From contig NZ_AP021861.1 in the NCBI RefSeq assembly GCF_009177095.1, positions 496,001-560,000 of the forward strand: a DNA stretch of 64,000 nt. The letters are read 5' to 3'. Positions 1 through 64,000 of this stretch are shown piece after piece; the first letter of the stretch is position 1; each line of letters starts with the position of its first letter. Source of the stretch: Lacipirellula parvula. GTDB lineage: Bacteria > Planctomycetota > Planctomycetia > Pirellulales > Lacipirellulaceae. The notes below the pieces were generated by a model that was given only the letters and a program-made list of their open reading frames with translations, did not search any database and had not been told where the DNA came from. Both the position numbers and the translations under genes were made by a program.

Positions 1-1
1 C

Positions 2-3000
2 GTCGGGCGACGTTCCATGGTGGAGAGTCTAGAGCTGCGCAGAATGCTGGCGGTTTATTTCGAGCGCATGGACAACGACGATCAATTTGTGTCGTACCAC
101 GCCGTGGCAAACACTCATTACGCTTCCGGGCCTCGCATCAGTTACGACGGCGTAGACGGATATGACGGCGACCCGGTGCTTCAAGCTGGCGGCGGGTTTG
201 CTCAGGTTAGCGACATTGCGGGGCAAGTAATTCAAGAACGCAGCGGATTGGCGAGTAATTTGACGGGATTTGGCGCATTCGTTTTCGTTCCCACTGTCGT
301 TGCGGCGTACCAAGTTGCCGCAGTCGTCGACGGAAACGCGAACTTCTGGGCGTTTACCGGCAGTGGAGTCGATCCGCAGTTGGCGATCGGCGGAGGTCTA
401 TTTCAGTTGGTAAACGACGACTTTCTCCTGGAGCCGGGGGCAACTTTCACGTTTCACGGCACGATGCTGCTTGCTGCGTATGGCAGTGATAGCGTGGGCG
501 GTTCTGGCGGCGGCCAACTGAGCATGGAGGTGAGGGCAAGCGCCGGCGGGCAGTACGTGACGGCGACCATTTTTGATGGAATTTCAACGAGCGATCCTGC
601 TGACGAAACATGGCAGGCTAATTCAAACATTCCAGGAGAGTCCGGGGATTTGGGTAGCCACACTCTAGAGAAGTACGTGGACTTTGAAATCACAGGGCTC
701 ACTCACGGGAGCAATGTCGATCTCGAAGTGCGAATCCACGACGAGAATGATTTCGGCGCCGGCGGATTGTTTAGCGGTACGGCAATAAGCAACTGGGACA
801 TCGTGTCCGCCATCTGGGGCTATGCCACCAAAGACGGATCGGGCGGAGGTCCTCCCGGCGGGCCTGGGGGCGGAGACGTTAACGGCGACGGAGAAGTTAA
901 TATCGACGACTACGAGTTGTGGGAGCAGGGATGGCGCGGCGAAGGGATTATCGGCAGGCCGACCTACGTGCAGGGCGATCTCAATCGTGACGGCGTCGTC
1001 GACGAAGCCGACCTGGCCGAAATCGCTAATGCAATGGTCAGCTCCGGCACGCAAAACGTCTACATCGTTTCTTCAAGCGGCGATGGCGTAGACGCGAATC
1101 GCACCTTCGGCAACCTGACGTTGCGCGAGGCGCTTGCCATGTCGAGCGCTTCAGCCGGGAGCAATGACCTCATCCTGTTCGCTCCGTCGGTATCGAGCAT
1201 CGGTTTGTCTGGCAGCGAGTTGTCTGTCGCGGCCGACGTCGAAATCAGGGGGCCGGGGGCGAGTCAGCTGACCATCGACGCCGGGGGCGCTAGTCGAGTT
1301 TTTAAGGTCAATGCGGGCGTCGGCGCCACGATTAGCGGGCTCACCGTCACCGATGGCGGCAGCGTCTCTACCGGCGGCGGCATCCTCAATAACGGCAGCT
1401 TGACCCTCGACAGCGTCGTCGTTAGCGGCAATACCACCACCGCGGGGGGGTATGGCGGCGGGATTCTCACCCAGAACGGATTGACGGGAAACGCCTCGCT
1501 CTGGCTCACTAATAGCACCGTCGATGGCAATCATGCTGCGGTTGGCAGCGGCCTCTACCTTAGCGTCGGCGGCGGCGACGTTGAGATCGCTGGTAGCACC
1601 ATTTCCAACAACGTCGGCTTGGGCCTTGGCGCCTCGACCTACTCGGCGGGCGGCGGCCTCGCCGCCGACAGCACGAACACCGGCTCGATCGAAATTAAGA
1701 ACAGCACGTTTTCGGGCAATCAGGCCCTCTACAGCGGCGCCATCCGCCTGCAGAATAGCCTAGCTCCGTTCACCATGGTGAATTCGACAGTCGCCTACAA
1801 TATCGGCGACGAAAGCGGCGGTCTCCAGCGCCTCAACAACACGTCGGACCCGGTTCTGCACAACACGATCATCTCCGAAAATAAGGAGTACACGACTAGC
1901 GCCAAGAAAGATATTTACGGCTCCGTCGACGCGACGAACAGCACTTTCAATCTCATCGGCAGCGGGGGAGCCGGCGGGCTCGTCAACAACACGAACAATA
2001 ACATCGTGTTGACCAGCCTGCAGAATGCAGGTCTTGCGCCGCTCGGGGACTACGGCGGCAAAACGAAGACGCACGCGCTGCTGACCGCAAGCCTTGCTGT
2101 AGACAAGGGCAGCAACGACGTCGCCCTCGCCTACGATCAGCGCGGGCTTCCTCGCGAGTTCAATCTGCCGCTGAACGCGAATGGAAGCGACGGGTACCGC
2201 GACATCGGGGCCTTCGAGGCGAATAACAGCCTCGTGCTCACGGTCCGCGTCGATTACGACCGGTCGAATGCGATTTCCTACGTTGAGGATTTGAGCATCC
2301 GCGAGGCATTGTATCTTTCGCGACAGCTTGCGGGCGTCGAGCGCATCGAGTTCGCGCCCGAGCTCTTTGATAGCGGTCCGCTGACGATCACGCTGGGGGC
2401 AACCTTAGGCAGCTCACACGACTTTGCTCTCGTGGGCCCGGGCCCCGACAAGCTTATCTTTGACGGCGACGGGAATCAGGTGTTCATTGTCGGCGGGGCC
2501 GTCACCCTGGAAGGATTTACGGTGACTGGCGGGGAGGCTGATTTCGGCGGAGGAATTTTGAGTGGCGGCTCCGTCACGCTTCGCGACCTCGTCGTCGAGG
2601 CCAACGAATCCACCGATCTCGGCGGCGGCATCTACAATGTTGGATCGCTGACGCTGGATGGAGTTCGCGTCGTCGGTAATATCGCCGTCAATGGCGGCGG
2701 GGGCGTTTACAGCACCGGAAACCTCACCGTGTTAAACAGCGAGGTTTCCGATAACTCGCTCACGCAATGGTTCGGCAACGGCGGCGGGATTTACCATTCG
2801 CGAGATCTCGGCGGCAGTATCGCAATTCTCAATAGCACTATCTCGGGGAACACCGCCGTTAGCGGCGGCGGCGGATACGGCGGCGGCGTCTACATTGGGC
2901 TCACGGACGGTGATTACGACGCCACGGACGCCGTCATCATCAATTCGACGATTTCGGCGAATGGAGCCGATTTTGGTAGTGGTTTGTACACCGACCAACT

Positions 3001-3400
3001 CATGGGCGTTGCACGCCCCGTGTTGGTGCACAACACGATCATCGTCGACAACGCCTGGGACGTTGACATTGAAGGCCTGGCGTTGGATGCAAGCAGTTCG
3101 CACAACCTCGTGCGGGCCGGCTACGACGGCGGCCTGTCTGGCTTGGGGAACATTATCTTGTCGAGCCTCGACTCTTCAGGCGTGAAGGATCTCGATTACT
3201 ACCGTACGAACAAGATTCGCACTCATGCGTTGACGGTCGACAGCCCGGCGGTCGACGCCGCGGACGATGCGATCGCCTTGTTGTGGGGCTTGACGGAGGA
3301 CCAGCGAGGATTTGATCGCAGCGTCGATTACTGGACTGGCGATGATCTGACCGATATTGGGGCCCTGGAACTGCTCTTCATCGAAGAATATTGGAGCTAG
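2..3400 (+). CDS. Secreted parallel beta-helix protein with dockerin-like repeat, 5' end probably outside window
   Basis: The reading frame is open to the left edge, and the ATG at 17 lies inside the planctomycete N-terminal motif VESLELRRMLA, which normally sits 10-40 residues after the true start, so the gene probably begins upstream. Counting from that ATG, residues 1-280 form an unrecognised domain. A dockerin-like pair of Ca-binding loops (GDVNGDGEVNIDD and GDLNRDGVVDEAD) follows at about 285-340. The rest is two similar halves (about 345-745 and 750-1127), each opening with an LREAL segment (NLTLREAL, LSIREAL) as in CSLREA domains. Each half continues with glycine-rich GGGIxNxGSLTL-type strands of polymorphic-outer-membrane or pectate-lyase-like beta-helices, and each closes with DQRG...DIGA. 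This suggests a large surface or secreted adhesin, or a catalytically uncertain carbohydrate-binding protein. No PEP-CTERM tail is present. Confidence 0.85.
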   Translation, partial: VGRRSMVESLELRRMLAVYFERMDNDDQFVSYHAVANTHYASGPRISYDGVDGYDGDPVLQAGGGFAQVSDIAGQVIQERSGLASNLTGFGAFVFVPTVVAAYQVAAVVDGNANFWAFTGSGVDPQLAIGGGLFQLVNDDFLLEPGATFTFHGTMLLAAYGSDSVGGSGGGQLSMEVRASAGGQYVTATIFDGISTSDPADETWQANSNIPGESGDLGSHTLEKYVDFEITGLTHGSNVDLEVRIHDENDFGAGGLFSGTAISNWDIVSAIWGYATKDGSGGGPPGGPGGGDVNGDGEVNIDDYELWEQGWRGEGIIGRPTYVQGDLNRDGVVDEADLAEIANAMVSSGTQNVYIVSSSGDGVDANRTFGNLTLREALAMSSASAGSNDLILFAPSVSSIGLSGSELSVAADVEIRGPGASQLTIDAGGASRVFKVNAGVGATISGLTVTDGGSVSTGGGILNNGSLTLDSVVVSGNTTTAGGYGGGILTQNGLTGNASLWLTNSTVDGNHAAVGSGLYLSVGGGDVEIAGSTISNNVGLGLGASTYSAGGGLAADSTNTGSIEIKNSTFSGNQALYSGAIRLQNSLAPFTMVNSTVAYNIGDESGGLQRLNNTSDPVLHNTIISENKEYTTSAKKDIYGSVDATNSTFNLIGSGGAGGLVNNTNNNIVLTSLQNAGLAPLGDYGGKTKTHALLTASLAVDKGSNDVALAYDQRGLPREFNLPLNANGSDGYRDIGAFEANNSLVLTVRVDYDRSNAISYVEDLSIREALYLSRQLAGVERIEFAPELFDSGPLTITLGATLGSSHDFALVGPGPDKLIFDGDGNQVFIVGGAVTLEGFTVTGGEADFGGGILSGGSVTLRDLVVEANESTDLGGGIYNVGSLTLDGVRVVGNIAVNGGGGVYSTGNLTVLNSEVSDNSLTQWFGNGGGIYHSRDLGGSIAILNSTISGNTAVSGGGGYGGGVYIGLTDGDYDATDAVIINSTISANGADFGSGLYTDQLMGVARPVLVHNTIIVDNAWDVDIEGLALDASSSHNLVRAGYDGGLSGLGNIILSSLDSSGVKDLDYYRTNKIRTHALTVDSPAVDAADDAIALLWGLTEDQRGFDRSVDYWTGDDLTDIGALELLFIEEYWS

Positions 3401-4027
3401 TGTTCGTCTTTTGTCATTCGCGCAAGGCATTTGTGCTTGCTTCTTGGCGGAACTCCTTGAGCAGGGCGGCGCCCTAGCGCGCCGCCCTGCGATAATTCTG
3501 GAGGATGCTGCGACAGACGCTCCCCGCCTGTTCGTCTCGTCTCTTGAATTGCCGTTACCTTCGGCGGTCTGCAGGCCCGTCCGTTTTGCCAAGCCGCCCA
3601 GGCATTCTCAGCAGCAACGCCCCTCGCAGCGCCTTCTTGCCGTGGCCGAGCCTGTGCTGCCAGACCCCTCGCGAATTCAGCAGCCCGCTTGCGCAAGTTC
3701 TAGGATGGAGAAATACGGAGTTCCCCGGCAGCGGAGGCCGGAATGGAAGGCTCCCCTCCGCCGAGGGGCAGAAATATCAGGGATTTTGCCTACGCGGCCG
3801 GTCTTAAAACAAGGGATGAAACCGCTCGCTAATGTGGCCCTTTCTGAGTGTAATAGGAAACGTCCTGGCAGCTCCCCATCTCAGTGCGGCTAGGACGCCG
3901 TCGCTTCCGGGCGGCGATCCCGCGGTCTTGTCACCTTTTGCAATTCGCAGCCGAAACTGCCTCCCCCCGGCGTCCGTTGCCTCGACGCCGGCAGGTTGGG
4001 CACACGTTCCATCTAGGAGACGCTTTA
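3401..4027. other. Intergenic region of 627 bp with one strong hairpin
   Basis: No convincing gene is seen here; the open frames on both strands lack recognisable protein character. A perfect 11-bp stem (CAGGGCGGCGC at 3462-3472, pairing with 3479-3489, six-base loop) lies about 60 bases after the upstream stop codon and could terminate transcription, although no U-run follows. The last 15 bases hold the AGGAGA ribosome binding site of the next gene. Confidence 0.5.
3462..3489 (+). terminator. GC-rich hairpin after the beta-helix gene
   Basis: Eleven perfect base pairs around the loop CCTAGC. It is followed by CGATAATTC rather than a T-run, so it may be a factor-assisted terminator or a message-stabilising stem rather than a classical intrinsic terminator. 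Confidence 0.35.
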
Positions 4028-5074
4028 ATGGCCTCACGACGTCGCATTGTCGCTTGTCTAGCCCTCTTCTCTGCTTGCATCGTGGCTGGAAACAGCGCCT
4101 CGACTCGCGCCGCCGTCCTCTACGACGAGGACTTCACTGGCCTGCCGTCGTCGACGCTCAACGGCCAAGCTCCCGACGTCGACAACAACGGCGGCCTGAA
4201 CGCCTGGGCGGCCCACACCAACTACACCGCCGACGGCAACATGACCCCCGTGACCGGCGGTACGGGGGCTTTCCTGCCGTTCATCCCGGCTGCTGGCAAC
4301 GTCTACACCCTGTCGGCAAGCCTGACGGGCGTCACCGGCAACACCAACTGGGTGGCCATCGGCTTCGCCGAAGGCATTCCGGCGAACACCGCCACGACGG
4401 CTGGCAACGACTATCGGTTCCTTAGCGGTGCGGGCGTCGGCAAGGCCTGGATGCTGTTCCGCGGTCAAAGCACTTCGGCGACCACCAAGAACCAAACCCA
4501 GCGCGGCGACGCGAACACCGGCACCTTCGCCGCCAATCAGCTCGATTGGCTCGGCACGGAAATGTACGCCGGCGACATCGACCTGAAGATCGTCCTCGAC
4601 ACGACTGCCGCGTACAACGTGACGTTCTACGCCAAGCGTCCGGCCGACGTTGCTTACACGCAGGTTTCGCCCAGCAATCTGCCGCTCACCGCCACCGACA
4701 TCGGCTCCGTCGGCTTCGCGACGAGCGCCGCCGCGAATGTGATCGACGCGAAGATCACCAACTTCACCCTCGAAACCACCGGCCAGGTCTTTATCCTCGG
4801 CGACGTCGACGGCAACGGCGCCGTCAACGCGCTGGATTTCAACATTATCCGCGACAACCTGTTCACGAACGTCACCACTCGCTCGCTCGGCGACCTCAAT
4901 AGCGACGGCGTGGTGAATTTTAGCGACTTCCGCATTTGGAAGAGCGTCGCCAGCGCTGAAGTGATTGCAAGCATCGGTTCGTTCGGCGTTCCAGAGCCCT
5001 CGACGGCAGGGCTCGCCATTGTCGCCGTTACGGCGTTAACGACGTTTCGGCGTCGGATGACGTGCGAGGCCTAG
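4028..5074 (+). CDS. PEP-CTERM secreted protein with dockerin-like repeat (paralogue A)
   Basis: The start at ATG 4028 is chosen because AGGAGA lies 7-12 bases upstream and the next residues form a clean signal peptide (MASRRRIVACLALFSACIV, cleavage near ASTRA-AV). An earlier in-frame ATG at 3884 would add 48 arginine-rich residues that do not look secreted. Residues 29-250 form a beta-rich extracellular domain with the segments APDVDNNGG..NAWAA, AFLPFIPAAGNVY and YNVTFYAKRPADVAYTQV. A dockerin-like pair (GDVDGNGAVNALD, GDLNSDGVVNFSD) spans about 256-312. VPEPSTAGLA, a hydrophobic stretch and FRRR at the end are the PEP-CTERM signal processed by exosortase. The extracellular domain is clearly paralogous to the gene at 7115. 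The function is unknown, possibly a lectin-like surface protein. Confidence 0.9.
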   Translation: MASRRRIVACLALFSACIVAGNSASTRAAVLYDEDFTGLPSSTLNGQAPDVDNNGGLNAWAAHTNYTADGNMTPVTGGTGAFLPFIPAAGNVYTLSASLTGVTGNTNWVAIGFAEGIPANTATTAGNDYRFLSGAGVGKAWMLFRGQSTSATTKNQTQRGDANTGTFAANQLDWLGTEMYAGDIDLKIVLDTTAAYNVTFYAKRPADVAYTQVSPSNLPLTATDIGSVGFATSAAANVIDAKITNFTLETTGQVFILGDVDGNGAVNALDFNIIRDNLFTNVTTRSLGDLNSDGVVNFSDFRIWKSVASAEVIASIGSFGVPEPSTAGLAIVAVTALTTFRRRMTCEA

Positions 5075-5144
5075 TCGGCTTTCGCTCTGCGGTGCAACGA
5101 CCTCTGAACCGACTTCTTGCAACACTCAAGTGCGGAGCTCACTC

Positions 5145-7043
5145 ATGAAACTGTTCACTCTGGCAAAGCAAGGAGGGTTCGCAGCGATGATCTGCGCTCT
5201 CCTCGCCTCTGCCGCAAACGCCCAGGTAGCCGGCGTTGTTAACTACTGGCAGCAGCCGACAGGCAATTGGTCGACTCCTGCGAATTGGAGCGCTGGATCT
5301 GTACCAGACGCCAACCTCAATGAATTTGCGGTCATCGGCGGGACTTTGGCGACTCCCGCCGCGGGCGTCGCGACGGGTTCAGCCGTCGTCAATTCGAATT
5401 CTTTGCCGAGCATCGGCGGCCTCGTTCTTGGTTTGGCCGTTAATAACTCGGGCACGCTGCAAATCGCCAGCGGCGGCGCGCTTGACGTCATCGACAATCC
5501 CTTCGAAGGCGACGGCAGCATCACCGTCGGCTCTGCCGGCATTGGCGCCCTCAGCGTTGATCGCGGCGGCTCGCTCAGTGGACTCCGCTTCGCTGTAAGC
5601 AGCGCGACGGCAAGTTCGTTGACGCTCGGCAGCCTTGCTGGCGCCGGAAATGCGACTGTTAACGTTCAGACGGCAACGTTGGGCCGAACGACGCGCGTTA
5701 TCGGTCCGAACGTCAATTTCACGGCCGCCGACTCGATTGGACTCCAAAGCAACAGCACGTTTATTGCGCAGATCACCGGCGCCGCAGTCGCAGGCGGCAC
5801 GAGCCACTCGGCCCTCAAGGCCAATACGGTCGGTATGAACGGCACGCTCGCGTTGGAGTTCGCCGCGGGGATCACGCCGACCATCGGGAACGTCTGGAAC
5901 TTGTTCGACGTCAACAACGTCGCCGGCGAATTTGCCGCTATCGACGCTTCGAAAGCGAAGGATCTTCCGCTCGGCCAGATCTTCGCCACTCGGACGCAAG
6001 CCGGCGGCACGAACGGCAAGCTTGTTCAACTGGGCATCGAGCAGCGACTGGTGCTCAACGTCAACCGCGGCACCGGCGCCGTTTCGATCAGCAATCCCGG
6101 CGCCTCGGCGATCGCGCTCGACGGCTTCTCGGTTTCGTCGACGACCCTCGGCGCGTTGAACTTGGCGAACTTCACTCCCGTCGGCGGAACTTGGCAAACG
6201 GCCAATTCCTCGGCGAACCGGATCAGCCAGCTGAATCCGAGCGGTACGCTCAACCTTGCCGGCGGCGGGTCGCAGGCCCTGGGCAACGTGTTCCAGGCCC
6301 CGACGCCAGTCGCTCTCGGCGACGCCACTGAAGACCTCGCCTTCACCTACACCGACGGCGGCGTCACGCGCACCGGCGTCATCAACTACATCGGCTCCCA
6401 GAAGGTCAACAACCTGACGCTGCTCGTCGATCCGGCGACCGGTCAGACGCAGATTCGCAACACGTCGAACTTCCCGATCTCGCTCGACGGCTACACGGTC
6501 GCCTCGACGTTCGGCGCCCTCGACACCGCTCAGTGGAGCAGTCTCGACGACCAGAACGCCGCCGGCGGCGATTGGCAGGAAGCCAACGTCAACGTCAACC
6601 GCATCTCGGAGCTCAAGTTTGGCGGATCGGTCAATCTCTCGACGAACCAGTCGCTGCCAATCGGCAGCGCTTACAACGAGACCTCCGGTAAGAAAGACCT
6701 GACGTTCCAGTTCCTCCTCAGCGGCGAAGCGACGGCCCGCACCGGCGCCGTGGTTTACGGCACGATCACCGCGCCTTCGGTTCCCGGCGACTTCGACGGC
6801 AACGGCTTGGTCAACGCCGCCGACCTGACGAAGTGGAAGAGCGACTACGGCGTCAACGCGAACTCCGACGCCAACGGCGACGGCAAGAGCGACGGCGCCG
6901 ACTTCCTGATCTGGCAACGCAATTTCGGCGCTGGCGCTGCGACGGTGGCTTCGGCCGCCGTTCCGGAACCGTCGACGGCCGCGTTGCTGCTCTGCTGCCT
7001 CGTCGCCGCGAAGTGCGGCACGGCGGCGAGAAGACGCGGGTAA
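5145..7043 (+). CDS. PEP-CTERM protein with lamin-tail-like modules and dockerin-like repeat
   Basis: The ATG at 5145 has GGAG seven bases upstream. A GTG at 5130 in the same frame would put the ribosome binding site inside the gene. The signal peptide is MKLFTLAKQGGFAAMICALL...ANA. Residues 30-300 are repetitive and beta-rich (GNWSTPANWSAGSVP type, seen in autotransporter-associated and PEP-CTERM proteins). Two related modules of about 110 residues follow (about 303-415 and 423-540). Their shared pattern is LxVxxxTGxxxIxNxS, LDGY, WxxxDDQN, RISEL and LTFxFLLSG, and it also occurs twice in the protein at 9854. A dockerin-like pair (GDFDGNGLVNAAD, DANGDGKSDGAD) covers about 547-600. VPEPSTAALLL and a final RRR form the exosortase tail. 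It is a surface or extracellular-matrix protein of unknown ligand. Confidence 0.9.
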   Translation: MKLFTLAKQGGFAAMICALLASAANAQVAGVVNYWQQPTGNWSTPANWSAGSVPDANLNEFAVIGGTLATPAAGVATGSAVVNSNSLPSIGGLVLGLAVNNSGTLQIASGGALDVIDNPFEGDGSITVGSAGIGALSVDRGGSLSGLRFAVSSATASSLTLGSLAGAGNATVNVQTATLGRTTRVIGPNVNFTAADSIGLQSNSTFIAQITGAAVAGGTSHSALKANTVGMNGTLALEFAAGITPTIGNVWNLFDVNNVAGEFAAIDASKAKDLPLGQIFATRTQAGGTNGKLVQLGIEQRLVLNVNRGTGAVSISNPGASAIALDGFSVSSTTLGALNLANFTPVGGTWQTANSSANRISQLNPSGTLNLAGGGSQALGNVFQAPTPVALGDATEDLAFTYTDGGVTRTGVINYIGSQKVNNLTLLVDPATGQTQIRNTSNFPISLDGYTVASTFGALDTAQWSSLDDQNAAGGDWQEANVNVNRISELKFGGSVNLSTNQSLPIGSAYNETSGKKDLTFQFLLSGEATARTGAVVYGTITAPSVPGDFDGNGLVNAADLTKWKSDYGVNANSDANGDGKSDGADFLIWQRNFGAGAATVASAAVPEPSTAALLLCCLVAAKCGTAARRRG

Positions 7044-7114
7044 GAACGCCAGCCTGAATCGCGAACAGAGAAGGGCGTCGACTTTCCGTACTGACACCTT
7101 GAGGAGTGCGTCTA

Positions 7115-7882
7115 ATGAAAACCCTGTTCCTGGCGCTGCTACTGACGGTCGGGGGCGCAGCCCTCGCCGACGGCGCCACGATTTACAGCCATAACTTCGG
7201 CGGCAGCAACGCGGCGCCGCTGCACGGCGTGGCGCCCGACGTCGACAACAACGGCGGGACGAACGCGTGGGCAGCCTACTCGGGATTTAAGGCAGACGGC
7301 ACGTACGCGACGAACATTCAACGCGGAGCATTCCTGCCGTTTACGCCTGCCGCGGGAAACGTTTATGCGTTGGACGCTTCGTTCAGCGTCAATTTGTCGG
7401 CGTCAAATACCTGGGTCGCCCTGGGCTTCGCGAAGACGGTTCCTGCCAACGTCGAAGGAGCGATTAATCGATTCGTCGAAGGCGATAGCATTGGCCGCGC
7501 TTGGACGTTGATTCGCACCACGACCGCCGTCAATCAACAGTTCGTCGGCGGCGGCACGGCTGGCGCGTCGAACTGGGCTGCGGCGGGCCCCTCGGGCGGC
7601 GGCAGCTACGACGTGCGGATTGTCCTCGATACGACGGCTCCGACTTACACGGCCACTTTTTACGCAAAGCGCCCTGCCGACGTCGCTTACACCCAGGTGT
7701 CGTCCGGAGCGCTCAATCTGACGGCCGCCGACATTGGCGCCGTTGGTTTTGCTCAGAACAACGGCGCCGTCACGGCGAAGATTTCAAAATTCAGTCTCAC
7801 CTCGATTCCCGAGCCGGCGTCGCTGACGATCGGCATAGGCGGAATCATGGCCGTCGTCGCGGCGTCGCGGCGGCGGAAATAG
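7115..7882 (+). CDS. PEP-CTERM secreted protein (paralogue B)
   Basis: ATG 7115 follows GAGGAG at 7101-7106; a GTG at 7106 is in frame but overlaps that ribosome binding site. The signal peptide is MKTLFLALLLTVGGAALADG. The mature part repeats the landmarks of the protein at 4028 (APDVDNNGG, AFLPFTPAAGNVYALDASF, YAKRPADVAYTQVSSG, LTAADIGAVGFA) but lacks the dockerin-like pair and goes straight to IPEPASLTIGIGGIM...SRRRK. It is 255 residues against 348 in paralogue A. The three PEP-CTERM genes lie in the same direction with 70-base gaps and good ribosome binding sites, so they may be co-transcribed. Confidence 0.88.
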   Translation: MKTLFLALLLTVGGAALADGATIYSHNFGGSNAAPLHGVAPDVDNNGGTNAWAAYSGFKADGTYATNIQRGAFLPFTPAAGNVYALDASFSVNLSASNTWVALGFAKTVPANVEGAINRFVEGDSIGRAWTLIRTTTAVNQQFVGGGTAGASNWAAAGPSGGGSYDVRIVLDTTAPTYTATFYAKRPADVAYTQVSSGALNLTAADIGAVGFAQNNGAVTAKISKFSLTSIPEPASLTIGIGGIMAVVAASRRRK

Positions 7883-8025
7883 TCAACGAGTCAGCGTAAG
7901 TCGACCGTCGCCCCCGGTTGGGGGCAGCCAGGGGCGGCGTCGGCTTGCGAATAGTTACAGTCGAGAGCCGCGGCGTCGTCGCGGATATCACAACGGAACG
8001 TCCCCCAGCGTCCGAGGATAGGAAG

Positions 8026-9069
8026 ATGAAACGTCGCGTCGCAGGATTCACGCTCGTCGAGCTGTTGGTGGTCATCGCCATCATCGGGGTCTTAGTCGCC
8101 CTACTGCTCCCCGCCGTCCAGGCCGCCCGCGAAGCGGCTCGCCGGTCGCAGTGCATTAATAACCTGCGCCAAGTCGGCCTTGGGCTGCTTGGAGTCGAGG
8201 ACGCCAAGAAGCGTTTCCCGGCGGCGCGCAAGGGTTGCGAGGGCGCCACCGGCGTGACTGCCTTCGACGGCGTCGACTGCAGTTCGCGCAAGAGTTCCAA
8301 AGGTATGGAGATGGCTGGCAGCGGCGCGAGTGGACTGGTCTTTATTCTTCCGTACGTTGAACAACAAGCACTCTACAATTTGCTGCAGCCCGAACAATTT
8401 CCCCTCTGGTCGGCCACGACGGGTGCAACTGATTGGATTGTTGACGTGGGAGTCCAACAAGGCGTGCGGCAACGCCCAGACTTAATGGCTTGTCCATCGG
8501 ATAGCGACAATAAGGAATTCGCCGAGTATGTCCACGTCGCACCGGCTCGCTATCAATACGCCACCGGTAGCTATGCCTTGTGCTCTGGCAGCGTGACTTC
8601 GCTTAATAAGTCAGGAGCTAACCCTCTCCTGTCTCCGACTCCGGCATTGGATTACAAGTGGAACGGCGACGGCGTCTTTTTTTACGCACGTCAGATGAAG
8701 GGAGCCGAAATATCGGACGGACTTAGCAACACAATTTTCGCTGGTGAAGTCATTAACGGTTACGGAGAGACGGCGATTGACGGAAAAGTCGTTAATTCCA
8801 ACATCTGGACGAACGGCAATCGCTGGAACTCGTGCATGCGAACGACGGCCACGCAAATCAACTCCATTCCCGGCGAGCCAGGCGGCGTCGGCGGCGTGAT
8901 CGACGTGGCTGGCAATCGCACCAACGGCGGCTTCGCTAGTCGCCATGCCGGGGGCGCCGTCTTCGTCTTTGGCGACGCTCATGCCACGTTCCTGAATGAG
9001 GGCATCGACGCGAGTGCCTACATGTACCTCTCGACTCGTGCTGACAGCGACATCGCGGTGGTCAATTAA
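8026..9069 (+). CDS. DUF1559 family protein with type IV pilin-like N-terminus
   Basis: The start is at ATG 8026 behind GAGGATAGGAAG; the in-frame ATG at 7918 would add a non-hydrophobic extension before the pilin-like leader. The N-terminus ([20 protein letters not shown], then [15 protein letters not shown]) is the prepilin cleavage and methylation motif with its hydrophobic helix. The body is the DUF1559 (SBP_bac_10-like) domain typical of planctomycetes, with [21 protein letters not shown] and, near the end, [17 protein letters not shown], the usual H-G-G...F-x-D-G-H-like signature. These proteins occur in tens to hundreds of copies in planctomycete genomes, and their role in the cell envelope is not settled. 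A small lipoprotein follows, a common arrangement. Confidence 0.93.
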
Positions 9070-9154
9070 ATTCGAGGCCCGGCAAGTCTCGTTGCGGCGG
9101 TTAGTCTCTCGCGTTATTACGACAGACGTTCCCAGAACCTAAACGGATAGCAGT

Positions 9155-9583
9155 GTGTTTGCGTACCAGTTGAGATCATCGCTCCTCCTTGCCATCCTGG
9201 CATGCTGCCTGCTCGGATGCGGCGACGGCCGGCCGACGCGGGTTCCCATTTCGGGAAAAATCACCGTCGATGGGCAGCCGTTGAAGTTCGGCGTCATCGT
9301 TTTCAAGCCAGCGACAGGCCGCGCATCTAGCGGCCGTTTGGATGCCGACGGTCGCTATGTTCTGTCAACTTATGATCGCGGGGATGGCGCCATCGCTGGC
9401 GACTACACCGTCACGATTTCAGGGAATGAACAGCTGAGCGAAACCTCTCATCGCTGGCACGCTCCGAAGAAATACAGCGATCCCACCGCGTCGGGGCTGA
9501 CCGCCACCGTCGAGAGCCCCCGCGACGACCTCAACTTCGAACTTACCTGGGACGGCGGCAAGCCGTTCGTCGAGAAGTTCTAA
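9155..9583 (+). CDS. Small lipoprotein with transthyretin/carboxypeptidase-regulatory-like domain
   Basis: It begins with GTG at 9155. The leader LLLAILACCLLGCGDG contains a lipobox (LLG-C) for lipid attachment. The rest is one beta-sandwich domain with V..SGKITVDGQPL..GVIVFKPA..GR...DADGRYVLSTYD...IAGDYTVTISG, the signature of the planctomycete transthyretin-like lipoproteins usually found beside DUF1559 genes. It is 142 residues, a normal length for the group. No strong ribosome binding site is seen. It is probably co-transcribed with the DUF1559 gene 85 bases upstream. Confidence 0.85.
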   Translation: MFAYQLRSSLLLAILACCLLGCGDGRPTRVPISGKITVDGQPLKFGVIVFKPATGRASSGRLDADGRYVLSTYDRGDGAIAGDYTVTISGNEQLSETSHRWHAPKKYSDPTASGLTATVESPRDDLNFELTWDGGKPFVEKF

Positions 9584-9609
9584 GTTGCGTAAAGAACCCG
9601 CACGCACCC

Positions 9610-9635
9610 TAGCCCCGGGCTCCGCCCGGGGGTGG
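9610..9635. repeat. Short palindromic repeat (CCCCGGGCTCCGCCCGGGG family)
   Basis: The unit TAGCCCCGGGCTCCGCCCGG recurs at 19689 and, as an inverted pair, at 39093-39180. It is an intergenic REP-like hairpin. Confidence 0.8.
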
Positions 9636-9727
9636 CTCTCTACGCCGGTAGACTTTGCTGCGCGTAGGGCCGCTTGAAGACGCTTCAGCTAACGATACCG
9701 CAAGTGGATCTAAGAAACAAAACCGTC

Positions 9728-9826
9728 TGGTCCCCTCCCCTCGATGGGGAGGGCTAGGGAGGGGTGGCGAAGCAGGTACCAGCGTTCCACCCCCTCCCCA
9801 ACCCTCCCCTCAAGGGGGAGGGAGCC
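9728..9826. repeat. REPIN-like inverted pair, family R1
   Basis: Two inverted arms (GTCCCCTCCCCTCGATGGGG... and ...CCCCTCAAGGGGGAGGGAGC) surround a conserved core with CAGGTACCAGCGTTCCACC. Full pairs of the same family lie at 33861 and 52915, and single arms at 19599 and 49508. The layout of two inverted REPs around a spacer is that of REPIN elements. Confidence 0.85.
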
Positions 9827-9853
9827 GGAAGATAATCCTTTGCTCGACCTCTC

Positions 9854-12346
9854 ATGCAGCTCCGCGGAATGAAGCCCACTCACTCACGACGATCAGCAGT
9901 GCGCTTCGCCGCGCTCCGCAAGTTCCGCCCGCTACTGTTGGCTGCAGGCGCGCTCGGCGTATGCTCCGCCCCAGCCGCTCGCGCGGAGAACTTCGTCACC
10001 CGCAGCATCATCCAGGACGACAACCCCGCGACGAACGACTTCGCCCGCGCGAACACTAATATCAACGCCGTCCCCATCAAGCGCAACGCGCTCACCACGG
10101 TCGGCGATTACCAGTTCACCAGCTACTACCAGCAAGACGGCAAGATCGCCATCGGTCGCCGCCGCACCGGCCAATCGACCTGGGATATTTTTCGCACCGA
10201 GTTCACCGCCTATAACATCAACGACGATCACGACATCAGCAGCATCGGGATCGACGGCGACGGCATCTTCCACATGTCGTGGGGCATGCACTCGAACAAC
10301 TTCCTCTACACCAAGTCGACCTCGTCGGTCCTCAATTCGAATCCGATCAACCTCATCGGCGGCTCCGTCGGCAACGCCGCGGCGCCCAACTCGATGACTG
10401 GCCTCTACAACACGGCCGTCACTTATCCCGACTTTTACAACCTCCCCGACGGCGACCTGCTCTTCGCCTACCGTAACGGCGCCTCCGGCAGCGGCGACTA
10501 TCGCATGCGTCGCTACGACACCGCGACCGACTCGTGGAGCGAACTCGGCGCCGGCGCCAACGACATTTGGATTGGCAAGAACGCTCCCGGCAGCACTTCG
10601 CCCGACGTCAACGCGTATCCCAACGAACTCGCCTTCGGCCCCAACGGAGAGATGCACGCCACCTGGACCTGGCGCACCGGCGGCGACACGACCACCGGCG
10701 AACCTGGTTTTCAAACCAATCACAATATCAACTACGCTCGCTCGAACGACTATGGCGCCACCTGGACCAACATGGCCGGCGTCCCGTACACGACGCCGAT
10801 CTATGAATCGAATGCCGAGGTCGCGATCAATCTGCCCGAAGGAAGCAGCCTGATCAACACCACGGCGATGGCCGTCGACAAACTCGGCCAGCCGGTGCTC
10901 GCCACCTGGTACGCCCCCGGCGCCCCGCAAGGAGACCACGCTCGGCAGTACATGTTCGCCTGGTACGATCAGTCGCAATCGCAGTGGAAGACCTCGCAGA
11001 TCAGCCACCGCACGATCGACGGCCCCGAGAAAACGACCGAGGCCGTCGTCCGGGACATGGCTCGGCCGATCGTCGTCATCGACGACGCCAATCGCGCGAT
11101 CGTCGCCTATCGCGACAATCAAGACGCCAACGGACTCACGATCGCTTACAGCGTTAGCCCGCAACGGAACGATTGGCAAACGTTCGATCTCACGACCGAA
11201 GACCTCGGCAACTGGGAGCCGACGTACGACGTCAACCGCTGGCGCGAAGATCGCGTCCTCAGCTTTCTCTACCAACCAAGCGGCCTGGGCCAAACGGGGT
11301 CGCCGATCGAGGTCCTCGACTGGGATTCGAACGCCTTCTTCGCCGACCTCACGGCGCCGAAGCTCCACCTAGTCGTCGATCGCAGCACCGGCCTCGCGAC
11401 GATTCGCAACGCCACCGGCGAGACCGTCGCCGTCGACGGCTACTCAATCAGCTCCGCCGCGGGTTCGCTCAATCCCGCGGGCTGGTCGAGCCTCGCCGAT
11501 CAATCGCGCCCCGGGTGGCAGGAGGCGAACCACCTGGCGACTCGGCTCAGCGAACTGAATCCCTTCAACTCGCTCCAACTCAATAACGCCGCGACGGCGA
11601 CTCTCGGCCAGGCGATGGCGACGAACGCCGCGTCGCTCGCTCAGGCGATTCAGTCGAGCGACCTGAAATTTGAATACACCACCGCCGCCGGAACCCGCAA
11701 CGGCGTCGTCGAGTACGTCGGTTACAACAACATCGTCATGTTCGTCAATCCGCTCACCGGCGAGGCGACCGTCCGCAACATGTCGAACTTCGACGTCGCG
11801 ATCGACGGTTACACGATCAGTTCCGCCGACGGCTCGCTTGAACCAGGCGTTGGCGATTGGCTCAGCCTCGACGATCAAAACGCCAGCGGCGGGCAGTGGT
11901 TCGAAGCGAACGCCTCGGCGACTCGCGTCTCGGAACTGTTGATGAGCGGGGCGATGGCGTTCAACAAGCACGCTGCTTTCAAGCTCGGCGCCTTGTTCGA
12001 TCCGAACGGCGCGACCGACCTCTCGTTCCAGTTCCTGCTCGCCGGCGATTCGACGCCGCTTTCGGGCGAGGTCGTCTATCAAATCCCCGGCGACTTCGAC
12101 ATGAACGGCTCGGTCAACGCCGCAGACCTCGCGATCTGGCGCGGGGCCTTCGGCGTCACGAATGCCGCCGACGCCAATGGCGACGGCGTCAGCGACGGCG
12201 CCGACTTCGTCGTGTGGCAACGCCACTACGGCCAAACTTGGACCCCCGCCGCAGCGATCGCCCAAACCGCCGTTCCCGAGCCCGCGACCGCCGCGCTTGC
12301 TTCATTGGCATTGGTGGCCCTGGCGGTTCGCAGGAAGAGTTTTTAA
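9854..12346 (+). CDS. BNR-repeat (BNR_4-like) PEP-CTERM protein, possible polysaccharide lyase
   Basis: The signal peptide is long and twin-arginine-free (RKFRPLLLAAGALGVCSAPAARA, mature from AENFV). Residues about 45-500 match the BNR_4 type (DDHDISSIGIDGDGIFHMSWG, repeated sialidase-like blades with DYGATWTNM). That group includes uncharacterised beta-propellers and ulvan or rhamnogalacturonan lyases, so a lyase role is inference. Two lamin-tail-like modules follow at about 505-610 and 618-740, matching those in the protein at 5145. Next come a dockerin-like pair (GDFDMNGSVNAAD, DANGDGVSDGAD) and VPEPATAALASLAL...RRKSF. The start is uncertain: ATG 9854 or ATG 9869. The stop codon TAA is the first three bases of the repeat at 12345. 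It converges on a GH106-like rhamnosidase, consistent with degradation of rhamnose-containing glycans. Confidence 0.87.
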   Translation: MQLRGMKPTHSRRSAVRFAALRKFRPLLLAAGALGVCSAPAARAENFVTRSIIQDDNPATNDFARANTNINAVPIKRNALTTVGDYQFTSYYQQDGKIAIGRRRTGQSTWDIFRTEFTAYNINDDHDISSIGIDGDGIFHMSWGMHSNNFLYTKSTSSVLNSNPINLIGGSVGNAAAPNSMTGLYNTAVTYPDFYNLPDGDLLFAYRNGASGSGDYRMRRYDTATDSWSELGAGANDIWIGKNAPGSTSPDVNAYPNELAFGPNGEMHATWTWRTGGDTTTGEPGFQTNHNINYARSNDYGATWTNMAGVPYTTPIYESNAEVAINLPEGSSLINTTAMAVDKLGQPVLATWYAPGAPQGDHARQYMFAWYDQSQSQWKTSQISHRTIDGPEKTTEAVVRDMARPIVVIDDANRAIVAYRDNQDANGLTIAYSVSPQRNDWQTFDLTTEDLGNWEPTYDVNRWREDRVLSFLYQPSGLGQTGSPIEVLDWDSNAFFADLTAPKLHLVVDRSTGLATIRNATGETVAVDGYSISSAAGSLNPAGWSSLADQSRPGWQEANHLATRLSELNPFNSLQLNNAATATLGQAMATNAASLAQAIQSSDLKFEYTTAAGTRNGVVEYVGYNNIVMFVNPLTGEATVRNMSNFDVAIDGYTISSADGSLEPGVGDWLSLDDQNASGGQWFEANASATRVSELLMSGAMAFNKHAAFKLGALFDPNGATDLSFQFLLAGDSTPLSGEVVYQIPGDFDMNGSVNAADLAIWRGAFGVTNAADANGDGVSDGADFVVWQRHYGQTWTPAAAIAQTAVPEPATAALASLALVALAVRRKSF

Positions 12347-12399
12347 CCACGAAACACACGAAGTGACTCTTTCGTGTCATTTCATGTGTTTCGTGGTAA
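12345..12399. repeat. Inverted repeat between convergent genes, probable bidirectional terminator
   Basis: The arms AACCACGAAACACACGAA and TTCATGTGTTTCGTGGTAAA pair with few mismatches. It overlaps the upstream stop codon and ends 34 bases before the convergent stop at 12433. It is probably a REP-like element serving as terminator for both genes. Confidence 0.65.
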
Positions 12400-12432
12400 A
12401 TCTCTCCGCATTTATCCCACGAGTGGCGCCAA

Positions 12433-15399
12433 TCACTCCCGCTCCAGCACCTGCACCGGGCCCAGCATTCCCGACAGCATCAGCGGGCTATCGGCTTTGT
12501 ACTTCCGAATATTCGTCCGCGTGATCCGCTGCTCCGGCGGCAGCTTCGCGTCGCCGATCAATCGATTCGGCCACAAATTGGTCACCGTGATCTTCAGTTC
12601 GTTCGCTCCTTCGCGCATGGCGGGGGTGGCGTCGAAACGAAACGGCGCCGTCCACGCCGTGCCGATCGGCTTGCCGTTGAGTTCCGCTTCGGCGATGTTC
12701 TTCACGTCGCCGAGGTCGAGCCAGAACGAACGCCCCGCCTTCTTCGCCGCCGCGACGCTGCCCGGCGGCATCTCGAACGTGATCCGGTAGTCGACCGGAC
12801 CTGAGTAGTGCTTGTTCCCTTCTTCGGTTCGCCAGGTCCAACTCCCTGGCGCGCCGAAGGTTACTTCGCCGGTCCCGCCGCGCGCCGGATCGAAGTAGAC
12901 TCGCCACGGTCCGACGATCTTCACAATCGGCCGATAGAATCGTTCCTGCGGCGCCTCGTTCGTTACTCTCTCGGCGACCGGTCGCCGAAACAAGACGAAC
13001 GTCGAGCCATGCGGCGGCAACATGAGCGGGACGATGGTGCGTCCCTCGCTTTCATTCTGGGCGAACGCCGTCGCGTCGCGCCGTTCGCCGCTCACTGGAT
13101 CCCACAACTCCGGCTGCCGACCAGCGACGCGGAACATCGCCTTGCCAGTCTCCCACCGATCGAGCCGATTGGAGACGAAGTACAAGTCGCCTTCGCTCGT
13201 CCGCCGATGGATAAAGTCGACCTGTTGGTCTCCCGTCGGCGAGAGGAACTCAAAATCCTGCGGAACGCCCAGCTGCCGCAAAACTTCGCGCGTTGGTTTG
13301 CCAGTGATCACGCGTTTCGTCGCGGGGCCCCCCTGCCCTGCGGCGTCTTTGGCCGGCTCTTTAGGCCACAGTCGCTCCGCCAGCGCCGCGAACTCCGCCG
13401 CCGCTTCAGCCCCGCCTGCGAGCCCGATCGGCGTGCTCGGTTTTTCGCCGATCACCGTCGCCCCGTCGTCGACGAGCGTCGCGACGTGCCGCAGCGCTTC
13501 CAACCCGTAGCCGTTGCCGCACGCCGGCAGCACGAGGGCGCGGTAACTCGTTCCGTCCGGCAGTTTGATCTGCCCCGCTTCGACCCGCGTCCGCGAGATC
13601 AGCGCATCGGCGTTCGTCACGTCGTAGTCGTAGCCCGGCAGCAGGCGAGCCGGATCGTTTTCCTTCACGCGCACGAAGCTCGGCACGTTTTCGCCGTAGA
13701 AGTAGAGCACGTCGTTCGCCGGCAATCCCTGCTGCAGCAAGAATTGGCAGCGATTGAGATACGCGAAGAACGGTCCCGATGCATGCCACCAGGTCGTGTT
13801 CGGATTGATGTGCGTCCCCGCGAAGTACGCCTGCCCCGGCAGCCCCATCTCCGGCGGCGAGCAATCGAACGTGTGCAGCATCGCAAGGTTCAACCCCTCG
13901 CACGCCGCGCGATCGAACACTGGCTTCAACTCGCGCGGGCCCTCTTCCCAGTGCGGCCCGATGGTCGTGAAGGCTTCGGCCAGCACTGTTCGCCGCCCGT
14001 ACAGATGCGCGGCCGACGCCGGTTGCTTGGTGAAGAATCGCGAGTCGTCGGTCGGACGATGCGGCGACGGCCCCCAGAACTCGCCCATCATCACGTCGCT
14101 CTTGCTCAGGCAGAGCAGCGCATCGATCGGCGCCGAGTGCGGCCCGCCCGATTCGGGATGAATCCCCAGCCCATGCGCGTGCGCATGTTCCGCGAACGCG
14201 CCGTAGTTGTTCTCGGCGATTAATTCGGCGAGCGTCCGGCGAAAGTCGGCGAGAAACCGGTTCGAAGTGGAGCGATCGCCCACGACGTACCCCGCAAGCG
14301 CCGGCAGCATTGAATCAAGCTCGTAACCGCGTCGCTTGGCGAATTCCGCCGGCAGTTGCGGCGTCCAGTTCACCGGGCCGAGTTCCCAACTGTCCGTTTG
14401 CAGATAACGCAGCGTCTTGCCGAGGTAGGGCTTCGCTTCGTCTAGAATCGGCGCGACGACGTCTTCCCAATATTTGTCGAACGCATGCCGATCGAGATAG
14501 TCGATCGCCCAGCCGTTCCATCCCTCGCTAGAAGTCGAGACGATTGAATTCGAAAGCGTGTAGCCGAGCCGCACCACGCGCCACTGCCCCGGCGACGCCT
14601 GCCACTGCAGGCGTCCCGTTTCGTCGACGGAGTCGGAAATATCACGCACGCTTTGCGGATCAACGACTCCCTCCTCGCTGCCGCCGCCCGGATGCAACAG
14701 CCATCCCGCGTCGTTTGCGCTCGAACTCCCTGGGTAGTCGTGATACGCCTTCGGCCGGAACCGCTCGATCGTCGCCGGCGCTTCGCCTGGATCGGGGAAC
14801 GCGATCACGGCGACGTCGCGATAGTAGTCGCCCACTGTCGGCGGCTGTTCGAGTTGCACGTCAATCGCAGCGCCCAACTCGCCGCCGTCAACGGTGGTCC
14901 ATGTCCACATCAATTTCTTCGACGCCTGTTCGGGCGTTACGGTCGGCCCCCCCATATTCCAACCGCTGACAATGTTGACGCCGATCTCCAGCCCTAGCCG
15001 GTCTGCCTCCGCCAGCGCGTGTAGAAACAGCACTCGCCATTCGGGCGAACCGAAGTCGGGCCCGTGCGGCACCGGATCGTGTCCCGTCTGCGTCGCCCCG
15101 CCGGCGTCGATGATGTTGGCGCCGCCGAAACCCTTCGCCTTCATCTCTTCGAGGTCGCGCGTGATCGCCTCGGCCGTGACGTTGCCGTTGAGCCACCACC
15201 ACCAACAGCGCGTCCGCGCCTCGCGCGGCGGATTGTCCCAACCTTGCTCCAGCGGCATGAGCGGCGTGAGCGAACTCCGCTGCTCGGGGAAGATCGCTTC
15301 ATTTGCCTCCGCCGCCGTTGCGAACTCGACGGAGCATATGAACAGACTGATCGAGCAGACGAGCGCGGCCGGTGCGTAGTTGAAAATCAAACGGTTCAC
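12433..15399 (-). CDS. Secreted GH106-like alpha-L-rhamnosidase
   Basis: The N-terminal part carries the landmarks of glycoside hydrolase family 106: RCWWWWLNGNVTAEAI..DLEEMKAKGFGGANI near residue 65, GLEIGVNIVSGWNMGG, TLRYLQTDSWELG, GIHPESGGPHSAPIDAL, and YGRRTVLAEAFTT. A C-terminal beta-sandwich (residues about 840-980; GPWRVYFDP, WLDLGDVKNIAEAELNGKPIG, NELKITVTNLWPNRLIGD) is the GH2-like sugar-binding domain found in this family. The total length of about 990 residues is usual. The start is uncertain: GTG 15399 gives a normal signal peptide (VNRLIFNYAPAALVCSIS), whereas ATG 15453 adds an arginine-rich stretch. The family removes terminal alpha-L-rhamnose, and a periplasmic or extracellular site is inferred from the leader. 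It pairs with the convergent BNR_4-like gene. Confidence 0.85.
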   Translation of the reverse strand: MNRLIFNYAPAALVCSISLFICSVEFATAAEANEAIFPEQRSSLTPLMPLEQGWDNPPREARTRCWWWWLNGNVTAEAITRDLEEMKAKGFGGANIIDAGGATQTGHDPVPHGPDFGSPEWRVLFLHALAEADRLGLEIGVNIVSGWNMGGPTVTPEQASKKLMWTWTTVDGGELGAAIDVQLEQPPTVGDYYRDVAVIAFPDPGEAPATIERFRPKAYHDYPGSSSANDAGWLLHPGGGSEEGVVDPQSVRDISDSVDETGRLQWQASPGQWRVVRLGYTLSNSIVSTSSEGWNGWAIDYLDRHAFDKYWEDVVAPILDEAKPYLGKTLRYLQTDSWELGPVNWTPQLPAEFAKRRGYELDSMLPALAGYVVGDRSTSNRFLADFRRTLAELIAENNYGAFAEHAHAHGLGIHPESGGPHSAPIDALLCLSKSDVMMGEFWGPSPHRPTDDSRFFTKQPASAAHLYGRRTVLAEAFTTIGPHWEEGPRELKPVFDRAACEGLNLAMLHTFDCSPPEMGLPGQAYFAGTHINPNTTWWHASGPFFAYLNRCQFLLQQGLPANDVLYFYGENVPSFVRVKENDPARLLPGYDYDVTNADALISRTRVEAGQIKLPDGTSYRALVLPACGNGYGLEALRHVATLVDDGATVIGEKPSTPIGLAGGAEAAAEFAALAERLWPKEPAKDAAGQGGPATKRVITGKPTREVLRQLGVPQDFEFLSPTGDQQVDFIHRRTSEGDLYFVSNRLDRWETGKAMFRVAGRQPELWDPVSGERRDATAFAQNESEGRTIVPLMLPPHGSTFVLFRRPVAERVTNEAPQERFYRPIVKIVGPWRVYFDPARGGTGEVTFGAPGSWTWRTEEGNKHYSGPVDYRITFEMPPGSVAAAKKAGRSFWLDLGDVKNIAEAELNGKPIGTAWTAPFRFDATPAMREGANELKITVTNLWPNRLIGDAKLPPEQRITRTNIRKYKADSPLMLSGMLGPVQVLERE

Positions 15400-15670
15400 C
15401 GAGACGCACCTACGGGATCGACGCGACGGACGGAGCCCCTCCCCAAAGATCACGACGCGCGGGGCAAACGACGGGCAAAAACCGCCGGAGGCAAGCTACC
15501 CAATTGATTCTCGTTGCCTGCTACAAAGAATGCAAACGATTGTGGCTGTAGGGGTTATGCGGGCTGATTCTCCCGCATATTGGCGGGCGGAGAAGGAGCG
15601 AAGGCGCGCGAAGAAGGAAGAGTGAAGGGCTGATGAAGGACGGGATGTGTGAAGATGGCTCCGCTGTTTT

Positions 15671-15717
15671 CTTAGCGTTTCTTGACGTCTTCGCGCCTTT
15701 GCGAGAGAAGTAAAAGT
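15671..15717. repeat. Direct repeat, left copy (GTTTCTT...GCGCCTTTGCGAGAG)
   Basis: This copy and the one at 16099 share GTTTCTT, a short spacer and GCGCCTTTGCGAGAG or GCGCCTCTGCGAGAG. They flank the small membrane protein gene at 15737-16069. The rest of the 337-base gap up to the rhamnosidase holds no gene I can support; CGCCCGCCAATATGCGGGAG around 15580 could form a weak hairpin. Confidence 0.6.
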
Positions 15718-15736
15718 CCCCAACCAGCTAAGAGAC

Positions 15737-16069
15737 TCAACCAAAGAATCGACTAACGACCATGAACAACAGCACCGGCACGGAAATCGCCATAAAAAAC
15801 GTCCCCAGCCCGGCGCCAAACATCCAGCCTTCGCCACGATGAACGAGAGCAGAACGCATCATGCTGAACCCCAAGGCCGCCAGCCCGAGTACGCCAAAAG
15901 CCGCCATCGGCAGTAGTAGCAAAGCCGCCACGCCAATCGCAATGTAAATCGGCAACCGAGCTCGCCGCGCCTCTTCGCGCTCTATCGCCGCCCAATCGGG
16001 CTCATGCGCAACGGCCGACGGCGAATCCTTTTCACCAACCATCGCATCGTCGGAAGATTCCGAATCCAT
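15737..16069 (-). CDS. Small membrane protein with three predicted transmembrane segments
   Basis: A 110-residue protein. The acidic cytosolic N-terminus (MDSESSDDAMVGEKD..., including the charged IEREEARRARLP) is followed by hydrophobic helices at about 39-58 (IYIAIGVAALLLLPMAAFGV), 60-75 and 85-108 (GAGLGTFFMAISVPVLLFMV). I do not recognise the family. It is flanked on both sides by copies of a direct repeat. It lies downstream of the DUF1501 gene in the same direction, but the 110-base gap holding the repeat argues against tight coupling. Confidence 0.7.
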   Translation of the reverse strand: MDSESSDDAMVGEKDSPSAVAHEPDWAAIEREEARRARLPIYIAIGVAALLLLPMAAFGVLGLAALGFSMMRSALVHRGEGWMFGAGLGTFFMAISVPVLLFMVVSRFFG

Positions 16070-16098
16070 CCGTTCTCACGCACTCTTTCTCAATTTTT

Positions 16099-16149
16099 TC
16101 TTTGCGTTTCTTTGCACCTTTGCGCCTCTGCGAGAGATTTAAAACTTAG
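16099..16149. repeat. Direct repeat, right copy
   Basis: See the copy at 15671. The shared segments are GTTTCTT and GCGCCTCTGCGAGAG. It occupies most of the gap between the DUF1501 gene and the small membrane protein gene. Confidence 0.6.
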
Positions 16150-16179
16150 CCTTCGCAAGAAACTTGAGAGCCAAGCCAG

Positions 16180-17442
16180 CTACACCAGCTCCGAAATCAC
16201 CTTCCCCCCATTCGCAATCTTCATCGGCCGCCCGTTGCTCGCCGTGAACACCGTCTCCAGCGAGATCCCCATCGCCCGGCAGACCGTCGCCATCAGGTCT
16301 TCGCTGCTGTACGGCTCGGTCGTCACCGCGGTGCCATCTTCGTTCGTGGCGCCAATCACCTTCCCGCCGGGGATGCCGCCGCCGCCGATCACCACGCTCC
16401 AGCTCCGCGCCCAGTGATCGCGGCCCGCCGTCTCGTTGATCCGCGGCGTCCGCCCGAACTCGCCCATCCACAAGATGACCGTGTCGTCGAGCAACCCCCG
16501 CTCGTCGAGATCCTCCACCAGCGCACTCATCGCCTTATCGAGTTCCGGCAGCTTCTGCTCCAGCGTCGTGAAGCAATTTTGATGCAGATCCCAGCCGCCC
16601 ATCGAGACCTCGACGAACGGCACGCCCGTCTCCACCAGCCGCCGGGCCATCAAACAGCCGCGACCAAAGCCGCTCGTGCCGTAGCGATCTTTCATCGCCT
16701 GCGGTTCGCTGTCGACTTTGAACGCCTCCATCTGCTGGCTCGACATCAAGTCGATCGTGTTCCGCAGCACCTTCGCATGTTCGCCCGCCGCGCTGCCGCG
16801 ATTCTGGTCGATGAACCGCCGCTCAAGCATGCCGAGCAGCTCCATCCGATCGCGCATCCGCCCCTTCTCCGCCGGTGCGTCGAGATTGCGGACCCGCCCG
16901 TTCGAATCAACCTGAAACGGCGCGTACCCCATGCCGAGGAACCCCGGCCCTTCGCTCCCGCCGCCGACCGACACGAACGGCGGAATCTCCAGCCCCGCCG
17001 TCTTCGCCGCCAGCTCGTGGGCCACCACCGACCCGTAGCCAGGATGAATCACGTTCGGATTCGGCACGAACCCCGTGTGCAGGTAGTACGTCCCGCGCGT
17101 GTGGTCCGCCTCGCGGGTGCTCATCGACCGCACGATCGACAGATGCTTCATCTGCTGCGCCACCTGCGGCAACAGCTCGTTGATCTGCCCCTCGCCCGCC
17201 GTCGAAATCGGCTTGAACTTCCCGCCGGTCGCCGCCCCCGGCTTCATGTCCCACATATCAATCGTCGGCGGCCCGCCCCCCATCCACAGCAGAATGCACG
17301 ATTTGTGATTCCGCTTCAGCTCCGCCGCGTTCGCCCGCAATGAATGCGTGAGCGCCAGCGCCGGCCCCGCGAGCGCCGAAGCCCCCGCCAAGTGCTGCAT
17401 GAAGTGCCGCCGAGACATGCCGTGGGGAGTGGTGAAATTCAT
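16180..17442 (-). CDS. DUF1501 family protein (sulfatase-fold) with twin-arginine-like leader
   Basis: The ATG at 17442 gives MNFTTPHGMSRRHFMQHLAG, an SRRHF twin-arginine leader followed by a hydrophobic stretch and cleavage near ANA. Starts further upstream run through a repeat. The domain is DUF1501: CILLWMGGGPPTIDMWDMKPGA (metal-ligand D), HLSIVRSMSTREADHTRGTYYLHTG, GVPFVEVSMGGWDLHQNCF, LDDTVILWMGEFGRTP, GRDHWARSWSVVIGGGGIPGG. The fold belongs to the alkaline-phosphatase/sulfatase superfamily, and its substrate in planctomycetes is not established. The DUF1549/DUF1553 gene directly upstream in the same direction is its usual partner. The length of 420 residues is typical. Confidence 0.93.
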   Translation of the reverse strand: MNFTTPHGMSRRHFMQHLAGASALAGPALALTHSLRANAAELKRNHKSCILLWMGGGPPTIDMWDMKPGAATGGKFKPISTAGEGQINELLPQVAQQMKHLSIVRSMSTREADHTRGTYYLHTGFVPNPNVIHPGYGSVVAHELAAKTAGLEIPPFVSVGGGSEGPGFLGMGYAPFQVDSNGRVRNLDAPAEKGRMRDRMELLGMLERRFIDQNRGSAAGEHAKVLRNTIDLMSSQQMEAFKVDSEPQAMKDRYGTSGFGRGCLMARRLVETGVPFVEVSMGGWDLHQNCFTTLEQKLPELDKAMSALVEDLDERGLLDDTVILWMGEFGRTPRINETAGRDHWARSWSVVIGGGGIPGGKVIGATNEDGTAVTTEPYSSEDLMATVCRAMGISLETVFTASNGRPMKIANGGKVISELV

Positions 17443-17445
17443 GGG

Positions 17446-17545
17446 AGAGTTGCGAGTTGCGAGTGACGAGTTGCGAGTGAAGGCAAGTAGAGCTTGTGAG
17501 AGTTTTGCATTTCTCTCGCAACTCAAAACCCGCCACTCGCAACTT
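17446..17545. repeat. Interrupted short tandem and inverted repeats (GAGTTGCGAGT)
   Basis: GAGTTGCGAGTTGCGAGTGA, CGAGTTGCGAGTGAAGG and the inverted CTCGCAACTCAA and CACTCGCAACTTC fill the whole gap between the DUF1549/DUF1553 and DUF1501 genes. This arrangement can form several alternative hairpins. Confidence 0.75.
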
Positions 17546-17547
17546 CT

Positions 17548-19446
17548 TTAGTGATTCAAAATAAACTCATTACTATTGAGCACCGCCCACCACACATCCT
17601 GCAGCGTCTCCACGACGTTGCCATACCGCGCAGCCAGCAGCTCGTTGCAAACCTTCGTCTCATCCTTCCCCGGCAGCCGCCCCAGCGCCGCCCGGTAGAG
17701 GTAGCTGATCTTCTCGCGATCCGACAGCTCGGCGTTGTTCGCCACCTTGTCGAGGAACCCGCCGCTGTCCGCGCTGCACGCCCGCCGCACCAGCTCGCCG
17801 TTCATCATCGTCAGCGCCTGCGGGATCGAACCATTGAAACTCGTCGTCTCGGTCCCTTCGTCGTTGCCGCTCGCCGTGTTGAACTGCTCGAGCCACTGCT
17901 CCTTGAGCCGCTCGCGCTCCCCCTTCTTCAGCCCCGCGTCGGCGTGCGTCGCCGTCAGCAGCGATTCGTACAACTGCTCCGGCCCCATCTGCCGCACGTA
18001 AAACCGGCTAAACTGCGGTGGCCGCCCCTGCTCCGGATCGTCCTCCTTGTTGCCGGCGCCAATCTCGCTGCTCAGCCCGTACGCCTCGCTCAGCGCGATC
18101 CACCGCATCAGCTGCTTCATGTCGAAGCCCGCCGCGCGGAAGTCGTTCGCCAGCTCCTCCAGCAGCTCCGGATGCGAGGGCGGATTGTGCGAACCCATGT
18201 CGTCGATCGGCTTCGTGAACCCATACCCCATGAAGTGAGCCCACAGCCGATTCACCGCAGCCCGCTCCAGCTCCGGCGCCGCGAGCATCAGCTTCGCCAG
18301 CTCCGCCCGCCGATTCACCTGCGCGAGCCGCCCGCTGTTGCCGAACTCCGGCCCCTGCTCCGCAAACATCTCCGCCAGCGACCGCCCGTCGACGAACGCC
18401 GGATAAGCGACCTGCAACTGCCCGTTCCGCAGCTCGTAAAACAACGGCGCCGAGTACAGCTCCGCCTGATCGCGATCGACCAGCTTGCCATCTTTCATCT
18501 CGAGGAAGATCTCGCGGCGATTGTCGCGCGCCAGCATCTTCCCTTCGCCGGCAATGTCGGCGTCGCTCAGCGTCGCCAACCGCCGCGGATCATCGTCGTC
18601 CGGCCGCTCGACCTCGACCCGCGCCTGCCGAAAGAAGGCGTTGAGCTCCCAAAACTGGTTCTGCCGATGTTCGTTGAACGGATGGTTGTGGCACTGCGTG
18701 CACTGGACGCTCATCCCCAGAAAGATCTGCGCCGACTTCGCCGCCGCCTGGACGCCCCCCTCGTCGAGCTTCTCCACCAGGAAATTGACGGCGCCATTGA
18801 ACTCCGGCATCTCCGGCCGCGCATCGCCGCTCGCTGTGATTAGCTCCCGCACCATTTGGTTGTAGGGGCGATTCTCCGCAAAGCACTCGCTCAGATACGC
18901 CTTCATCCCCGACCGGCTGGTAATCGACTGCCGATCCGTCCCCCCGGTGCGGCCGATGAGCACGTTGGTCCACACGGTCGTCCAATTGCGGGCAAAATCA
19001 TCTGCATAATCGGGCCCGAGCAACCGGTTCACGAGCTCCGCCCGCTTCGTCTTGCTCCGCCGCGCGAGATACGCATCCAGCTCCGCCACCGTCGGCGTCC
19101 GCCCGAGCAAATCAAGATAAACCCGCCGGCACCACTCCCCGTCAGAAGCCGCCCGCGACGGGCGCAGGTTGTGAGCTTGCCAGCCTGCGCGCAAGAGCGC
19201 ATCGATCCGTGCGACGACAACATCGGTTTCCGGCGCCGCGAGAAACTTCTCGCCTTCGCTTTTGCCATCGCCGCTTGCCGGCTTCGCGCTGGCGTCAGCC
19301 GCTTCAGCTGCCTCGCCCACATTGAGCTTCTCAGCGGCATGCGTCGGCAGTACGAGCGCCGACAACAAGAAGAGCATCCCCGCCACTCCGCCTCCGCAGA
19401 GCCATCGCCGCCAGGCCAGGGAATGAACAAAACGGGCCACCGTCAT
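17548..19446 (-). CDS. DUF1549/DUF1553 protein with CxxCH motif
   Basis: ATG 19446 has AGGG about five bases upstream and gives a long signal anchor (MTVARFVHSLAWRRWLC...LSALVLPTHAAE); ATG 19491 is also possible. DUF1549 starts near residue 90 (RIDALLRAGWQAHNLRPSR, WCRRVYLDLLGRTPTVAELDAYL, NWTTVWTNVLIG). The motif VQCTQCHNHPFNEH contains CxxCH, the haem-attachment signature of the planctomycete cytochrome-like proteins. DUF1553 follows (RRAELAKLMLAAPELERAAVNRLWAHFMGYG, HNPPSHPELLEELANDF) and ends with the usual VWWAVLNSNEFILNH. The partner DUF1501 gene lies 105 bases downstream. The function is unproven; an envelope redox or sulfatase-associated role is inferred from the pairing. Confidence 0.93.
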   Translation of the reverse strand: MTVARFVHSLAWRRWLCGGGVAGMLFLLSALVLPTHAAEKLNVGEAAEAADASAKPASGDGKSEGEKFLAAPETDVVVARIDALLRAGWQAHNLRPSRAASDGEWCRRVYLDLLGRTPTVAELDAYLARRSKTKRAELVNRLLGPDYADDFARNWTTVWTNVLIGRTGGTDRQSITSRSGMKAYLSECFAENRPYNQMVRELITASGDARPEMPEFNGAVNFLVEKLDEGGVQAAAKSAQIFLGMSVQCTQCHNHPFNEHRQNQFWELNAFFRQARVEVERPDDDDPRRLATLSDADIAGEGKMLARDNRREIFLEMKDGKLVDRDQAELYSAPLFYELRNGQLQVAYPAFVDGRSLAEMFAEQGPEFGNSGRLAQVNRRAELAKLMLAAPELERAAVNRLWAHFMGYGFTKPIDDMGSHNPPSHPELLEELANDFRAAGFDMKQLMRWIALSEAYGLSSEIGAGNKEDDPEQGRPPQFSRFYVRQMGPEQLYESLLTATHADAGLKKGERERLKEQWLEQFNTASGNDEGTETTSFNGSIPQALTMMNGELVRRACSADSGGFLDKVANNAELSDREKISYLYRAALGRLPGKDETKVCNELLAARYGNVVETLQDVWWAVLNSNEFILNH

Positions 19447-19598
19447 GAAGCCCTCAATGCGAACCAGAAAAGAGTCGAAACGCCGCGCCATGCGGCTCAG
19501 TGATTCATTCTAAGCGACGACGCCCAACAACCAAAGAAACGGGAGCGTCAGTGGTCCGTCGTCAGTTGCCAATCTTTCGGCTGCCACGCAGGTGGTGT

Positions 19599-19641
19599 GG
19601 CTCCCTCCCCCTTGAGGGGAGGGTTGGGGAGGGGGTGGAAC
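19599..19641. repeat. Single REP arm, family R1
   Basis: GGCTCCCTCCCCCTTGAGGG followed by GAGGGTTGGGGAGGGGGTGG is one arm of the pair seen complete at 9728, 33861 and 52915. It lies within an 800-base stretch (19447-20247) that has no gene I can support. Confidence 0.8.
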
Positions 19642-19688
19642 CCTCGCATCTGCGTCGCCAACCGCCCACTAATCCTGCTGATCCCCCC

Positions 19689-19713
19689 TAGCCCCGGGCT
19701 CCGCCCGGGGGTC
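19689..19713. repeat. Short palindromic repeat (same family as 9610)
   Basis: TAGCCCCGGGCTCCGCCCGG matches the copy at 9610 base for base over 20 positions. Confidence 0.8.
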
Positions 19714-19812
19714 GCGCCGCCCATCGAGAGACTATCCATCAACCTCCCGCTCACCCCTCAGCAGCAGCCTTTCCCCCCGCCTGAACCCCGAACCCTCCCC
19801 CCTGAACCCTCT

Positions 19813-19906
19813 GTTGCAAAAAGCCTCACTTGTTCAATTTTGCAACACTCAAAAAGAACAGGCGAGCCTGGGATGCCTTGTGAAGTGCTTCCCAGACTCG
19901 CCTGTT
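19813..19906. repeat. Two adjacent hairpins in the intergenic region
   Basis: GTTGCAAAA at 19813 pairs with TTTTGCAAC ending at 19846. AACAGGCGAG...CTGGG at 19857 pairs with CCCAG...CTCGCCTGTT ending at 19906, with one mismatch. From here to 20247 several short frames overlap on both strands, none of which I accept as a gene; CAAACTCTT occurs twice (about 19960 and 20023). It could be a degraded mobile repeat or a non-coding RNA. Confidence 0.45.
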
Positions 19907-20247
19907 GTGGGGCTCGTTCGGCGTTCCCACGGCTTCTGGCAGGGAGGGTTGCCAGTCGCCGCAAACTCTTGCCTCTTAACCGTTTACGAGCCTCGTCGCT
20001 TGCCTCTCTTTGCCGGCCCCTTGCAAACTCTTCTCTGTTTCGGCCCCGGTCAGTCGCGTTCCGGCACGACTAACAGCCGCATGCTTGGGTGGCTTTGGCA
20101 AACCACTAAATGCAACCAGCGTGCCAAAGTTAGATCGCGGGTAGATATGGTGGTGGGCCAGTATGTGTTGCTGGCTAGCCAGTCGTGCGGAGCGAAAACG
20201 CAGAAAGTTGATTGAATTCAGCCATCGCACCCGTTAGCATCGCTGAA

Positions 20248-21276
20248 ATGGCGAAAAAGAAACCTACGAAGGCGGCGGGGACTGGGGTGGTTCTGCCTAA
20301 GAAGCTAAGCGGGGCAAAGAAGCCCGCGAAGCCGAAGGTAAAGCCGCCCCTATTTGCCTCGATGTGCCCTGGCACTGCTCCGCCCGGCAGTAATGCTCAC
20401 GAATACGCGCTGCCGGAAGAGTATTCAGATGCGTGCATTCGCCTAGAAGCGTTGCTCAAGATGCCTGTGTGGTTACTTGTGCAATCCGGAATGCCACGTG
20501 ATAGTTCGTTTCGCGGGCGCGATTGGAATATGCTTGGCGATGCGGTTTGCACCGAATTCCTTGCTGCTAGGCACACAGGAGCGTTGCCAAAGCAGCCAAT
20601 TGCATTGGTGATCGATTCCAACGGCGGCCTCGCACGGCAAACGTTTGTGCTTGCGTCTCTTCTCCGCCACCATTGCGGCGGGTTCGTCGCGGTTATTCCC
20701 AGGCGCGCAAAGAGTGCGGCGACGCTACTGTCGCTTGGAGCCGACCGAATAATCCTAAACACGCACGCTGAGCTTGGCCCGTTAGATGTGCAGCTAGCGG
20801 ACCCCGAGAGAGAGGAATATATATCCGGCTTGGATGAGGTTCAGTCACTGGAGCGAATGCACGCCTTCACGATGACTGCATTCGACAAAATGATGCTTTT
20901 GCTCGTCGATCGCTCAGGCAAGAAAACGTCCACGGTAATGCCGATCGTCAGTGCGTTTGTTTCCGCCCTTGCACGACCGATGTTTGAGAATATCGATGTC
21001 GTCCGTTATACTCAAATGTCCCGCCTTTTGAAGGTCGCTGAAGAGTACGCAAAGCGTTTGCTAGTAAGGAATTACGGCGACGCGGAGGCTTCGCGCATCG
21101 CAACTATGCTCGTGGAGAATTACCCAGAGCACGGTTTTCCGATTTATCGGGAAGAGGCTGAGAGGACAATTGGTCTAAAGATTGCAGATGCCTCCAGTGA
21201 GATAATAGAGACGTTGGAAGTCATGGCTCGATACCAATCGAACCTTTGCGCAATCGGACGTGTCGTAAAAAGCTGA
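20248..21276 (+). CDS. SDH-type Clp-fold serine protease (SppA/ClpP-like)
   Basis: The lysine- and proline-rich N-terminus (MAKKKPTKAAG...PKKLSGAKKPAKPKVKPP) precedes a Clp/crotonase-fold domain. ALVIDSNGGLARQ is the oxyanion-side glycine motif. VIPRRAKSAATLLSLGADRI holds the likely serine nucleophile, and AELGPLDVQ is the family hallmark following it. The pattern fits the serine dehydrogenase proteinase group (SDH_sah, related to SppA). No signal peptide or membrane segment is seen, so it is probably cytosolic. ATG 20248 is preferred over TTG 20212; no clear ribosome binding site, but TTAGCAT lies eight bases upstream, hinting at a leaderless message. A 66-residue gene follows after seven bases. 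The substrate is unknown. Confidence 0.75.
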   Translation: MAKKKPTKAAGTGVVLPKKLSGAKKPAKPKVKPPLFASMCPGTAPPGSNAHEYALPEEYSDACIRLEALLKMPVWLLVQSGMPRDSSFRGRDWNMLGDAVCTEFLAARHTGALPKQPIALVIDSNGGLARQTFVLASLLRHHCGGFVAVIPRRAKSAATLLSLGADRIILNTHAELGPLDVQLADPEREEYISGLDEVQSLERMHAFTMTAFDKMMLLLVDRSGKKTSTVMPIVSAFVSALARPMFENIDVVRYTQMSRLLKVAEEYAKRLLVRNYGDAEASRIATMLVENYPEHGFPIYREEAERTIGLKIADASSEIIETLEVMARYQSNLCAIGRVVKS

Positions 21277-21283
21277 GGGCGTT

Positions 21284-21484
21284 ATGAGCATGTATCAAGC
21301 TAATAAGAAATCAGGCCGAGAAAGTTCACGTCTAGTTGTGGAGCGAGCGATCGATCGTTCACGAATGGGCAAGGAACTGACTTGGGAGCAGCTTGCAGGG
21401 CGTGAGAGCACAAGCGTTCAACCGAGCAGCGAAAAGCCGTTCTCGGTGTCCAAGTGCGCAACGTCCCCGGAAACAAGCTCGTAG
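21284..21484 (+). CDS. Small charged protein co-transcribed with the SDH-type protease
   Basis: It starts eight bases after the protease stop codon, with GAGGG overlapping the gap as its ribosome binding site. It is 66 residues and rich in Arg, Ser, Lys and Glu (MSMYQANKKSGRESSRLVVE, then RSRMGKELTWEQLAG), with a disordered C-terminus. I do not recognise it. The tight spacing and the intrinsic terminator 26 bases later mark the two genes as one transcription unit. It could be a substrate, adaptor or inhibitor of the protease, which is inference only. Confidence 0.55.
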   Translation: MSMYQANKKSGRESSRLVVERAIDRSRMGKELTWEQLAGRESTSVQPSSEKPFSVSKCATSPETSS

Positions 21485-21510
21485 GACTTTCCTTACCTGA
21501 AGAATCCACT

Positions 21511-21545
21511 AACACCGTCCTTTGCAAAGGACGGTGTTTTTTATT
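21511..21545 (+). terminator. Strong intrinsic terminator of the protease operon
   Basis: AACACCGTCCTTTG pairs perfectly with CAAAGGACGGTGTT and is followed by TTTTTATT. It also lies five bases beyond the stop codon of the convergent transposase gene. Confidence 0.9.
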
Positions 21546-21549
21546 GACT

Positions 21550-22500
21550 TCAACAAGCGCGGGAAAGCAGGTCGCGCACGCTCCACACCTCAGTGGTCAA
21601 TCCGTGGGCCATGGCTGGGGTCTGTCCTTTGAGCGCCCGGTGAGCCCGGCAGTAGTTGTAGTGGGCGAAGAACAGACCCATCGCGGCCCGGTGGTTCGTC
21701 CACCGCTTGGAGAAGCAATAGGTGAGCCGCCCCATCCGCTTCACGAAGTTGCGAATGCTGCCGTTCATCCGCTCACTGTGGCTGGTGCAGATTTGTTCGT
21801 AGTTAGGACGGCCGAGAACTGCTGACCGCTTCGACGCTATTATCTTCGCCGGCGAATACTTCCGCTGCTCGTCTTTGCTGGTCCCGCCGAACACCTTGGT
21901 TACTTGGCCATAGTCGACCCGCTGGCCGAGGTTCCAAGCGATCGATGCTTCGTAGGTGGCGTAGCCGTCAGTCGATAGGTGGAAGCGGCCCGTGGTGGCG
22001 GTGGCGAGCTTACGCATGAAGGAATGCGAGTCCTCCATCGTGCGGCGCCCGTGGTGCCAAGTCACCAGCAGCTTCGTGTTGCGTTCGATGGCGGTCCAGC
22101 ACCACGAGTCCCCGCAACCGCCGACGTACTTCTTTTGAGCGGCAGTAGCTTCTTTGCAGAAAATGTACTGCCAGATTTCGTCGCATTGCACGTCGTCAAC
22201 GTGGATGCCGCGAATGTTCTCCTGCATGAACCGTTCGCACTTCTCCCCCACTTGAACGAGCAAGTCGAGGATCGTCGTCTTGCTGGTATCAGTGATGCGC
22301 GAGACCGCCCGGACGCTCATTCCTTCGCAGAGGAGGTTGATAATCTGGCAGGCACGGTCGAGGCCAATCCGCATCCCGTCAAACATGTCGGTCGATTGGG
22401 TGAATGTGACGCCGCAATCCTTGCAGCGGAAGCGGACGGCGCCGCTGGTGGTCTTTCCATGCTTCTTACGGTTCTCGTGCTGACAGACTGCTTGAATCAT
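21550..22500 (-). CDS. IS1-like DDE transposase
   Basis: The N-terminal zinc ribbon and HTH (C-x(n)-H..., VRFRCKDCGVTFTQS, GMSVRAVSRITDTSKTTILDLL) correspond to the InsA part. The catalytic region (VQCDEIWQYIFCKE, WCWTAIERNTKLLVTW, STDGYATYE, HSERMNGSIRNFVKRMGRLTY, NHRAAMGLFFAHYNYCR) corresponds to the InsB part, here fused in one 316-residue frame without a frameshift. ATG 22500 has GGGAG six bases upstream; the same GGGAG pairs with CTCCC in a small hairpin at 22507-22522 that may restrain translation. I could not find terminal inverted repeats or a target duplication, so the ends of the element are not defined. The protein looks full length. Confidence 0.85.
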   Translation of the reverse strand: MIQAVCQHENRKKHGKTTSGAVRFRCKDCGVTFTQSTDMFDGMRIGLDRACQIINLLCEGMSVRAVSRITDTSKTTILDLLVQVGEKCERFMQENIRGIHVDDVQCDEIWQYIFCKEATAAQKKYVGGCGDSWCWTAIERNTKLLVTWHHGRRTMEDSHSFMRKLATATTGRFHLSTDGYATYEASIAWNLGQRVDYGQVTKVFGGTSKDEQRKYSPAKIIASKRSAVLGRPNYEQICTSHSERMNGSIRNFVKRMGRLTYCFSKRWTNHRAAMGLFFAHYNYCRAHRALKGQTPAMAHGLTTEVWSVRDLLSRAC

Positions 22501-22626
22501 CACGGACTCCCAACGGTGGGAGCTTTCGCTTATGATTCAGTTACCAGGCTGGAATCTTGCGAAAGCTCGATTTCGGACGCCCCGTCGCGGCCCGCCAAGG
22601 CTGCGTCGGGGTTTTTCTTGCATGGA

Positions 22627-22694
22627 TTTATTGTAGCAACAATAAATGGCCGTGCAATGGTTGACCGTAATATTTTTGTTGCTACATTTATTGC
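22627..22694 (+). promoter_or_regulatory. Operator-promoter region of the ribbon-helix-helix gene
   Basis: TTTATTGT-AGCA-ACAATAAA (22627-22646) is an eight-base-armed palindrome, and its half GTTGCTACA recurs at about 22678-22686 just before the gene. TTGACC near 22661 and TACATT 16 bases later look like -35 and -10 boxes. TACATT ends seven bases before the ATG, so the message would start at or next to the start codon. The arrangement suits autorepression by the encoded DNA-binding protein. Confidence 0.55.
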
Positions 22695-22871
22695 ATGGAT
22701 AAACCAGCAGAACGGGGTCGTCCGCCCAAGCCCCCCGCAGAGCGAAAGACGGCGGAATTGCGAATCCGATTAACGGAAGCCCAGAGGGCCGAGCTGGATG
22801 CTGCGGCGGACGGCGATACGTCAACGTGGGCTAGAGAGTTGCTATTGAAATCTGCACGTCGTAAAAAATAG
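22695..22871 (+). CDS. Small ribbon-helix-helix-like protein
   Basis: A 58-residue protein beginning MDKPAERGRPPKPPAERKTA and continuing ELRIRLTEAQRAEL, a beta-strand-plus-helix pattern of ribbon-helix-helix regulators and antitoxins, then TSTWARELLLKSARRKK. The basic Pro/Arg-rich N-terminal arm is common in such proteins. No toxin-like gene lies directly beside it in the same direction; the next gene begins 129 bases later behind a tRNA-like hairpin. The palindromic operator upstream supports an autoregulating DNA-binding protein. There is no ribosome binding site, which agrees with a leaderless start. Confidence 0.65.
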   Translation: MDKPAERGRPPKPPAERKTAELRIRLTEAQRAELDAAADGDTSTWARELLLKSARRKK

Positions 22872-22874
22872 GCC

Positions 22875-22968
22875 GGAGGATCGGAGAGTCGAACTCATCC
22901 GACATTCGCCAGCTCCCTCCGGCGGCGTATAAAACCGCTGTGGTGGCCGAACCACGGGACGATCCTCC
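22875..22968 (-). other. tRNA-like hairpin element
   Basis: Read on the minus strand, GGAGGATCG at the 5' end pairs perfectly with CGATCCTCC at the 3' end (acceptor-like). GTGG-TTCGG-CCAC forms a D-arm-like hairpin. GCGG...CCGC forms an anticodon-arm-like hairpin with nine loop bases (TTTTATACG). CGGATGAG-TTCGA-CTCTCCG forms a T-arm-like hairpin with one bulged T. The 94-base length resembles tRNAs with a long variable arm (Ser, Leu, Sec). The nine-base anticodon loop and bulged T stem depart from a working tRNA, and no anticodon can be assigned. It could be a decayed tRNA, a tRNA-derived attachment site or an unrelated structured RNA. Confidence 0.35.
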
Positions 22969-23000
22969 CACTCCCTCACTTGAGTAAGTGAATCGGGGAC

Positions 23001-23624
23001 GTGTTCGCGCTTACGGCAAAAATCCTGCGAGAAATACACTTGGCTAGGCGAGATCCAGTAGAAACGGAAGAACTTCGTCTCGCGATGAGCCATGAATCGG
23101 ATCGCGGATGCGTCCTGATCGCGGCAGCTTGGGTGGATGATCAGCTTCGCGTTCTGATTGGCAATATCTTTAAAGACCTCAACGATTGCGGTGTTCACCC
23201 AGTTGCAGCGAAAGAGTTCGACGCCCTGAATAGATCAATCCTTGACGGCTGCTTCGGTAAATCGGTAAATCGTGTTAACTTCTGTCGCCTTATTGGAGCC
23301 ATTGACTCGCCAACAGCAGCGGCAATGGCAGCGCTTTTCCAATTGCGCAACGAGCATTTCGCTCACTTTGCCGGCGTTAGCGAATTAAGCGACAGCGCGG
23401 TGGCACCGAAACTGTCGGAATTCATAGAATCGGTGGTGGAAGCGCATCCCAATCCAGCATCCTTGCAGAACACGGTTTGTGGGCCTGGGCTTGAGCGACT
23501 TCGATTTACGACCGCCTTCGAGTCGCTGAGAGCAACCACCTTCGCCGCAGAAACAAACTTCTTCAAGATTGCGATACATCGTCGACTGCGGAGTCTTCCG
23601 ATCGAGCTGCGACCTCACAAATAA
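23001..23624 (+). CDS. Unrecognised protein with MltR-like ESDRG segment
   Basis: It starts with GTG 23001 right after GGGGAC; ATG at 23085 (MSHESDRG) is an alternative. The segment HESDRGCVLIAAAWVDDQLRVLI (about residues 30-52) resembles the conserved part of MltR-like regulators and related helical proteins (E-S-D-R-G, then a helix with D-x-x-L). LRNEHFAHFAGVSEL looks like the conserved R-N-x-x-x-H motif of such helical families. There is no membrane segment. It converges on and overlaps the 81-residue gene at 23563 by 62 bases. The family assignment is weak. Confidence 0.55.
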   Translation: MFALTAKILREIHLARRDPVETEELRLAMSHESDRGCVLIAAAWVDDQLRVLIGNIFKDLNDCGVHPVAAKEFDALNRSILDGCFGKSVNRVNFCRLIGAIDSPTAAAMAALFQLRNEHFAHFAGVSELSDSAVAPKLSEFIESVVEAHPNPASLQNTVCGPGLERLRFTTAFESLRATTFAAETNFFKIAIHRRLRSLPIELRPHK

Positions 23625-23808
23625 TGTAAGCGACCAACTTCGCTTCCGTGCCGAGATTTGCCCAGCTGTCGTGAAGTTGATAGGGAATATGGTTTCGCCA
23701 GTCATACCTGCGGCCGGCGCTCGCCCAATCAGGTTTCTCAATCGCAGCAAGTACGTCCTTGGCGCATATGTGGCCAATTTTCTCGGCTGCATTAATAATG
23801 CTTTCCAC
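23563..23808 (-). CDS. Small protein of unknown function
   Basis: GTG 23808 is preceded by AGGGGA with a seven-base gap, a good ribosome binding site. The 81 residues have balanced globular composition (MESIINAAEKIGHICAKDVL, then PDWASAGRRYDWRNHIPYQLHDSW). I do not recognise the family. Its 3' end overlaps the 3' end of the convergent gene at 23001-23624 by 62 bases, so one of the two ends may be longer than needed. Confidence 0.5.
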   Translation of the reverse strand: MESIINAAEKIGHICAKDVLAAIEKPDWASAGRRYDWRNHIPYQLHDSWANLGTEAKLVAYIICEVAARSEDSAVDDVSQS

Positions 23809-24071
23809 TGTGACTATCCCCTAAAGAGGGGCAGTGCGTCCTAAGTGCTAGGTAAGACTCGGCTTACAACCCAGCAACACTTAATGACCCACTACCGTAG
23901 ATATCCGCTGCCATTGTCAGAGTCCTGGATGGTGATAGCGAAGTAGGCAGGTAGTAAAATCCATCCGCTGGGCAGTGCGGACCAATTCCTCCGCCTAGGT
24001 CAGAGTTGTGGCACGGTTTGCATTTTTCCCCGTGCACGCGGCTGGCCGGCTCGGCGGAAGGACCGAGCAAC

Positions 24072-24815
24072 ATGGCTGAACCTCTGTCGCTATACCGCGC
24101 CCATTTTGAAGTCGTCTCGTTCTACTTGGAAACCGAGGGCTTGCATTCGACCCTGCGTGGATATGTGAATGCTCTGCCAAGAATTCCAGGTGCGAGCCTG
24201 GAACAAGTCAATTCTGACGTGCTCGCGGATATCCATCGTGCGAGCAAAGAGTCTGGCGAGTTCATGCAGCTAAACAACGACGATGCTCTATGGCTATTCC
24301 GCCGAGCATACGCACAGATGTCCCCTGGGCAACTCATTCGAAACGCTTACGCCAGCTACCATGACTTAGCTTATTGGGTAGCTGAGGGGTTCATCACCGA
24401 TCTGCAGTTCAGCAACAACGATGGTCATGGCGAGTATTCGGGCTCTATGAGCCACTGGCCAACGAGCTTGAACTCAGAAGGCATTCGGGTAGCTTTTGCG
24501 AAGAATGAACATGCTTTTGACGACTTGGTGGCTATCCAGGGCTATCTCAAACTTGAAGCAGCTGCCGCCGCAAATATTGCCCCGTCGATGGCCGTGGAGT
24601 TGACGCGAGACGCAGGGATTTCTGACGATGACCTGACACCAAGAGAGCGAAACATCTTGGAGGCTATTGGAGTCGCCACAATGCAGGCGAAGGAATTGGC
24701 CGAGAAGTCCGGGTATGTGTGCAATTCCAATTTTCGCTCAACGCTTTCAGGGCTCGTGAAGCGGCGTCACCTCAAGAAATGCCTGGATGGTTACGGATAT
24801 TTACGCCAGTCATGA
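24072..24815 (+). CDS. Unrecognised protein with a winged-helix-like C-terminus
   Basis: ATG 24072 is preceded by GGAAGGA; an earlier ATG at 24006 lacks such a site. The protein has 247 residues. The N-terminal two thirds are alpha-helical with aromatic clusters (LYRAHFEVVSFYLETEGL, SYHDLAYWVAEGF). The last 60 residues (LTPRERNILEAIGVATMQAK, KSGYVCNSNFRSTLSGLVKR, HLKKCLDGYGYL) read as a winged helix with a final beta-wing, so it may bind DNA. The base composition is visibly richer in A and T than the flanking core genes, as in the whole 20-25 kb stretch, which suggests transfer. Confidence 0.65.
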   Translation: MAEPLSLYRAHFEVVSFYLETEGLHSTLRGYVNALPRIPGASLEQVNSDVLADIHRASKESGEFMQLNNDDALWLFRRAYAQMSPGQLIRNAYASYHDLAYWVAEGFITDLQFSNNDGHGEYSGSMSHWPTSLNSEGIRVAFAKNEHAFDDLVAIQGYLKLEAAAAANIAPSMAVELTRDAGISDDDLTPRERNILEAIGVATMQAKELAEKSGYVCNSNFRSTLSGLVKRRHLKKCLDGYGYLRQS

Positions 24816-25112
24816 CGCCTTGCTTACATGTCAGTTAGATGCTCGGCGGCGCATTTTTCCCGTAGAGGGCATGTGGGGACACGACATGTCGTCTGACTTG
24901 TCAGCGATATGCTGATAACCGTGTGCGCATAGGATGAGAGCAGCTTGGAAGTCAGCTCAAATCCTTAGTCGTTCGTTAGCGCGAACGACGCAGCGCCCGA
25001 GGGGCACTGGAGTTTGTGATGCGGTTGTTCCCATCCGTTAGAAGGTAGGACCGCACGGCCATGGATGGCCAATGTTGGCAGCGCCAGGTCGGCGCGATGT
25101 TTCTAACTAAAC
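24816..25112. other. Intergenic region with one hairpin
   Basis: GTCGTTCG-TTAGCG-CGAACGAC at 24968-24989 is a perfect eight-base stem. GTTAGAA at 25037 and TTCTAAC at 25100 form a distant inverted pair of the same heptamer that occurs in the promoter repeat further right. I see no gene here. Confidence 0.4.
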
Positions 25113-25367
25113 CTAGAACGGAGCCGTCACCGCGTAAGCAGCTACCCGCTGCCCAAGCGTCAGCCCATCTAGCAAGACGACGCCGCGAGTGTCGCGGTGT
25201 CCGTCAACGCAGACCACCAACTCCCCTTCAGTCCCCGGCGGCAACTCGCACGCCTCGGCAAACGTGAGCGTCGTCCGTCCCGTCTTCGCCAAGCGAATCA
25301 TTGACTCGCCCACCGCCAAGAATGCTTGGACGGTGGCCGAATAGCCGTTGTCGCGTTGGATGCCCAT
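25113..25367 (-). CDS. Small planctomycete-type beta protein, divergent from a kinase-like gene
   Basis: An 84-residue protein with MGIQRDNGYSATVQAFLAVG, IRLAKTGRTTLTFAEACELP, PGTEGELVVCVDG and GVVLLDGLTLGQRVAAYAV. This pattern of an I-R-L-A-K-T strand, a PGTE turn and a V-x-V-D-G strand recurs in small planctomycete proteins of unknown role, recalled from general knowledge. Its start codon abuts that of the divergent gene: the bases CATATG at 25365-25370 are the two start codons back to back. There is no room for a normal promoter between them, so each gene's promoter must lie in the other's coding sequence. Confidence 0.65.
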   Translation of the reverse strand: MGIQRDNGYSATVQAFLAVGESMIRLAKTGRTTLTFAEACELPPGTEGELVVCVDGHRDTRGVVLLDGLTLGQRVAAYAVTAPF

Positions 25368-25904
25368 ATGAATCGATCGGTGCTCGAGGCGAATGCGAAG
25401 AAGTACGCGGAAGTATGCGGAATTCCCTTGGATCTGGCTAGACGGCTCGGTGACGGCACCGATGGCGTCGTCTGGAAGTCAGGCGTCGATACCGCCATTA
25501 AAGCACTGGAATCCCCCCGCGGCTACTACAACGAACGCGACTCTTACCTCCGGCTGCAGGAATACGGCGTCACGGAGCGGCTGGAAGGTTTCTGGCTCCC
25601 AGGGATCATCGGCTACGACGACCAACTTCTGGTAGTGGAGATGGACGTGGTCTCCGGGCCCCCGTACATCCTAGATTTTGCCAAGGTCCGCATCGATCGT
25701 TCCCCGGAGTTCTCGGATGATGCGATGGCCGATTTCCAGCGCCGCGGCGTGGAATGGTGGGGCGAACGCTGGCCGGAGGTCCTTGCTCTGCTGGACGCGT
25801 TGGAGAGCTTCGGAATCTACTACCTCGACCCACGACCAGGGAACATCGTCTTCCCCGGCGATGACGTCGCAACGATGCCTGCCCCAGACCGCCCCGGCGG
25901 TTAG
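25368..25904 (+). CDS. Protein-kinase-like protein with an altered catalytic loop
   Basis: The start at ATG 25368 is chosen; a frame from 25326 would run antisense through the start of the divergent gene. In 178 residues it shows kinase landmarks: ARRLGDGTDGVVWKSG (glycine-rich loop), TAIKAL (ATP-binding lysine), a glutamate in YYNERDSYLRL, LLVVEMDVV (hinge) and IYYLDPRPGNIVFPGDD. In that last segment YLDPRPGN stands where HRDLKPxN is usual. The following DFG is not evident, so it is either a minimal antitoxin-like or HipA-like kinase or a pseudokinase. The stop codon TAG lies inside the first copy of the promoter repeat (GGCGGTTAGAATGCGG). Confidence 0.6.
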   Translation: MNRSVLEANAKKYAEVCGIPLDLARRLGDGTDGVVWKSGVDTAIKALESPRGYYNERDSYLRLQEYGVTERLEGFWLPGIIGYDDQLLVVEMDVVSGPPYILDFAKVRIDRSPEFSDDAMADFQRRGVEWWGERWPEVLALLDALESFGIYYLDPRPGNIVFPGDDVATMPAPDRPGG

Positions 25905-25914
25905 AATGCGGGGC
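25887..25914 (+). promoter_or_regulatory. Promoter repeat copy 1 (partial)
   Basis: CCGGCGGTTAGAATGCGGGG followed by CATG. The left arm GCATTCCCGC of the other copies is missing or degenerate here. TAGAAT as a -10 box lies seven bases before the ATG, so a leaderless message is likely. It contains the stop codon of the upstream kinase-like gene. Confidence 0.55.
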
Positions 25915-26097
25915 ATGGGAACGAACTCAAAGATTTTCGTCTCGACGCTCCTCGGCGGCTCCACTGCTTACCTCTTCGCGTCGCGGCTCGACACCGACAG
26001 CATCGCCATGAAGATGTTCGCGATGGTCCTCCTGACGGTCGCATTTCAGTCGCTGGTTCTCCGGTTAATGGGCTGGAAAATCTCGGCGGACCGATAG
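25915..26097 (+). CDS. Small membrane protein in promoter-repeat cassette 1
   Basis: A 60-residue protein (MGTNSKIFVSTLLGGSTAYL, then MKMFAMVLLTVAFQSLVLRLMGW) with two hydrophobic helices. The ATG at 25906 inside the repeat is in frame and would add MRG; the second ATG is preferred because all related cassettes have one at that place. There is no ribosome binding site. The family is unknown. Confidence 0.55.
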   Translation: MGTNSKIFVSTLLGGSTAYLFASRLDTDSIAMKMFAMVLLTVAFQSLVLRLMGWKISADR

Positions 26098-26114
26098 CCC
26101 TGACCGCGGTCGGA

Positions 26115-26147
26115 TTGCATTCCCGCGCCAGCAGTTAGAATGCGGGC
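26115..26147 (+). promoter_or_regulatory. Promoter repeat copy 2
   Basis: TTGCATTCCCGCGCCAGCAG followed by TTAGAATGCGGGC and ATG. GCATTC pairs with GAATGC around an inner CCGC-rich stem. TTGCAT and TAGAAT could act as -35 and -10 boxes (15 bases apart). It is 18 bases beyond the preceding stop codon. Confidence 0.6.
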
Positions 26148-26291
26148 ATGCGTACAAGCCATACACTTCCCGGCGACCCGCTGATGCTCATCGGGATCGC
26201 GGCTGCACTTGCCGGGTTTGTCTTCTACAGCGTTAAGTTCTACGGCTGGCGATTCTGGCGCTGGCCGCGCGATTGGTGGTGGCCAAGCTGA
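26148..26291 (+). CDS. 47-residue membrane protein in promoter-repeat cassette 2
   Basis: It begins MRTSHTLPGDPLMLIGIAAA, has one hydrophobic helix (LMLIGIAAALAGFVFYSV) and a tryptophan- and arginine-rich end (FYGWRFWRWPRDWWWPS). Its stop codon TGA is the start of the 32-base tail element. It is supported by its position exactly between the promoter repeat and the tail repeat, both of which recur with other small genes. The family is unknown. Confidence 0.5.
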   Translation: MRTSHTLPGDPLMLIGIAAALAGFVFYSVKFYGWRFWRWPRDWWWPS

Positions 26292-26320
26292 CCCTGGCCG
26301 GGAGTCTGGGGGCTGAGGAC
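26289..26320 (+). repeat. Tail element copy 1
   Basis: TGACCCTGGCCGGGAGTCTG followed by GGGGCTGAGGAC; TGA is the stop codon of the cassette gene. Copies at 28281 and 28915 also begin at a stop codon. GGCC is palindromic, but the element as a whole is not a strong hairpin and has no T-run. Confidence 0.6.
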
Positions 26321-26408
26321 GGCAATCCATCTCATCACGGCGAGAAGTAAGTCGCGCCGCACCGCAGCAAGCCCCAATTTTAAGCCACGCATCCTTTTTT
26401 CTTCTTAG

Positions 26409-26431
26409 CCCCCGGTTCTTCAAACCGGGGG
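26409..26431. repeat. Hairpin at the head of duplicated leader block, copy A
   Basis: CCCCCGGTT-CTTCA-AACCGGGGG is a perfect nine-base stem, preceded by TCTTCTTAGC. The identical hairpin opens copy B at 30709. A T-run lies before rather than after it on this strand, so as an intrinsic terminator it would serve minus-strand transcripts poorly and plus-strand transcripts not at all. Confidence 0.7.
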
Positions 26432-26447
26432 CGATGCGTCACGCCAC

Positions 26448-26522
26448 GGGGTCGGGGACCTTTTGCCACTGGCGGCGCTCCACTGAATTGACGATTCCGA
26501 GTGGCAAAAGGCCCCCGACCCC
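26448..26522. mobile_element. 75-bp MITE-like inverted-repeat element
   Basis: The ends are 23-base inverted repeats with one mismatch (GGGGTCGGGGACCTTTTGCC..., ...GGCAAAAGGCCCCCGACCCC) around 29 unrelated bases. The element is absent from the second copy of the surrounding leader block at 30732-30750, where the flanks join, so it looks like an insertion that post-dates the duplication. No coding capacity. Confidence 0.7.
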
Positions 26523-26549
26523 TTCTCGCGCCGCCATTTTCTCAGGTGG

Positions 26550-26807
26550 CCAAATTTCGTTGTAGAAACTGGGCCACCGAATCTGCTAACGTGAACAAAA
26601 GATCACTTCGTGTGCGAAGCAACAAAACCAGCGAGCCCCCCGGTTCATCCGGGGGGTAGTTCGCAGCGCACACGACGATCGCCAACCGCACGGTGCTGCA
26701 AACCAAAATCACCCCACAGACAAGCCGGGGGGCTCGCTGGTGCACAAACATTAAACGTTCCGCAGGCAGTCGCGACCAAACACGAATCAAACCGAAGGGG
26801 AAAAAGC
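26550..26807 (+). promoter_or_regulatory. Duplicated leader block, copy A, with switchable GC-rich stems
   Basis: GTTGTAGAAACTGGGCCAC...TGCTAACGTGA is shared with copy B (30780 onward). Next comes CCAGCGAGCCCCCCGG (26628), which can pair locally with CCGGGGGG (26649) across a five-base loop. It can instead pair with CCGGGGGGCTCGCTGG ending at 26740, giving 16 bp; the two pairings exclude each other. The last 60 bases carry GAAGGGG before the ATG at 26808. It is either a REPIN-type repeat or a leader RNA, and cannot be decided here. I see no other gene in 26292-26807. Confidence 0.45.
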
Positions 26808-27842
26808 ATGATCATCCAAAATCGCCTCCGCGGCCGGCGGCGGGTGCTCGACGAGGCGAAGCAGGCTCGCCTCTGCGAGCTCGTCGCGAAGGAAAGCTAC
26901 AGCGTCGAAGAAGCGGCCGAGTCGCTCGACGTCTCGCTGCGAACCGTGCAGCGCGAACGCCGCCACAACGAAGAGTTCGACGATGAACTGCGACTCGCCC
27001 TCCAACAGAAACCCAACCCGATGAAGCTGATGGTGGAAGCGGCGCGAACGCACTGGCGAGCCGCGGCTTGGCTGCTCGAGCGGACGAAGCCCGAGGAGTT
27101 CGCTCGCAAGCCGGCGAACATGACGAGCTTCAAGCTCGTCGCCGCGGCGTTCGGCTATCTACAAGAGACGGCGCTCGCGGCCGTTCCCGAGGAATGCCGC
27201 GCGGTCCTCTACCAGCAAACGCAAGCCGCGATCGAAAAGTCGGTCGACTGCTGCTTTCCGATGCTCGGCCCGCGGGGCAAGCTGCGGGTGAAGAAAGTTC
27301 CTACCAAGACGCCGCTGGCCGACCTCGAGGGGCGCAAAAACGTCCGCGTCGTGCACGACCGCGACGAGCAGGGCGACGTCACCGTGTCGCTGTCGATCGA
27401 TCCGGCGGAGGTCGACGCCCGTCAAACGCGAGAGGCGGCGCGGGAGACGCAGCGTGCGGAGCTGAGGGAGCGTCTCGCGGAAGAGCGCCGCCAGCAAGCG
27501 TGCGACGAGCGGCCTGCCGCGGGAATTATGTCGCCAAAAATCGCTAAAACGACAAAATGCGACGCAACAAAAGAGCCTGCCGCAGCCAGTTCGACGAACT
27601 CAAATGACATAGAGCGTGTCGTCGCGACGTTCGAGCCGAGGGTCGACGACGAATGCCCCGAGACGCGGCGCCATTCAGAAGAACTCAATCATCCCGACGC
27701 GCAAGATCCTTGCGAACGGCTGCAACTGCTCGGCGATGGCCTCGACCGTCAGCGCCGCAGCGAGCGACGCCAGCAACGCGCCGCGGCGAAGAAGGCCAAA
27801 GCCGCCAAAAGACGGGCCGCCCGCAGCCGCCGCGCTGCGTGA
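26808..27842 (+). CDS. Helix-turn-helix protein of a planctomycete family (phage-like small-subunit type)
   Basis: ATG 26808 follows GAAGGGGAAAAAGC. Residues 10-60 form a homeodomain-like HTH (RRVLDEAKQARLCELVAKES, YSVEEAAESLDVSLRTVQRE). RTHWRAAAWLLERTKPEEFA follows, the segment that characterises planctomycete HTH proteins resembling terminase small subunits or transposon regulators (recalled from general knowledge). Residues 150-250 are mixed. The last 100 residues are Arg/Ala/Lys-rich and probably disordered (ERRQQRAAAKKAKAAKRRAA). The stop codon touches a palindromic repeat at 27843. The same leader block stands before the 57-residue gene at 31027, suggesting a shared regulator or shared origin. 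Confidence 0.7.
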   Translation: MIIQNRLRGRRRVLDEAKQARLCELVAKESYSVEEAAESLDVSLRTVQRERRHNEEFDDELRLALQQKPNPMKLMVEAARTHWRAAAWLLERTKPEEFARKPANMTSFKLVAAAFGYLQETALAAVPEECRAVLYQQTQAAIEKSVDCCFPMLGPRGKLRVKKVPTKTPLADLEGRKNVRVVHDRDEQGDVTVSLSIDPAEVDARQTREAARETQRAELRERLAEERRQQACDERPAAGIMSPKIAKTTKCDATKEPAAASSTNSNDIERVVATFEPRVDDECPETRRHSEELNHPDAQDPCERLQLLGDGLDRQRRSERRQQRAAAKKAKAAKRRAARSRRAA

Positions 27843-27982
27843 CCTCGTTCCCACGCTCCGCGTGGGAACGCAAAGCCCGACGCTCTGCGTCGCGCGACCA
27901 ATCATCGCCAAACAAAAGCGCCACGCAAATGCCGCGGGAGCGGCGAAGAGGCGACGTTCCCACGCGGAGCGTGGGAACGAGG
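27843..27982. repeat. Inverted pair of GTTCCCACGC...GCGTGGGAAC repeats
   Basis: CCTCGTTCCCACGCTCCGCG (27843) and CGTTCCCACGCGGAGCGTGG (27955) are inverted copies, each itself palindromic. GCCCGACGCTCTGCGTC lies beside the first. The same two units lie side by side at 47850-47895. It is a REPIN-like element beginning directly at the stop codon of the HTH gene. Confidence 0.8.
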
Positions 27983-28095
27983 AGAAGATCATTCCGGCTA
28001 TCGAGAGACGCCGCGACAGCATCATTCGGCGAACTAGCGGGCTTGGAGCAGTCTCATCCATATCTCGCCAAGGATACACAGCTTGTCGCCCGCTC

Positions 28096-28127
28096 GCATT
28101 CCCGCGTCAGCGGTTAGAATGCGGGGC
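28096..28127 (+). promoter_or_regulatory. Promoter repeat copy 3
   Basis: GCATTCCCGCGTCAGCGG followed by TTAGAATGCGGGGC and ATG. GCATTC pairs with GAATGC, and CCGC with GCGG, leaving TTA bulged on the 3' side; TAGAAT is seven bases before the ATG. Confidence 0.6.
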
Positions 28128-28283
28128 ATGCGAATTCGCTTTAACGTCCGTTGGCTACTACTGCTAATGGCAATCGCAGCATGCTTCCTGACCCTGAACG
28201 TGCTTGCGGATCGGTGGTTCAGCAAGCCATTCCGGGATTTCTATTTCCCACAGAAACCCGCCGCCGGCGCTTCCGTCCCCTAA
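28128..28283 (+). CDS. 51-residue membrane protein of the planctomycete RFxxRxLLLL type
   Basis: MRIRFNVRWLLLLMAIAACF and LTLNVLADRW give a basic R-F-N-V-R start and one hydrophobic helix. That combination is characteristic of many small planctomycete membrane proteins of unknown role, and it recurs in the gene at 28574 on the other strand (RFSLRVMLLLV). The rest is a short periplasmic or cytosolic tail (FSKPFRDFYFPQKPAAG). The stop codon TAA is the first codon of tail element copy 2. No ribosome binding site; the start is dictated by the promoter repeat. Confidence 0.6.
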   Translation: MRIRFNVRWLLLLMAIAACFLTLNVLADRWFSKPFRDFYFPQKPAAGASVP

Positions 28284-28313
28284 CCCCGGCCGGGAGTCTG
28301 GGGGGTGCGGGGG
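28281..28313 (+). repeat. Tail element copy 2
   Basis: TAACCCCGGCCGGGAGTCTG followed by GGGGGTGCGGGGG; it begins at the stop codon of the preceding cassette gene. Here the stop is TAA instead of TGA, but bases 3-20 match copy 1 with one difference. Confidence 0.55.
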
Positions 28314-28361
28314 CGTGGTCCAAGATGCGTGCGATCTCCAGCGGAGGGCGAGCGATCGTCC

Positions 28362-28574
28362 CTACTTGGAACGCCACCGCTGCACGGCGCGAACCACCCT
28401 GATCGGTATTTCAATCAACAGCTGAGGGGCGCCTAGAATCACCCCGCCCGCTAAGGCAATGGCGAAGTATGCCCAAAACTCGCCCGGCAGGAGCGAAGCG
28501 GCATAAGAGGCAGCAGCGAGACCGGCCACGAGCAGCAGCATTACTCGCAAGCTGAATCGTATCTTCCCGTCCAT
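28362..28574 (-). CDS. 70-residue membrane protein of the RFSLR type
   Basis: MDGKIRFSLRVMLLLVAGLA has the planctomycete R-F-S-L-R start leading into a hydrophobic helix; a second helix follows (FWAYFAIALAGGVILGAP), then an amphipathic basic end (IRVVRAVQRWRSK). TATAGT lies eight bases before the ATG on the minus strand, so its message may also be nearly leaderless. It is related in design to the gene at 28128. Function unknown. Confidence 0.6.
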   Translation of the reverse strand: MDGKIRFSLRVMLLLVAGLAAASYAASLLPGEFWAYFAIALAGGVILGAPQLLIEIPIRVVRAVQRWRSK

Positions 28575-28610
28575 AGTGCTTAACTATAGCAGGTGATGCG
28601 GACCGGCCGA

Positions 28611-28644
28611 TTGCATTCCCGCGCCGGCGGTTAGAATGCGGGCT
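28611..28644 (+). promoter_or_regulatory. Promoter repeat copy 4
   Basis: TTGCATTCCCGCGCCGGCGG then TTAGAATGCGGGCT and ATG; the most regular copy. GCCGGC is a self-complementary core. The upstream eight bases ACCGGCCG resemble those of copy 2. Confidence 0.65.
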
Positions 28645-28917
28645 ATGTATCGCATCGTACTAGTATGCCGCGGAGTTCCAGCGGAAATCGGCCTCGAAGC
28701 AGCAGCTGACATAACAGCTGAGTTTCGGGAATACCGCACGTGGTACGAGAATGTGACATGCGTCTGGGCGTATGGACTGCTGGTTCTTCAGGCTGAAAGC
28801 GACTGCGACGAGCAAGGGCTCGCTCTCTCCGATGAGTTTTCTGATTGCATCTCCGCCTGTACACCCACGACCTTTGACTTTGAGATCGAGGTTGAGTCCG
28901 TTGCACCGCTCACCTGA
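28645..28917 (+). CDS. 90-residue soluble protein in promoter-repeat cassette 4
   Basis: The start at ATG 28645 follows the repeat; an in-frame ATG nine bases earlier lies inside it. The protein MYRIVLVCRGVPAEIGLEAA, with WYENVTCVWAYGLLVLQAE and FDFEIEVESVAPLT, reads as an alternating beta-alpha-beta fold with acidic surface and no hydrophobic leader. I do not recognise it. The TGA stop begins tail element copy 3, so this gene has both cassette boundaries, as does the gene at 26148. Confidence 0.6.
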   Translation: MYRIVLVCRGVPAEIGLEAAADITAEFREYRTWYENVTCVWAYGLLVLQAESDCDEQGLALSDEFSDCISACTPTTFDFEIEVESVAPLT

Positions 28918-28946
28918 CCCCGGCCGACAGTTTGGGGGCTGAGGAG
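28915..28946 (+). repeat. Tail element copy 3
   Basis: TGACCCCGGCCGACAGTTTG followed by GGGGCTGAGGAG; TGA is the stop codon of the preceding gene. Confidence 0.6.
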
Positions 28947-29010
28947 TTTTATCACTGGCCTAGAGTACGCAACCCCGACCGGAGGGGTGAGAAGCCTCGA
29001 AGCGGCGTCG

Positions 29011-29226
29011 CTAAGAAATCTTCTTGCCGGTAGTCGTGTATCCGATCGCGATGAAGATGATTGCGGCTGCGGCGATGATCCCTGTTGATTGAAGGTCTTT
29101 TAGTCCATCCTCGTAGAGACCAAATGCCAAGAGACCGAGCAGGAGGATTCCGCCGGCGTAGCTTGATAAGCCGATGTAGCGGTTGAGCGCGTCGCGGCTA
29201 GACGGGCTGTTCTTTTCGGATTCCAT
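29011..29226 (-). CDS. 71-residue membrane protein
   Basis: ATG 29226 (MESEKNSPSSRDALNRYIGL) is preferred over 29313 because the extra residues are not protein-like. Two hydrophobic helices follow (GGILLLGLLAFGLYEDG and GIIAAAAIIFIAIGYTT) with a basic end TTGKKIS. TATCGT lies seven bases before the ATG, again a possible leaderless arrangement. Family unknown; it lies among the small cassette genes but on the opposite strand. Confidence 0.5.
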   Translation of the reverse strand: MESEKNSPSSRDALNRYIGLSSYAGGILLLGLLAFGLYEDGLKDLQSTGIIAAAAIIFIAIGYTTTGKKIS

Positions 29227-29330
29227 ACTGCTCACGATAGCAAAGTGACTGTATGCGTGATAGTATCCGGCGGCCCTGGCGGCGGCCAGACTCGACGCAC
29301 GGGAGACTAACAATCCACCAGACTCGGCAA

Positions 29331-29351
29331 GGCGTCAGCCGTAAAGACGCC
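29331..29351 (+). promoter_or_regulatory. Hairpin just before the bS21-like start codon
   Basis: GGCGTC-AGCCGTAAA-GACGCC is a perfect six-base stem ending four bases before the ATG, where a ribosome binding site would lie; none is visible. It could control translation of the ribosomal-protein-like gene. Confidence 0.4.
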
Positions 29352-29355
29352 GGCA

Positions 29356-29598
29356 ATGGGAATAAGGATCGAGCGGACGAGCGACGAATCGCTCTGCGCA
29401 GCGCTAGCCCGTTTTAACCGACTGAGTCGCCAACAGCATCGCCGAAGCTGGGCGAAGGCTCGCCGCGGCTACTACGAAAAGCCCAGCGTGGTGCGGCGGC
29501 GCCAGGCAGCCATCGGCTTAATAAGTTCGCGACGCTCCACCGTCGGCATGGCGCCCTTCAAGCGATATGCGAACCTTGGCAGCCTGCTTCGCCGGTAG
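29356..29598 (+). CDS. rpsU: bS21-like ribosomal protein paralogue
   Basis: The 80-residue protein contains the bS21 signature: MGIRIERTSDESLCAALARF, then a basic helix and RRGYYEKPSVVRRRQAA, close to the R-x-x-YEKPSxxRRRKxA core of bS21. Its C-terminal extension (RRSTVGMAPFKRYANLGSLL) is longer than in most family members, which have 55-75 residues. bS21 binds the small subunit near the anti-Shine-Dalgarno region and affects initiation. A copy lying among accessory small genes rather than a housekeeping operon is likely a second, accessory paralogue, which this window cannot prove. Confidence 0.75.
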   Translation: MGIRIERTSDESLCAALARFNRLSRQQHRRSWAKARRGYYEKPSVVRRRQAAIGLISSRRSTVGMAPFKRYANLGSLLRR

Positions 29599-29624
29599 CG
29601 GGCGTACAGCGGATCGCTAAGTGT

Positions 29625-29656
29625 GCATTCCCGCGCCGACGGTTAGAATGCGGGGC
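29625..29656 (+). promoter_or_regulatory. Promoter repeat copy 5
   Basis: GCATTCCCGCGCCGACGG then TTAGAATGCGGGGC and ATG; it differs from copy 4 by one base in the inner stem and by GGGGC for GGGCT before the ATG. Confidence 0.6.
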
Positions 29657-29845
29657 ATGAAAATCACACCGGCGGCAATTGAAGAAGCGAGACAAAACCC
29701 CAACGGCTGGGTCTATGTCATCAATGGGAGCTACGGCCCGAATGATGCGGTTCCTCCGCACGCCATTGAGGGCGCGTGGAAGGTGGACGCTGCCGGGCGG
29801 ATCTCAGGGGAATTTATCCCTAATCCCAACTTCAAGCGGGGCTGA
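29657..29845 (+). CDS. 62-residue soluble protein in promoter-repeat cassette 5
   Basis: MKITPAAIEEARQNPNGWVY, then VINGSYGPNDAVPPHAIEGA and WKVDAAGRISGEFIPNPNF. The pattern P-N-G-W-V-Y-V-I-x-G...A-V-P-P-x-A-I-x-G-A-W-x-V-D belongs to a small protein family I associate with several bacterial phyla, without a known function. No leader or membrane segment. The start is fixed by the promoter repeat. No tail element follows its TGA. Confidence 0.65.
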   Translation: MKITPAAIEEARQNPNGWVYVINGSYGPNDAVPPHAIEGAWKVDAAGRISGEFIPNPNFKRG

Positions 29846-29889
29846 GCGTCGGTAGTGCTGGCGGAAACGTGCGACTCTAACGGCGCGAG

Positions 29890-30078
29890 CTAGGGGCGTA
29901 TCGGCCTGCTTCTCCACCAAAGATAAGCCAATGCACAGCACACGATGATCGCTGACGACACAGCCCCTTCCCACCGGCCGCGAAGACACTCGACCACAAA
30001 CACGCCGAAAGCGATCGCGAGCATCAGTCCCACGAGGACCAGGACCAGCCAGTATTCTCTGCGAGAATTAAACGCCAT
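29890..30078 (-). CDS. 62-residue membrane protein
   Basis: ATG 30078 gives MAFNSRREYWLVLVLVGLML, with a second helix after a short basic loop (CLRGRWEGAVSSAIIVCCAL) and the end WWRSRPIRP. Longer frames to 30255 have no coding character. No clear ribosome binding site; the upstream bases are A/T-rich (TTATTTAG...GCAAAAAT). Family unknown. Confidence 0.5.
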   Translation of the reverse strand: MAFNSRREYWLVLVLVGLMLAIAFGVFVVECLRGRWEGAVSSAIIVCCALAYLWWRSRPIRP

Positions 30079-30224
30079 ATTTTTGCATTCGGCGATGAGA
30101 CTAAATAATTGCCTTCCCGCGTCGGCGGCCAGCGGCGGGGCTATTCCCACAAGACCGTCACCGCGCATTTTGACGAACGGGATCGTCAGCAGCAGGAAGG
30201 CGAGGAGCGCACGCTGCGAGCCCC

Positions 30225-30581
30225 CTACTCCGGCCACTGCCTGAAGACGACGCACACGCCAGTTTTATCGAGCAGCGAGAACTCCAGCGCTCCCCACGGC
30301 CGTTGCGTCACCCGCGGCAAGTTCGGGTGAAGCAGATCGGGCCGCTTCGCAGCGACCTCGCGATGGAGCTCTTCGATCGTGTCGGTCTCAATCGCAATCT
30401 CCGGCCGATCCTTTGCGGCATACTCCGCGCTCGCGACGACGTACGCCTTGGCGCTGTCGCGGCCGACCACGGCCAGTTCCCCGTCCTGATACAGCACGGT
30501 GAAGCCCAACCCGTCGACGAACAGATCGAGTCCCTCCTCCATCCGATCGAAGAAGACTTTCGGTATCAAGCGAATCATCAT
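30225..30581 (-). CDS. VOC/glyoxalase-fold protein
   Basis: ATG 30581 follows CGGGGGA. The 118-residue protein starts MMIRLIPKVFFDRMEEGLDL and continues FVDGLGFTVLYQDGELAVVG, the F-Y...x-LGF-V pattern of the vicinal-oxygen-chelate superfamily. E at IAIETDTIEELHREV and the final WGALEFSLLDKTGVCVVFRQ (metal-ligand E in the EF-x-L-D-x-x-G strand) agree. Relatives include bleomycin-resistance-type and dioxygenase-like proteins; the substrate cannot be told. It has a single domain, so it is expected to dimerise. Confidence 0.75.
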   Translation of the reverse strand: MMIRLIPKVFFDRMEEGLDLFVDGLGFTVLYQDGELAVVGRDSAKAYVVASAEYAAKDRPEIAIETDTIEELHREVAAKRPDLLHPNLPRVTQRPWGALEFSLLDKTGVCVVFRQWPE

Positions 30582-30708
30582 CAGCGCGTCCCCCGCTCGG
30601 GCCTCGCATGGTCGCGAGGCCATTGAAAAGATTTTGGAACAGAGCGACCAGTATATCGCCGCGCACCGTCAACGCTCGAATGTTGTCCACGTATCAGTTT
30701 CTTCTTAG

Positions 30709-31026
30709 CCCCCGGTTCTTCAAACCGGGGGCGAGTCCGCAGCTTTCTCGCGCACGCCGCCCAACAATTCCTCAAACTTTGTTGTCGAAACTGGGCCACT
30801 AGTTTTGCTAACGTGAGCACTCCGTTCACCGCAATGCGCGCCACATGCCTGCTTCGCGATTCCTCGGTTTATCCGGGGGGAAGTCCGCAGCGCACAACGC
30901 ACCGCCGACCGGAACGCGCCACACCCAAATTCCCCCCCCGGACAAGCCGGGTGGCTCGCCATCGTACGACAACGCAGCGCCCAGCGCACTCTCCTCACTT
31001 ACTCACCTAAACGCTCACGCTTCACC
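30709..31026 (+). promoter_or_regulatory. Duplicated leader block, copy B
   Basis: It repeats copy A in order: the hairpin CCCCCGGTT-CTTCA-AACCGGGGG (30709-30731), TTTCTCGCGC, GTTGTCGAAACTGGGCCAC (30781) and TGCTAACGTGA. Then come CGGTTTATCCGGGGGG...GTCCGCAGCGCAC and GGACAAGCCGGGTGGCTCGC (to 30960). It lacks the 75-bp insertion of copy A. The GC-rich arms can again pair locally or with each other. The following 60 bases up to the ATG have no clear ribosome binding site. No gene is seen in 30582-31026. Confidence 0.5.
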
Positions 31027-31200
31027 ATGCCCCTCGACCTTACCCCCGCCGAAATCGAGCAGCTCATCGAAGCCCTCGACTGCCTCAAAACCAAATTTGC
31101 GTTCGTGAAAAAGGGCGCCTCCTACGCCGAGCGGACCGCCAAGCTGCTTGAGGCCGAGACGCTTGAGCAGAAGCTTCGTGCGGCGCTTGGCGAAGCTTGA
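31027..31200 (+). CDS. 57-residue helical protein behind leader copy B
   Basis: MPLDLTPAEIEQLIEALDCL, then KTKFAFVKKGASYAERTAKL and LEAETLEQKLRAAL: a highly charged protein predicted to be two amphipathic helices, coiled-coil-like. I do not recognise it. It shares its upstream block with the HTH gene at 26808, although the two proteins are not similar. The start is the first ATG with coding character after the block; the assignment rests on composition and position. Confidence 0.5.
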   Translation: MPLDLTPAEIEQLIEALDCLKTKFAFVKKGASYAERTAKLLEAETLEQKLRAALGEA

Positions 31201-31275
31201 ACCTCGCCGCAGGCACTGCTGGCGCCGCGTTAGATGAACTAGCTCCAACGTCGCAACGGAAGTACAAATTGCCGC

Positions 31276-31509
31276 ATGCGTCGCCGCCTCGCGCCTACTT
31301 GCCGAGCCTTGCTCTTCCTCGTCGCTGCGACGGCGCTCGCCGGCTGCCAGTCGGGCATCACCGCCGCCCATCGCATGATCGAAGGCCAAGCGATCGAACG
31401 AACTCTCGACTATCCCGAAGCGCCGCTGAGCCAACGCTTCGACATGCCTGTCGAACAACCCGCGCAGAAGAAAGCATTAACCGCGAATCACGCGAATCTT
31501 CGCGAATAA
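31276..31509 (+). CDS. Small lipoprotein whose C-terminus is encoded by a repeat
   Basis: MRRRLAPTCRALLFLVAATA leads to LAGC, a lipobox. The mature part is short (QSGITAAHRMIEGQAIERTL...) and ends ALTANHANLRE; the last ten residues are written by the inverted repeat at 31481. It is 77 residues long. The family is unknown. The read-through suggests that the repeat inserted at the original stop and supplied a new one. Confidence 0.6.
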   Translation: MRRRLAPTCRALLFLVAATALAGCQSGITAAHRMIEGQAIERTLDYPEAPLSQRFDMPVEQPAQKKALTANHANLRE

Positions 31510-31561
31510 AGCAGAGTGGCATCGACCTCTTTCCATTAGCGCAGATTCGCGTGATTCGCGG
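31481..31561. repeat. Inverted repeat CCGCGAATCACGCGAATCT
   Basis: The 19-base left arm (31481-31499) is perfectly repeated in inverse orientation at 31543-31561, with 43 bases between. It overlaps the stop codon of the lipoprotein gene and could terminate its transcript. Confidence 0.75.
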
Positions 31562-31674
31562 TCCGTTCCCGCATTCCTTGGCGCTCTTGGCGTCCCTGGC
31601 GGTTCAACTCCCAGCGTCTCGCCAGAGTTGAAATCACCGCCCCAACGGCTATCATTCAACCGGCAACTGCTGCC

Positions 31675-31716
31675 CCGGACGAGACGCGCCGTACCCGGTC
31701 ACGCGAAGACGACGCT
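31675..31716 (+). ncRNA. Guanidine-III (ykkC-III-type) riboswitch aptamer
   Basis: CCGGACGAGACGCGCCGTAC, CCGGTCACGCGAAGACGACG and C closely follow the compact guanidine-III aptamer as I remember it (CCGGACGAGG...GCGCCGUACCCGGUCA...AAGACGGCGC). CCGG pairs with CCGG. GCGCCGT (31686-31692) pairs with ACGACGC (31709-31715), with one C-A mismatch where the remembered sequence has C-G. GACGACGC (31708-31715) is also an exact complement of GCGTCGTC (31742-31749), between the ribosome binding site AGGAGG and the gdx start codon. Ligand binding would therefore free the start site. The gene downstream exports guanidinium. Confidence 0.85.
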
Positions 31717-31749
31717 CCGAACTCGCTCACTCGTTCAGGAGGCGTCGTC

Positions 31750-32070
31750 ATGCATTGGTGGTATTTGCTCGTTGCCGGATTGCTCGAAGTCGGTTGGGCC
31801 ATCGGCCTGAAATACACCGACGGTTTTACGAAGCCCCTCGCGAGCGTGCTCACTGCCGCGGCGATCGTCGGCAGTATGGTGTTGCTTTCGCTCGCCGCGC
31901 GGACGATCCCCATCGGCACCGCGTACGCCGTGTGGACCGGCATCGGTGTCGCCGGCGCCGCGACGCTCGGCATCGTGCTGTTGGGCGAAGCGGTCACGCT
32001 CAGCCGATTGTTCTTCCTCGCGATGCTGCTGGTGGCGGTGATCGGGTTGAAGGTTACCTCCGGCCATTGA
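31750..32070 (+). CDS. gdx: Guanidinium exporter (SMR family, SugE/Gdx)
   Basis: The 106-residue SMR protein has four membrane helices: WWYLLVAGLLEVGWAIGLKY with the conserved E14-type glutamate in LLEVGWA, then a helix around VGSMVLLSLAARTIP, IPIGTAYAVWTGIGVAGAAT, and LFFLAMLLVAVIGLKVTSG. W-A-I-G-L-K-Y-T-G and G-T-A-Y-A-V-W-T-G-I-G fit the Gdx/SugE subgroup rather than drug-exporting EmrE. It exports guanidinium in exchange for protons in the inner membrane. The start is ATG 31750 with AGGAGG at 31737-31742. The guanidine-III-type aptamer in its leader gives matching regulation. It stands alone, without a paired SMR subunit. Confidence 0.93.
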   Translation: MHWWYLLVAGLLEVGWAIGLKYTDGFTKPLASVLTAAAIVGSMVLLSLAARTIPIGTAYAVWTGIGVAGAATLGIVLLGEAVTLSRLFFLAMLLVAVIGLKVTSGH

Positions 32071-32170
32071 TCGTAAATCGCTAGAAGCCATTGCCGAATA
32101 AGCAGCCCGGCCAATGCTGCGCCTGCCGCTGACCCGCTGCGCGAGATATGAGATACTGGGCCGCACGATG

Positions 32171-32269
32171 ACTTTGTGGGAGGCGTCTCCGACGCCGATG
32201 CCTTTCACCACCATATGCCGTTATGGTCGGTGAGCGCCGCTTCGGGGTCGGAGACCCCTCCCACAAGTT
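32171..32269. repeat. Inverted pair CTTTGTGGGAGG...CCTCCCACAAG
   Basis: ACTTTGTGGGAGGCGTCTCC and GGTCGGAGACCCCTCCCACA are inverted copies around about 45 bases. It lies between gdx and the oxidoreductase start and belongs to the REPIN-like class. Confidence 0.7.
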
Positions 32270-32309
32270 TCCGATCGAAGTATTCATTCCACAGAGCAAC
32301 TTGCCTAAG

Positions 32310-33776
32310 ATGCCGACCGAAGCCGACAAGTACCCGAAGATCGCCCAACTGAAGAGCGTCGATGCGCTACGCGCGCGGCTGACGGAACTGGGCGTCGCGT
32401 TGCCGCTCGACGACGAGATCCAAACAGCCGCGGCCGGTTCGCCGCTCGCGCAGCCGATCGACGTTGGCGGCTTTCGCGTCGGCAATCGGTGGTGCATCCA
32501 TCCGATGGAAGGGTGGGACGCGAATCGCGATGGCTCGCCGAGCGACTACACGCTGCGGCGGTGGCGCAACTTCGGCCGCAGCGGCGCTAAGCTCATTTGG
32601 GGCGGCGAGGCGGCCGCGGTGCAGCCCGACGGCCGCGCGAATCCGAATCAAACGCTCGCTACGCCCGAGAACAAGCGCGGCCTTGCGCAGTTGCTCGAAG
32701 AGTGCCACGCAGGCCATCGCGAGCAGTGCGGTACGCTCGACGGCTTGCTGGTCGGTTTGCAGCTCACTCATTCGGGGCGGTTCTGCAAGCCGGCCGATCA
32801 CGCCAAGTGGGCGCCGCGGATCGCGTACCATCATCCGCTGCTCGATGAGAAGTTTAAGATCGATCCCGCCAACGACGCTTGCGTGTTGACCGACGACGAA
32901 CTGGAAACGTTGATCGACGACTACGTCGCCGCGGCCCATCTAGCCGCCGACGTCGGCTACCAGTTCGTCGATGTGAAGGCGTGCCACGGCTACTTGCTGC
33001 ACGAGTTCCTCAGCGCACGGACGCGGCCTGGGCGATTCGGCGGCGATCTCGACGGCCGCTCTCGTGTGTTGTTCACCATCATCGATCGCATCCGCAGCGA
33101 GCTGCCGAGCTTGATGATCGGCGTGCGGCTGAGCGTGTTCGACACCGTGCCCTATCGCACGAGCCGCGAGGTCGGCCAGCCGATGGACTACGCGCAGCTG
33201 CTTCCCTACGGCTGGGGCTTCGGCGTCGACGAGCACGATCCGCTGCGGTTCGATTTGGCCGAGCCGATCGAGCTGATGCGGCGACTCGTCGCGCACGGCG
33301 TGGCGATGATCAACATTACCTGCGGCAGTCCCTACTACGTTCCCCACATCCAACGCCCAGCGATCTTCCCGCCGAGCGACGGCTACCAACCGCCGGAAGA
33401 TCCGCTGGTGGGCGTGTGGCGGCAGCTCGATGCCGTGCGGCAATGCAAGGCGGCGCTCCCCGACGTGCCGTTCGTCGGCAGCGGTTACTCGTACCTGCAG
33501 GACTACCTTCCCCACGCGGCGCAGCGTGCCGTGCGCGACGGTTGGGTCGACTTCGTCGGCCTCGGCCGGATGGTGCTCAGTTATCCCGAGCTGCCGCAGG
33601 ATTGCCTGGTCGAAGGGAAGCTGAAGCGGAAGCTTGTCTGCCGCACGTTCAGCGACTGCACCACCGCGCCGCGGCATGGGCTCATCTCCGGCTGCTATCC
33701 GCTGGATGAGTACTACAAGCGGATTCCGGAACGCGAGCAGTTGGTGGCGATTAAGCAGAAGCTGGGCGAAGGGTAG
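32310..33776 (+). CDS. Old yellow enzyme family NADH:flavin oxidoreductase
   Basis: ATG 32310 is preferred; an upstream frame from 32223 is written by the repeat. The 488-residue protein is a TIM barrel with flavoenzyme motifs: RVGNRWCIHPMEGWDANRDG, LIWGGEAAAVQPDGRANPNQ, GLLVGLQLTHSGRFC (HxGR active-site region), ADVGYQFVDVKACHGYLLHE with substrate-proximal H, FLSARTRPGRFGGDLDGRSR, VGSGYSYLQ, and VDFVGLGRMVLSYPELP (FMN phosphate site). Such enzymes reduce activated double bonds with NAD(P)H. Compared with typical OYEs of 350-370 residues it has an extended N-terminus and insertions. The substrate is unknown. Confidence 0.88.
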   Translation: MPTEADKYPKIAQLKSVDALRARLTELGVALPLDDEIQTAAAGSPLAQPIDVGGFRVGNRWCIHPMEGWDANRDGSPSDYTLRRWRNFGRSGAKLIWGGEAAAVQPDGRANPNQTLATPENKRGLAQLLEECHAGHREQCGTLDGLLVGLQLTHSGRFCKPADHAKWAPRIAYHHPLLDEKFKIDPANDACVLTDDELETLIDDYVAAAHLAADVGYQFVDVKACHGYLLHEFLSARTRPGRFGGDLDGRSRVLFTIIDRIRSELPSLMIGVRLSVFDTVPYRTSREVGQPMDYAQLLPYGWGFGVDEHDPLRFDLAEPIELMRRLVAHGVAMINITCGSPYYVPHIQRPAIFPPSDGYQPPEDPLVGVWRQLDAVRQCKAALPDVPFVGSGYSYLQDYLPHAAQRAVRDGWVDFVGLGRMVLSYPELPQDCLVEGKLKRKLVCRTFSDCTTAPRHGLISGCYPLDEYYKRIPEREQLVAIKQKLGEG

Positions 33777-33860
33777 CAAGCGTCTGTAACGTTGGCGCGA
33801 GTTGATCGCTTGTAGTAGCACGAGTTGATTGCTCGAAAGTAATGCTCACCACTACACGTC

Positions 33861-33960
33861 TGGTCCCCTCCCCCTTGAGGGGAGGGTTAGGGAGGGGGGC
33901 GTAGCTGGTACACGCGTTCCACCCCCTCCCCAGCCCTCCCCTCAAGGGGGAGGGAGCCAG
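33861..33960. repeat. REPIN-like inverted pair, family R1
   Basis: Arms GGTCCCCTCCCCCTTGAGGG and CCCCTCAAGGGGGAGGGAGC flank a core with AGCTGGTACACGCGTTCCAC, close to the core of the pair at 9728. It fills the middle of a 447-base gap (33777-34223) in which I see no gene. Confidence 0.85.
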
Positions 33961-34223
33961 AAGGTTTTTGGGTGGACTTTGCTCCGTAGTAACTTCGATG
34001 ACAGCTGCCGTCGATTCGACGCGAGTTGAATAGCATCGCAACGACTCGATGGAATCACCGCTCTTCAAAATCGGCCTGAAAAGGCCGATATGCAGCGCTG
34101 CGCCTTAATTGGCACAGCGGATGCCTCCTACTCCTGCAGAACGCTTCGGACGCTCGGCTCTTCGCCGGCGCAACCCGAACGGTGGAATCTGTATCGGGCC
34201 CGCCACGGGCCAGGGAGAGCATC

Positions 34224-34604
34224 ATGTTACGCAAGTGCTGTTTGTCGTTGGCCGCGGTGGCGGCCTTGGGATTGGGCCTCGGCGCCGCGTCGACCGCGCA
34301 AGCTGATCACGGTCACGGCGGCGGTCATCATGGCGGGCATCATGGCGGTCATCATGACCACTACGACCACCATCATCAGCAGCATTACCAAAGCGCCTAC
34401 CGCGGCGGCTACGGATACGGGTTCGGCTACAGCGGGCCGACCCAAGTCCGCAGCATTTACGGACCGGCGTATCAGAGTTACTACGGCCTGCCATCAAGCC
34501 GCTACGGTGGCTACGGCGGATATGGATACGGCGGTCGCGGTTACGACAGCTGCTATGGCCCCAGCTATCGCCGCGGCGGCGTGAGCGTTTCGTTCGGGTT
34601 CTAG
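34224..34604 (+). CDS. Secreted His/Gly/Tyr-rich protein
   Basis: ATG 34224 follows GGGAGA. The signal peptide is MLRKCCLSLAAVAALGLGLG...AQA. The mature part begins with a histidine-glycine cluster (DHGHGGGHHGGHHGGHHDHY) able to bind metal ions. It continues Gly/Tyr-rich (YRGGYGYGFGYSG, YGGYGGYGYGGRGY) and ends VSVSFGF. It is 126 residues of low complexity. Similar small secreted planctomycete proteins are common and uncharacterised. A related design lies in the gene at 34912. Confidence 0.8.
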   Translation: MLRKCCLSLAAVAALGLGLGAASTAQADHGHGGGHHGGHHGGHHDHYDHHHQQHYQSAYRGGYGYGFGYSGPTQVRSIYGPAYQSYYGLPSSRYGGYGGYGYGGRGYDSCYGPSYRRGGVSVSFGF

Positions 34605-34626
34605 GGTAGTGTCAACCAGCACTTCG

Positions 34627-34652
34627 GACTGGCCGCTTAAGCGGCCAGTCCA
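34627..34652. repeat. Perfect palindrome GGACTGGCCGCTTAAGCGGCCAGTCC
   Basis: A 26-base palindrome with CTTAAG at its centre; a variant with GGTCGC/GCGACC arms lies at 47776. It may terminate the gene at 34224, although no T-run follows. In the remaining 260 bases to 34911 I see no gene. Confidence 0.8.
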
Positions 34653-34911
34653 ATGCGGGCTCCAGGCCGCAACGGCCCGTATCGGATTGAGCGTGCTGGC
34701 GTCAAAGTGACGGCAAATACGCAGTCGCGGCATTTCGCCGCCCCACGGCAATTGGCCCTAAACTGCTGATTGTCAACGAGTTCCGTCAAATGCCGACCGA
34801 ATGGCACGCCGGCTGCGTAATAGGGTTTCATCAAGCAGCGGAAAACAAAGGAAGAGTTTCATCCACCTAGCCGCCGCCCAACGAGGAACATTGTTTCAGA
34901 GGGAGTTAGTC

Positions 34912-35208
34912 ATGTTGAAGCGCATCCTGTTAGCTGTCGCCGTCGTCGCGGGAACTACGCTCGTCGTCGCCCCTCAGGCCGACGCCGGGGTGTTCGTTCG
35001 CCGGGTCGCTCCGGTCCGCCGCGTCGTCTACCCGCCCTACCCCGTCGCCCGTCACGCCGTGGCTCGCCCGGTGGTCGGCCCCGTGCTGTACCCAGCCTAT
35101 CGCCCCGTCGTTTACGGCGGCGGTGGCTTCTACGGCGGTGGCTACTACGGCGGTCGTGGGTTCTACGGCCCTGGCATCTCGATCGGCATCGGCGGCTTCG
35201 GCTACTAA
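34912..35208 (+). CDS. Small secreted Gly/Tyr/Val-rich protein
   Basis: ATG 34912 has GAGGGAG nine bases upstream. The signal peptide is MLKRILLAVAVVAGTTLVVA...ADA. The mature part is a run of VR/PV motifs (VRRVAPVRRVVYPPYPVARH) and a glycine-tyrosine tail (GGGFYGGGYYGGRGFYG). It is 98 residues. Similar in style to the gene at 34224. Function unknown; an envelope protein is likely. Confidence 0.8.
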   Translation: MLKRILLAVAVVAGTTLVVAPQADAGVFVRRVAPVRRVVYPPYPVARHAVARPVVGPVLYPAYRPVVYGGGGFYGGGYYGGRGFYGPGISIGIGGFGY

Positions 35209-35303
35209 CCAGATCCGGTGCGGCGCCGAGCGGCGCAACGTAGTTCGCACATGAAGAACGTGGTCGTCTCGCCAGGAACTGTGCGGGTGGCGAACGACAT
35301 CAT

Positions 35304-35340
35304 GCCGCCTGTCAGCACACGCTGACAGGCGGCTTATTTA
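35304..35340 (+). terminator. Intrinsic terminator
   Basis: GCCGCCTGTCAGC-ACAC-GCTGACAGGCGGC followed by TTATTTAT: thirteen perfect pairs and a T-rich run, about 95 bases after the stop codon of the gene at 34912. Confidence 0.85.
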
Positions 35341-35450
35341 TGCGCTGAGTCTGCTAGCACGTTTTCCGCCTACGTCGTGCGCGGAAGAATCCTCAAGCAA
35401 CGCGCAATTCCTACCGATGAAGCCCATAAGGAGTTTTCCCTTACTGCCCG

Positions 35451-36995
35451 ATGAGTCTGCGCACTGCCGCACGACGCCTGCCGCCAAATGCTGCGACGCC
35501 CATGTTGGTCATCATCAGCGACCTGCACCTGACGGACGGAACAAGCGGATCGACGATCTCGCCCGGCGCCTTTCAGCTGCTGGGAGAACGGATCGCCGAT
35601 CTCGCGATGGGCGCCTCGCAGCGCCGCGACGGCAGTTATCGGCCAATCGATCGGATCGACTTACTCCTGCTCGGCGATGTGCTCGACGTCATCCGCTCGA
35701 GCCGCTGGCTGACGGGCCGCGCTCGGCCGTGGGACGATCCGCAATCGCCGGCGTTCTTCGAGATGGTCTCGCAGATCACCAGTGACATTCTGCGTCGCAA
35801 CGAAGAAGCGCTCGGCGAATTCCGCAAGCTCGCGCAGCAAGGGGTCGCCATTCCCGCCGCCACGCGCGACGGCAGGCCGGCCGATCGCCAGCTGCTGCCG
35901 ATTCCCGTTCACACGCATTACATGGTGGGGAACCACGACTGGTTCTACCACCTGCCCGGCGAGAACTACTCGCGCCTGCGGCGGCAGATCGCCCTCCACA
36001 TGGGCCTCGCCACAAACCCGGATTCACCGTTTCCGCACGAAGCGTGGGAGTGCAACGAACTGCTGCAGACGATGCGGCGGCACAAAGTTTTCGCCCGCCA
36101 CGGCGACGTCTACGATCCCTTCAACTACGAAGGCGATCGCAACGCGAGCAGCCTGGGCGACGTGATCGTTATTGAGCTGCTCAACCGCTTCGGCGTGCAG
36201 GTGCAGAAGGAACTGGCCAACGATCTGCCCGAGACGGTCCTTTCGGGCCTGCGCGAGATCGACAACATCCGTCCGCTGTTGCTCGTGCCGGTCTGGATCG
36301 ACGGCCTGCTTGAGCGCAGCTGCCCCCATCCCGCCGTGCGCAAGCAGGTGAAGAAGGTGTGGGATCAGCTGGCCGACGAGTTCCTCGACCACCCGTTCGT
36401 GCGGCACCGCGATACCTGGTGCCCGGTCGACATCGTCGACGGGCTGCAGAAGGCGCTGAAATTCAGCCGCCGGCTGTCGGTCGGCTGGGCCAGCTGGATT
36501 GCCCAATGGATGTGGCAGCTCCGCGGGGCGGACAACAGCTCGTATTACCAGCACGCCCTGTCGGAGCAAGACTTCCGGAACCGCCGGGCCAAGCACATTG
36601 TGTATGGCCACACCCACGCGCACGAGACTGTGCCGCTGGACGCGAGCTTCGCGGAAGGGTATGTCTTGAATCAGGCGTACTTTAACAGCGGCACGTGGCG
36701 GCGGGTCTATGAGCAGACGCGCTTCGCCCCGCATGAGCAAGAGTTCATCGCCGCCGACGCCCTGACATACCTGGCCTTTTTCAAAGACGACGAACGCCGC
36801 GGCCGGCCTTACGAAACCTGGTCGGGCACGCTCGGCATCTCACCGCTGCCGAGCGTGACGATGCGCGTCGATTCGGGAATGAAGAGCGATGCCTCGCCAC
36901 AACCGATTTCGACACCAAGCGTACCGATCCGAGCCCCCCACTTCGCCTTACCGCCTACTCACGTCCGGGCGGCCGACGGAGCCTTCGTCCGCTGA
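35451..36995 (+). CDS. Calcineurin-like metallophosphoesterase
   Basis: Metal-binding motifs in order: MLVIISDLHLTDG (D-x-H), RIDLLLLGDVLDV (G-D-x-x-D), THYMVGNHDWFYHL (G-N-H-D/E) and KHIVYGHTHAHETV (G-H-T-H), the full calcineurin-like set, so it is likely active on phosphoesters. At 514 residues it is larger than simple family members, owing to a helical insert at about 215-370. ATG 35451 is used; ATG 35502, just before the first motif, is possible. The C-terminal 35 residues overlap the next gene by 107 bases in another frame, so the two are probably translated together. The substrate is unknown. Confidence 0.85.
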   Translation: MSLRTAARRLPPNAATPMLVIISDLHLTDGTSGSTISPGAFQLLGERIADLAMGASQRRDGSYRPIDRIDLLLLGDVLDVIRSSRWLTGRARPWDDPQSPAFFEMVSQITSDILRRNEEALGEFRKLAQQGVAIPAATRDGRPADRQLLPIPVHTHYMVGNHDWFYHLPGENYSRLRRQIALHMGLATNPDSPFPHEAWECNELLQTMRRHKVFARHGDVYDPFNYEGDRNASSLGDVIVIELLNRFGVQVQKELANDLPETVLSGLREIDNIRPLLLVPVWIDGLLERSCPHPAVRKQVKKVWDQLADEFLDHPFVRHRDTWCPVDIVDGLQKALKFSRRLSVGWASWIAQWMWQLRGADNSSYYQHALSEQDFRNRRAKHIVYGHTHAHETVPLDASFAEGYVLNQAYFNSGTWRRVYEQTRFAPHEQEFIAADALTYLAFFKDDERRGRPYETWSGTLGISPLPSVTMRVDSGMKSDASPQPISTPSVPIRAPHFALPPTHVRAADGAFVR

Positions 36996-38085
36996 GTTTG
37001 ACGAGCGGATGGCTAGTGCGGGAGCGAAGTTCTCGCAAGCGGGCGTCGCGGCGATCTACTGCGTTCACGGCACGTTCTGCGGCGACGACGTGCTGGGGTT
37101 GTTCACCGAGTTGGAAGGCTGGGCGCCGAGCGTTGCCCGCCCGTTGCGTCGCTGGAGCAAGCGGGCGATCGACGCTGTCATTGGCGAGACGGGCAACTAC
37201 ACGCCGGCGTTCGCCGAGCGGATGCAAACGGCGTTGAGCGCGAGCGCCCCGCGACCGATGCCGGTGCGGCTGTTTCATTGGTCGAGCTTGAATCATCACA
37301 TCGGCCGCGCCGACGGCGCCGTGCGGTTGTTGGGTGAGCTGGCGACGTTCGGTGAGCAGCTGCCAAGCTCACAGGGCAATCCCCGCGTCCAGCTCTGGGC
37401 GCACAGCCACGGCGGCAATGTCTTCGCCCTGCTAACCAACCTGCTCGGCGCTGACGAAGCGACCCGGCATGAGTTCTTCCATGCCTCGCGGACCTTCTTC
37501 CGCCCATGGCTCGCGGCTCGTCCCGACCTGCCGGTGTGGGAGCGAGTCGAGCAGATCCTCGCCGATTCGCAACATCCGCTGCGGCGGCTGAAGCTCGACG
37601 TGATCACCTACGGTACGCCGGTTCGCTACGGCTGGGACGCCGGCGCCTATCACAACTTGCTGCACGTGATCAATCATCGGCCCTACTCGAAGCACCACAA
37701 GCACCGCGCCCCCTACCCGCCTTGGCCGCATCACGTGTTGGCGGCCGAGCATGGCGACTACATCCAGCACGCCGGCATCGCGGGGACAAACCTCCCGCCG
37801 CTGCCGATCGCGCTGCGGACGTTCCTCGCCGACTGGCGGCTCGGCAACCTGCTGCAGCGGAACCTCGGCGGCTGGCTCCGCTCGCGGCTCAAGCAAGGCG
37901 TTCGCGTCCACGACGAAGGGACGACGCTGCTGGTCGACTACGACGACCCCCACCGCATGCCCTGGCGGCACGTGCTGGGGCATGCCCCGTATACCCGCAG
38001 CCATTGGCTGCCGCTCCACTGCGAGTTGGCGGCGGAGCATTTTTACGAGGCGGGCGGGAACAATTCGAACGCAGATTCGACTTGA
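36889..38085 (+). CDS. Alpha/beta-hydrolase (lipase-like), overlapping the phosphoesterase gene
   Basis: AAIYCVHGTFCGDDVLGLF supplies the H-G oxyanion strand and VQLWAHSHGGNVFALL the nucleophile elbow (H-S-H-G-G, a G-x-S-x-G variant with alanine-histidine before the serine). LDVITYGTPVRYGWD resembles the segment after the elbow in class-3-type lipases. No signal peptide is seen. The start at ATG 36889 gives a 107-base overlap with the upstream gene; GTG or ATG codons up to about 37009 (MASAGAKF) would remove it. The 3' end overlaps the convergent HNH gene by 43 bases. Probably a cytosolic esterase working with the phosphoesterase, by position only. Confidence 0.7.
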   Translation: MPRHNRFRHQAYRSEPPTSPYRLLTSGRPTEPSSAEFDERMASAGAKFSQAGVAAIYCVHGTFCGDDVLGLFTELEGWAPSVARPLRRWSKRAIDAVIGETGNYTPAFAERMQTALSASAPRPMPVRLFHWSSLNHHIGRADGAVRLLGELATFGEQLPSSQGNPRVQLWAHSHGGNVFALLTNLLGADEATRHEFFHASRTFFRPWLAARPDLPVWERVEQILADSQHPLRRLKLDVITYGTPVRYGWDAGAYHNLLHVINHRPYSKHHKHRAPYPPWPHHVLAAEHGDYIQHAGIAGTNLPPLPIALRTFLADWRLGNLLQRNLGGWLRSRLKQGVRVHDEGTTLLVDYDDPHRMPWRHVLGHAPYTRSHWLPLHCELAAEHFYEAGGNNSNADST

Positions 38086-38456
38086 CGAATCAGGACTCGT
38101 CGAGGGGAATTGAGGTCGAAGGCGGCGACCGTGGCGCGGCCAATCGGAGTTAGGCCGACTAGGTGGTATTCGTGCCAAGCAAAGTGCTCGTCCCAGCGGT
38201 CGGTGCGCGGGTTGAATAAGGGCGTTGAATCGCCTGAGTGTGGATCGGCAGCAACCGTACGATCCGACTTGCGGAGGTTGCAACTTGGGCAGGCCCAGGC
38301 AAGATTGTCGAGGCCATCGCCGCCCCCCTTCGATCGCGGAACGGCATGCTCAAGATGGAAGCTTGCTCCTTGCAGCGACTGGTGCATGCGGCAGTACTCG
38401 CACCGTTGACCGGCTCGCTCTTCGACGGTGGAATCGAGATCGCGACGCGCGCTCAT
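38043..38456 (-). CDS. HNH endonuclease
   Basis: VEERAGQRCEYCRMHQSLQG holds the first C-x-x-C, FHLEHAVPRSKGGGDGLDNL the H-x-x-P and central N, and LAWACPSCNLRKSD the second C-x-x-C and final motif: a complete zinc-stabilised HNH domain. The C-terminal half (FNPRTDRWDEHFAWHEYHLV, GLTPIGRATVAAFDLN) is typical of small 130-150-residue HNH proteins found in cyanobacteria and planctomycetes beside a short partner. Its start overlaps the stop of that partner by four bases (ATGA). It could be a free-standing nuclease of mobile origin; the target is unknown. Confidence 0.88.
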   Translation of the reverse strand: MSARRDLDSTVEERAGQRCEYCRMHQSLQGASFHLEHAVPRSKGGGDGLDNLAWACPSCNLRKSDRTVAADPHSGDSTPLFNPRTDRWDEHFAWHEYHLVGLTPIGRATVAAFDLNSPRRVLIRQVESAFELFPPAS

Positions 38457-38677
38457 GTGGGGCGACGGCCGAGAAGAAGTAACGCTTCAGCCCTTACGAG
38501 CGATAATCGCTCGCTCAGCTCAACTAGCGATTCCAATTCCTCGCGTTCGCCCGCGGCAAGTTGGCCTTCGTTGTTGCGGTCCATCAGCTGCTGCAGGCGC
38601 TCGTCCGACTTTGTCGGAAGACGAAGCTGCCCAATGGTCTCGACCCATTCCACGGGGGCGTCAACGGTGGTATTCAT
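38453..38677 (-). CDS. Small helical partner of the HNH protein
   Basis: The 74-residue protein MNTTVDAPVEWVETIGQLRL, then DERLQQLMDRNNEGQLAAGE and REELESLVELSERLSLVRAE. The segment LQxLMDRNNEGxLxxxExxELExLVExxExLSLxRAEAL is the pattern of short proteins that precede HNH genes in many genomes. The four-base overlap indicates translational coupling. It might be an antitoxin-like or structural partner; not known. Confidence 0.75.
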   Translation of the reverse strand: MNTTVDAPVEWVETIGQLRLPTKSDERLQQLMDRNNEGQLAAGEREELESLVELSERLSLVRAEALLLLGRRPT

Positions 38678-38766
38678 CGAATTGCTGCCATTGAGGGCGT
38701 GACGCGACTGACCGGCTAGAATTTAGTATACCCCGTCAGCATCTTCCGGCCAAAGCGAGATCAAGT

Positions 38767-39096
38767 TTGAACGATTCATCGCCGCTATTCATTCAGATTG
38801 CCACCACAGCCGGCAGCCGCGAAGAGGCGGATCGAATTGCGACGGCGTTGGTCGATCGCAGCCTAGCGGCTTGCGTGCAGATTGTCGGTCCGATGCAGAG
38901 CGTTTATCGCTGGCAGGGGCAGATTGATCGCAGCGAGGAGTGGCTTTGCCAGATCAAGACGACGCGGCAACATTACGCGGCGGTCGAAGCGGCGATTCGG
39001 GAGTTGCACTCGTATGAGTGCCCGGAGGTCATCGCGACGCCGATTGTGGCGGGCAGTGCGGCGTATTTGCAGTGGCTAGCTGAGCAAACATCCTAG
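38767..39096 (+). CDS. cutA: Divalent-cation tolerance protein CutA
   Basis: The 109-residue protein shows the CutA1 landmarks: FIQIATTAGSREEADRIATA, LAACVQIVGPMQSVYRWQG, WLCQIKTTRQHYAAVEAAIR, LHSYECPEVIATPIVAGSAA, YLQWL. It is a trimeric, PII-like ferredoxin fold linked to copper tolerance. Translation begins at TTG 38767, the only suitable start. The stop codon TAG belongs to the repeat at 39093. Confidence 0.95.
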   Translation: MNDSSPLFIQIATTAGSREEADRIATALVDRSLAACVQIVGPMQSVYRWQGQIDRSEEWLCQIKTTRQHYAAVEAAIRELHSYECPEVIATPIVAGSAAYLQWLAEQTS

Positions 39097-39180
39097 CCCC
39101 GAGCTCCGCCCGGGGGTGGCATATCGCGGGACGACGCCGATCGTTGTGGATACCGACCCCCTGGCGGAGCCAGGGGCTAG
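39093..39180. repeat. REPIN-like inverted pair (CTAGCCCCGAGCTCCGCCC family)
   Basis: CTAGCCCCGAGCTCCGCCCG at the left and CTGGCGGAGCCAGGGGCTAG at the right are inverted copies 40 bases apart; single units lie at 9610 and 19689. It supplies the stop codon of cutA. Confidence 0.8.
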
Positions 39181-39204
39181 AAGACCACAAGGCGAGCCGT
39201 TGAA

Positions 39205-40479
39205 TCAGTTGCTAATCGACCGGAAGTTGTTGAAGTTCAAATTGCCGAACGCGAACTGCGGGAACATCGCGTAAAGGCCGTTCGTGAAGAACTCGCTGAT
39301 CCATTCGTCGGCGACGCGGATTGGCGTCTTCGGCACGATGACGATGTCGGAGTCGTTCAGCCAGATTTCGTCGGCCGGCGTTGGGCGTTTGCCGTAGAGG
39401 CCGCCTTGGATGTCGAACATCGAGGCCATCAGCCGCCAGTCGTCGCCGCGGCGGAAGACGACCACTTGGCGAAGGTTGCCGCCGTTTAAGTGGCCGCCGG
39501 CCATCGTCACGGCTTGCATCAGCGTCGTCGGGCCTTCGAGCACAAATCGGCCTGGCTGCCGCACTTCGCCGCCGATGAAGACGTACCGCGGCGCCCGTTG
39601 CGTGAGGACCGGCGTGATGTCGACGCCGGGGATCGCGGCATCGTAGCGGGCGTCGACTTCAACCTTCAGTTCGTCGACCGTGAGGCCTTGAGCGCAAATC
39701 GGGCCGAGGGCCGGCAGGAAGAGCCGGCCATCGGGGTTCACGGTTGATTCGAGTTGCTGGCCGCCGTTCCCTTGGCGGGCGACGACGGCGTTGATGAGGT
39801 CCTGCAGGCGAGTGTTCACCTCGACCGGCGTCACGGTGATCGCCGGGACCTTGTAGTACTTGGTGTAGCGTTCTTCGAGGTGGAGCCGCAGGCCGTCGAC
39901 GGTCATGTTTGCGGCCCGCACTTGGCCGAGCAGCGGCAGCGTAATCGTCCCGTCGGGCTGGATCACCAACTCGCGGCGGACGTCGTCTTGCGTGCCGCCG
40001 ATGCCGCCCGCAGCCGAGTCGCCGGTCAGCGACTCAACGCGAATCTTGTCGCCGACCTGCAGTTCGTACGGGTAGCTCGTCATCTCCCGCGTCAGGCGGA
40101 AGACGAAGATGATGCGATCGTCGACGCGGATGCGGTACTCCGGCACGTGCGCGAGGCGGGCGTGGCCGATGTACTCGCCTTGGGCGTAGGCTTGCCAATC
40201 GACGGGGCCGCGGGCGTCCCAGGTGACTTCGCCTTGGCCGGCGCTTACGGTGCTATCAACGCCCCAGATCGGATATGGGGCGGCGGGGCTCAATGCCTGG
40301 CAGAGCACGAACTCTTCCGCGGTGGCGAGCTTCACCAGTTGCTCACGCGACTGCGTAGCCTTCGCAGCGGGAACGATTTGCCGCGGCGTCGAGCGATCGA
40401 TCAGCGACGTCAGCACGAACAACGCCACCGCGACGACTGCCAACCGTTTGAAGGCGATCTGTTTCCAACGAAGGATCAT
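39205..40479 (-). CDS. Polysaccharide export (Wza-like) protein with SLBB domains
   Basis: An N-terminal membrane anchor (RLAVVAVALFVLTSLI) precedes the Poly_export domain at about residues 110-200 (YRIRVDDRIIFVFRL, YELQVGDKIRVESL, ELVIQPDGTITLPLLGQVRA, TVDGLRLHLEERYTKYY). Two further segments of the same type follow (VNPDGRLFLPALGPICAQGL; YVFIGGEVRQPGRFVLEGP with LMQAVTMAGGHLNGG, an SLBB domain). It is 424 residues. No lipobox is seen, unlike classical Wza. It probably forms the outer-membrane channel for an exopolysaccharide. It overlaps the upstream lipoprotein gene by four bases. Confidence 0.9.
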   Translation of the reverse strand: MILRWKQIAFKRLAVVAVALFVLTSLIDRSTPRQIVPAAKATQSREQLVKLATAEEFVLCQALSPAAPYPIWGVDSTVSAGQGEVTWDARGPVDWQAYAQGEYIGHARLAHVPEYRIRVDDRIIFVFRLTREMTSYPYELQVGDKIRVESLTGDSAAGGIGGTQDDVRRELVIQPDGTITLPLLGQVRAANMTVDGLRLHLEERYTKYYKVPAITVTPVEVNTRLQDLINAVVARQGNGGQQLESTVNPDGRLFLPALGPICAQGLTVDELKVEVDARYDAAIPGVDITPVLTQRAPRYVFIGGEVRQPGRFVLEGPTTLMQAVTMAGGHLNGGNLRQVVVFRRGDDWRLMASMFDIQGGLYGKRPTPADEIWLNDSDIVIVPKTPIRVADEWISEFFTNGLYAMFPQFAFGNLNFNNFRSISN

Positions 40480-42089
40480 CGGAAGTAGCCTCCGGGCAGC
40501 CGGGTGATGTTGTGAACCGGCTCGCTGGGAGCTGGCGCCGGGGCTTGGCTCGTTGCAGTCGCGGCGGGGCGAGGTTGCGGAATCGGCGGGCCGGCGGCGA
40601 CTTGCGGCGCCGGCGCCGTCGGCGCCAGCGCCGTCGGCGCCAGCGGATCGCCCGTGCGAGCCAGCGTTTGCGGATCAACCCACTGCACGCCGCTCACGCT
40701 GCTCATCCCCTGCGCCGCCAACTGGTGTGCTTGGGAATCGCTGAGCGTCGCGAGGTCTTCGCGGCCGAGCTTGCGTTGAATGCGGGCCAAGTTGCGATAA
40801 ACGACCGGGTGAGGTTCGCGGGCCGCCACTTGGGCGAGAATGTATTCCGAATCGACGTAGTGGCCAGCTTCCGCCAGCAGCACGCCAAGCTCATGGGCGG
40901 CGAGGTGGTTGTCTTCGCGAGCTAGCAACGCCGCTTGCTGCAGCGAGAACGCGCGACGTTCGACCTGCACGATGCGACCAGGTTCAGCGCGGCCGATTTG
41001 GCTGTAGAGCTTGCCGAGTGCGTGGAGCGCCATCGAGCCGGCCGGTTCGCCGGCGACTGAGGCGCCAAGTTGTAGTTGGGCGTAACGATAGTAGAGATCG
41101 GCCAGTTGCTGCGGCATCAGGTCGCCGGCGCCGCTCTTCGCGACCGGCGTGCGGTGCGACGCGATGATCACGGCGAAGTCGAGGCGATTGTCGATGCCAG
41201 GGCCGCGCGGGGTAAAGTCGGCTGCTTCTTCCAGGGCTCGCAAGCCGTTGGCGAGAGCGACCGAACGCCGCGACAGGCCGCGCTTTTGGTCCTTCGCCTC
41301 GGCAATCATCCGCAAGACTTCGAGGAATTGTTCGCGAGCGGCGAAATAGGCGCCCCGCTGGGCGAGCTTATAGCCGCGGCGGATTTTTGCGAGGGCCTGC
41401 TCGCTCACCATGGCGCCGGTCATGTGGCCGGTGACCGTGGGGCCGGCATCGGCGAGCAGCTCTTCCGCTTCTTGCGAGAGCGAACCGCCGAGGGTGCTTG
41501 TGGTATCGCTGAGTCGCGGCGGGAGTGCGAGCGACGCTTCCGTGCTGGCGGCGTCGGGCGTCGGTAGGATGTCGTAGTCGGTGAGCGGCTCGGTGGCGAC
41601 GAGCGAAGCCTCAGTTGACTCGTCAGCTGGTGTGCTCGCGTCGAGCGGCGTCGCTCCGGAGGCGTCGTGCCATTCGGTGAAGCCCGCTTCGAGCGGTTGC
41701 GGCGGCAGCAGCGTCGGGCCGGCGGTGGGCATCTCGACGGCGTCGAGTTCCGCGGTTGCGTTTGGTGCGGCAGCGATTTGCTCGGCTTCTTCCGCTTCGA
41801 TGGTCGGGAGCGGCGTGAGCTCTGGCTCGGCCGGCGTTTGCAGACGCGGCTCGTTGGGGAGTGACATCATACCGGCCGGTTCCACGGCGTCGGCCGTCGG
41901 CGGCAGCAGCGGGCGGGCCCACGCGATTTCGGCCTGGCGAGGAGTGCGAGCGAACGCGCCGGAACTGGCGGCGTTCGATCGCTCGGCGCGTTCGGCGCCA
42001 GCATCGCCGCAGCCAATCGTGGCCAACAGCGCCAGTGCGCACGCTTGCCGCGGCCATCGCCTAACGCGTTGGAGGTCACCCTCGATCAT
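40476..42089 (-). CDS. Lipoprotein with tetratricopeptide-like repeats
   Basis: ATG 42089 gives MIEGDLQRVRRWPRQACALA and a lipobox (LLATIGC). Residues 30-230 are acidic, Ala/Pro/Thr-rich and probably disordered. Residues about 240-460 contain helical repeats of TPR type (LAKIRRGYKLAQRGAYFAAREQFLEVLRMI; ALHALGKLYSQIGR; LAAHELGVLLAEAGHYVDSEYIL; VYRNLARIQRKLGRED). The C-terminus is Ala/Pro-rich. The ATGA overlap couples it to the Wza-like gene, so it is likely an accessory envelope protein of the same export machine. Confidence 0.75.
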   Translation of the reverse strand: MIEGDLQRVRRWPRQACALALLATIGCGDAGAERAERSNAASSGAFARTPRQAEIAWARPLLPPTADAVEPAGMMSLPNEPRLQTPAEPELTPLPTIEAEEAEQIAAAPNATAELDAVEMPTAGPTLLPPQPLEAGFTEWHDASGATPLDASTPADESTEASLVATEPLTDYDILPTPDAASTEASLALPPRLSDTTSTLGGSLSQEAEELLADAGPTVTGHMTGAMVSEQALAKIRRGYKLAQRGAYFAAREQFLEVLRMIAEAKDQKRGLSRRSVALANGLRALEEAADFTPRGPGIDNRLDFAVIIASHRTPVAKSGAGDLMPQQLADLYYRYAQLQLGASVAGEPAGSMALHALGKLYSQIGRAEPGRIVQVERRAFSLQQAALLAREDNHLAAHELGVLLAEAGHYVDSEYILAQVAAREPHPVVYRNLARIQRKLGREDLATLSDSQAHQLAAQGMSSVSGVQWVDPQTLARTGDPLAPTALAPTAPAPQVAAGPPIPQPRPAATATSQAPAPAPSEPVHNITRLPGGYFR

Positions 42090-42345
42090 GTACGCCCATC
42101 CCTGGCTAAGTGCCGGCGTGGAGCCGGCGCCAGCGCGCATCCTGCGCGCCCCTCTGCTGGTACTAAAATTCGACTGTTGCCGACCGCAGGTGACAGCAAA
42201 AGCGCGGCCCGCGGGTACGGTTCGCCGCTGATAGCAGCGTTAAAGCCGGCAAAGTTTCACCATCCTCGGGCGGGGGCTGCACCCCTATGAGGCGGTTGGA
42301 TGGATCGCCCCAATATGCCGTTGGCAGAATTCTGCCCCGTAGAAG

Positions 42346-43308
42346 TCAGAACAACCGCTTCTGGTAGCTCCCTTTCACTGGCAGCGCGTTGAAGCCGGCC
42401 GCCTGCAGATGCCCCACAAATTCTGCTGGGCCGTGCGTGCAGTAGATCTCGCGAGCGCCGACGCGTTCGGCCGTTTCCATCAACTCGTCGAAGTCGGCGT
42501 GATCCGACAGCGGCAGCGCGTGGTCGACGCCCCAGCGGTATTTCGTGCCGGGGTCGATCGCCCAGCCGGTGATCGCGATGCTCACCGGCCGGCGGATCCC
42601 GGCGAGGCGGAAGTCGCGCGCGCCTTGCGGCAATGTCATCACTGCGCGGCCGGGCAGCAGCGCCGGGTCGTAGAGTCGCATATCGCCGAGGTCGACGCCG
42701 CATTGGCGATAGACTTCGCTCACGGCGAAGATCGTCGGATGCTGCAGTACCGGGATGCCGGCGGCGGTGAGGATGCGGGTTGCTTCCTGCGACTTGCCGA
42801 GCGGATAGGCGTGCAGCACCGGCGTGGTGCCGTCGGCGATTGCCTCGCGCACCAGCGTTAGCAGACGCTCCACCGTTTCGCTCCGCGGAGGCATGCGGTA
42901 ACGAGGCTTGCCGAACGTCGATTCCATCACCAGCACGTCGGCCCGCGGCAACTCGGCTCGCTCTGCGGTTGCCGATTCGCCAAGCTTAAAGTCGCCCGTG
43001 TAGAGGAGCGAGCCTTCGTCGCTTTCGAGCAGCGCCATCGCCGAGCCGAGGCAGTGGCCCGCGGGGTACGTCGTCAAGCGGACGTCGCCGAACTCGAACG
43101 GCCGGCGGTACGGAACTTCCACGACGCGCCGCATGGCGCCCATCCGCAACTTATAGAGCTTGCCGGTCTCCGGCGTGCAGTACGCGACCTCGTGCGGACC
43201 AATGTGGTCGGCATGGGCGTGTGAGACGAACCCATGCGGCTGCCGACGGCAGACGTCGAGCGCTAGCCGCGGGCGGTTGTAGAACAGACCTCGGTCCCAG
43301 TGAAACAT
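42346..43308 (-). CDS. Metallo-beta-lactamase-fold exonuclease-like protein
   Basis: GFVSHAHADHIGPHE is the H-x-H-x-D-H metal motif; RLTTYPAGHCLGSAMALLE, LLYTGDFKLG and VLVMESTFG are the next conserved blocks. SDHADFDELMETAERVGARE and YCTHGPAEFVGHLQAAG match the beta-CASP-like end of the group annotated as mRNA 3'-processing-factor-like or DNA-ligase-associated exonucleases. It is 320 residues, as in that group. No ligase or helicase gene is adjacent here. The gene ends before a 200-base gap with no features and is divergent from the MFS gene. Confidence 0.82.
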   Translation of the reverse strand: MFHWDRGLFYNRPRLALDVCRRQPHGFVSHAHADHIGPHEVAYCTPETGKLYKLRMGAMRRVVEVPYRRPFEFGDVRLTTYPAGHCLGSAMALLESDEGSLLYTGDFKLGESATAERAELPRADVLVMESTFGKPRYRMPPRSETVERLLTLVREAIADGTTPVLHAYPLGKSQEATRILTAAGIPVLQHPTIFAVSEVYRQCGVDLGDMRLYDPALLPGRAVMTLPQGARDFRLAGIRRPVSIAITGWAIDPGTKYRWGVDHALPLSDHADFDELMETAERVGAREIYCTHGPAEFVGHLQAAGFNALPVKGSYQKRLF

Positions 43309-43425
43309 TTGTACATTATTCCGCGTCGCGGCGGCGAACGCCAGATGGGGGCGAGGTTTCGGAATGCGGAGTCGATGGGTGCGATTTTACTTGCGACGGT
43401 GCTGGCGCCTGCCTAACGTGGCGGC

Positions 43426-44763
43426 ATGGGACGCTCCGCTGCTTCATCGCTGCGAAACTCATTGAAGCTCGCTTATGCGAATGGCGCGCTGTGGGGCGCC
43501 GGCAGCGGGCTGGCGAGCGTCTCGCTGATCGCTTACTTTGCCCGCGAGTTGCACGCGGGTGGAACCGCGATCGCGTGGATTCTGGCGGCGCCGTCGCTGG
43601 CGGGCTTGCTGCGACTTGGCACGCCGTGGTGGTTGCATCGCGTGGCGAGCCGGCGGCGATTTTGCGTGATGATGTTTTTGGCGAGTGCGGCGACGTTGGC
43701 GGCGTTGCCGTTCGTTGCGGCGCCGAGTCGATTCGTCGATCCAAGCTGGTCGCTCGTGGCTCTCGGCTCGGCGTGGAGCCTCGCCCAGACGCTGGAGTTC
43801 ATCGCCGTCGTCGGGCTGTGGTCGTGGTTCGGCGATTTGGTTCCCGCGGCGGTGCGCGGACGATTCGTCGGGCGACGCGAGGCGTGGCTTACCGCGGGGC
43901 TCGTTGCCGGCGGATTCGCGGCGGCGGCGATTACTTGGGCCTGGCAGCGGCATTGCGCGGCGATTGGTCGGCCGGAACTGCTGTGGAGGTCGTATGCCGC
44001 GTGTGCGTCGTTTGGCGCCGCGCTCAGTGCGCTCGCCACATTGCCGCTGGCACACATGGCCGAGCCGAACGCTGCGAATTGTTCGATGCGTAATTCTGTG
44101 ACTAGTCCCCTGCCCCGTCTCGGCGACCTCGTTCGCCCGCTGGTCGACCCTCGCTTCCGCCGGCTGATGGCGTTCGGCGTTTGCTTTTCCGTTGCGAACG
44201 GATTGGTCCAATCGCCGCGGCAGATTTTCATGGCGAGCGTGTTGCGGCTCGAACTGGCGGAAAAACGTTCGCTTGACGCAGCCTCGCGCGGCGCTCAAAT
44301 CTTGCTGATGCCGTGGCTCGGCAAACTCGTCGATCGCCGCGGCAACGTCCGCCTGCTCGTCGTGAGTTGGAGCACCGTCTCGCTCGCAACGGTGTTCTTG
44401 TTCATCGTCACGCCCGCGGCGCGGTGGCTGATTGTCGGGGCCTACGTTTGCTGGATCGCTTATGCGGGGCTAAACGTGACGTTGCCGAATCTCATGCTCG
44501 GTCTCAGCCCGCACGCGTCAACGGCAAACTACGCCGCGGCTTGGTTCGCCTGGACGCAACTCGCGTACTCGCTGAGTATCCTCGGCGGCGGGTACCTGTT
44601 CGACCGACTGGCGGCGATGCAGGAGAAGTCCGACGGCCTACTAGCGATTGGCGGTTGGCTTGATCGCTTCGGGATTCTGTTTGCCGCTAGCGGGGCGTTG
44701 ATGCTCGTCGGCGTCGGGCTAGCCTCACGCGTTCCTGAGCCGGCAGGCGAAGAGGCCGCCTGA
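43426..44763 (+). CDS. MFS transporter
   Basis: The 445-residue membrane protein has about twelve hydrophobic helices (first YANGALWGAGSGLASVSLIA, last FGILFAASGALMLVGVGLAS). Loop 2-3 holds RVASRRRF and loop 8-9 LGKLVDRRGNVRLLV, the D/R-R-x-G-R-R-type MFS signature. The gene has no evident partner and the substrate cannot be told. ATG 43426 lacks a strong ribosome binding site. Confidence 0.8.
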   Translation: MGRSAASSLRNSLKLAYANGALWGAGSGLASVSLIAYFARELHAGGTAIAWILAAPSLAGLLRLGTPWWLHRVASRRRFCVMMFLASAATLAALPFVAAPSRFVDPSWSLVALGSAWSLAQTLEFIAVVGLWSWFGDLVPAAVRGRFVGRREAWLTAGLVAGGFAAAAITWAWQRHCAAIGRPELLWRSYAACASFGAALSALATLPLAHMAEPNAANCSMRNSVTSPLPRLGDLVRPLVDPRFRRLMAFGVCFSVANGLVQSPRQIFMASVLRLELAEKRSLDAASRGAQILLMPWLGKLVDRRGNVRLLVVSWSTVSLATVFLFIVTPAARWLIVGAYVCWIAYAGLNVTLPNLMLGLSPHASTANYAAAWFAWTQLAYSLSILGGGYLFDRLAAMQEKSDGLLAIGGWLDRFGILFAASGALMLVGVGLASRVPEPAGEEAA

Positions 44764-44888
44764 GCCCCGGTTCGCGGGCTGCATTTTGCGGCTTTCCCGA
44801 TATTCGAAGCAGGGCCCCGTTTTGCGGTGTTGCTATACTGAGGGCTCCCCTCCGAACCGCCTCGCCTGTCGTCGAGTTACCAGTTTTT

Positions 44889-46640
44889 ATGTTGAAATCG
44901 TTTTCTCGTTCAGTGCATCGGACTACTTGGCGGTTCGTTCGGTGCGCGGTCGTGCCGCTTGCTCTTGTTTGCCAAATTGCGTTTGCCGCATCATCGCGCG
45001 GCGAAGATGCGGCGCCAACGTCCTCGGTGACGGCAACCGCCGCTACTGCCGCGACGAAGCCAGCTGCCAAGCCCGCCGGCATTCGCAACGTGATCATCAT
45101 GATCGGCGACGGCATGGGCCCGCAGCAGGTTGGCATGCTCACGCAGTACGCCCGGCACGCGCCCGGTTCACAAGTTCCTCATCGCAAGGCGGCAATCGAA
45201 CGGCTGCTCGCCGAGGGAACCGTGGCAATCGTCAACAACCAGCCGCACGGCGCATTGGTCGTCGATTCGGCGGCCGCGGCGACGCAGCTGGCCACGGGCG
45301 AGCTCGCGGGCTCTGAAATGATCGGCGCCAACTATCGCGGCGAGCGGGTCGAGAACATCGTCGAAGCGGCTCATCGCGTGGGCAAGTCGGCGGGGCTCGT
45401 CACCGATACTCGCATCACGCACGCCACGCCCGCCGGCTTCGCGGCGCATCAGGCGAACCGCGAGAGCGAGAACGAAATCGCGCTCGACTATCTCGATAAC
45501 AAAGTCGACGTCCTCATGGGAGGCGGCATTCGCAATTGGGTGCCGGAAGCGGTCAACGATCGTAACTCGCCGACCTATGCCGCGCTGATGCAGATGACCG
45601 GCGGCGCCTACCCCGCCACCTCGCGGCGCCGCGACAATCGCAACCTGCTGCTCGAAGCCCGCGGCGACTACAAGCTCGTCTTCGATCGCAACGCTCTCGA
45701 GAAGGTGACCGATGGCAAGGTGATCGGCATCTTCGCCGATTCGGAGCTGAACGACGCTCTCGAAGACGCCGCCACCGCCGCTAACCCGCAGCGGACCGAG
45801 CCGACGCACGTTGAAATGGTCGGCAAGGCGATCGAGTTGCTCGACAAGAACCCCAAAGGCTTCTTCCTGATGGTCGAAGGAGGCCAAATCGACTGGGCCG
45901 GCCACAACAACGACGCCGGCGTCCTGCTGCACGAACTGCTCGACTTCGACGCCGCGGTGCGGCTCGTCTACGAGTGGGCCAAGGATCGCGACGACACGCT
46001 GGTGATCGTCACCGCTGATCACGAAACTGGTTCATTCGGCTTCAGCTATGCCGGGCGGCCGCTGCCGGAGTCGACGAAGCTGGAAGGCGACCTCTTCGCC
46101 GGCGTGCCGTTCGAACCTGCCTTCAACTACGCGCCGCCAGAGTTGCTCGACCAAATCTTCGCACAAAAGAAGAGCTACTTCACGATGATGGCCGAGTTCG
46201 ACGCGCTACCGCCGAAGGAAAAGACTGCCGAACGGCTGATGCAGATCGTCAACGATTCGTCGGCGTTCAAGATCGCGCTCGACGACGCGGTGAACGTGCT
46301 GGCCCGCGAACGGAACAAGAACTATGTCGCCGGCCATCCTTACATGAACACGGAAACGGTGCCGAAGATCGACGACTTCGAGCCGTTTTATGTCTACGGC
46401 GAGAACCTGCGGATGAACCTGCTCGGCCGCGCGCTGGCGGATCAGCAGCACGTCACCTGGGGCGCCGGCACGCATTCGAGCACGCCGGTGATCCTCGGCG
46501 CCCTAGGCCCCGACCACGCGGCGAAGCGTTTTGGCGGAATGCTGCATTCGACCGACGTGGGGAAGCGGATGATCGAACTCATTACTGCTGAGCCCGCGCA
46601 GGCGCCTGCCACTGCTGTCGGCGCCTCGGCATCGCGTTAG
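44889..46640 (+). CDS. Alkaline phosphatase (PhoA superfamily), secreted
   Basis: The signal peptide (WRFVRCAVVPLALVCQIAFA) and a short Ala/Thr linker precede the catalytic domain: RNVIIMIGDGMGPQQVG (metal D), VVDSAAAATQLATGE with the phosphorylated serine (D-S-A), THATPAGFAAH, VLMGGGIRNW, GFFLMVEGGQIDWAGHNND (E and D/H ligands), VIVTADHETGSF (D-H) and WGAGTHSSTPV (H). All main metal ligands of bacterial alkaline phosphatases are present. It is 583 residues against about 450 in E. coli PhoA because of an insert at about 400-500. TATACT at 44834 is a possible -10 box. Periplasmic phosphate scavenging is the expected role. Confidence 0.92.
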   Translation: MLKSFSRSVHRTTWRFVRCAVVPLALVCQIAFAASSRGEDAAPTSSVTATAATAATKPAAKPAGIRNVIIMIGDGMGPQQVGMLTQYARHAPGSQVPHRKAAIERLLAEGTVAIVNNQPHGALVVDSAAAATQLATGELAGSEMIGANYRGERVENIVEAAHRVGKSAGLVTDTRITHATPAGFAAHQANRESENEIALDYLDNKVDVLMGGGIRNWVPEAVNDRNSPTYAALMQMTGGAYPATSRRRDNRNLLLEARGDYKLVFDRNALEKVTDGKVIGIFADSELNDALEDAATAANPQRTEPTHVEMVGKAIELLDKNPKGFFLMVEGGQIDWAGHNNDAGVLLHELLDFDAAVRLVYEWAKDRDDTLVIVTADHETGSFGFSYAGRPLPESTKLEGDLFAGVPFEPAFNYAPPELLDQIFAQKKSYFTMMAEFDALPPKEKTAERLMQIVNDSSAFKIALDDAVNVLARERNKNYVAGHPYMNTETVPKIDDFEPFYVYGENLRMNLLGRALADQQHVTWGAGTHSSTPVILGALGPDHAAKRFGGMLHSTDVGKRMIELITAEPAQAPATAVGASASR

Positions 46641-46694
46641 TCCGCCTTGCATTGGTGCAAGTCCGAATTGAGTCGAAATTGGCGCGGCGTTAAT

Positions 46695-46723
46695 TTGACA
46701 ACGCGACCCGCGTAACTTATTCT
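46695..46723 (+). promoter_or_regulatory. Sigma-70-type promoter
   Basis: TTGACA, 17 bases, TATTCT. It lies 31 bases before the start of the beta-propeller gene at 46755 and is the best match to the consensus in the window. Confidence 0.65.
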
Positions 46724-46754
46724 GCGTCCATCTTCACCTTGGAAAGGGACGCTA

Positions 46755-47720
46755 ATGACTCGATTCTCGCTTGTTCTCGCCTCGTTGGCTTTGGCCTGCT
46801 GCTGCGCATCTGCGTATGCTTTCGTGCCGACCGCTGACTACACGCTCCTCGCTTCTGATTACAGCCGCGGCTTGGTGAAAGTTGACCCCGTGAGCGGGGA
46901 GATTATTAGCACCGTCTTTGCCGCCTCGGGCATCAGCGACATTGAGCGCGGTCCGGATGGGTTGATCTACCTCAGCAATTACCCGCAGCGAGTCGTGCAA
47001 GCGGTTAATCCTTTCACCGGCGCCTTGGTGCGGACGATTACGTTCGCCGGCGATCCGCAGTATTCCTACCCCGCGACGCCGACGGACCTTGCGTTTGGTC
47101 CCGACGGTCGGCTGTATGTGAGCGTCACGGATGTGCCCTTCTTTGGCAACATCTACGTCGTGGGGCCGAACGACACGCATTCGACGCAACACTTTACCCC
47201 GACGCTTTTCACAGGCCTGCCATCGGGCATTGAGTTTGGCCCGGACGGCAATCTGTACGTTCTGTCGGAGAGCTCTGGCAATTTCTACAACCGACTCGAT
47301 CGACTGAACGGCGTGACCGGAGTCGTCGAAGCGATGCTGGCAGACCAAACCGAGGGGCTGTCGTTGCCCACTCGCTTGACCATCGCCGCCGACGGGACGA
47401 TCTTCGTCGGGAATCAGGGCTGGGGCAACCGCGCGATCACCAGTTACACGATGAACGGCGACCTGCTGCAGACAATTCCTGTGGCGAGTGGCGGGCTTAA
47501 CGGACTGACGTTTCTGCCAGACGGAGATTTGGTCTGGGGCGACGGCGGCGCCAACTTCATGCGCTACGACTTCGCGACGCAAACGACCTCGGTGTTCAGC
47601 ACGGGGTATGGGAGCGCTCAGAAGATGATTGCGATTCCCGAACCGGCGTCGTGTGGGTTGGCGTTGCTGGCAGCGCTGGCGCTCGTGAAGCGATCGCGAA
47701 GTGCTGGGGTAATCAAGTAG
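46755..47720 (+). CDS. Beta-propeller (NHL-like) PEP-CTERM protein
   Basis: AAGGGA precedes ATG 46755. The signal peptide MTRFSLVLASLALACCCASA is followed by six or so propeller blades with the repeated turn GPDGLIYLSN, GPDGRLYVSV, GPDGNLYVLS, AADGTIFVGN and LPDGDLVWGD. The C-terminus is IPEPASCGLALLAALAL...KRSRS, an exosortase sorting tail with only ten residues between the blades and the motif and no dockerin-like pair. It is 321 residues. Probably a surface-bound binding protein; catalysis is not indicated. Confidence 0.88.
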   Translation: MTRFSLVLASLALACCCASAYAFVPTADYTLLASDYSRGLVKVDPVSGEIISTVFAASGISDIERGPDGLIYLSNYPQRVVQAVNPFTGALVRTITFAGDPQYSYPATPTDLAFGPDGRLYVSVTDVPFFGNIYVVGPNDTHSTQHFTPTLFTGLPSGIEFGPDGNLYVLSESSGNFYNRLDRLNGVTGVVEAMLADQTEGLSLPTRLTIAADGTIFVGNQGWGNRAITSYTMNGDLLQTIPVASGGLNGLTFLPDGDLVWGDGGANFMRYDFATQTTSVFSTGYGSAQKMIAIPEPASCGLALLAALALVKRSRSAGVIK

Positions 47721-47772
47721 CGAGGCGCGTTCAGTCGCGTTGGCTGCGCGTTGAGCAAAGCGTGCGAGCGGG

Positions 47773-47895
47773 TTCGGACTGGTCGCTTAAGCGACCAGTC
47801 CAGCGGCGCGGACCGACTTGAAATTATCGCGAGACCGGAAGCGGCTTGACGCAGAGCGTCGGGAAGCTCGTTCCCACGCGGAGCGTGGGAACGAG
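47773..47895. repeat. Cluster of palindromic repeats
   Basis: TTCGGACTGGTCGCTTAAGC (47773 onward, with GCGACCAGTCC) is a variant of the palindrome at 34627. GACGCAGAGCGTCGGGAAGC and CTCGTTCCCACGCGGAGCG follow, the same two units as at 27843-27982. It occupies most of the gap between the convergent genes and may end both transcripts. Confidence 0.75.
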
Positions 47896-47916
47896 TTCCG
47901 AACCTTGCTTTCACGC

Positions 47917-49578
47917 TTACTCTGCCAGCGGGTTCTCCGCCGGCGCGGCGTCGTTGCCCGTTGCCGATGCTGCGGCCCCTGCATCCTTCGGGGCCTTCAA
48001 CCGCACGAGCAAATAGTTCGCCGTCTTGTTCTGGCCGAAGTGTACCAGCACCGGCGTTTGCTCTTTCGTGAGGTTGAAGATGCCCGTCTCCATGACGACG
48101 TCGCTCTTGTCGCCGATGGTGAACGCCACGCGCTGCGTCTGCTTGTCGACGCGGCCTTGGACGACGTACATCTTGTCGGTCGAGCTGTTGTACATCGTGC
48201 CGCTGACGATCCCCGCCTTATCGACGGCGAGCTGCAGCAGACGCGACGTGCTGGTGTCGGTGGCGCTCGTTTCGACGGCGTAGGTGCCGAGCGGCATCCA
48301 CTGTTCGTCGTCTTTGGTCGCCGCCTCTTGTTGCGGATCGACGGTCGCGAGTTGCGCGGCCGATTCGGCGTAGTCGGCCGCCGTGCCGACGTCTTCGCCG
48401 TCAACGTAAACGTTCTGATTCTCGTACACGACGTTGCCGCCGGGGCCGTAGTCGTAGTACACCGGCTCGCCCCAGCTCCAGGGGAACCAACTGGCGTACG
48501 CGCCCCACGTCGGCACGCCCCACCAGTACCACCAATCGTGGTCATGCCAGCCGTGGTGGTAGTACCAGTGATCGAGATTCGGGTGGTACTTGCTCCACCA
48601 ATCACTGCCGGGACGGACGCCGTTCCACGGATGATTCTGGTTCCAGTTCTGACGCACTTGGTTGGCGTGCGTTTCGAAATCATCAGCCCGTTGGGGGTGA
48701 TTGTCGATCCAGTTGTGAAGGTTCTGGGCGTGCGCATTACCTGGCGCGAACGTGTTCGCAATCTTGCCGTTGAGCGTGTTCGCCGCGCCGCGCGGAACTT
48801 CCGCTTGGCCGCCGCTCCACGAGGGGAAATTGCCGGCATGGCCTTTGGCCCACTCGCTGCCGCGCATCAGCGGATCGTCGGCAGGGTTCAAGTTTGGCGG
48901 CGCCATGCGATTCTCGGCCGGCATCGTGCCGCCGGAGCGCACCTGCGGATTGACCTCGGCCATCAGCGGGTTGCGGTAAATCTCGGACCGGAGCGAACCA
49001 ACTTGCGGGCCGCCATCTTTCAAACCGAGGAAGTTGCCGACGTCGGCGCCGGTGGGCGTTTGACCAAGGATCTGACGCGCGTCGACCTGCGGGGCAAGGC
49101 CGGGAATGCCGCCGTGATCGAAACCGTCGAGGGCGCCAAAGGTATTTTCGGTGCCGGGGCGATAACTGGGGCGGGCGATGTTCGCGGGTAAGCCCATGCC
49201 GCCGTAGGTGGCGAGTCCGCGCGAGGCGGGGCCGCCGGCAAAGTTCGGCGACATGCCGCCGATAAAGCCGCCGCCGGTGCCGCCGTGAAAGCTATCGCCC
49301 CCAAAACCGCCGAAGCCGCCGATCGAGGGCGACATACCTCCCATGCCGCCGGGGATGCCGCCATGGAAACCGCCTCCCATGCCGCCGGTCATTCCACCGT
49401 GAAAGCCACCGCCCATGCCGCCGTGAAATCCGACGGCGTGAGCTGCTGATGGTGCCAATGCCAGCGAGAGAGTTGCGATCGCGAGGCAGAGCGTTTGGTG
49501 ACGCTTTACCCCCTCCCCAGCCCTCCCCTCAAGGGGGAGGGAGCCAGAGGGATGGGTGTTGTTGTGTTGCAACTTCAT
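47917..49578 (-). CDS. Secreted Gly/His/Trp-rich protein with a REP-encoded N-terminus
   Basis: Its N-terminus is MKLQHNNTHPSGSLPLEGRA then GEGVKRHQTLCLAIATLSLA; residues about 11-23 are the translation of a REP arm (49508-49547), and the true signal peptide starts at VKRHQTLCLA. No start codon exists between the repeat and the signal peptide, so the repeat is now part of the gene. After ATAHA-type cleavage come GFHGGMGGGFHGGM repeats, a central region with many Trp, His and Asp residues (WSKYHPNLDHWYYHHGWHDH, DWWYWWGVPTWG), and a beta-rich C-terminal domain (MPLGTYAVETS, GTMYNSSTDKMYVVQGRVDK). It overlaps the upstream gene by four bases. Function unknown. Confidence 0.75.
   Translation of the reverse strand: MKLQHNNTHPSGSLPLEGRAGEGVKRHQTLCLAIATLSLALAPSAAHAVGFHGGMGGGFHGGMTGGMGGGFHGGIPGGMGGMSPSIGGFGGFGGDSFHGGTGGGFIGGMSPNFAGGPASRGLATYGGMGLPANIARPSYRPGTENTFGALDGFDHGGIPGLAPQVDARQILGQTPTGADVGNFLGLKDGGPQVGSLRSEIYRNPLMAEVNPQVRSGGTMPAENRMAPPNLNPADDPLMRGSEWAKGHAGNFPSWSGGQAEVPRGAANTLNGKIANTFAPGNAHAQNLHNWIDNHPQRADDFETHANQVRQNWNQNHPWNGVRPGSDWWSKYHPNLDHWYYHHGWHDHDWWYWWGVPTWGAYASWFPWSWGEPVYYDYGPGGNVVYENQNVYVDGEDVGTAADYAESAAQLATVDPQQEAATKDDEQWMPLGTYAVETSATDTSTSRLLQLAVDKAGIVSGTMYNSSTDKMYVVQGRVDKQTQRVAFTIGDKSDVVMETGIFNLTKEQTPVLVHFGQNKTANYLLVRLKAPKDAGAAASATGNDAAPAENPLAE
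49508..49547. repeat. Single REP arm, family R1, inside a coding region
   Basis: CCCCCTCCCCAGCCCTCCCC and TCAAGGGGGAGGGAGCCAG. On the minus strand it is translated as SGSLPLEGRAGEG in frame. It is the only copy in the window that lies inside a gene. Confidence 0.8.
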
Positions 49579-50507
49579 TGCTTGCCCCCCTTCGCTGCCG
49601 CTTCCTTATCGCCGGTCATCTGCCGCGACATCTTGGCGGGCGTCGTGTTCGGTTGGAACTGGCCATCCATTTCACGATCGACCGATTGCAGGGTCAGCTC
49701 GTTGTCGCCGCTGCGGGTGAGGATTTGCGTCGCCGAACCGCGCCGGCCGTCGGGCAGCTTGAGCGCCATCTTGTTGACCCACTTGTTCGAGCTTTGCCGT
49801 TCCCAGTACCCTTCGCCAAACGTTCCGTTGGAATCGAACAGCCACGTCCGAATGCATTGCTGTTCGGCGTCCCAGCCAAAGATCTGCGTGCCCGACGCGG
49901 ACGGCGCTTGCTTGCTGATCCGCGAGTAGTTGCGAACCAAGAAGGCGCCGCCGTCGACCCAATGGTAGGTGTTTTTCACGTCGCCCGAGGGAAGCTGCTG
50001 GATCCACGTGCCGGCGAGCCAACCGAGTTGGCTCATGCCGGTAGGAGAATTGGCCGGCAGTTCTGCTTCTTCGACGTTCGAGAACAACCACGAGGCCCCG
50101 ACCCGCGCGAGCGAGGCGCGGAACAGCGAGCGCGTCGGCAGTTGGCCGCGTTGCGTCACCTCGGCCATGCCGAGGATCGAGGCGGTTTTGCCGTTGATCT
50201 TCGATTCGGAGATCGTCAGTTTGAGCGTGCTGCCCGGCTGTTGCTTAAACAGATCGGCATAAGCGGCGGCGATCGGATCGCGGCCGTTCACTTCGACGCC
50301 GAGGTTCGTCGCGCGGTAGACCGCGTCGGGAGTCCACAGGGCGCTCATCGCCGGCGCGTTGTGGGCGTTGAACGCCTTCTCAAACGTGGCGACCATGGCG
50401 GCGAGCGCTGGATCGAGTTGCTTCGCCGGCGCGGCGAACGCCGGCAAGGCGCCGACGGCGGCGATGAGCAGCGCCGCGAGCAGGTTGCGGTGGGTTGGGC
50501 GGGACAT
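49575..50507 (-). CDS. Secreted protein with NTF2/SnoaL-like domain
   Basis: ATG 50507 has CAGGAG upstream and the signal peptide MSRPTHRNLLAALLIAAVGA...AFA; ATG 50564 is less likely. Residues about 30-150 form a SnoaL/DUF4440-type domain (MVATFEKAFNAHNAPAMSAL, WTPDAVYRATNLGVEVNGRD, IAAAYADLFKQQPGSTLKL, then WLFSNVEEAELP). The second half (MSQLGWLAGTWIQQLPSGDV, FLVRNYSRISKQ, FGWDAEQQCIRTWLFDSNG) resembles heme/nitrobindin-like or DUF1579 beta-barrels, GxLxGxW start included. It is translationally coupled to the downstream Gly/His-rich gene by an ATGA overlap. Catalytic activity unknown. Confidence 0.75.
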   Translation of the reverse strand: MSRPTHRNLLAALLIAAVGALPAFAAPAKQLDPALAAMVATFEKAFNAHNAPAMSALWTPDAVYRATNLGVEVNGRDPIAAAYADLFKQQPGSTLKLTISESKINGKTASILGMAEVTQRGQLPTRSLFRASLARVGASWLFSNVEEAELPANSPTGMSQLGWLAGTWIQQLPSGDVKNTYHWVDGGAFLVRNYSRISKQAPSASGTQIFGWDAEQQCIRTWLFDSNGTFGEGYWERQSSNKWVNKMALKLPDGRRGSATQILTRSGDNELTLQSVDREMDGQFQPNTTPAKMSRQMTGDKEAAAKGGKQ

Positions 50508-50615
50508 GGCGTTGGGTGCTCCTGGCAGTGGATGGTATGCGGTTGGGGGCATTTTTAATTTCATAAAGCCCCGAGCGGTGCTCGGGGTGGTTGATCGTTC
50601 ACGGTTGAGCGTTCG

Positions 50616-51641
50616 TCAGTCCTCTTCAAAACTAAAAATCTTCTTCCAGTCGTCTTTCATCGACACGAGTACCCAGCCTTCCTGCTTCGCGGCGTCGAGG
50701 CCGCGCTTCAGTTGGCCGACCATCGAGTCGCGGTCGTAGGCGTACTCGCGCACGGCGTCGGTGTGATGGACGATGAGGCCGAGCCGCGGTCCGTCGCCAG
50801 CGGTGGTCCACTGCAGCATCTCGAAATCGCCGTCGGAGTTGCCGAACGCCAGGATCGGCCGCTGGCCGATGAAGCGTTGAATGCCGACGGGTTTGCCGGG
50901 TCCATCGTCGACGAAGTTCGCCGCTGGAAGCCGCATCAGCGTCGGCTGGCCGTCGATGAGCTCGAACTTCACTTCAATGCACGAGCCGACGACTTGGTCG
51001 CGCGGAATGCCGTAGGCCTTCTCGGTCCAAGGCCGCATGAAGTCGATGCCGCCGCCGGAGACGATGAATGTTTTGAATTCATTGGCTCGCAGAAACTCAA
51101 GCATCTCGACCATCGGCTGGTAGACCAACTGCGTGTACGGCCGGTCGAAGCGCGGATGTTTCGCGGTGGCGAGCCAGTCGACGACGATCTGCTCGAAGGC
51201 GTCAGGCGTCATTCCGGCGTGGCCGATCATCAGCAGCTTGACGCCCGACTTCTCCCCTTCGGCAAAGACGGCCTTGTAGTCGTTGACGAGCGCGGCGGCG
51301 AACGGCTCGGTCGTCTTCCATTCGGGGTGGTCGGGCGCGGCGGCTTTGATGCGATCGAACGCAAAGACAATTTGCGTGTACATCGGCTGCTCGACCCAGA
51401 GCGTGCCGTCGTTGTCGAACGTCGCGATGCGATCGGCGGGGAGAACGAAGTCGGGGCCGCCTTCGTTGGTCACTTTCGCGACGAAGTCGAGAATCGCCTG
51501 CTTCGCGGGGCCGTCGTTCCAGGATGGAAGCGGATCGTCGCCGCAAGATTCGCTGGGCGTGAAGGCCGTGAGTAATAAGAGGCTGCACGCCGCCCAGCAT
51601 CGCAGACGGCCGGCGAGCGGTTGGTTTGAACAGGCTGCCAT
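50616..51641 (-). CDS. Secreted HAD-superfamily phosphatase (phosphoserine-phosphatase-like)
   Basis: The frame continues upstream for 446 codons, but ATG 51641 begins a clear signal peptide (MAACSNQPLAGRLRCWAACS, LLLLTAF) and the upstream part is antisense to two other genes. HAD motifs: RIATFDNDGTLWVEQPM (motif I, D-x-D), FKTFIVSGGGIDF (motif II), K in the region GIPRDQ...., and ILAFGNSDGDFEMLQW (motif IV, G-D/N-S-D-G-D). The cap is of the helical type with FAFDRIKAAAPDHPEWKTTE. It has 341 residues. Periplasmic HAD phosphatases hydrolyse small phosphoesters; the substrate is unknown. Confidence 0.85.
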   Translation of the reverse strand: MAACSNQPLAGRLRCWAACSLLLLTAFTPSESCGDDPLPSWNDGPAKQAILDFVAKVTNEGGPDFVLPADRIATFDNDGTLWVEQPMYTQIVFAFDRIKAAAPDHPEWKTTEPFAAALVNDYKAVFAEGEKSGVKLLMIGHAGMTPDAFEQIVVDWLATAKHPRFDRPYTQLVYQPMVEMLEFLRANEFKTFIVSGGGIDFMRPWTEKAYGIPRDQVVGSCIEVKFELIDGQPTLMRLPAANFVDDGPGKPVGIQRFIGQRPILAFGNSDGDFEMLQWTTAGDGPRLGLIVHHTDAVREYAYDRDSMVGQLKRGLDAAKQEGWVLVSMKDDWKKIFSFEED

Positions 51642-51873
51642 AGTGCGAGGCGCTCCCGTGGAAAACAGAATCCAACCCCTAAAGATGCCCCATGATCGTA
51701 CGACCGCGGAGCGGAGCGTGGCCAACAACTCCGCCAAATTCGCCAGTTCGCCCCGGTCGATTGCGTAACCGTTACATTCGGCAGGCTCGGCGAGAGCGAA
51801 CTGGTCGGCCGCGGCGGCTGTCTCTAGACTTGGAGGAACTGCGAGCCACCCAATTTTTGTAGCTGGGGAGTCG

Positions 51874-52095
51874 ATGATGGCTGAGTCGATGCCGCTGGGT
51901 TCGGAACGGGCGATGCAAGTCGTTGCGGAGAACAAGCTGCTCGCCGCGATCGAAGCGGGCGAGTTCGACAACCTGCCAGGCTTCGGAAAGCCGTCGCCGC
52001 TGATCGACGAACCGTACGACCCGTTTTGGTGGATTCGCCGCAAGCTTCGCCAAGAGAACCTTCCTGCCGACCCTCGCGATGGTTGGCAACGCTGA
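51874..52095 (+). CDS. DUF1992 (DnaJ-homologue C28-like) protein
   Basis: The 73-residue protein contains VVAENKLLAAIEAGEFDNLP, GFGKPSPLIDEPYDPFWWIR, RKLRQENLPADP: the E-x-K-I/L-x-A-x-x-x-G-E-F-D-N-L-x-G-x-G-K-P block of DUF1992. It starts with ATGATG at 51874; GGGGAG lies six bases upstream. The ABC ATPase gene follows after five bases, so the two are co-transcribed. Role unknown. Confidence 0.9.
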   Translation: MMAESMPLGSERAMQVVAENKLLAAIEAGEFDNLPGFGKPSPLIDEPYDPFWWIRRKLRQENLPADPRDGWQR

Positions 52096-52100
52096 ACGCC

Positions 52101-52895
52101 ATGCAAAGTCCGCTGATTGAATTGGAGCGTGTCGGCTTCCGCCGGCAGCAGACAGATATCTTGGTCGACGTTAGTTGGCGGCTCGAACGCCAACGACATT
52201 GGGCCGTGCTGGGGCCCAACGGTTGCGGCAAAACGACGATGTTGCGGATCGCTTGCGGCTACCTTTGGCAGACGAGCGGCACGGTGCGGCGACTCGGCGC
52301 GGAGCTGGTCGACCTCGGCACGCTGCGACGTTCGATCGGCTGGGTCGCCTCCGATTTGGCGCCGCGGATTCCGCCTGATGAACTTGCCATCGAAACGGTG
52401 GTCTCGGGACGCGTGGCTCAAGTTGGCCTGCGGCGTATCGGCGAGTTGCAGCCAACCGACGCCGATTTTGAAGCTGCCCGCAACTTGCTCCGCGAGATGC
52501 GTTGCGAGTCGCTCGCCGAAAAGCCGTTCGGCGTCCTGTCGCAAGGCGAGCGGCAACAGACGCTGGTCGCCCGTGCGCGGATGGTTGATCCGCTGCTGAT
52601 CGTGCTCGACGAACCGTGCGCTGGTATGGATCCCGGAGTGCGCGAGCGGTTCTTGGCGTGGCTTGAGCAACTCGCTGCCGCTCCGACCAGCCCATCGTTG
52701 CTGCTCGTGACGCATCATGTGGAAGAGATCATGCCCAGTTTCGAGTCGACGCTCGTGATGCAGAATGGCCGCATCGCCGCAGCGGGGCCGACGGCGGAGG
52801 TGGTGCAGGCATCGTTGCTGGAAGCGATTTATGGGATCAAAGTCGATCGACTGGAGAAGTCGGGCGGCCGCTTGTGGCCGATCTGGCAGGCGTGA
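52101..52895 (+). CDS. ABC transporter ATP-binding protein
   Basis: ATG 52101 is five bases after the DUF1992 stop. Walker A is AVLGPNGCGKTTMLRIACGY, the Q-loop region GWVASDLAPR, the signature LSQGERQQTLVARARM (LSxGE variant), Walker B LLIVLDEPCAGMDP, and the H-loop LLVTHHVEEI. It has 264 residues and a single domain. No permease gene is adjacent. It resembles the iron/molybdate-type or YlmA-like ATPases often annotated as putative transporters; the cargo is unknown. Confidence 0.9.
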   Translation: MQSPLIELERVGFRRQQTDILVDVSWRLERQRHWAVLGPNGCGKTTMLRIACGYLWQTSGTVRRLGAELVDLGTLRRSIGWVASDLAPRIPPDELAIETVVSGRVAQVGLRRIGELQPTDADFEAARNLLREMRCESLAEKPFGVLSQGERQQTLVARARMVDPLLIVLDEPCAGMDPGVRERFLAWLEQLAAAPTSPSLLLVTHHVEEIMPSFESTLVMQNGRIAAAGPTAEVVQASLLEAIYGIKVDRLEKSGGRLWPIWQA

Positions 52896-52914
52896 GTCAC
52901 ATTTTGAATGTGTG

Positions 52915-53015
52915 GCTCCCTCCCCCTTGAGGGGAGGGCTGGGGAGGGGGTAGTGAACCCTGGTACCCGCTGCAGTCACCCCTCCCTAACCCTCCCCCTC
53001 AAGGGGAGGGGACCT
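52915..53015. repeat. REPIN-like inverted pair, family R1
   Basis: GGCTCCCTCCCCCTTGAGGG and CCTCCCCCTCAAGGGGAGGG flank a core with GAACCCTGGTACCCGCTGCA. It lies between the convergent ABC ATPase and histidine kinase genes. Confidence 0.85.
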
Positions 53016-53047
53016 CAAGGTTCGATATTTAGTTTTATTGCGGCCGA

Positions 53048-55795
53048 TTAGCTTCGCGGCGTGTGCAGAATCCGCATCAACTCGCGCACGTCGACCGGCT
53101 TCACCAAATGGTGATCAAACCCCGCCCGCAGCGAGCGCTCGCGATCTTCCGCTTGGCCGTAGCCTGAAACGGCGATGAGCAACTCGCTTGTGTGTCCCTG
53201 CTCGCGCAGCTGGGCAGCGACGTCATAGCCGTTGATTACCGGCAGGCCGATGTCGAGCAGCACGGCGTCGGGGCGAATGCTTTCGAACAGCTCCAGCGCG
53301 CTGCGGCCGTCGTGGGCGATCGTCACTTGATGGCCATGCATGCGGAGGAGCATCGCCTCGGCTTGGGCGGTGTCGCGATTGTCGTCGACCACCAGCACGT
53401 TGAGGGGCGGGTGTGAAGCGACCGCGTCGTCGTTGGCGGCCGCCGACGGCTCGAGCGTTTCGTTGAGCGGCAGCCGCACCGTGAACTTTGCCCCCTGCCC
53501 TGGCCCGTCGCTCTGAGCGGAGACGGCGCCGCCGTGCATTTCGGTGAGCTTGCGAACGATCGTGAGCCCAATGCCCAGCCCACCCTGCGAGCGGTCGAGC
53601 GTGCGGTCGGCCTGCGCGAACAGGTCGAACACATGCGGCAGCATCTCGGCGGAGATGCCGATGCCATGGTCGGCGACTTCGATGACCGCTTCGCCCTCGA
53701 AGGCGTGCGTTCGCACCGTGATTTCGCTGCCGGCGGGCGAATACTTCGCGGCGTTCGTGAGCAGGTTCGCAATGATTTGCTCGGCGCGAGTTGCGTCGAC
53801 GTAGAGCGGCAGCGGCTCGGCGCCGAGTTCCAGCGTGAGCGTTTGCCGCTGCTCTTGCACCAGTGACTGGACCGAGTGGACGGCCCGTTCGACGATCTCT
53901 GCCGCGTCGATCGACTCGCGGCGAAGTTGAATCTTCTCTTGGCTGATACGGGAAATGTCGAGCAGATCGTCGATCAGTCGCGTGAGGTTACTCGCCTGCC
54001 GGTTGATGACGTCGAGCATTTCTGGGCCGGCGTCGCTCGATGGGAGCCGCGCCGCCTCGGTGGCGAAGCGAATCGCTGCGAGCGGGTTTCGCAGCTCATG
54101 GGCGAGCATCGCCAGGAACTCGTCCTTCTGTCGTTCCGACTCGCGGACCGAGTTGAGCAACTGTGCGTTGTCGAGCGCCGTGGCGACGCGGCGGGCGAGA
54201 TCTTCCGCCAGCAGCACGTCAGATTCATCGTACTGCCGACTATGCTCGGCGTTGCAGAAACTGATGACCCCCATCGTGCGATCACGAATGCGCATCGGCA
54301 CGCTGATGACCGACCGCGGGTTGAGCGAACGAAGCGCTTGCAGTAGGCGATCAGTCGTGCCGAGGCTATCAACCTGGGCGTCGGGCATCTTGGGAATATA
54401 TTGCGTCCGGCCGGTTCGCCAGGCTTGCACGGTGATCGACGGCGATTCCCAATCGACCGGGTACTCGGCGAGGAACTCGCGAAGCAGTTGCCGCTTCTCG
54501 GCGTCGCGGTGAGCCGAGGCGGGGCTGCCGATCGTGCCGTCGGGCCGCAGAGCGTAGACGACGCACCAATCGGCGAAGAACGGCACCATCGCCTCAGCCG
54601 CTTTCTGTAGCGCGCTATCGCGGTCGATGAGAGCCGCAAGCGACGCGCTGACGTCGGCGACGAAGCGGAGCGCGTCTTGCGACCGTTTGCGGTGGGTGAT
54701 GTCGCGGGCCACCTTCGAGGCGCCGATCACTTCGCCGTCGCCGTCACGGATCGGCGAAATCCGCAGTGACACGTCGACGGGCGTGCCGTCCTTCCGGAGC
54801 CGCACTGTGTCCCAATCTTGGATCGACTCGCCGCGCCAGAGACGCTCCATGATCACTTCCAACTCGTCGCGGTGCGACTTAGGGACGATCATGGTGATGT
54901 GCTGGCCGATCGCTTCGGCGGCGGTGAAGCCATAGAGCCGCTCGGCGGCGGCGTTCCAGCTGGTGACGCCGCCGCGGCGATTCTTGCTGATGACGGCGTC
55001 GTCGGAATGCTCGACGATCGAGGCGAGTTGCTGCAACGCGCCCTGGGTGCGGCGCTGGGCGGTGGCGTCGGTGAAGACAAGCACCATGCCGTGGATAACG
55101 CCGTCGGCGTCGAGGATGGGCGCTGCGCTATCTTCGATCGGTCGTTCACTGCCGTCGCGCGCGATGAGTATTGTGTGATTGGCGAGACCGACGATCTTGC
55201 CGGTGCGCAGTACCTTCTCGCAAGGGTTCTCGACGATCTGCCGCGTCTGCTCATTGACGATATAGAAGATTTCGGTGATCGGCTTGCCGCGGGCAGCGTC
55301 GAGACTCCAGCCCGTTTGTTGCTCGGCGATGGCGTTGAGGAACGTGACGAGTCCCTTGGGATCGGTCGCAATGACGCCGTCGCCGATGCTGGCGAGCGTG
55401 ATGCGCAGCATTTCGCCCTGGCGGATTGATTCGTCAGTAAGCGACTTCGTCTTTGCGCTCGAGCGGTGCAGGCGGTGAGCCATCGCCACGATAAGGCCGG
55501 CCATTAGCCCGAAGGCGGCGAGTTCGGTGAGACCTTGCTCGCTGCGGTTGAAGATCGAGAGCCCCTCCGGTTTGATGAACAGGAAGTCAGCCGCAAAGTA
55601 GCCGGCGATGATCGCCGTGACGCCAGCCCAGGCCCCGCCGTACCATGCCGCCAAAGCGACGGCGGGAAAGATGGTGATGAAGGGCACCGTTCCCTGAGGC
55701 AGCACGCCCAAGAGTATCCAGCGCACGGCGGCGGCGACGGCTACGGCCGCCAGCGCGACAAGATGAGGGTAGAGTGAACGCGCGAATTTGGGCAT
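53048..55795 (-). CDS. Hybrid sensor histidine kinase with receiver domain
   Basis: The 915-residue protein has, in order: a KdpD-like DUF4118 membrane region at about 8-110 (three or four helices, FITIFPAVALAAWYGG); PAS 1 at about 128-245 (ASIGDGVIATDPKGLVTFLN); PAS 2 at about 255-375 (SDDAVISKNRRGGVTSWN, then DITHRK); GAF at about 385-545 (SVISVPMRIRDRTMGVISF); HisKA with the phospho-accepting histidine in AMLAHELRNPLAAIRF; HATPase_c with the N box (IIANLLTNAAKYS) and G boxes (VADHGIGISAEML, GGLGIGLTIVRKL); and a C-terminal receiver with D in AVLLDIGLPVINGYD and K in HHLVKPVDV. No response regulator gene is adjacent, so it is an orphan. The signal is unknown. Confidence 0.95.
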   Translation of the reverse strand: MPKFARSLYPHLVALAAVAVAAAVRWILLGVLPQGTVPFITIFPAVALAAWYGGAWAGVTAIIAGYFAADFLFIKPEGLSIFNRSEQGLTELAAFGLMAGLIVAMAHRLHRSSAKTKSLTDESIRQGEMLRITLASIGDGVIATDPKGLVTFLNAIAEQQTGWSLDAARGKPITEIFYIVNEQTRQIVENPCEKVLRTGKIVGLANHTILIARDGSERPIEDSAAPILDADGVIHGMVLVFTDATAQRRTQGALQQLASIVEHSDDAVISKNRRGGVTSWNAAAERLYGFTAAEAIGQHITMIVPKSHRDELEVIMERLWRGESIQDWDTVRLRKDGTPVDVSLRISPIRDGDGEVIGASKVARDITHRKRSQDALRFVADVSASLAALIDRDSALQKAAEAMVPFFADWCVVYALRPDGTIGSPASAHRDAEKRQLLREFLAEYPVDWESPSITVQAWRTGRTQYIPKMPDAQVDSLGTTDRLLQALRSLNPRSVISVPMRIRDRTMGVISFCNAEHSRQYDESDVLLAEDLARRVATALDNAQLLNSVRESERQKDEFLAMLAHELRNPLAAIRFATEAARLPSSDAGPEMLDVINRQASNLTRLIDDLLDISRISQEKIQLRRESIDAAEIVERAVHSVQSLVQEQRQTLTLELGAEPLPLYVDATRAEQIIANLLTNAAKYSPAGSEITVRTHAFEGEAVIEVADHGIGISAEMLPHVFDLFAQADRTLDRSQGGLGIGLTIVRKLTEMHGGAVSAQSDGPGQGAKFTVRLPLNETLEPSAAANDDAVASHPPLNVLVVDDNRDTAQAEAMLLRMHGHQVTIAHDGRSALELFESIRPDAVLLDIGLPVINGYDVAAQLREQGHTSELLIAVSGYGQAEDRERSLRAGFDHHLVKPVDVRELMRILHTPRS

Positions 55796-55948
55796 GCGCA
55801 GCGGTTGGCCCGAACGTGGGAAAACGCGGCGCCCTGCGAGGCGCCGTCGGCTGAGAGCGAATATAGCTTATCGCCGTCTCTGTGGGCGGGGGTATCGGTC
55901 GATTCCGGCCTCCCTAAAAGTACTCCCACTGGCCGCTTTTGAGCGAAA

Positions 55949-56809
55949 CTACTGTTCACCCAGCCGCTCGGCCCCGCCACGGGCAATCCGCTCGTACTCC
56001 GTCCGCACCTCGTCAACCCCGTACTTACGCTCCAACTGCCGCACCGTGAAGTGGGCGTCGGCCGTGTTCTGGAAATGGTCGACGAACAGTGCGTTGATCA
56101 ACCCGCCGCCGATCGCGCCGACGATCGGCACGGCCTGGGCCGCCACCTTTTCTGAGACGGCGACGCCGAATCGCGAGGCGATATTCGAGATCAGTCGCGT
56201 CATCGCGGTGCTGGTTACCGCCGTAGAGCCCTTGGTGAGAATCTCGGCGGCGACCGTCACCTGCTGGGCGAGCGCTGCACGAGTGACGAAGTAGCCGACC
56301 CGAATCAGCCCTTCCTCGTCGCGGGCTCCTGGGTTCAGCACCTCAATGGCGCCCCCCGGTCGGCGGTCGTCGCCGCTACCCAAGGCAAAGACTTCCAGGC
56401 AGGCGAGCCGGGTTTCGGGATCGGAGAGTTTTTCACCCTTTGAGCGGGCGATGTCGCCGATCGAGCGGAGGATGATCATCGTCGTAATCGGCAGTTCGAC
56501 GAACAGCGCCGGCGCCCCGAACATGCCGCCCGCCACGCCGCTGGCGGTCGCCGCCACTTTGTGGGCGAGATTCCAGGGCGCCTTCGGTTTCTCGTCGTCG
56601 AGCGTCTTTGCGGCCACGGCTAAAGCCTTGGTGAGGGCATGCTCGGTCGCGCCGTTGATTTCGCTCTGAACTCCCTCCGGGAGGCGTTCGATCAACCGTT
56701 CCACCGGCGTGCCGACGATGCCGGCGAGACGGGCGGCGAGGCCGGGACGTTCCAGTTGAGCAACGGCGCCGGCGAGGAGGGCGAGGTCGTGTTCGGAAAG
56801 GTCTGCCAT
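55949..56809 (-). CDS. EcsC family protein
   Basis: The 286-residue protein is largely helical, with a Gly/Ala-rich hydrophobic centre: HKVAATASGVAGGMFGAPAL, FVELPITTMIILRSIGDIAR, LEVFALGS, and IVGAIGGGLINALFVDHFQN, then AHFTVRQLERKYGVDEVR. These blocks are those of the EcsC protein family (PF12787), linked to protein secretion or ABC exporters by the founding member but of unknown mechanism. No ABC partner lies beside it. Confidence 0.85.
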   Translation of the reverse strand: MADLSEHDLALLAGAVAQLERPGLAARLAGIVGTPVERLIERLPEGVQSEINGATEHALTKALAVAAKTLDDEKPKAPWNLAHKVAATASGVAGGMFGAPALFVELPITTMIILRSIGDIARSKGEKLSDPETRLACLEVFALGSGDDRRPGGAIEVLNPGARDEEGLIRVGYFVTRAALAQQVTVAAEILTKGSTAVTSTAMTRLISNIASRFGVAVSEKVAAQAVPIVGAIGGGLINALFVDHFQNTADAHFTVRQLERKYGVDEVRTEYERIARGGAERLGEQ

Positions 56810-57011
56810 TCAGGTGCTGCTCCGGAGGCGTCGACCGCCGGATCGCCAATCAAGACGGATTGGCAGGAAATCGGTCGATTCGACGCCGCAGCATTGTACG
56901 CGGCAAGTTCGCTCTGGAACTCCCTATTCCCTAGTAACTATTCTATGATACTGGCCGCTCCGGCAGTTCCTCCGGTCGCTTCCTTCCTCATTTCCTGCTC
57001 AGGCCGTCGCC

Positions 57012-58163
57012 ATGTTCCCCTACACCTGCGACGCCCTGCTCTACCACCTGCCGATCGCCACCGGCGTGTTGATCGCCGTCAACATCGTGGCGTTTGTCGC
57101 GGCAGTTCAGGAAAAAATCGACGTCCATAGCGGCTGGCTGCTGGAGTACGGCACGGGGCTTCATCCGGTGCAGTGGCTCCTCTCGCCCTTCATGCACGGC
57201 GGCATCGAGCATCTGCTGGGGAATATGGTTTTTCTCTGGACGTTCGGTTTGGTGACGGAAGGCAAGCTCGGCTGGTGGCGGTTTCTGGCGGTCTATCTCG
57301 GCATCGCCGTGGGACAGTCGGCGCTGGAGCAAGCGATATTTCCGATGATCGCTCCCGACGTGCCGTTTACGCTGGGCGCCTCCGCGGCCATCTTCGGACT
57401 CGTGGCGATGGCGTGCATCTGGGCGCCGATCAACCAGCTGTCGGTGCTGGTGATTTTTATGTTGCGGCCCTTCACCTTCGAGGTCAGCGTCGGAGTGTTT
57501 GCCGCACTCTACGTCGGCCTCGATATCGTCTATTGTTTCATTTTCGGCACTGGAGCGATTGGATCGGCGACTCACCTGATGGGGGCCGCAATGGGAGCGG
57601 CGGCGGGGCTGGTCTTACTGAAGCTCGGCGTCGTCGAGTGCGAAGACTACGACCTGCTCTCGGTTCTCAGCGGCACGTACGGCAGCGACAAGCGGAAGAA
57701 ACGCGAGGAAGAAAACTACTCCAAGCAACGCGTCGAACAGGTTGCCGATCAGGCGCTCGAAGCACAACGCAAATTCGCCGCCTACCTGAAGATCGGCCAA
57801 CCGCAGCAAGCTTTGCTGACGTTGCAACGGGCCCGGCATCGCAACTTACGGCTCGACCCCGACCGCGGCGAACTGCTTGAACTGATTTCCGGCCTGCAGA
57901 AAGAAAAGCTGTGGGCTGACTCGGCGCCAGTGATGGCCGAGTTGCTCAAACGCTTCCCCGAGGGCTCGCACACGGTGCGGATCAAGCTGGCGCAGGTCTG
58001 TCTGGTGGAGCTTTCGCAGCCACAGCGGGCGTTTGATCTCGTCGACGCGATTCGCAGTGTTCAGCTGCCGCCGCAACTGGCGGCCGCGCGCGACAAAGTG
58101 CGAGCCGTTGCGCAGCGGCAGTTGAGCGAAGGCGAGGTGGAGATCGACGACGCGGCGTGGTGA
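57012..58163 (+). CDS. Rhomboid-family intramembrane protease with helical C-terminal domain
   Basis: Residues 1-215 form a six-helix rhomboid unit: WLLSPFMHGGIEHLLGNMVF (H-x-x-x-x-H...N in TM2), FTLGASAAIFGLVAMACIW with the G-x-S-x catalytic serine, and GSATHLMGAAMGAAAGLVLL with the catalytic histidine in TM6. The E/L-R loop of canonical rhomboids is not obvious. Residues 230-383 are soluble and helical (KKREEENYSKQRVEQVADQALEA..., LKIGQPQQALLTLQ, VMAELLKRFPEGSHTVRIKL), TPR-like. It is therefore a planctomycete rhomboid with an added repeat domain. The substrate is unknown. Confidence 0.85.
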   Translation: MFPYTCDALLYHLPIATGVLIAVNIVAFVAAVQEKIDVHSGWLLEYGTGLHPVQWLLSPFMHGGIEHLLGNMVFLWTFGLVTEGKLGWWRFLAVYLGIAVGQSALEQAIFPMIAPDVPFTLGASAAIFGLVAMACIWAPINQLSVLVIFMLRPFTFEVSVGVFAALYVGLDIVYCFIFGTGAIGSATHLMGAAMGAAAGLVLLKLGVVECEDYDLLSVLSGTYGSDKRKKREEENYSKQRVEQVADQALEAQRKFAAYLKIGQPQQALLTLQRARHRNLRLDPDRGELLELISGLQKEKLWADSAPVMAELLKRFPEGSHTVRIKLAQVCLVELSQPQRAFDLVDAIRSVQLPPQLAAARDKVRAVAQRQLSEGEVEIDDAAW

Positions 58164-58237
58164 CGGCGAACAAGTTCGCCGCCACTGGTTTGCCTCGGGG
58201 CTCGAACGCCAATGAGAGCCGGTGGCTTTTAATTCTG

Positions 58238-59536
58238 CTACGCTAGCGTCGTCTTGCCCGGAATCGCTACGACTTCCGTCGGCACGTCGCCCCAGGCGTA
58301 GTCCTTCGGCCCGAGCCGCTCTGTGCTGTTCATCATCTGCTCCCAGGTGACGGTCTGGCCGGTGTAACCAGCCATCCGGCCCAGCAGTGCGATGCCGGTG
58401 CTATTGCACATGTACTCGCCGTTGTTGATCGGCGCACCCTTGCGGATGCTGTCGAACATTTCTTGATGCTCGACGAGGTACATGCTCGGCTGCTCGCCCT
58501 TGAAGCGCCACTTCCGCTTGCCGTCGCGGGCGAAGATGTCGCCGCGGAGCACTTCGGCCTGGCCGTCGGAACCGAGGACGCGCTCGTCGGTCCGCATGCT
58601 GCAGCCATCTTGCTGGCGACAGGTGAAGTAGACGCGCTGCCCCGTCGGGTATTCGTAGAAGACGGCGAAGTGATCGAAGACGTTGCCGTACAATGGATCG
58701 GTTCGCTGCTGTCGGCCGGCGAGCGACATCGCCTTCACCGGCGATTGATCGCCGAGCAACCACGCCGTCTTGTCGAGGCTATGAATCGCCTGCTCCATGA
58801 TGTGATCGCCCGAGAGCCAAGTGTGATAGAGCCAGTTGCGAACCTGGTACTCCATCGGGCTCCACTGCGGGTTGTTGCCGCGATGCCAGAGGTTGCTGGT
58901 GTTGTAAGAGGATTCGATGGCGATGATGTCGCCAATCTGCTTTTCCTCCAGCAGCTGCCGCATCACCTCGCGAACTTTATGGTCGTACCGCCAGCACAGG
59001 CCGGAGACGACGGCGAGGTTCTTTTCCTTTGCCTTGCGGCTCGTTTCCAGCACGCTCTTCAGGCCCGGCGTATCGACGGCGACGGGCTTTTCAATGAAGC
59101 AATGCTTCCCCTGATCGATGACGTACGCGAAATGCTCGGGCCGAAAGTGGGGCGGCGTCGCCAGCAGCACGACGTCGCACGAGTCGACGACGTTCTTATA
59201 GCCGTCGAAGCCGACGAAAACATTTTCAGGCGTCACCTTCACCCGGTCGGCGACTTCCTTGACGTCGCGCAGCTGCTTGAGCGTTTCATCCGCTTTGTCT
59301 TGGAACGTATCGGCCACCGCGACGAGTTCTGCTTGGCCATCAGCCGACAACGCATCGAGGGCCGCCCCCGTGCCGCGTCCGCCGCAACCGACGAGGCCGA
59401 CTCGCAGCACGTTGGTGCCGCCGGCATGAACCGTGCCCGGCATCGCGAGCGTCCCCAGCACGGCCGCGCCGGCGCCAAGCTGCGCCGAGGCGCCGAGGAA
59501 AGAACGTCGCGTAGGGTGTTGGATTCCGTCTGCCAT
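58238..59536 (-). CDS. Gfo/Idh/MocA family oxidoreductase with Tat leader
   Basis: The leader has TRRSFLGASAQLGAGAAVLG, a twin-arginine motif, with cleavage near VHAGG. The Rossmann domain opens VLRVGLVGCGGRGTGAA, and HCFIEKPVAVDTPGLK is the E-K-P motif of the family. The C-terminal substrate domain follows (LCWRYDHKVREVMRQLLEEK, IGDIIAIESSYNTSNLWHRG, GDHIMEQAIHSLDKTAWLLG with the H-x-x-D of the active site). It has 432 residues. Exported members of this family are very numerous in planctomycetes and act on sugars or inositol-like substrates; the exact one is unknown. Confidence 0.92.
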   Translation of the reverse strand: MADGIQHPTRRSFLGASAQLGAGAAVLGTLAMPGTVHAGGTNVLRVGLVGCGGRGTGAALDALSADGQAELVAVADTFQDKADETLKQLRDVKEVADRVKVTPENVFVGFDGYKNVVDSCDVVLLATPPHFRPEHFAYVIDQGKHCFIEKPVAVDTPGLKSVLETSRKAKEKNLAVVSGLCWRYDHKVREVMRQLLEEKQIGDIIAIESSYNTSNLWHRGNNPQWSPMEYQVRNWLYHTWLSGDHIMEQAIHSLDKTAWLLGDQSPVKAMSLAGRQQRTDPLYGNVFDHFAVFYEYPTGQRVYFTCRQQDGCSMRTDERVLGSDGQAEVLRGDIFARDGKRKWRFKGEQPSMYLVEHQEMFDSIRKGAPINNGEYMCNSTGIALLGRMAGYTGQTVTWEQMMNSTERLGPKDYAWGDVPTEVVAIPGKTTLA

Positions 59537-59636
59537 GATTGGTCGCCTATTGGGGAGATGCCAAACTCTGCCGTCTTATTCTACACAAAGCCGCGCGGGG
59601 AGGGGGAGGAGTTCTCCCCCTCTCCTTCGCGTCAAG

Positions 59637-61199
59637 CTACCGCTTGAATGCGCCGCCAGCCCGGCGCCGGATGGAGCTCGCCCCCACGAGACTCAATCCT
59701 GCAAGTAGCATGGTCGAGGGTTCTGGAACGGCGGAGACAGCCGCGTTCGCGGCGCCCGCGCCGAAGTTTCGTTGCCAAGTCAAAAAATCGTTCCCGTCGA
59801 GGTCGACGCCGAAACGGGCCTTCCAACCGAACGTCGGGTCATTCAAGTCGATTGCGTTGACCGCTCCGTCTCCATTGAAATCGCCGGCGATCGCCCCGGC
59901 GAGCGAAAGCGTCACGCTCTGCTCGCCCGTTCCAGCGGCGCCGACGTACTTGGCCGAGGCAAGCGCGGCTTCGGCTTGCGCCAGGCTTAGGCCGCTGGAA
60001 AGAATCGAGCCAAGATTGACCGTTCCAGTAAGTCCAGCGAGCGTCGTATCAACCCAGAAGAGTTCCGATGCAATGTCGGTCGAGAGCGGCGTTCCCACGC
60101 TCGGCAACGTCGCCATTCCCGTCGTGAAGGGAGTTGCCGCATCGCTCAGCAAACGGAACGCGGTGATCTTGCCTCCTGCTGCGCCGCTCGCATTGAACGA
60201 TACGGAGCCATCGGCCGGATTGTAGACCAACTTCGCTTTGCCGGCGGCGGGCGCCGTCAGACCAATGTTCGCGACATGCTGAAGCACATCGCCACCGTCG
60301 ACGTCGCCGTTGCCGTCGAAGTCGCCGTCGTCACGGGCCAAGCCATCTGGCTTAGCCATCGGGACGGCGCTGCGCCAGCTGGTGAAGTGGCTAAACAGAA
60401 TCGAGGTATCGGCGCTATTGGTCGCTCCGTCGCCGTTGACGTCGCCTTTAGCGAACGTTGACAACGTGCCCGGAACGCGCACGTTGTCAAAACCAATGTG
60501 CGCCCAAGAACCTTCGCCGTACGAGTCGATGAAATCGATTTGATAGCGACGGCCGTTGTTGGCGTACGGGGCCAACTCGGCCGACGTGAAGGTGATCGTG
60601 TCCCACATGCTGCGCGAGGGAGCATCGGTCGGGCGAGCTTTGCCGTCGTTGATGACGTTGCTGGCTTTGATCAGCATATACTGCCCATTGAGGGCGTCGC
60701 GCAGAGCGAAGCCTTGCATGTACTTGCCGTCTTGCACCTCGCCCGCTCCGCCGAAGTTGAACGCCGTGTTGCGTTGCATCGAGCCCAACTCGCCAGCATT
60801 GAGCGGATCGCCTTGAGCGACGTCGCCGGCGTTGCCGTTCTCGCCGTACCGCATGCCGCCGATCTTGTCGATCTGCAGGTTTCCGCCGGTGAGTTGGAAC
60901 GTCGGCGAGCGCAAGACCATTGCCTTGTGTTGAGCGTTGCCGAAGTTGTCGCGGTCGGCCCACGGATTAATCGCGACGCGGTGCGTTCCCTGCGTGGCCG
61001 AGAGGAGATTGAAGCCGTTGCCGACGTCGATGACGTCGCTGGTCGATACCCATTTCGTGACGCTGCCGGAGTTTTGAAGCAGCGTGAATCCGTCGCCGGT
61101 TAGCCCGTTCTCGAAGCCGAAGACGAGTTGGGCGTTCGCTTCAGCGGCGCACGCCGTCGACATGATCGCCGCGGTTAGCAGTGAGAAGATTTTTTGCAT
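59637..61199 (-). CDS. PEP-CTERM protein with two dockerin-like pairs
   Basis: The signal peptide is MQKIFSLLTAAIMSTACAAE...ANA. Residues 25-250 form a beta-sandwich (DUF4465-like: GLTGDGFTLLQNSGSVTKW, then ANNGRRYQIDFIDSYGEGSW and AHIGFDNVRV). Dockerin-like Ca loops occur at about 253-310 (GDVNGDGATNSAD, GDFDGNGDVDGGD) and again at about 430-490 (GDFNGDGAVNAID, GVDLDGNDFL). VPEPSTMLLAGLSLVG...RRRAG is the exosortase tail. The last 75 residues before that tail are nearly the same as in the neighbouring gene at 61299. It has 520 residues. Surface protein of unknown ligand. Confidence 0.88.
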   Translation of the reverse strand: MQKIFSLLTAAIMSTACAAEANAQLVFGFENGLTGDGFTLLQNSGSVTKWVSTSDVIDVGNGFNLLSATQGTHRVAINPWADRDNFGNAQHKAMVLRSPTFQLTGGNLQIDKIGGMRYGENGNAGDVAQGDPLNAGELGSMQRNTAFNFGGAGEVQDGKYMQGFALRDALNGQYMLIKASNVINDGKARPTDAPSRSMWDTITFTSAELAPYANNGRRYQIDFIDSYGEGSWAHIGFDNVRVPGTLSTFAKGDVNGDGATNSADTSILFSHFTSWRSAVPMAKPDGLARDDGDFDGNGDVDGGDVLQHVANIGLTAPAAGKAKLVYNPADGSVSFNASGAAGGKITAFRLLSDAATPFTTGMATLPSVGTPLSTDIASELFWVDTTLAGLTGTVNLGSILSSGLSLAQAEAALASAKYVGAAGTGEQSVTLSLAGAIAGDFNGDGAVNAIDLNDPTFGWKARFGVDLDGNDFLTWQRNFGAGAANAAVSAVPEPSTMLLAGLSLVGASSIRRRAGGAFKR

Positions 61200-61298
61200 C
61201 GGATGTCACCTCAGCGTGAAGAGTTCAGAAGAGCGGCAACGAGTCGGCCCGCCGGTCAAAGCGACCCGCGGGGCGACTCGCCGCCGATTATAGATCCG

Positions 61299-62831
61299 CT
61301 AAGCCAGATCGCCGAGAGCTAGCCGGCGCTGGCGGCTGATGCGCACTGCCCCCACAATGCCCATCAGCGCCAGCAACGCGGTCGACGGTTCGGGTACGGC
61401 GGCCACCGTCGCGGCGGCGGGCGGCGTCCCGGCGCCGAAGTTCCGCTGCCAGACGAGGAAGTCTTCGCCATCCAGATCGACGCCGAAGCGAGCCTTCCAG
61501 CCAAGCGTCGGATCGTTGAGATCCTTCGCATCAACGTAGCCGTCGCCGTTGAAATCGCCGTCGAGCGTCGGAACGACGACCGCGACGTTAAATTCGCTGA
61601 TCGTCATCGTTTGCTCGGAGTCGAACAAATTCAAGCGGAAGCCTTTGATGTCGTTGATGTTGGAGATCGTGTCGGTGTACTTAGGGCCGAGCAGCGTCGA
61701 TCCGTCTTTTGAGAAGACCGAGATCTCGATCGTCGTTTCCGACTTGAAGTACCATTCGATCTGCACGCCGTCGGTCAATGGGTTGTTGGCGAGCGAGGAA
61801 CTCGTCGCCTCTGATTCGTCGAGGTCGCCGGGGCGTTCGTGGATGATTCGAGTCGCCGGACCGTCGAACGGACGAGCGCCGACGCGGGTGCTCACCAACA
61901 GTGCGTCAGAAGGATCGGAGGCGCTGCTCGTGAAGGCCCCGAGCGCTTCGGCGGTCCATGTGCCGAACGATCCGCCGCCGTCGTTGTCACGCGGCTCGTG
62001 CGTAAGTTGCAGATCGTAGCTAACCTTCGTGCCGACTACCGGCGTCAACGGCGTGACGGCGGCAAAATCGACCGATGTTTGATAGACGCCGTTGAAGGTC
62101 ATCGTCGTCGGCGTGCCGACAATCTCTGACTTCACGTTCGGGTTGTCGCGGTGGGTCGGTTCGATGATCGACCAGGTGCGACCGAGGGCGGTCGTCGTAT
62201 CGAAAACTCCCGTTTCGTAGCGGAAGTAGTCGCCGGGGAAATTGTTCGCGGCGTTCGGATACCAGTCGTTGCCGCTGGCCCCGCGGATGTAGTTCACGAA
62301 GTTGAACGCCGTGGCGCCGTTCATCTGCGAACGCGGAATGGCGGCCATGATGTCGACGGCGCCGTTCACGTCGGTGACGTTGTTCCAGGGCGTCCATTCG
62401 AGGTGATTCCACGCGGCGTCCTTTAGCGAGGCGCCGCTTAGCACCCGGTCGGCGCCGATGGCGAGCGTGTTGCTCGGGCCAAGCCAGCCGGTTTCGTCGT
62501 TCGAGTCGGTGTCGAACAGCGTGTACTGCAAATCGCCGGCGAAGCCCGACGTCTGATGGTAGCGAACAAAGAACCAGTCCTTCGTGTGGGCCACCTGCGT
62601 GTAGAACCAGTCGTACCCTTCGGAGGTGGCGTCGCCGGGGGCTTCGGTCTCAAACTTGGGAATTGCATTCCAAGCCTTCGGCGTGAGCCAGTTCGTGCCG
62701 CTGGCGAAATCATCGCGGACGAGGTTGCTCTGCATCGCCAATTCGCCTGCGTATGATGCGAGGCTTGGCAATGCAACGACCAACGCTGCAAGAGCGATGA
62801 TGCGAGTCCGAATCGTTCCGACAGAGCTCAT
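61299..62831 (-). CDS. PEP-CTERM protein with dockerin-like repeat
   Basis: ATG 62831 is used; GTG 62843 would overlap the purine-rich AAAGGGTG site. The signal peptide is MSSVGTIRTRIIALAALVVA...SYA. Residues 30-420 are a beta-rich domain without a clear match (LVRDDFASGTNWLTPKAW, YDWFYTQVAHTKDWFFVRYH, DTDSNDETGWLG, HLEWTPWNNV). A dockerin-like pair (GDFNGDGYVDAKD, GVDLDGEDFLVW) precedes VPEPSTALLALMGIVG...SRQRR. It has 510 residues. The C-terminal module parallels the preceding gene. Two neighbouring surface proteins with exchanged ends suggest duplication or recombination of the sorting module. Confidence 0.85.
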   Translation of the reverse strand: MSSVGTIRTRIIALAALVVALPSLASYAGELAMQSNLVRDDFASGTNWLTPKAWNAIPKFETEAPGDATSEGYDWFYTQVAHTKDWFFVRYHQTSGFAGDLQYTLFDTDSNDETGWLGPSNTLAIGADRVLSGASLKDAAWNHLEWTPWNNVTDVNGAVDIMAAIPRSQMNGATAFNFVNYIRGASGNDWYPNAANNFPGDYFRYETGVFDTTTALGRTWSIIEPTHRDNPNVKSEIVGTPTTMTFNGVYQTSVDFAAVTPLTPVVGTKVSYDLQLTHEPRDNDGGGSFGTWTAEALGAFTSSASDPSDALLVSTRVGARPFDGPATRIIHERPGDLDESEATSSSLANNPLTDGVQIEWYFKSETTIEISVFSKDGSTLLGPKYTDTISNINDIKGFRLNLFDSEQTMTISEFNVAVVVPTLDGDFNGDGYVDAKDLNDPTLGWKARFGVDLDGEDFLVWQRNFGAGTPPAAATVAAVPEPSTALLALMGIVGAVRISRQRRLALGDLA

Positions 62832-62944
62832 GATGTGGGTCACCCTTTGAAGTTGCCGAGCTGCGATAGCTTGGGAATTAGTAGAGACGTAACTTCACTG
62901 ATGTTTGACTGAAACAATCTGAATCGCTGGTCAAGACCATACGG

Positions 62945-63121
62945 TTACTTGCTGCCCGACAACTCGCGATCCGTGGTGGCTTTCATTTCGGTTCGAATTT
63001 TTTCCAAGTCTTCGGGCGTTTTGTCGGCGGTCTCCGCCGAACCGCAGCCGAGGGAAGTTGTCAGCAAAGCTGCCAGCGCAAACGCGGCGGGATTGCTAAG
63101 AAGTTTTTGAAATGCGGACAT
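62945..63121 (-). CDS. 58-residue lipoprotein
   Basis: AGGAGA precedes ATG 63121. MSAFQKLLSNPAAFALAALL leads to TTSLGC, a lipobox, then a short charged tail (GSAETADKTPEDLEKIRTEM, KATTDRELSGSK). Tiny lipoproteins of this sort often accompany DUF1559 genes in planctomycetes, as here, 45 bases downstream of one. Function unknown. Confidence 0.75.
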   Translation of the reverse strand: MSAFQKLLSNPAAFALAALLTTSLGCGSAETADKTPEDLEKIRTEMKATTDRELSGSK

Positions 63122-63166
63122 ATTGTCTCTCCTGATGTACGCGGTGGGCCGAGTGAACCGCGAGAA

Positions 63167-64000
63167 CTACGAGCCGTTGCCGTCGCCAGAGTCGCGCGTC
63201 CCTTGGCTTGTCCAGACCTCGACGTCGATGCCGTCGGCGACGGTTTGAACGCTCCCGTCGCACATCGCGACGTTGACGACCCCCGTGTGACGGCTGCTGG
63301 CCGGCGCGATCAGTTCCCAAAAATCGCCGGCGGGGAGCCAGCAGGTCGAGTTCGGTGGAACGATGTGGTTGTACCAGCTGCGCCACATCGTTCCTTCGCC
63401 CCAGGGATAGCCGCGGTATCGCCACTCGCCGCTCCAAGGGATCGAGGCGGTGCTGGAGCTTTTTGCGAGGAATGCGCTTCGCAATCCGGCCAGCGTGCGC
63501 GATGAAGGCAAGCCGCCGAACTCGTAGCAATCGCCGAGCGGGTCGCCGGCGCCGGGCGAAGCAATGTCTGGCGCGAGTCCCGCCACCGCTTCCGAGAAGG
63601 CGGCGGTATTGCTCGTGCCGTCGGCAACCTGAGCCAGTGAGATCGCAGGCAGTGCGTCGGCGTTGCCTTCGCCCACCACCGGGCCGAAGACGCCGTCCCA
63701 GCCTTTCCAACGAACCCAAGTGCCGGAATTCGCGAAGTAGTTCGTCCAGCCTAGCGGCATCGAGCGGGCCGATGAATTGTCGGTCGGGCAAAGGTACGTC
63801 GGCGGTTGATTCGCTTGCGCGAGCAAGTTCGCATCGCTGTATTGGTTTTCTTTCTCACGGATCTGCCGACGCAACGCTTCTTGCTCGAAGTAAGGGAGCA
63901 ATTGCACCTGCACAGAGAGATAAGCAGGATCCGTCGGGCCACTGGCAATTCGTGAAGTTTGTCCGGCCGGCAACAGCTTTTTGGCGCTCTCGTAGTTGAG
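63167..64000 (-). CDS. DUF1559 family protein, 5' end beyond the window
   Basis: The frame is open to the right edge (LNYESAKKLLPAG at the border), so the pilin-like N-terminus is missing. The visible part shows the DUF1559 pattern: SVQVQLLPYFEQEALRRQIR, YLCPTDNSSARSMPLGWTNY, VADGTSNTAAFSEAVAG, and the end SSRHTGVVNVAMCDGSVQTV with ADGIDVEVW, the family's H-x-G-V-N-V-A-M-x-D-G-S-V signature. About 278 residues are present. The lipoprotein gene follows on the same strand. Compare the complete family member at 8026. Confidence 0.93.
   Translation of the reverse strand, partial: LNYESAKKLLPAGQTSRIASGPTDPAYLSVQVQLLPYFEQEALRRQIREKENQYSDANLLAQANQPPTYLCPTDNSSARSMPLGWTNYFANSGTWVRWKGWDGVFGPVVGEGNADALPAISLAQVADGTSNTAAFSEAVAGLAPDIASPGAGDPLGDCYEFGGLPSSRTLAGLRSAFLAKSSSTASIPWSGEWRYRGYPWGEGTMWRSWYNHIVPPNSTCWLPAGDFWELIAPASSRHTGVVNVAMCDGSVQTVADGIDVEVWTSQGTRDSGDGNGS

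Follow-up and report, generated by a model that had tools for sequence, protein, structure and literature searches.

Within the window, by which we mean the whole 64,000-nucleotide stretch of Lacipirellula parvula DNA analysed here, five very small genes are each preceded by a copy of a short repeat, termed A, that leads directly into the ATG, and some of them close at a second repeat, termed E, that opens with the stop codon itself (Table 1). We refer to the two kinds of element as the promoter-start (P) end, of which A is one type, and the stop end (E).

Table 1. Features of the small-gene cluster, in window coordinates.
Feature	Position	Strand	Remarks
Variable slot between conserved flanks	20130..31660	.	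Spans 11.5 kb; its counterpart in G003 (Lacipirellula limnantheis) has 2.3 kb and different A/E cassettes
Promoter-start repeat 1, right part only (CCCCGGCGG TTAGAAT GCGGGGC)	25886..25914	+	74% to A consensus, left half absent; ATG at 25915
Small gene 1, 60 aa, membrane protein-like (by eye)	25915..26097	+	No Pfam or PADLOC match; one marginal PHROG, E 0.0095
Promoter-start repeat 2 (A)	26113..26147	+	ATG at 26148; starts 16 bp past gene 1 stop
Small gene 2, 47 aa	26148..26291	+	Stop TGA at E copy 1
Stop-end repeat E copy 1	26289..26318	+	87% to consensus; TGA stop of gene 2 = first codon
Promoter-start repeat 3 (A)	28092..28127	+	ATG at 28128
Small gene 3, 51 aa, RFxxR-type, one hydrophobic stretch (by eye)	28128..28283	+	Stop TAA at E copy 2
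Stop-end repeat E copy 2	28281..28310	+	83% to consensus; TAA stop of gene 3 = first codon
Divergent small ORF, opposite gene 4	28365..28574	-	Own TATAGT box 8 nt before ATG, by sequence reading
Promoter-start repeat 4 (A)	28609..28644	+	95% to consensus; ATG at 28645
Small gene 4, 90 aa	28645..28917	+	At E 0.001, unmatched in the genus's 5 other genomes
Stop-end repeat E copy 3	28915..28944	+	80% to consensus; TGA stop of gene 4 = first codon
Promoter-start repeat 5 (A)	29621..29656	+	92% to consensus; ATG at 29657; left end GCTAAGTGT common to family B
Small gene 5, 62 aa	29657..29845	+	Without E at stop

An exact 12-mer, TTAGAATGCGGG, occurs five times on the forward strand, at 25901, 26135, 28114, 28631 and 29643, with an ATG after each. 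This 12-mer alone is not significant, since eight matches with up to two mismatches were found against 4.34 expected and 7 of 100 shuffles reached eight; the whole unit, GCATTCCCGCGCCGGCGGTTAGAATGC, gave five matches with up to three mismatches in the 6.92 Mb genome and none in the reversed control. The five repeats ending at an ATG that a sequence-only reading of this DNA had described thus hold up, except that copy 1 has the right part only: four of the five copies are full-length, and copy 1, at 25887, lacks GCATTCCCGC and has just CCCCGGCGGTTAGAATGCGGGGCATG in common with them, the left half of P being GATTGCATTC. That reading had also placed TAGAAT in a −10-like position and reported no further copy in the window; the gap between TAGAAT and ATG is 6–7 bases in all five copies, and no sixth copy of A was found in the window. 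In 8 kb searched for known RNA families, a guanidine-III riboswitch at 31656 was the only match.

The 3′ repeat starting at the stops of genes 2, 3 and 4 had been overlooked in the sequence-only reading, and the unit was described there incompletely. No E was found at genes 1 and 5 of the window. Among 38 copies of E, a P end lies within 700 bp upstream in 25, with a clear ATG in 22 of those and without one in the other three, and 13 copies have no P within that distance. The 22 ORFs that start at a P end and have E downstream stop at the first codon of E in ten cases, inside E in seven, at most 12 nt before E in three and elsewhere in two, of which one has its stop 334 nt short of E and the other continues through it. 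Stop codons are offered by E in two frames, and when read in another frame it gives some proteins the tail PDPGREAGG or a variant. An 8-pair stem can also be folded from E, its loop being GGGA in the majority of the 38 copies, but the copies show no clear compensated changes and no constant T-run. The next P lies anywhere from directly adjoining E to more than 700 bp away.

We examined A across 29 loci holding 34 copies, seven in the window's own genome and 27 in G003. An ATG follows the −10 box by 6–8 nt in 31 of the 34 (7 nt in 24, 6 nt in five and 8 nt in two), the boxes of these 31 including one TTGAAT and one TAAGAT, and a TANNNT box lies 6–7 nt before the start codon in 29 of the 34, the spacing of a leaderless, −10-only promoter. 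The third base of the box is variable, the remainder being kept in most copies. Copies detached from start codons, which would have spoken against the earlier reading, are not the rule, as just three of the 34 (L047+8589, L092+4906 and L095+3275) lack a proper ATG; the copy at L096+3691 opens only 13 codons. Genome-wide, TAGAATN4-9ATG occurs 69 times in the window's own genome versus 23 times in the reversed control, with a spacer of N6-7 in 47 of the 69. No standard −35 element is evident at the P ends. The TAnAAT box in A fits a −10 element, and, judged by sequence, it is likely to be a leaderless promoter. At five places TAnAAT-ATG can be read on both strands of A.

A is an imperfect palindrome, GCATTC...GAATGC, and the pairings GCATTC/GAATGC and CCGC/GCGG on which a hairpin had been proposed do exist in the letters. 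Their conservation as a structure does not follow: with the 6 of 34 copies that lack the left half set aside, the 28 full copies gave 25 distinct cores, and these show no compensated change at any of ten stem pairs. In 13 of the 25, the two bases next to the TTA (core positions 5 and 21) do not pair. A hairpin kept by covariation was accordingly rejected.

Other repeats built alike (A2, B, C, D, F and G) also stand before small ORFs. An ATG lies 6–9 nt away in 8 of 9 copies of D, 12 of 16 of F, 5 of 9 of C and 6 of 14 of G, fewer than for A, and past G no start of an ORF was recognised in L094, L045 or L093. Within E, CTAACCCCGG is the mirror of CCGGGGTTAG, which belongs to front B.

The genes between these ends have little in common. 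When 67 ORFs were compared all against all by BLASTP (E 0.01), just 18 pairs of distinct ORFs emerged, several of them via the E-encoded tail. No pair was found among the five window proteins, in keeping with the earlier view that they are unrelated and not paralogues. In L048, L090 and L044 one gene family follows type A; in L094 it follows a different front. In eight of nine informative pairs, six of them within this family, dN/dS was 0.31–1.14, compared with 0.12 and 0.15 in two flanking genes. Ten cassette proteins were searched against each of three collections, the five non-window proteins of the Pfam set differing in part from those of the PHROGs and PADLOC sets: Pfam gave two sub-threshold matches and no toxin family above cut-off, PHROGs the one marginal match listed for gene 1, and PADLOC none.

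The A repeat appears narrowly distributed. With up to two mismatches, family A was found, among the 59 genomes of the relatives search, only in the window's own genome and G003, apart from one off-consensus match in G024, and a degenerate A pattern searched in the GTDB species set, which may leave out the window's own genome, matched L. limnantheis only (9 stretches, 10 matches). E, with up to three mismatches, was found in 3 of 39 genomes (G000, G003 and G004). The looser pattern CGGTTAGAATN5-8ATG is present in 21 of the 59 genomes, with 14 matches in the window's own genome, 12 in G003 and 0–3 in every other. Among the literature matches listed for planctomycete leaderless promoters, cassettes, repeats or mobile promoters, the text available describes no P/E system.

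Comparison of loci showed that long similarity breaks off at these ends. L048 and L049 are 98.4% identical over 307 bp, up to 1 bp past the ATG, with unrelated genes beyond, and L044 and L046 are 89.7% identical over 731 bp ending inside A, again with unrelated genes beyond. At the other end, L043+16721 and L093-13516 are 91.8% identical over 110 bp, starting 2 bp ahead of E, with unrelated genes in front of it, and for L095 and L099 the identity is 97.7% over 691 bp that start with E's first base. In this last pair the break falls at the edge of E and not at the stop in use, because the L099 ORF reads through E and L095+5704 has TGG at the TGA position of E. Counted over all alignments, in which ends are not independent and the loci were fetched for holding elements, 26 of 588 HSP ends fall within an element in each of the two partners (mean 0.28 and maximum 4 in 1000 shifts) and 83 of 588 do so in either partner (null mean 24.7, maximum 68). 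Breaks were found at A, E, F and G; none was found at C or D, where 0 of 35 C pairs and 0 of 35 D pairs had a common flank of at least 40 bp. Cassettes with A-edge and E-edge ends also occur at other sites between species (L048/L090, left 0; L090/L094, right -4), and about 0.45 kb stands in G002 in place of 20079-32330, a region that takes in the variable slot of Table 1.

On balance, we regard it as probable, from the arrangement of these sequences, that we are looking at exchangeable expression cassettes for very small genes, with a P end at the start and an E end at the stop. The P end (about 35–40 bp, here of type A) closes at the start codon, with a TAnAAT −10-like box 6–8 nt before it, and a cassette typically also has an E end (about 30 bp) beginning at or near the stop codon. 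Transcription would start at or next to the A of the ATG, yielding a leaderless message, and E would close the reading frame and perhaps the transcript too. Swapping probably proceeds by recombination in the common ends: homologous recombination or gene conversion within these short stretches would be the main route by which cargo is replaced, and would also keep the ends alike. The earlier proposal of a recombining cassette end that provides promoter and start codon agrees with the frequency of ATGs behind A, the break of homology there and the mostly unrelated proteins; overall, the observation was partly confirmed and its interpretation partly supported.

Part of the evidence would suit rival accounts. 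P and E might be plain regulatory sites under selection, namely a leaderless promoter of one regulator and a common terminator, with genes of separate origin and no exchange. The fixed spacing of the −10-like box and the genome-wide excess of TAGAATN4-9ATG point to promoter function, the palindrome in A could bind a dimeric regulator, and the likeness of P ends could persist by selection on such a site; we nevertheless find this account improbable, as the genes differ past the points, at the ATG or at the edge of E, where the long near-identical flanks end. The same flanks make it very unlikely that a single gene family was duplicated, in tandem or dispersed, and its proteins then diverged fast, because divergence cannot leave the flanks nearly identical and yet put wholly different genes after the ATG; true relatives do exist in L048, L090, L094 and L044, and most measured cassette proteins evolve fast, yet the few BLASTP pairs among the 67 ORFs tell against it.

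Other accounts concern the agent of exchange. A dedicated site-specific recombinase or transposase acting at the P and E ends, integron-like with other sites, would explain the breakpoints and the A-edge and E-edge cassettes found at other sites between species, and recombinases over the Pfam cut-off do occur in three fetched loci (a serine resolvase at L043 4766-5353 and phage-type integrases at L081 937-2277 and at the left end of L049). However, the same breakpoints are to be expected from homologous recombination in ends of 30–40 bp, the recombinases found belong to different families, and the E-to-P distance is far from constant, so that we give this account little credence. With 23 integrase-model matches in the window's own genome and families that differ, chance neighbourhood is the likely explanation for the recombinases found, and none tied to P or E ends was identified among the ORFs scanned for recombinases. 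Integron gene cassettes (CALIN), with A and E as attC sites, seem to us extremely unlikely, notwithstanding the small promoter-near cassettes in same-strand clusters, the mirrored motifs of E and B, and integron integrases (TIGR02249, cut-off 265) that are true in G003 (438.7 bits) and partial in G005 (316.5 bits). In the window's own genome the best score was 78 bits, none exceeding the cut-off. Next to the G003 integrase stand attC-like sites of the classical kind (GTTAGGC), which resemble neither A nor E; one was recognised by pattern and the others by eye. The attC consensus has R″ as RYYYAAC and R′ as GTTRRRY. A reads GTTAGAA, GTTAAAA or GTTACAA, sometimes GCTAAAA or GGTAAAA, and does not conform, the GTT of the supposed R′ box being altered in L043+11104, L043+16391 and L046-6078. 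Membership of the integron/attC class was rejected on the missing own-genome integrase and the different kind of attC-like sites.

The exchangeable cassettes that we favour share features with several known systems. Like integron cassettes, they are small promoter-near units in same-strand clusters with unrelated cargo, a short inter-unit repeat and a start codon a few bases after it; unlike them, they carry separate ends at the ATG and at the stop where an integron cassette has a single attC, and a −10-like box inside the repeat. Mobile or propagated promoters in prokaryotes place homologous promoter DNA ahead of non-homologous genes, and the front logic here is the same, with the addition of a matching 3′ end and of junctions at the start codon and stop element. 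A moron is an accessory gene with its own promoter and terminator. Morons of temperate phages are single accessory genes with their own expression signals (PMC7067206), and the cassettes, with a promoter-like box at a fitting distance from the gene, may resemble them in this; in contrast, the cassettes are chromosomal and clustered, have sequence-shared ends among unrelated genes, and yielded one marginal phage-family match in ten proteins. In Deinococcus, according to PMC12340547, the same motif 6–7 bp before ORFs was tested as the −10 of leaderless genes, and PMC3160421 gives a leaderless −10-like box about 12 bp upstream of an ORF. The leaderless TANNNT promoters of Deinococcus and Actinobacteria are thus similar in having a −10-like box close before the ORF; theirs is a loose genome-wide motif, whereas here it sits within 35–40 bp near-identical repeats tied to exchange breakpoints. 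Polymorphic toxin cassettes also swap a variable module between conserved flanks (PMC3482391), but they exchange C-terminal domains and not whole tiny genes.

Orphan small genes are common in bacteria, and their route to expression is an open question. Here, expression signals and gene turnover seem to form one structure, with a promoter-like repeat at the ATG, a stop element and swaps at the edges. A more far-reaching possibility, which we hold to be unlikely though worth stating, is a cassette system of Lacipirellula's own, in which universal start and stop ends serve as standing expression slots and a dedicated, unrecognised recombination process inserts and replaces unrelated small ORFs, the junctions falling at the start codon and the stop element; if true, such a system would let the bacterium try out orphan proteins, integron-like in role and different in build. 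The two complete genomes provide natural before-and-after pairs. In annotation, the conserved P and E pieces should not be taken for parts of proteins, the tail that E can add being a case in point.

Five exact copies of TTAGAATGCGGG, each closely followed by an ATG, are present in the window, which covers bases 496001-560000 of a single contig of 6,922,258 bases, and a sequence-only reading had described all five as nearly the same repeat; we found that the right part and the ATG are indeed common to all, and that the full front GATTGCATTCCCGCGCCGGCGG, or a near-match, is found in four, with one partial copy containing the right part only. This promoter-start end, type A, is a real repeat, with its 27-base unit occurring five times in the L. 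parvula genome and never as a reversed control; the 12-mer alone, with two mismatches allowed, is not unusual (8 matches versus 4.34 expected). The genome of the genus-mate Lacipirellula limnantheis I41 (NZ_CP036339.1) contains 15 further copies at up to two mismatches, several clustered near 2.00 and 4.62 Mb, and at 72% identity or above, 34 A-type copies were detected in 29 fetched loci, labelled L (7 in L. parvula, 27 in L. limnantheis). An ATG lies 6, 7 or 8 bases past the TAnAAT box, whose third base is the most variable, in 31 of these 34 copies and is missing from three. Across the L. parvula genome, TAGAATN4-9ATG occurs 69 times compared to 23 in a control, 47 of the 69 with N6-7 spacing.

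Leaderless promoters that have only a -10 box share this box-to-ATG geometry; such promoters have been tested in Deinococcus (PMC12340547), and their presence in other phyla has been inferred (PMC3160421). A comparative study that took in one planctomycete lists Planctomycetes among the phyla in which Shine-Dalgarno genes are few and which show a bias consistent with leaderless messages and/or RPS1 (PMC5397173). The hairpin previously proposed within the front was not upheld: after excluding the 6 of 34 copies without a left half, 25 distinct cores showed zero compensated changes, and the pair beside TTA is broken in 13. At several A sites, the opposite strand carries another TAnnnT-ATG gene start, so that the element resembles a divergent promoter pair.

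In the window, the stop codons of genes 2, 3 and 4 each mark the start of a second repeat, E (TGACCCCGGCCGGGAGGCTGGGGGCTAGGG), which has 38 copies in the fetched loci (6 in L. parvula, 32 in L. limnantheis); all element counts rest on about 30 loci chosen for element matches. No promoter-start end lies within 700 bp upstream in 13 of the 38, and three more have such an end but no clear ATG. Among the 22 open reading frames (ORFs) with a promoter-start end, a clear ATG and E, 10 terminate at E's first codon and seven enter E to terminate at a TAG 25 bases on, giving protein tails of PDPGREAGG or a variant; three end at most 12 bases ahead of E, one ends 334 bases ahead and one reads through. 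A stem with a GGGA loop can form in E; because the counts give no clear compensated change, a terminator role is only a guess.

Piling up local alignments revealed further repeats ahead of ATGs, named D, C, F and G, in the complete order D-C-F-G at three L. parvula loci (L080, L083, L088), partially at L081, L084, L087, L089, L090 and L091, and as D alone at L086; in L. limnantheis, the order E-F-G occurs in L049 and L094. An ATG lies 6–9 nt past the box in 8/9 D and 12/16 F copies, and in 5/9 C and 6/14 G copies, so that C and G are less clearly gene starts. We also found a front B and a variant front, A2, positioned after a repeated gene of ~150 aa; the stop codon of this family (~140–150 aa, LRYALATFCFAASVxCL...) lies at the A2 left edge. 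An imperfect palindrome, CACTTAAT...CCACCCCTTCT-AGGT-GTGG...TAAGTGTGCAG, has a right end, TAAGTGTGCA, that recurs as the left end of front B; the left end of the window copy at 29621 is similar to it. An intergenic repeat, GGAGTGCGAGAGCGAC...GACAATTATCACGACGAAGTTTTGC-GGACATCATGTCCGGC, has about nine copies across L. limnantheis loci L044, L045 and L046.

The five window proteins show no mutual relationship, in agreement with the sequence-only reading, and the five other genomes of the genus contain no match to gene 4. One family, MKxxLxxNLAIG (100 aa; 68 in L044), follows A in three loci and another front in L094. Searches of Pfam, PHROGs and PADLOC with 10 proteins each returned nothing convincing (two sub-threshold Pfam matches, one marginal PHROG). 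Cassette genes gave dN/dS of 0.31 to 1.14 in eight of nine informative pairs and 0.16 in one (NG86 script; a single four-member family accounts for six of the nine, and a tenth pair is nearly identical); two flanking orthologues gave 0.12 and 0.15. Most measured small genes therefore have the look of coding genes that evolve fast under weak constraint.

The sequences around every element copy were aligned to one another. At A, L048 and L049 match at 98.4% over 307 bp until one base past the ATG, and L044 and L046 at 89.7% over 731 bp until a few bases short of the ATG, inside A, with unrelated genes beyond in both cases. At E, L043 and L093 match at 91.8% over 110 bp from two bases before the element, with unrelated genes upstream, and L095 and L099 at 97.7% over 691 bp from its first base, although in L099 the ORF continues through E, and L095 carries TGG instead of TGA. 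Breaks at the end of G were seen in L049/L094 (92% over 545 bp leftward) and L045/L093 (91% over 309 bp); no ORF start was recognised beyond G in L094, L045 or L093. Conversely, one gene and its promoter-start end occur in both species, and here the left break falls precisely on the A edge. No C or D pairs share a flank of at least 40 bp, and these elements are thus uninformative on exchange. Alignments of 100 bp or more among 30 loci have 588 ends, of which 26 fall in an element on both partners; 1000 circular shifts averaged 0.28 such ends and peaked at 4. Counted on either partner, 83 ends fall in an element (shift mean 24.7, maximum 68). Since the ends are non-independent and the loci were selected for holding elements, the ratio weighs more than the exact figure.

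We favour a model in which each cassette would bring a leaderless promoter and a stop element of its own, and homologous recombination within the ends would exchange the cargo; the same recombination would homogenise the ends. A dedicated enzyme acting at the ends is a possible alternative, in line with a serine resolvase in L043 and with integrases of the phage type, one in L081 and one at the L049 edge; however, these recombinases belong to different families, and no tie to the ends was seen for any of them. We rejected an integron, since the L. parvula genome has no integrase above the cut-off and the true integron of L. limnantheis has classical attC-like sites, which A and E do not resemble. 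That integron, in L078, has a complete integrase and small cassettes.

Coordinates of features in the window and in fetched loci (Ll, L. limnantheis genome)
Feature	Location	Strand
A, right part only	window 25879-25917	
Opposite-strand TAnnnT-ATG start at A	L043 8737	-
Opposite-strand TAnnnT-ATG starts at A	L044 4110 and 7423	+
Opposite-strand TAnnnT-ATG start at A	L045 6526	+
Opposite-strand TAnnnT-ATG start at A	L046 1906	+
Opposite-strand TAnnnT-ATG start at A	window 28574	-
LRYALATFCFAASVxCL family	L043 14191-15850; L048 8759-12146; L049 5275-7488; L046 9804-9869	
Imperfect palindrome	Ll 638581-640905; window 29616	
Intergenic repeat (example)	L044 417-495	
Integron	L078 15731-18660 (Ll 1027730 onward)	
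Syntenic flank, left	window 17000-20129; Ll 635516-638581	
Syntenic flank, right	window 31661-33769; Ll 640905-642781	
IS1-type transposase	window 21550-22500	-
Guanidine-III riboswitch	window 31656-31718	+
Small multidrug-resistance-type protein (named by eye)	window 31750-32070	+
Direct repeats	window 26398-26737 and 30698-30959	
Gene with weak helix-turn-helix match	window 26808-27842	

Comparing one genome of each of the two Lacipirellula species, the window cassettes lie in a variable slot between syntenic flanks (81–87% identity) that measures 11.5 kb in L. parvula versus 2.3 kb in L. limnantheis, where two A and two E copies, one A with a degenerate -10, surround other genes. In another relative's genome, ~450 bp separate matches to window positions 20078 and 32331, without match to the cassettes or to the riboswitch-transporter stretch. 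The L. parvula slot also contains an IS1-type transposase (Pfam DDE_Tnp_IS1). A guanidine-III riboswitch (54.2 bits, gathering 36) precedes a small multidrug-resistance-type membrane protein, presumably a guanidinium exporter. Several matching direct repeats, 4.2–4.3 kb apart, bracket cassettes 3–5 together with a gene that matches a helix-turn-helix model weakly; because the second copy sits near the syntenic edge, the first may be a duplication.
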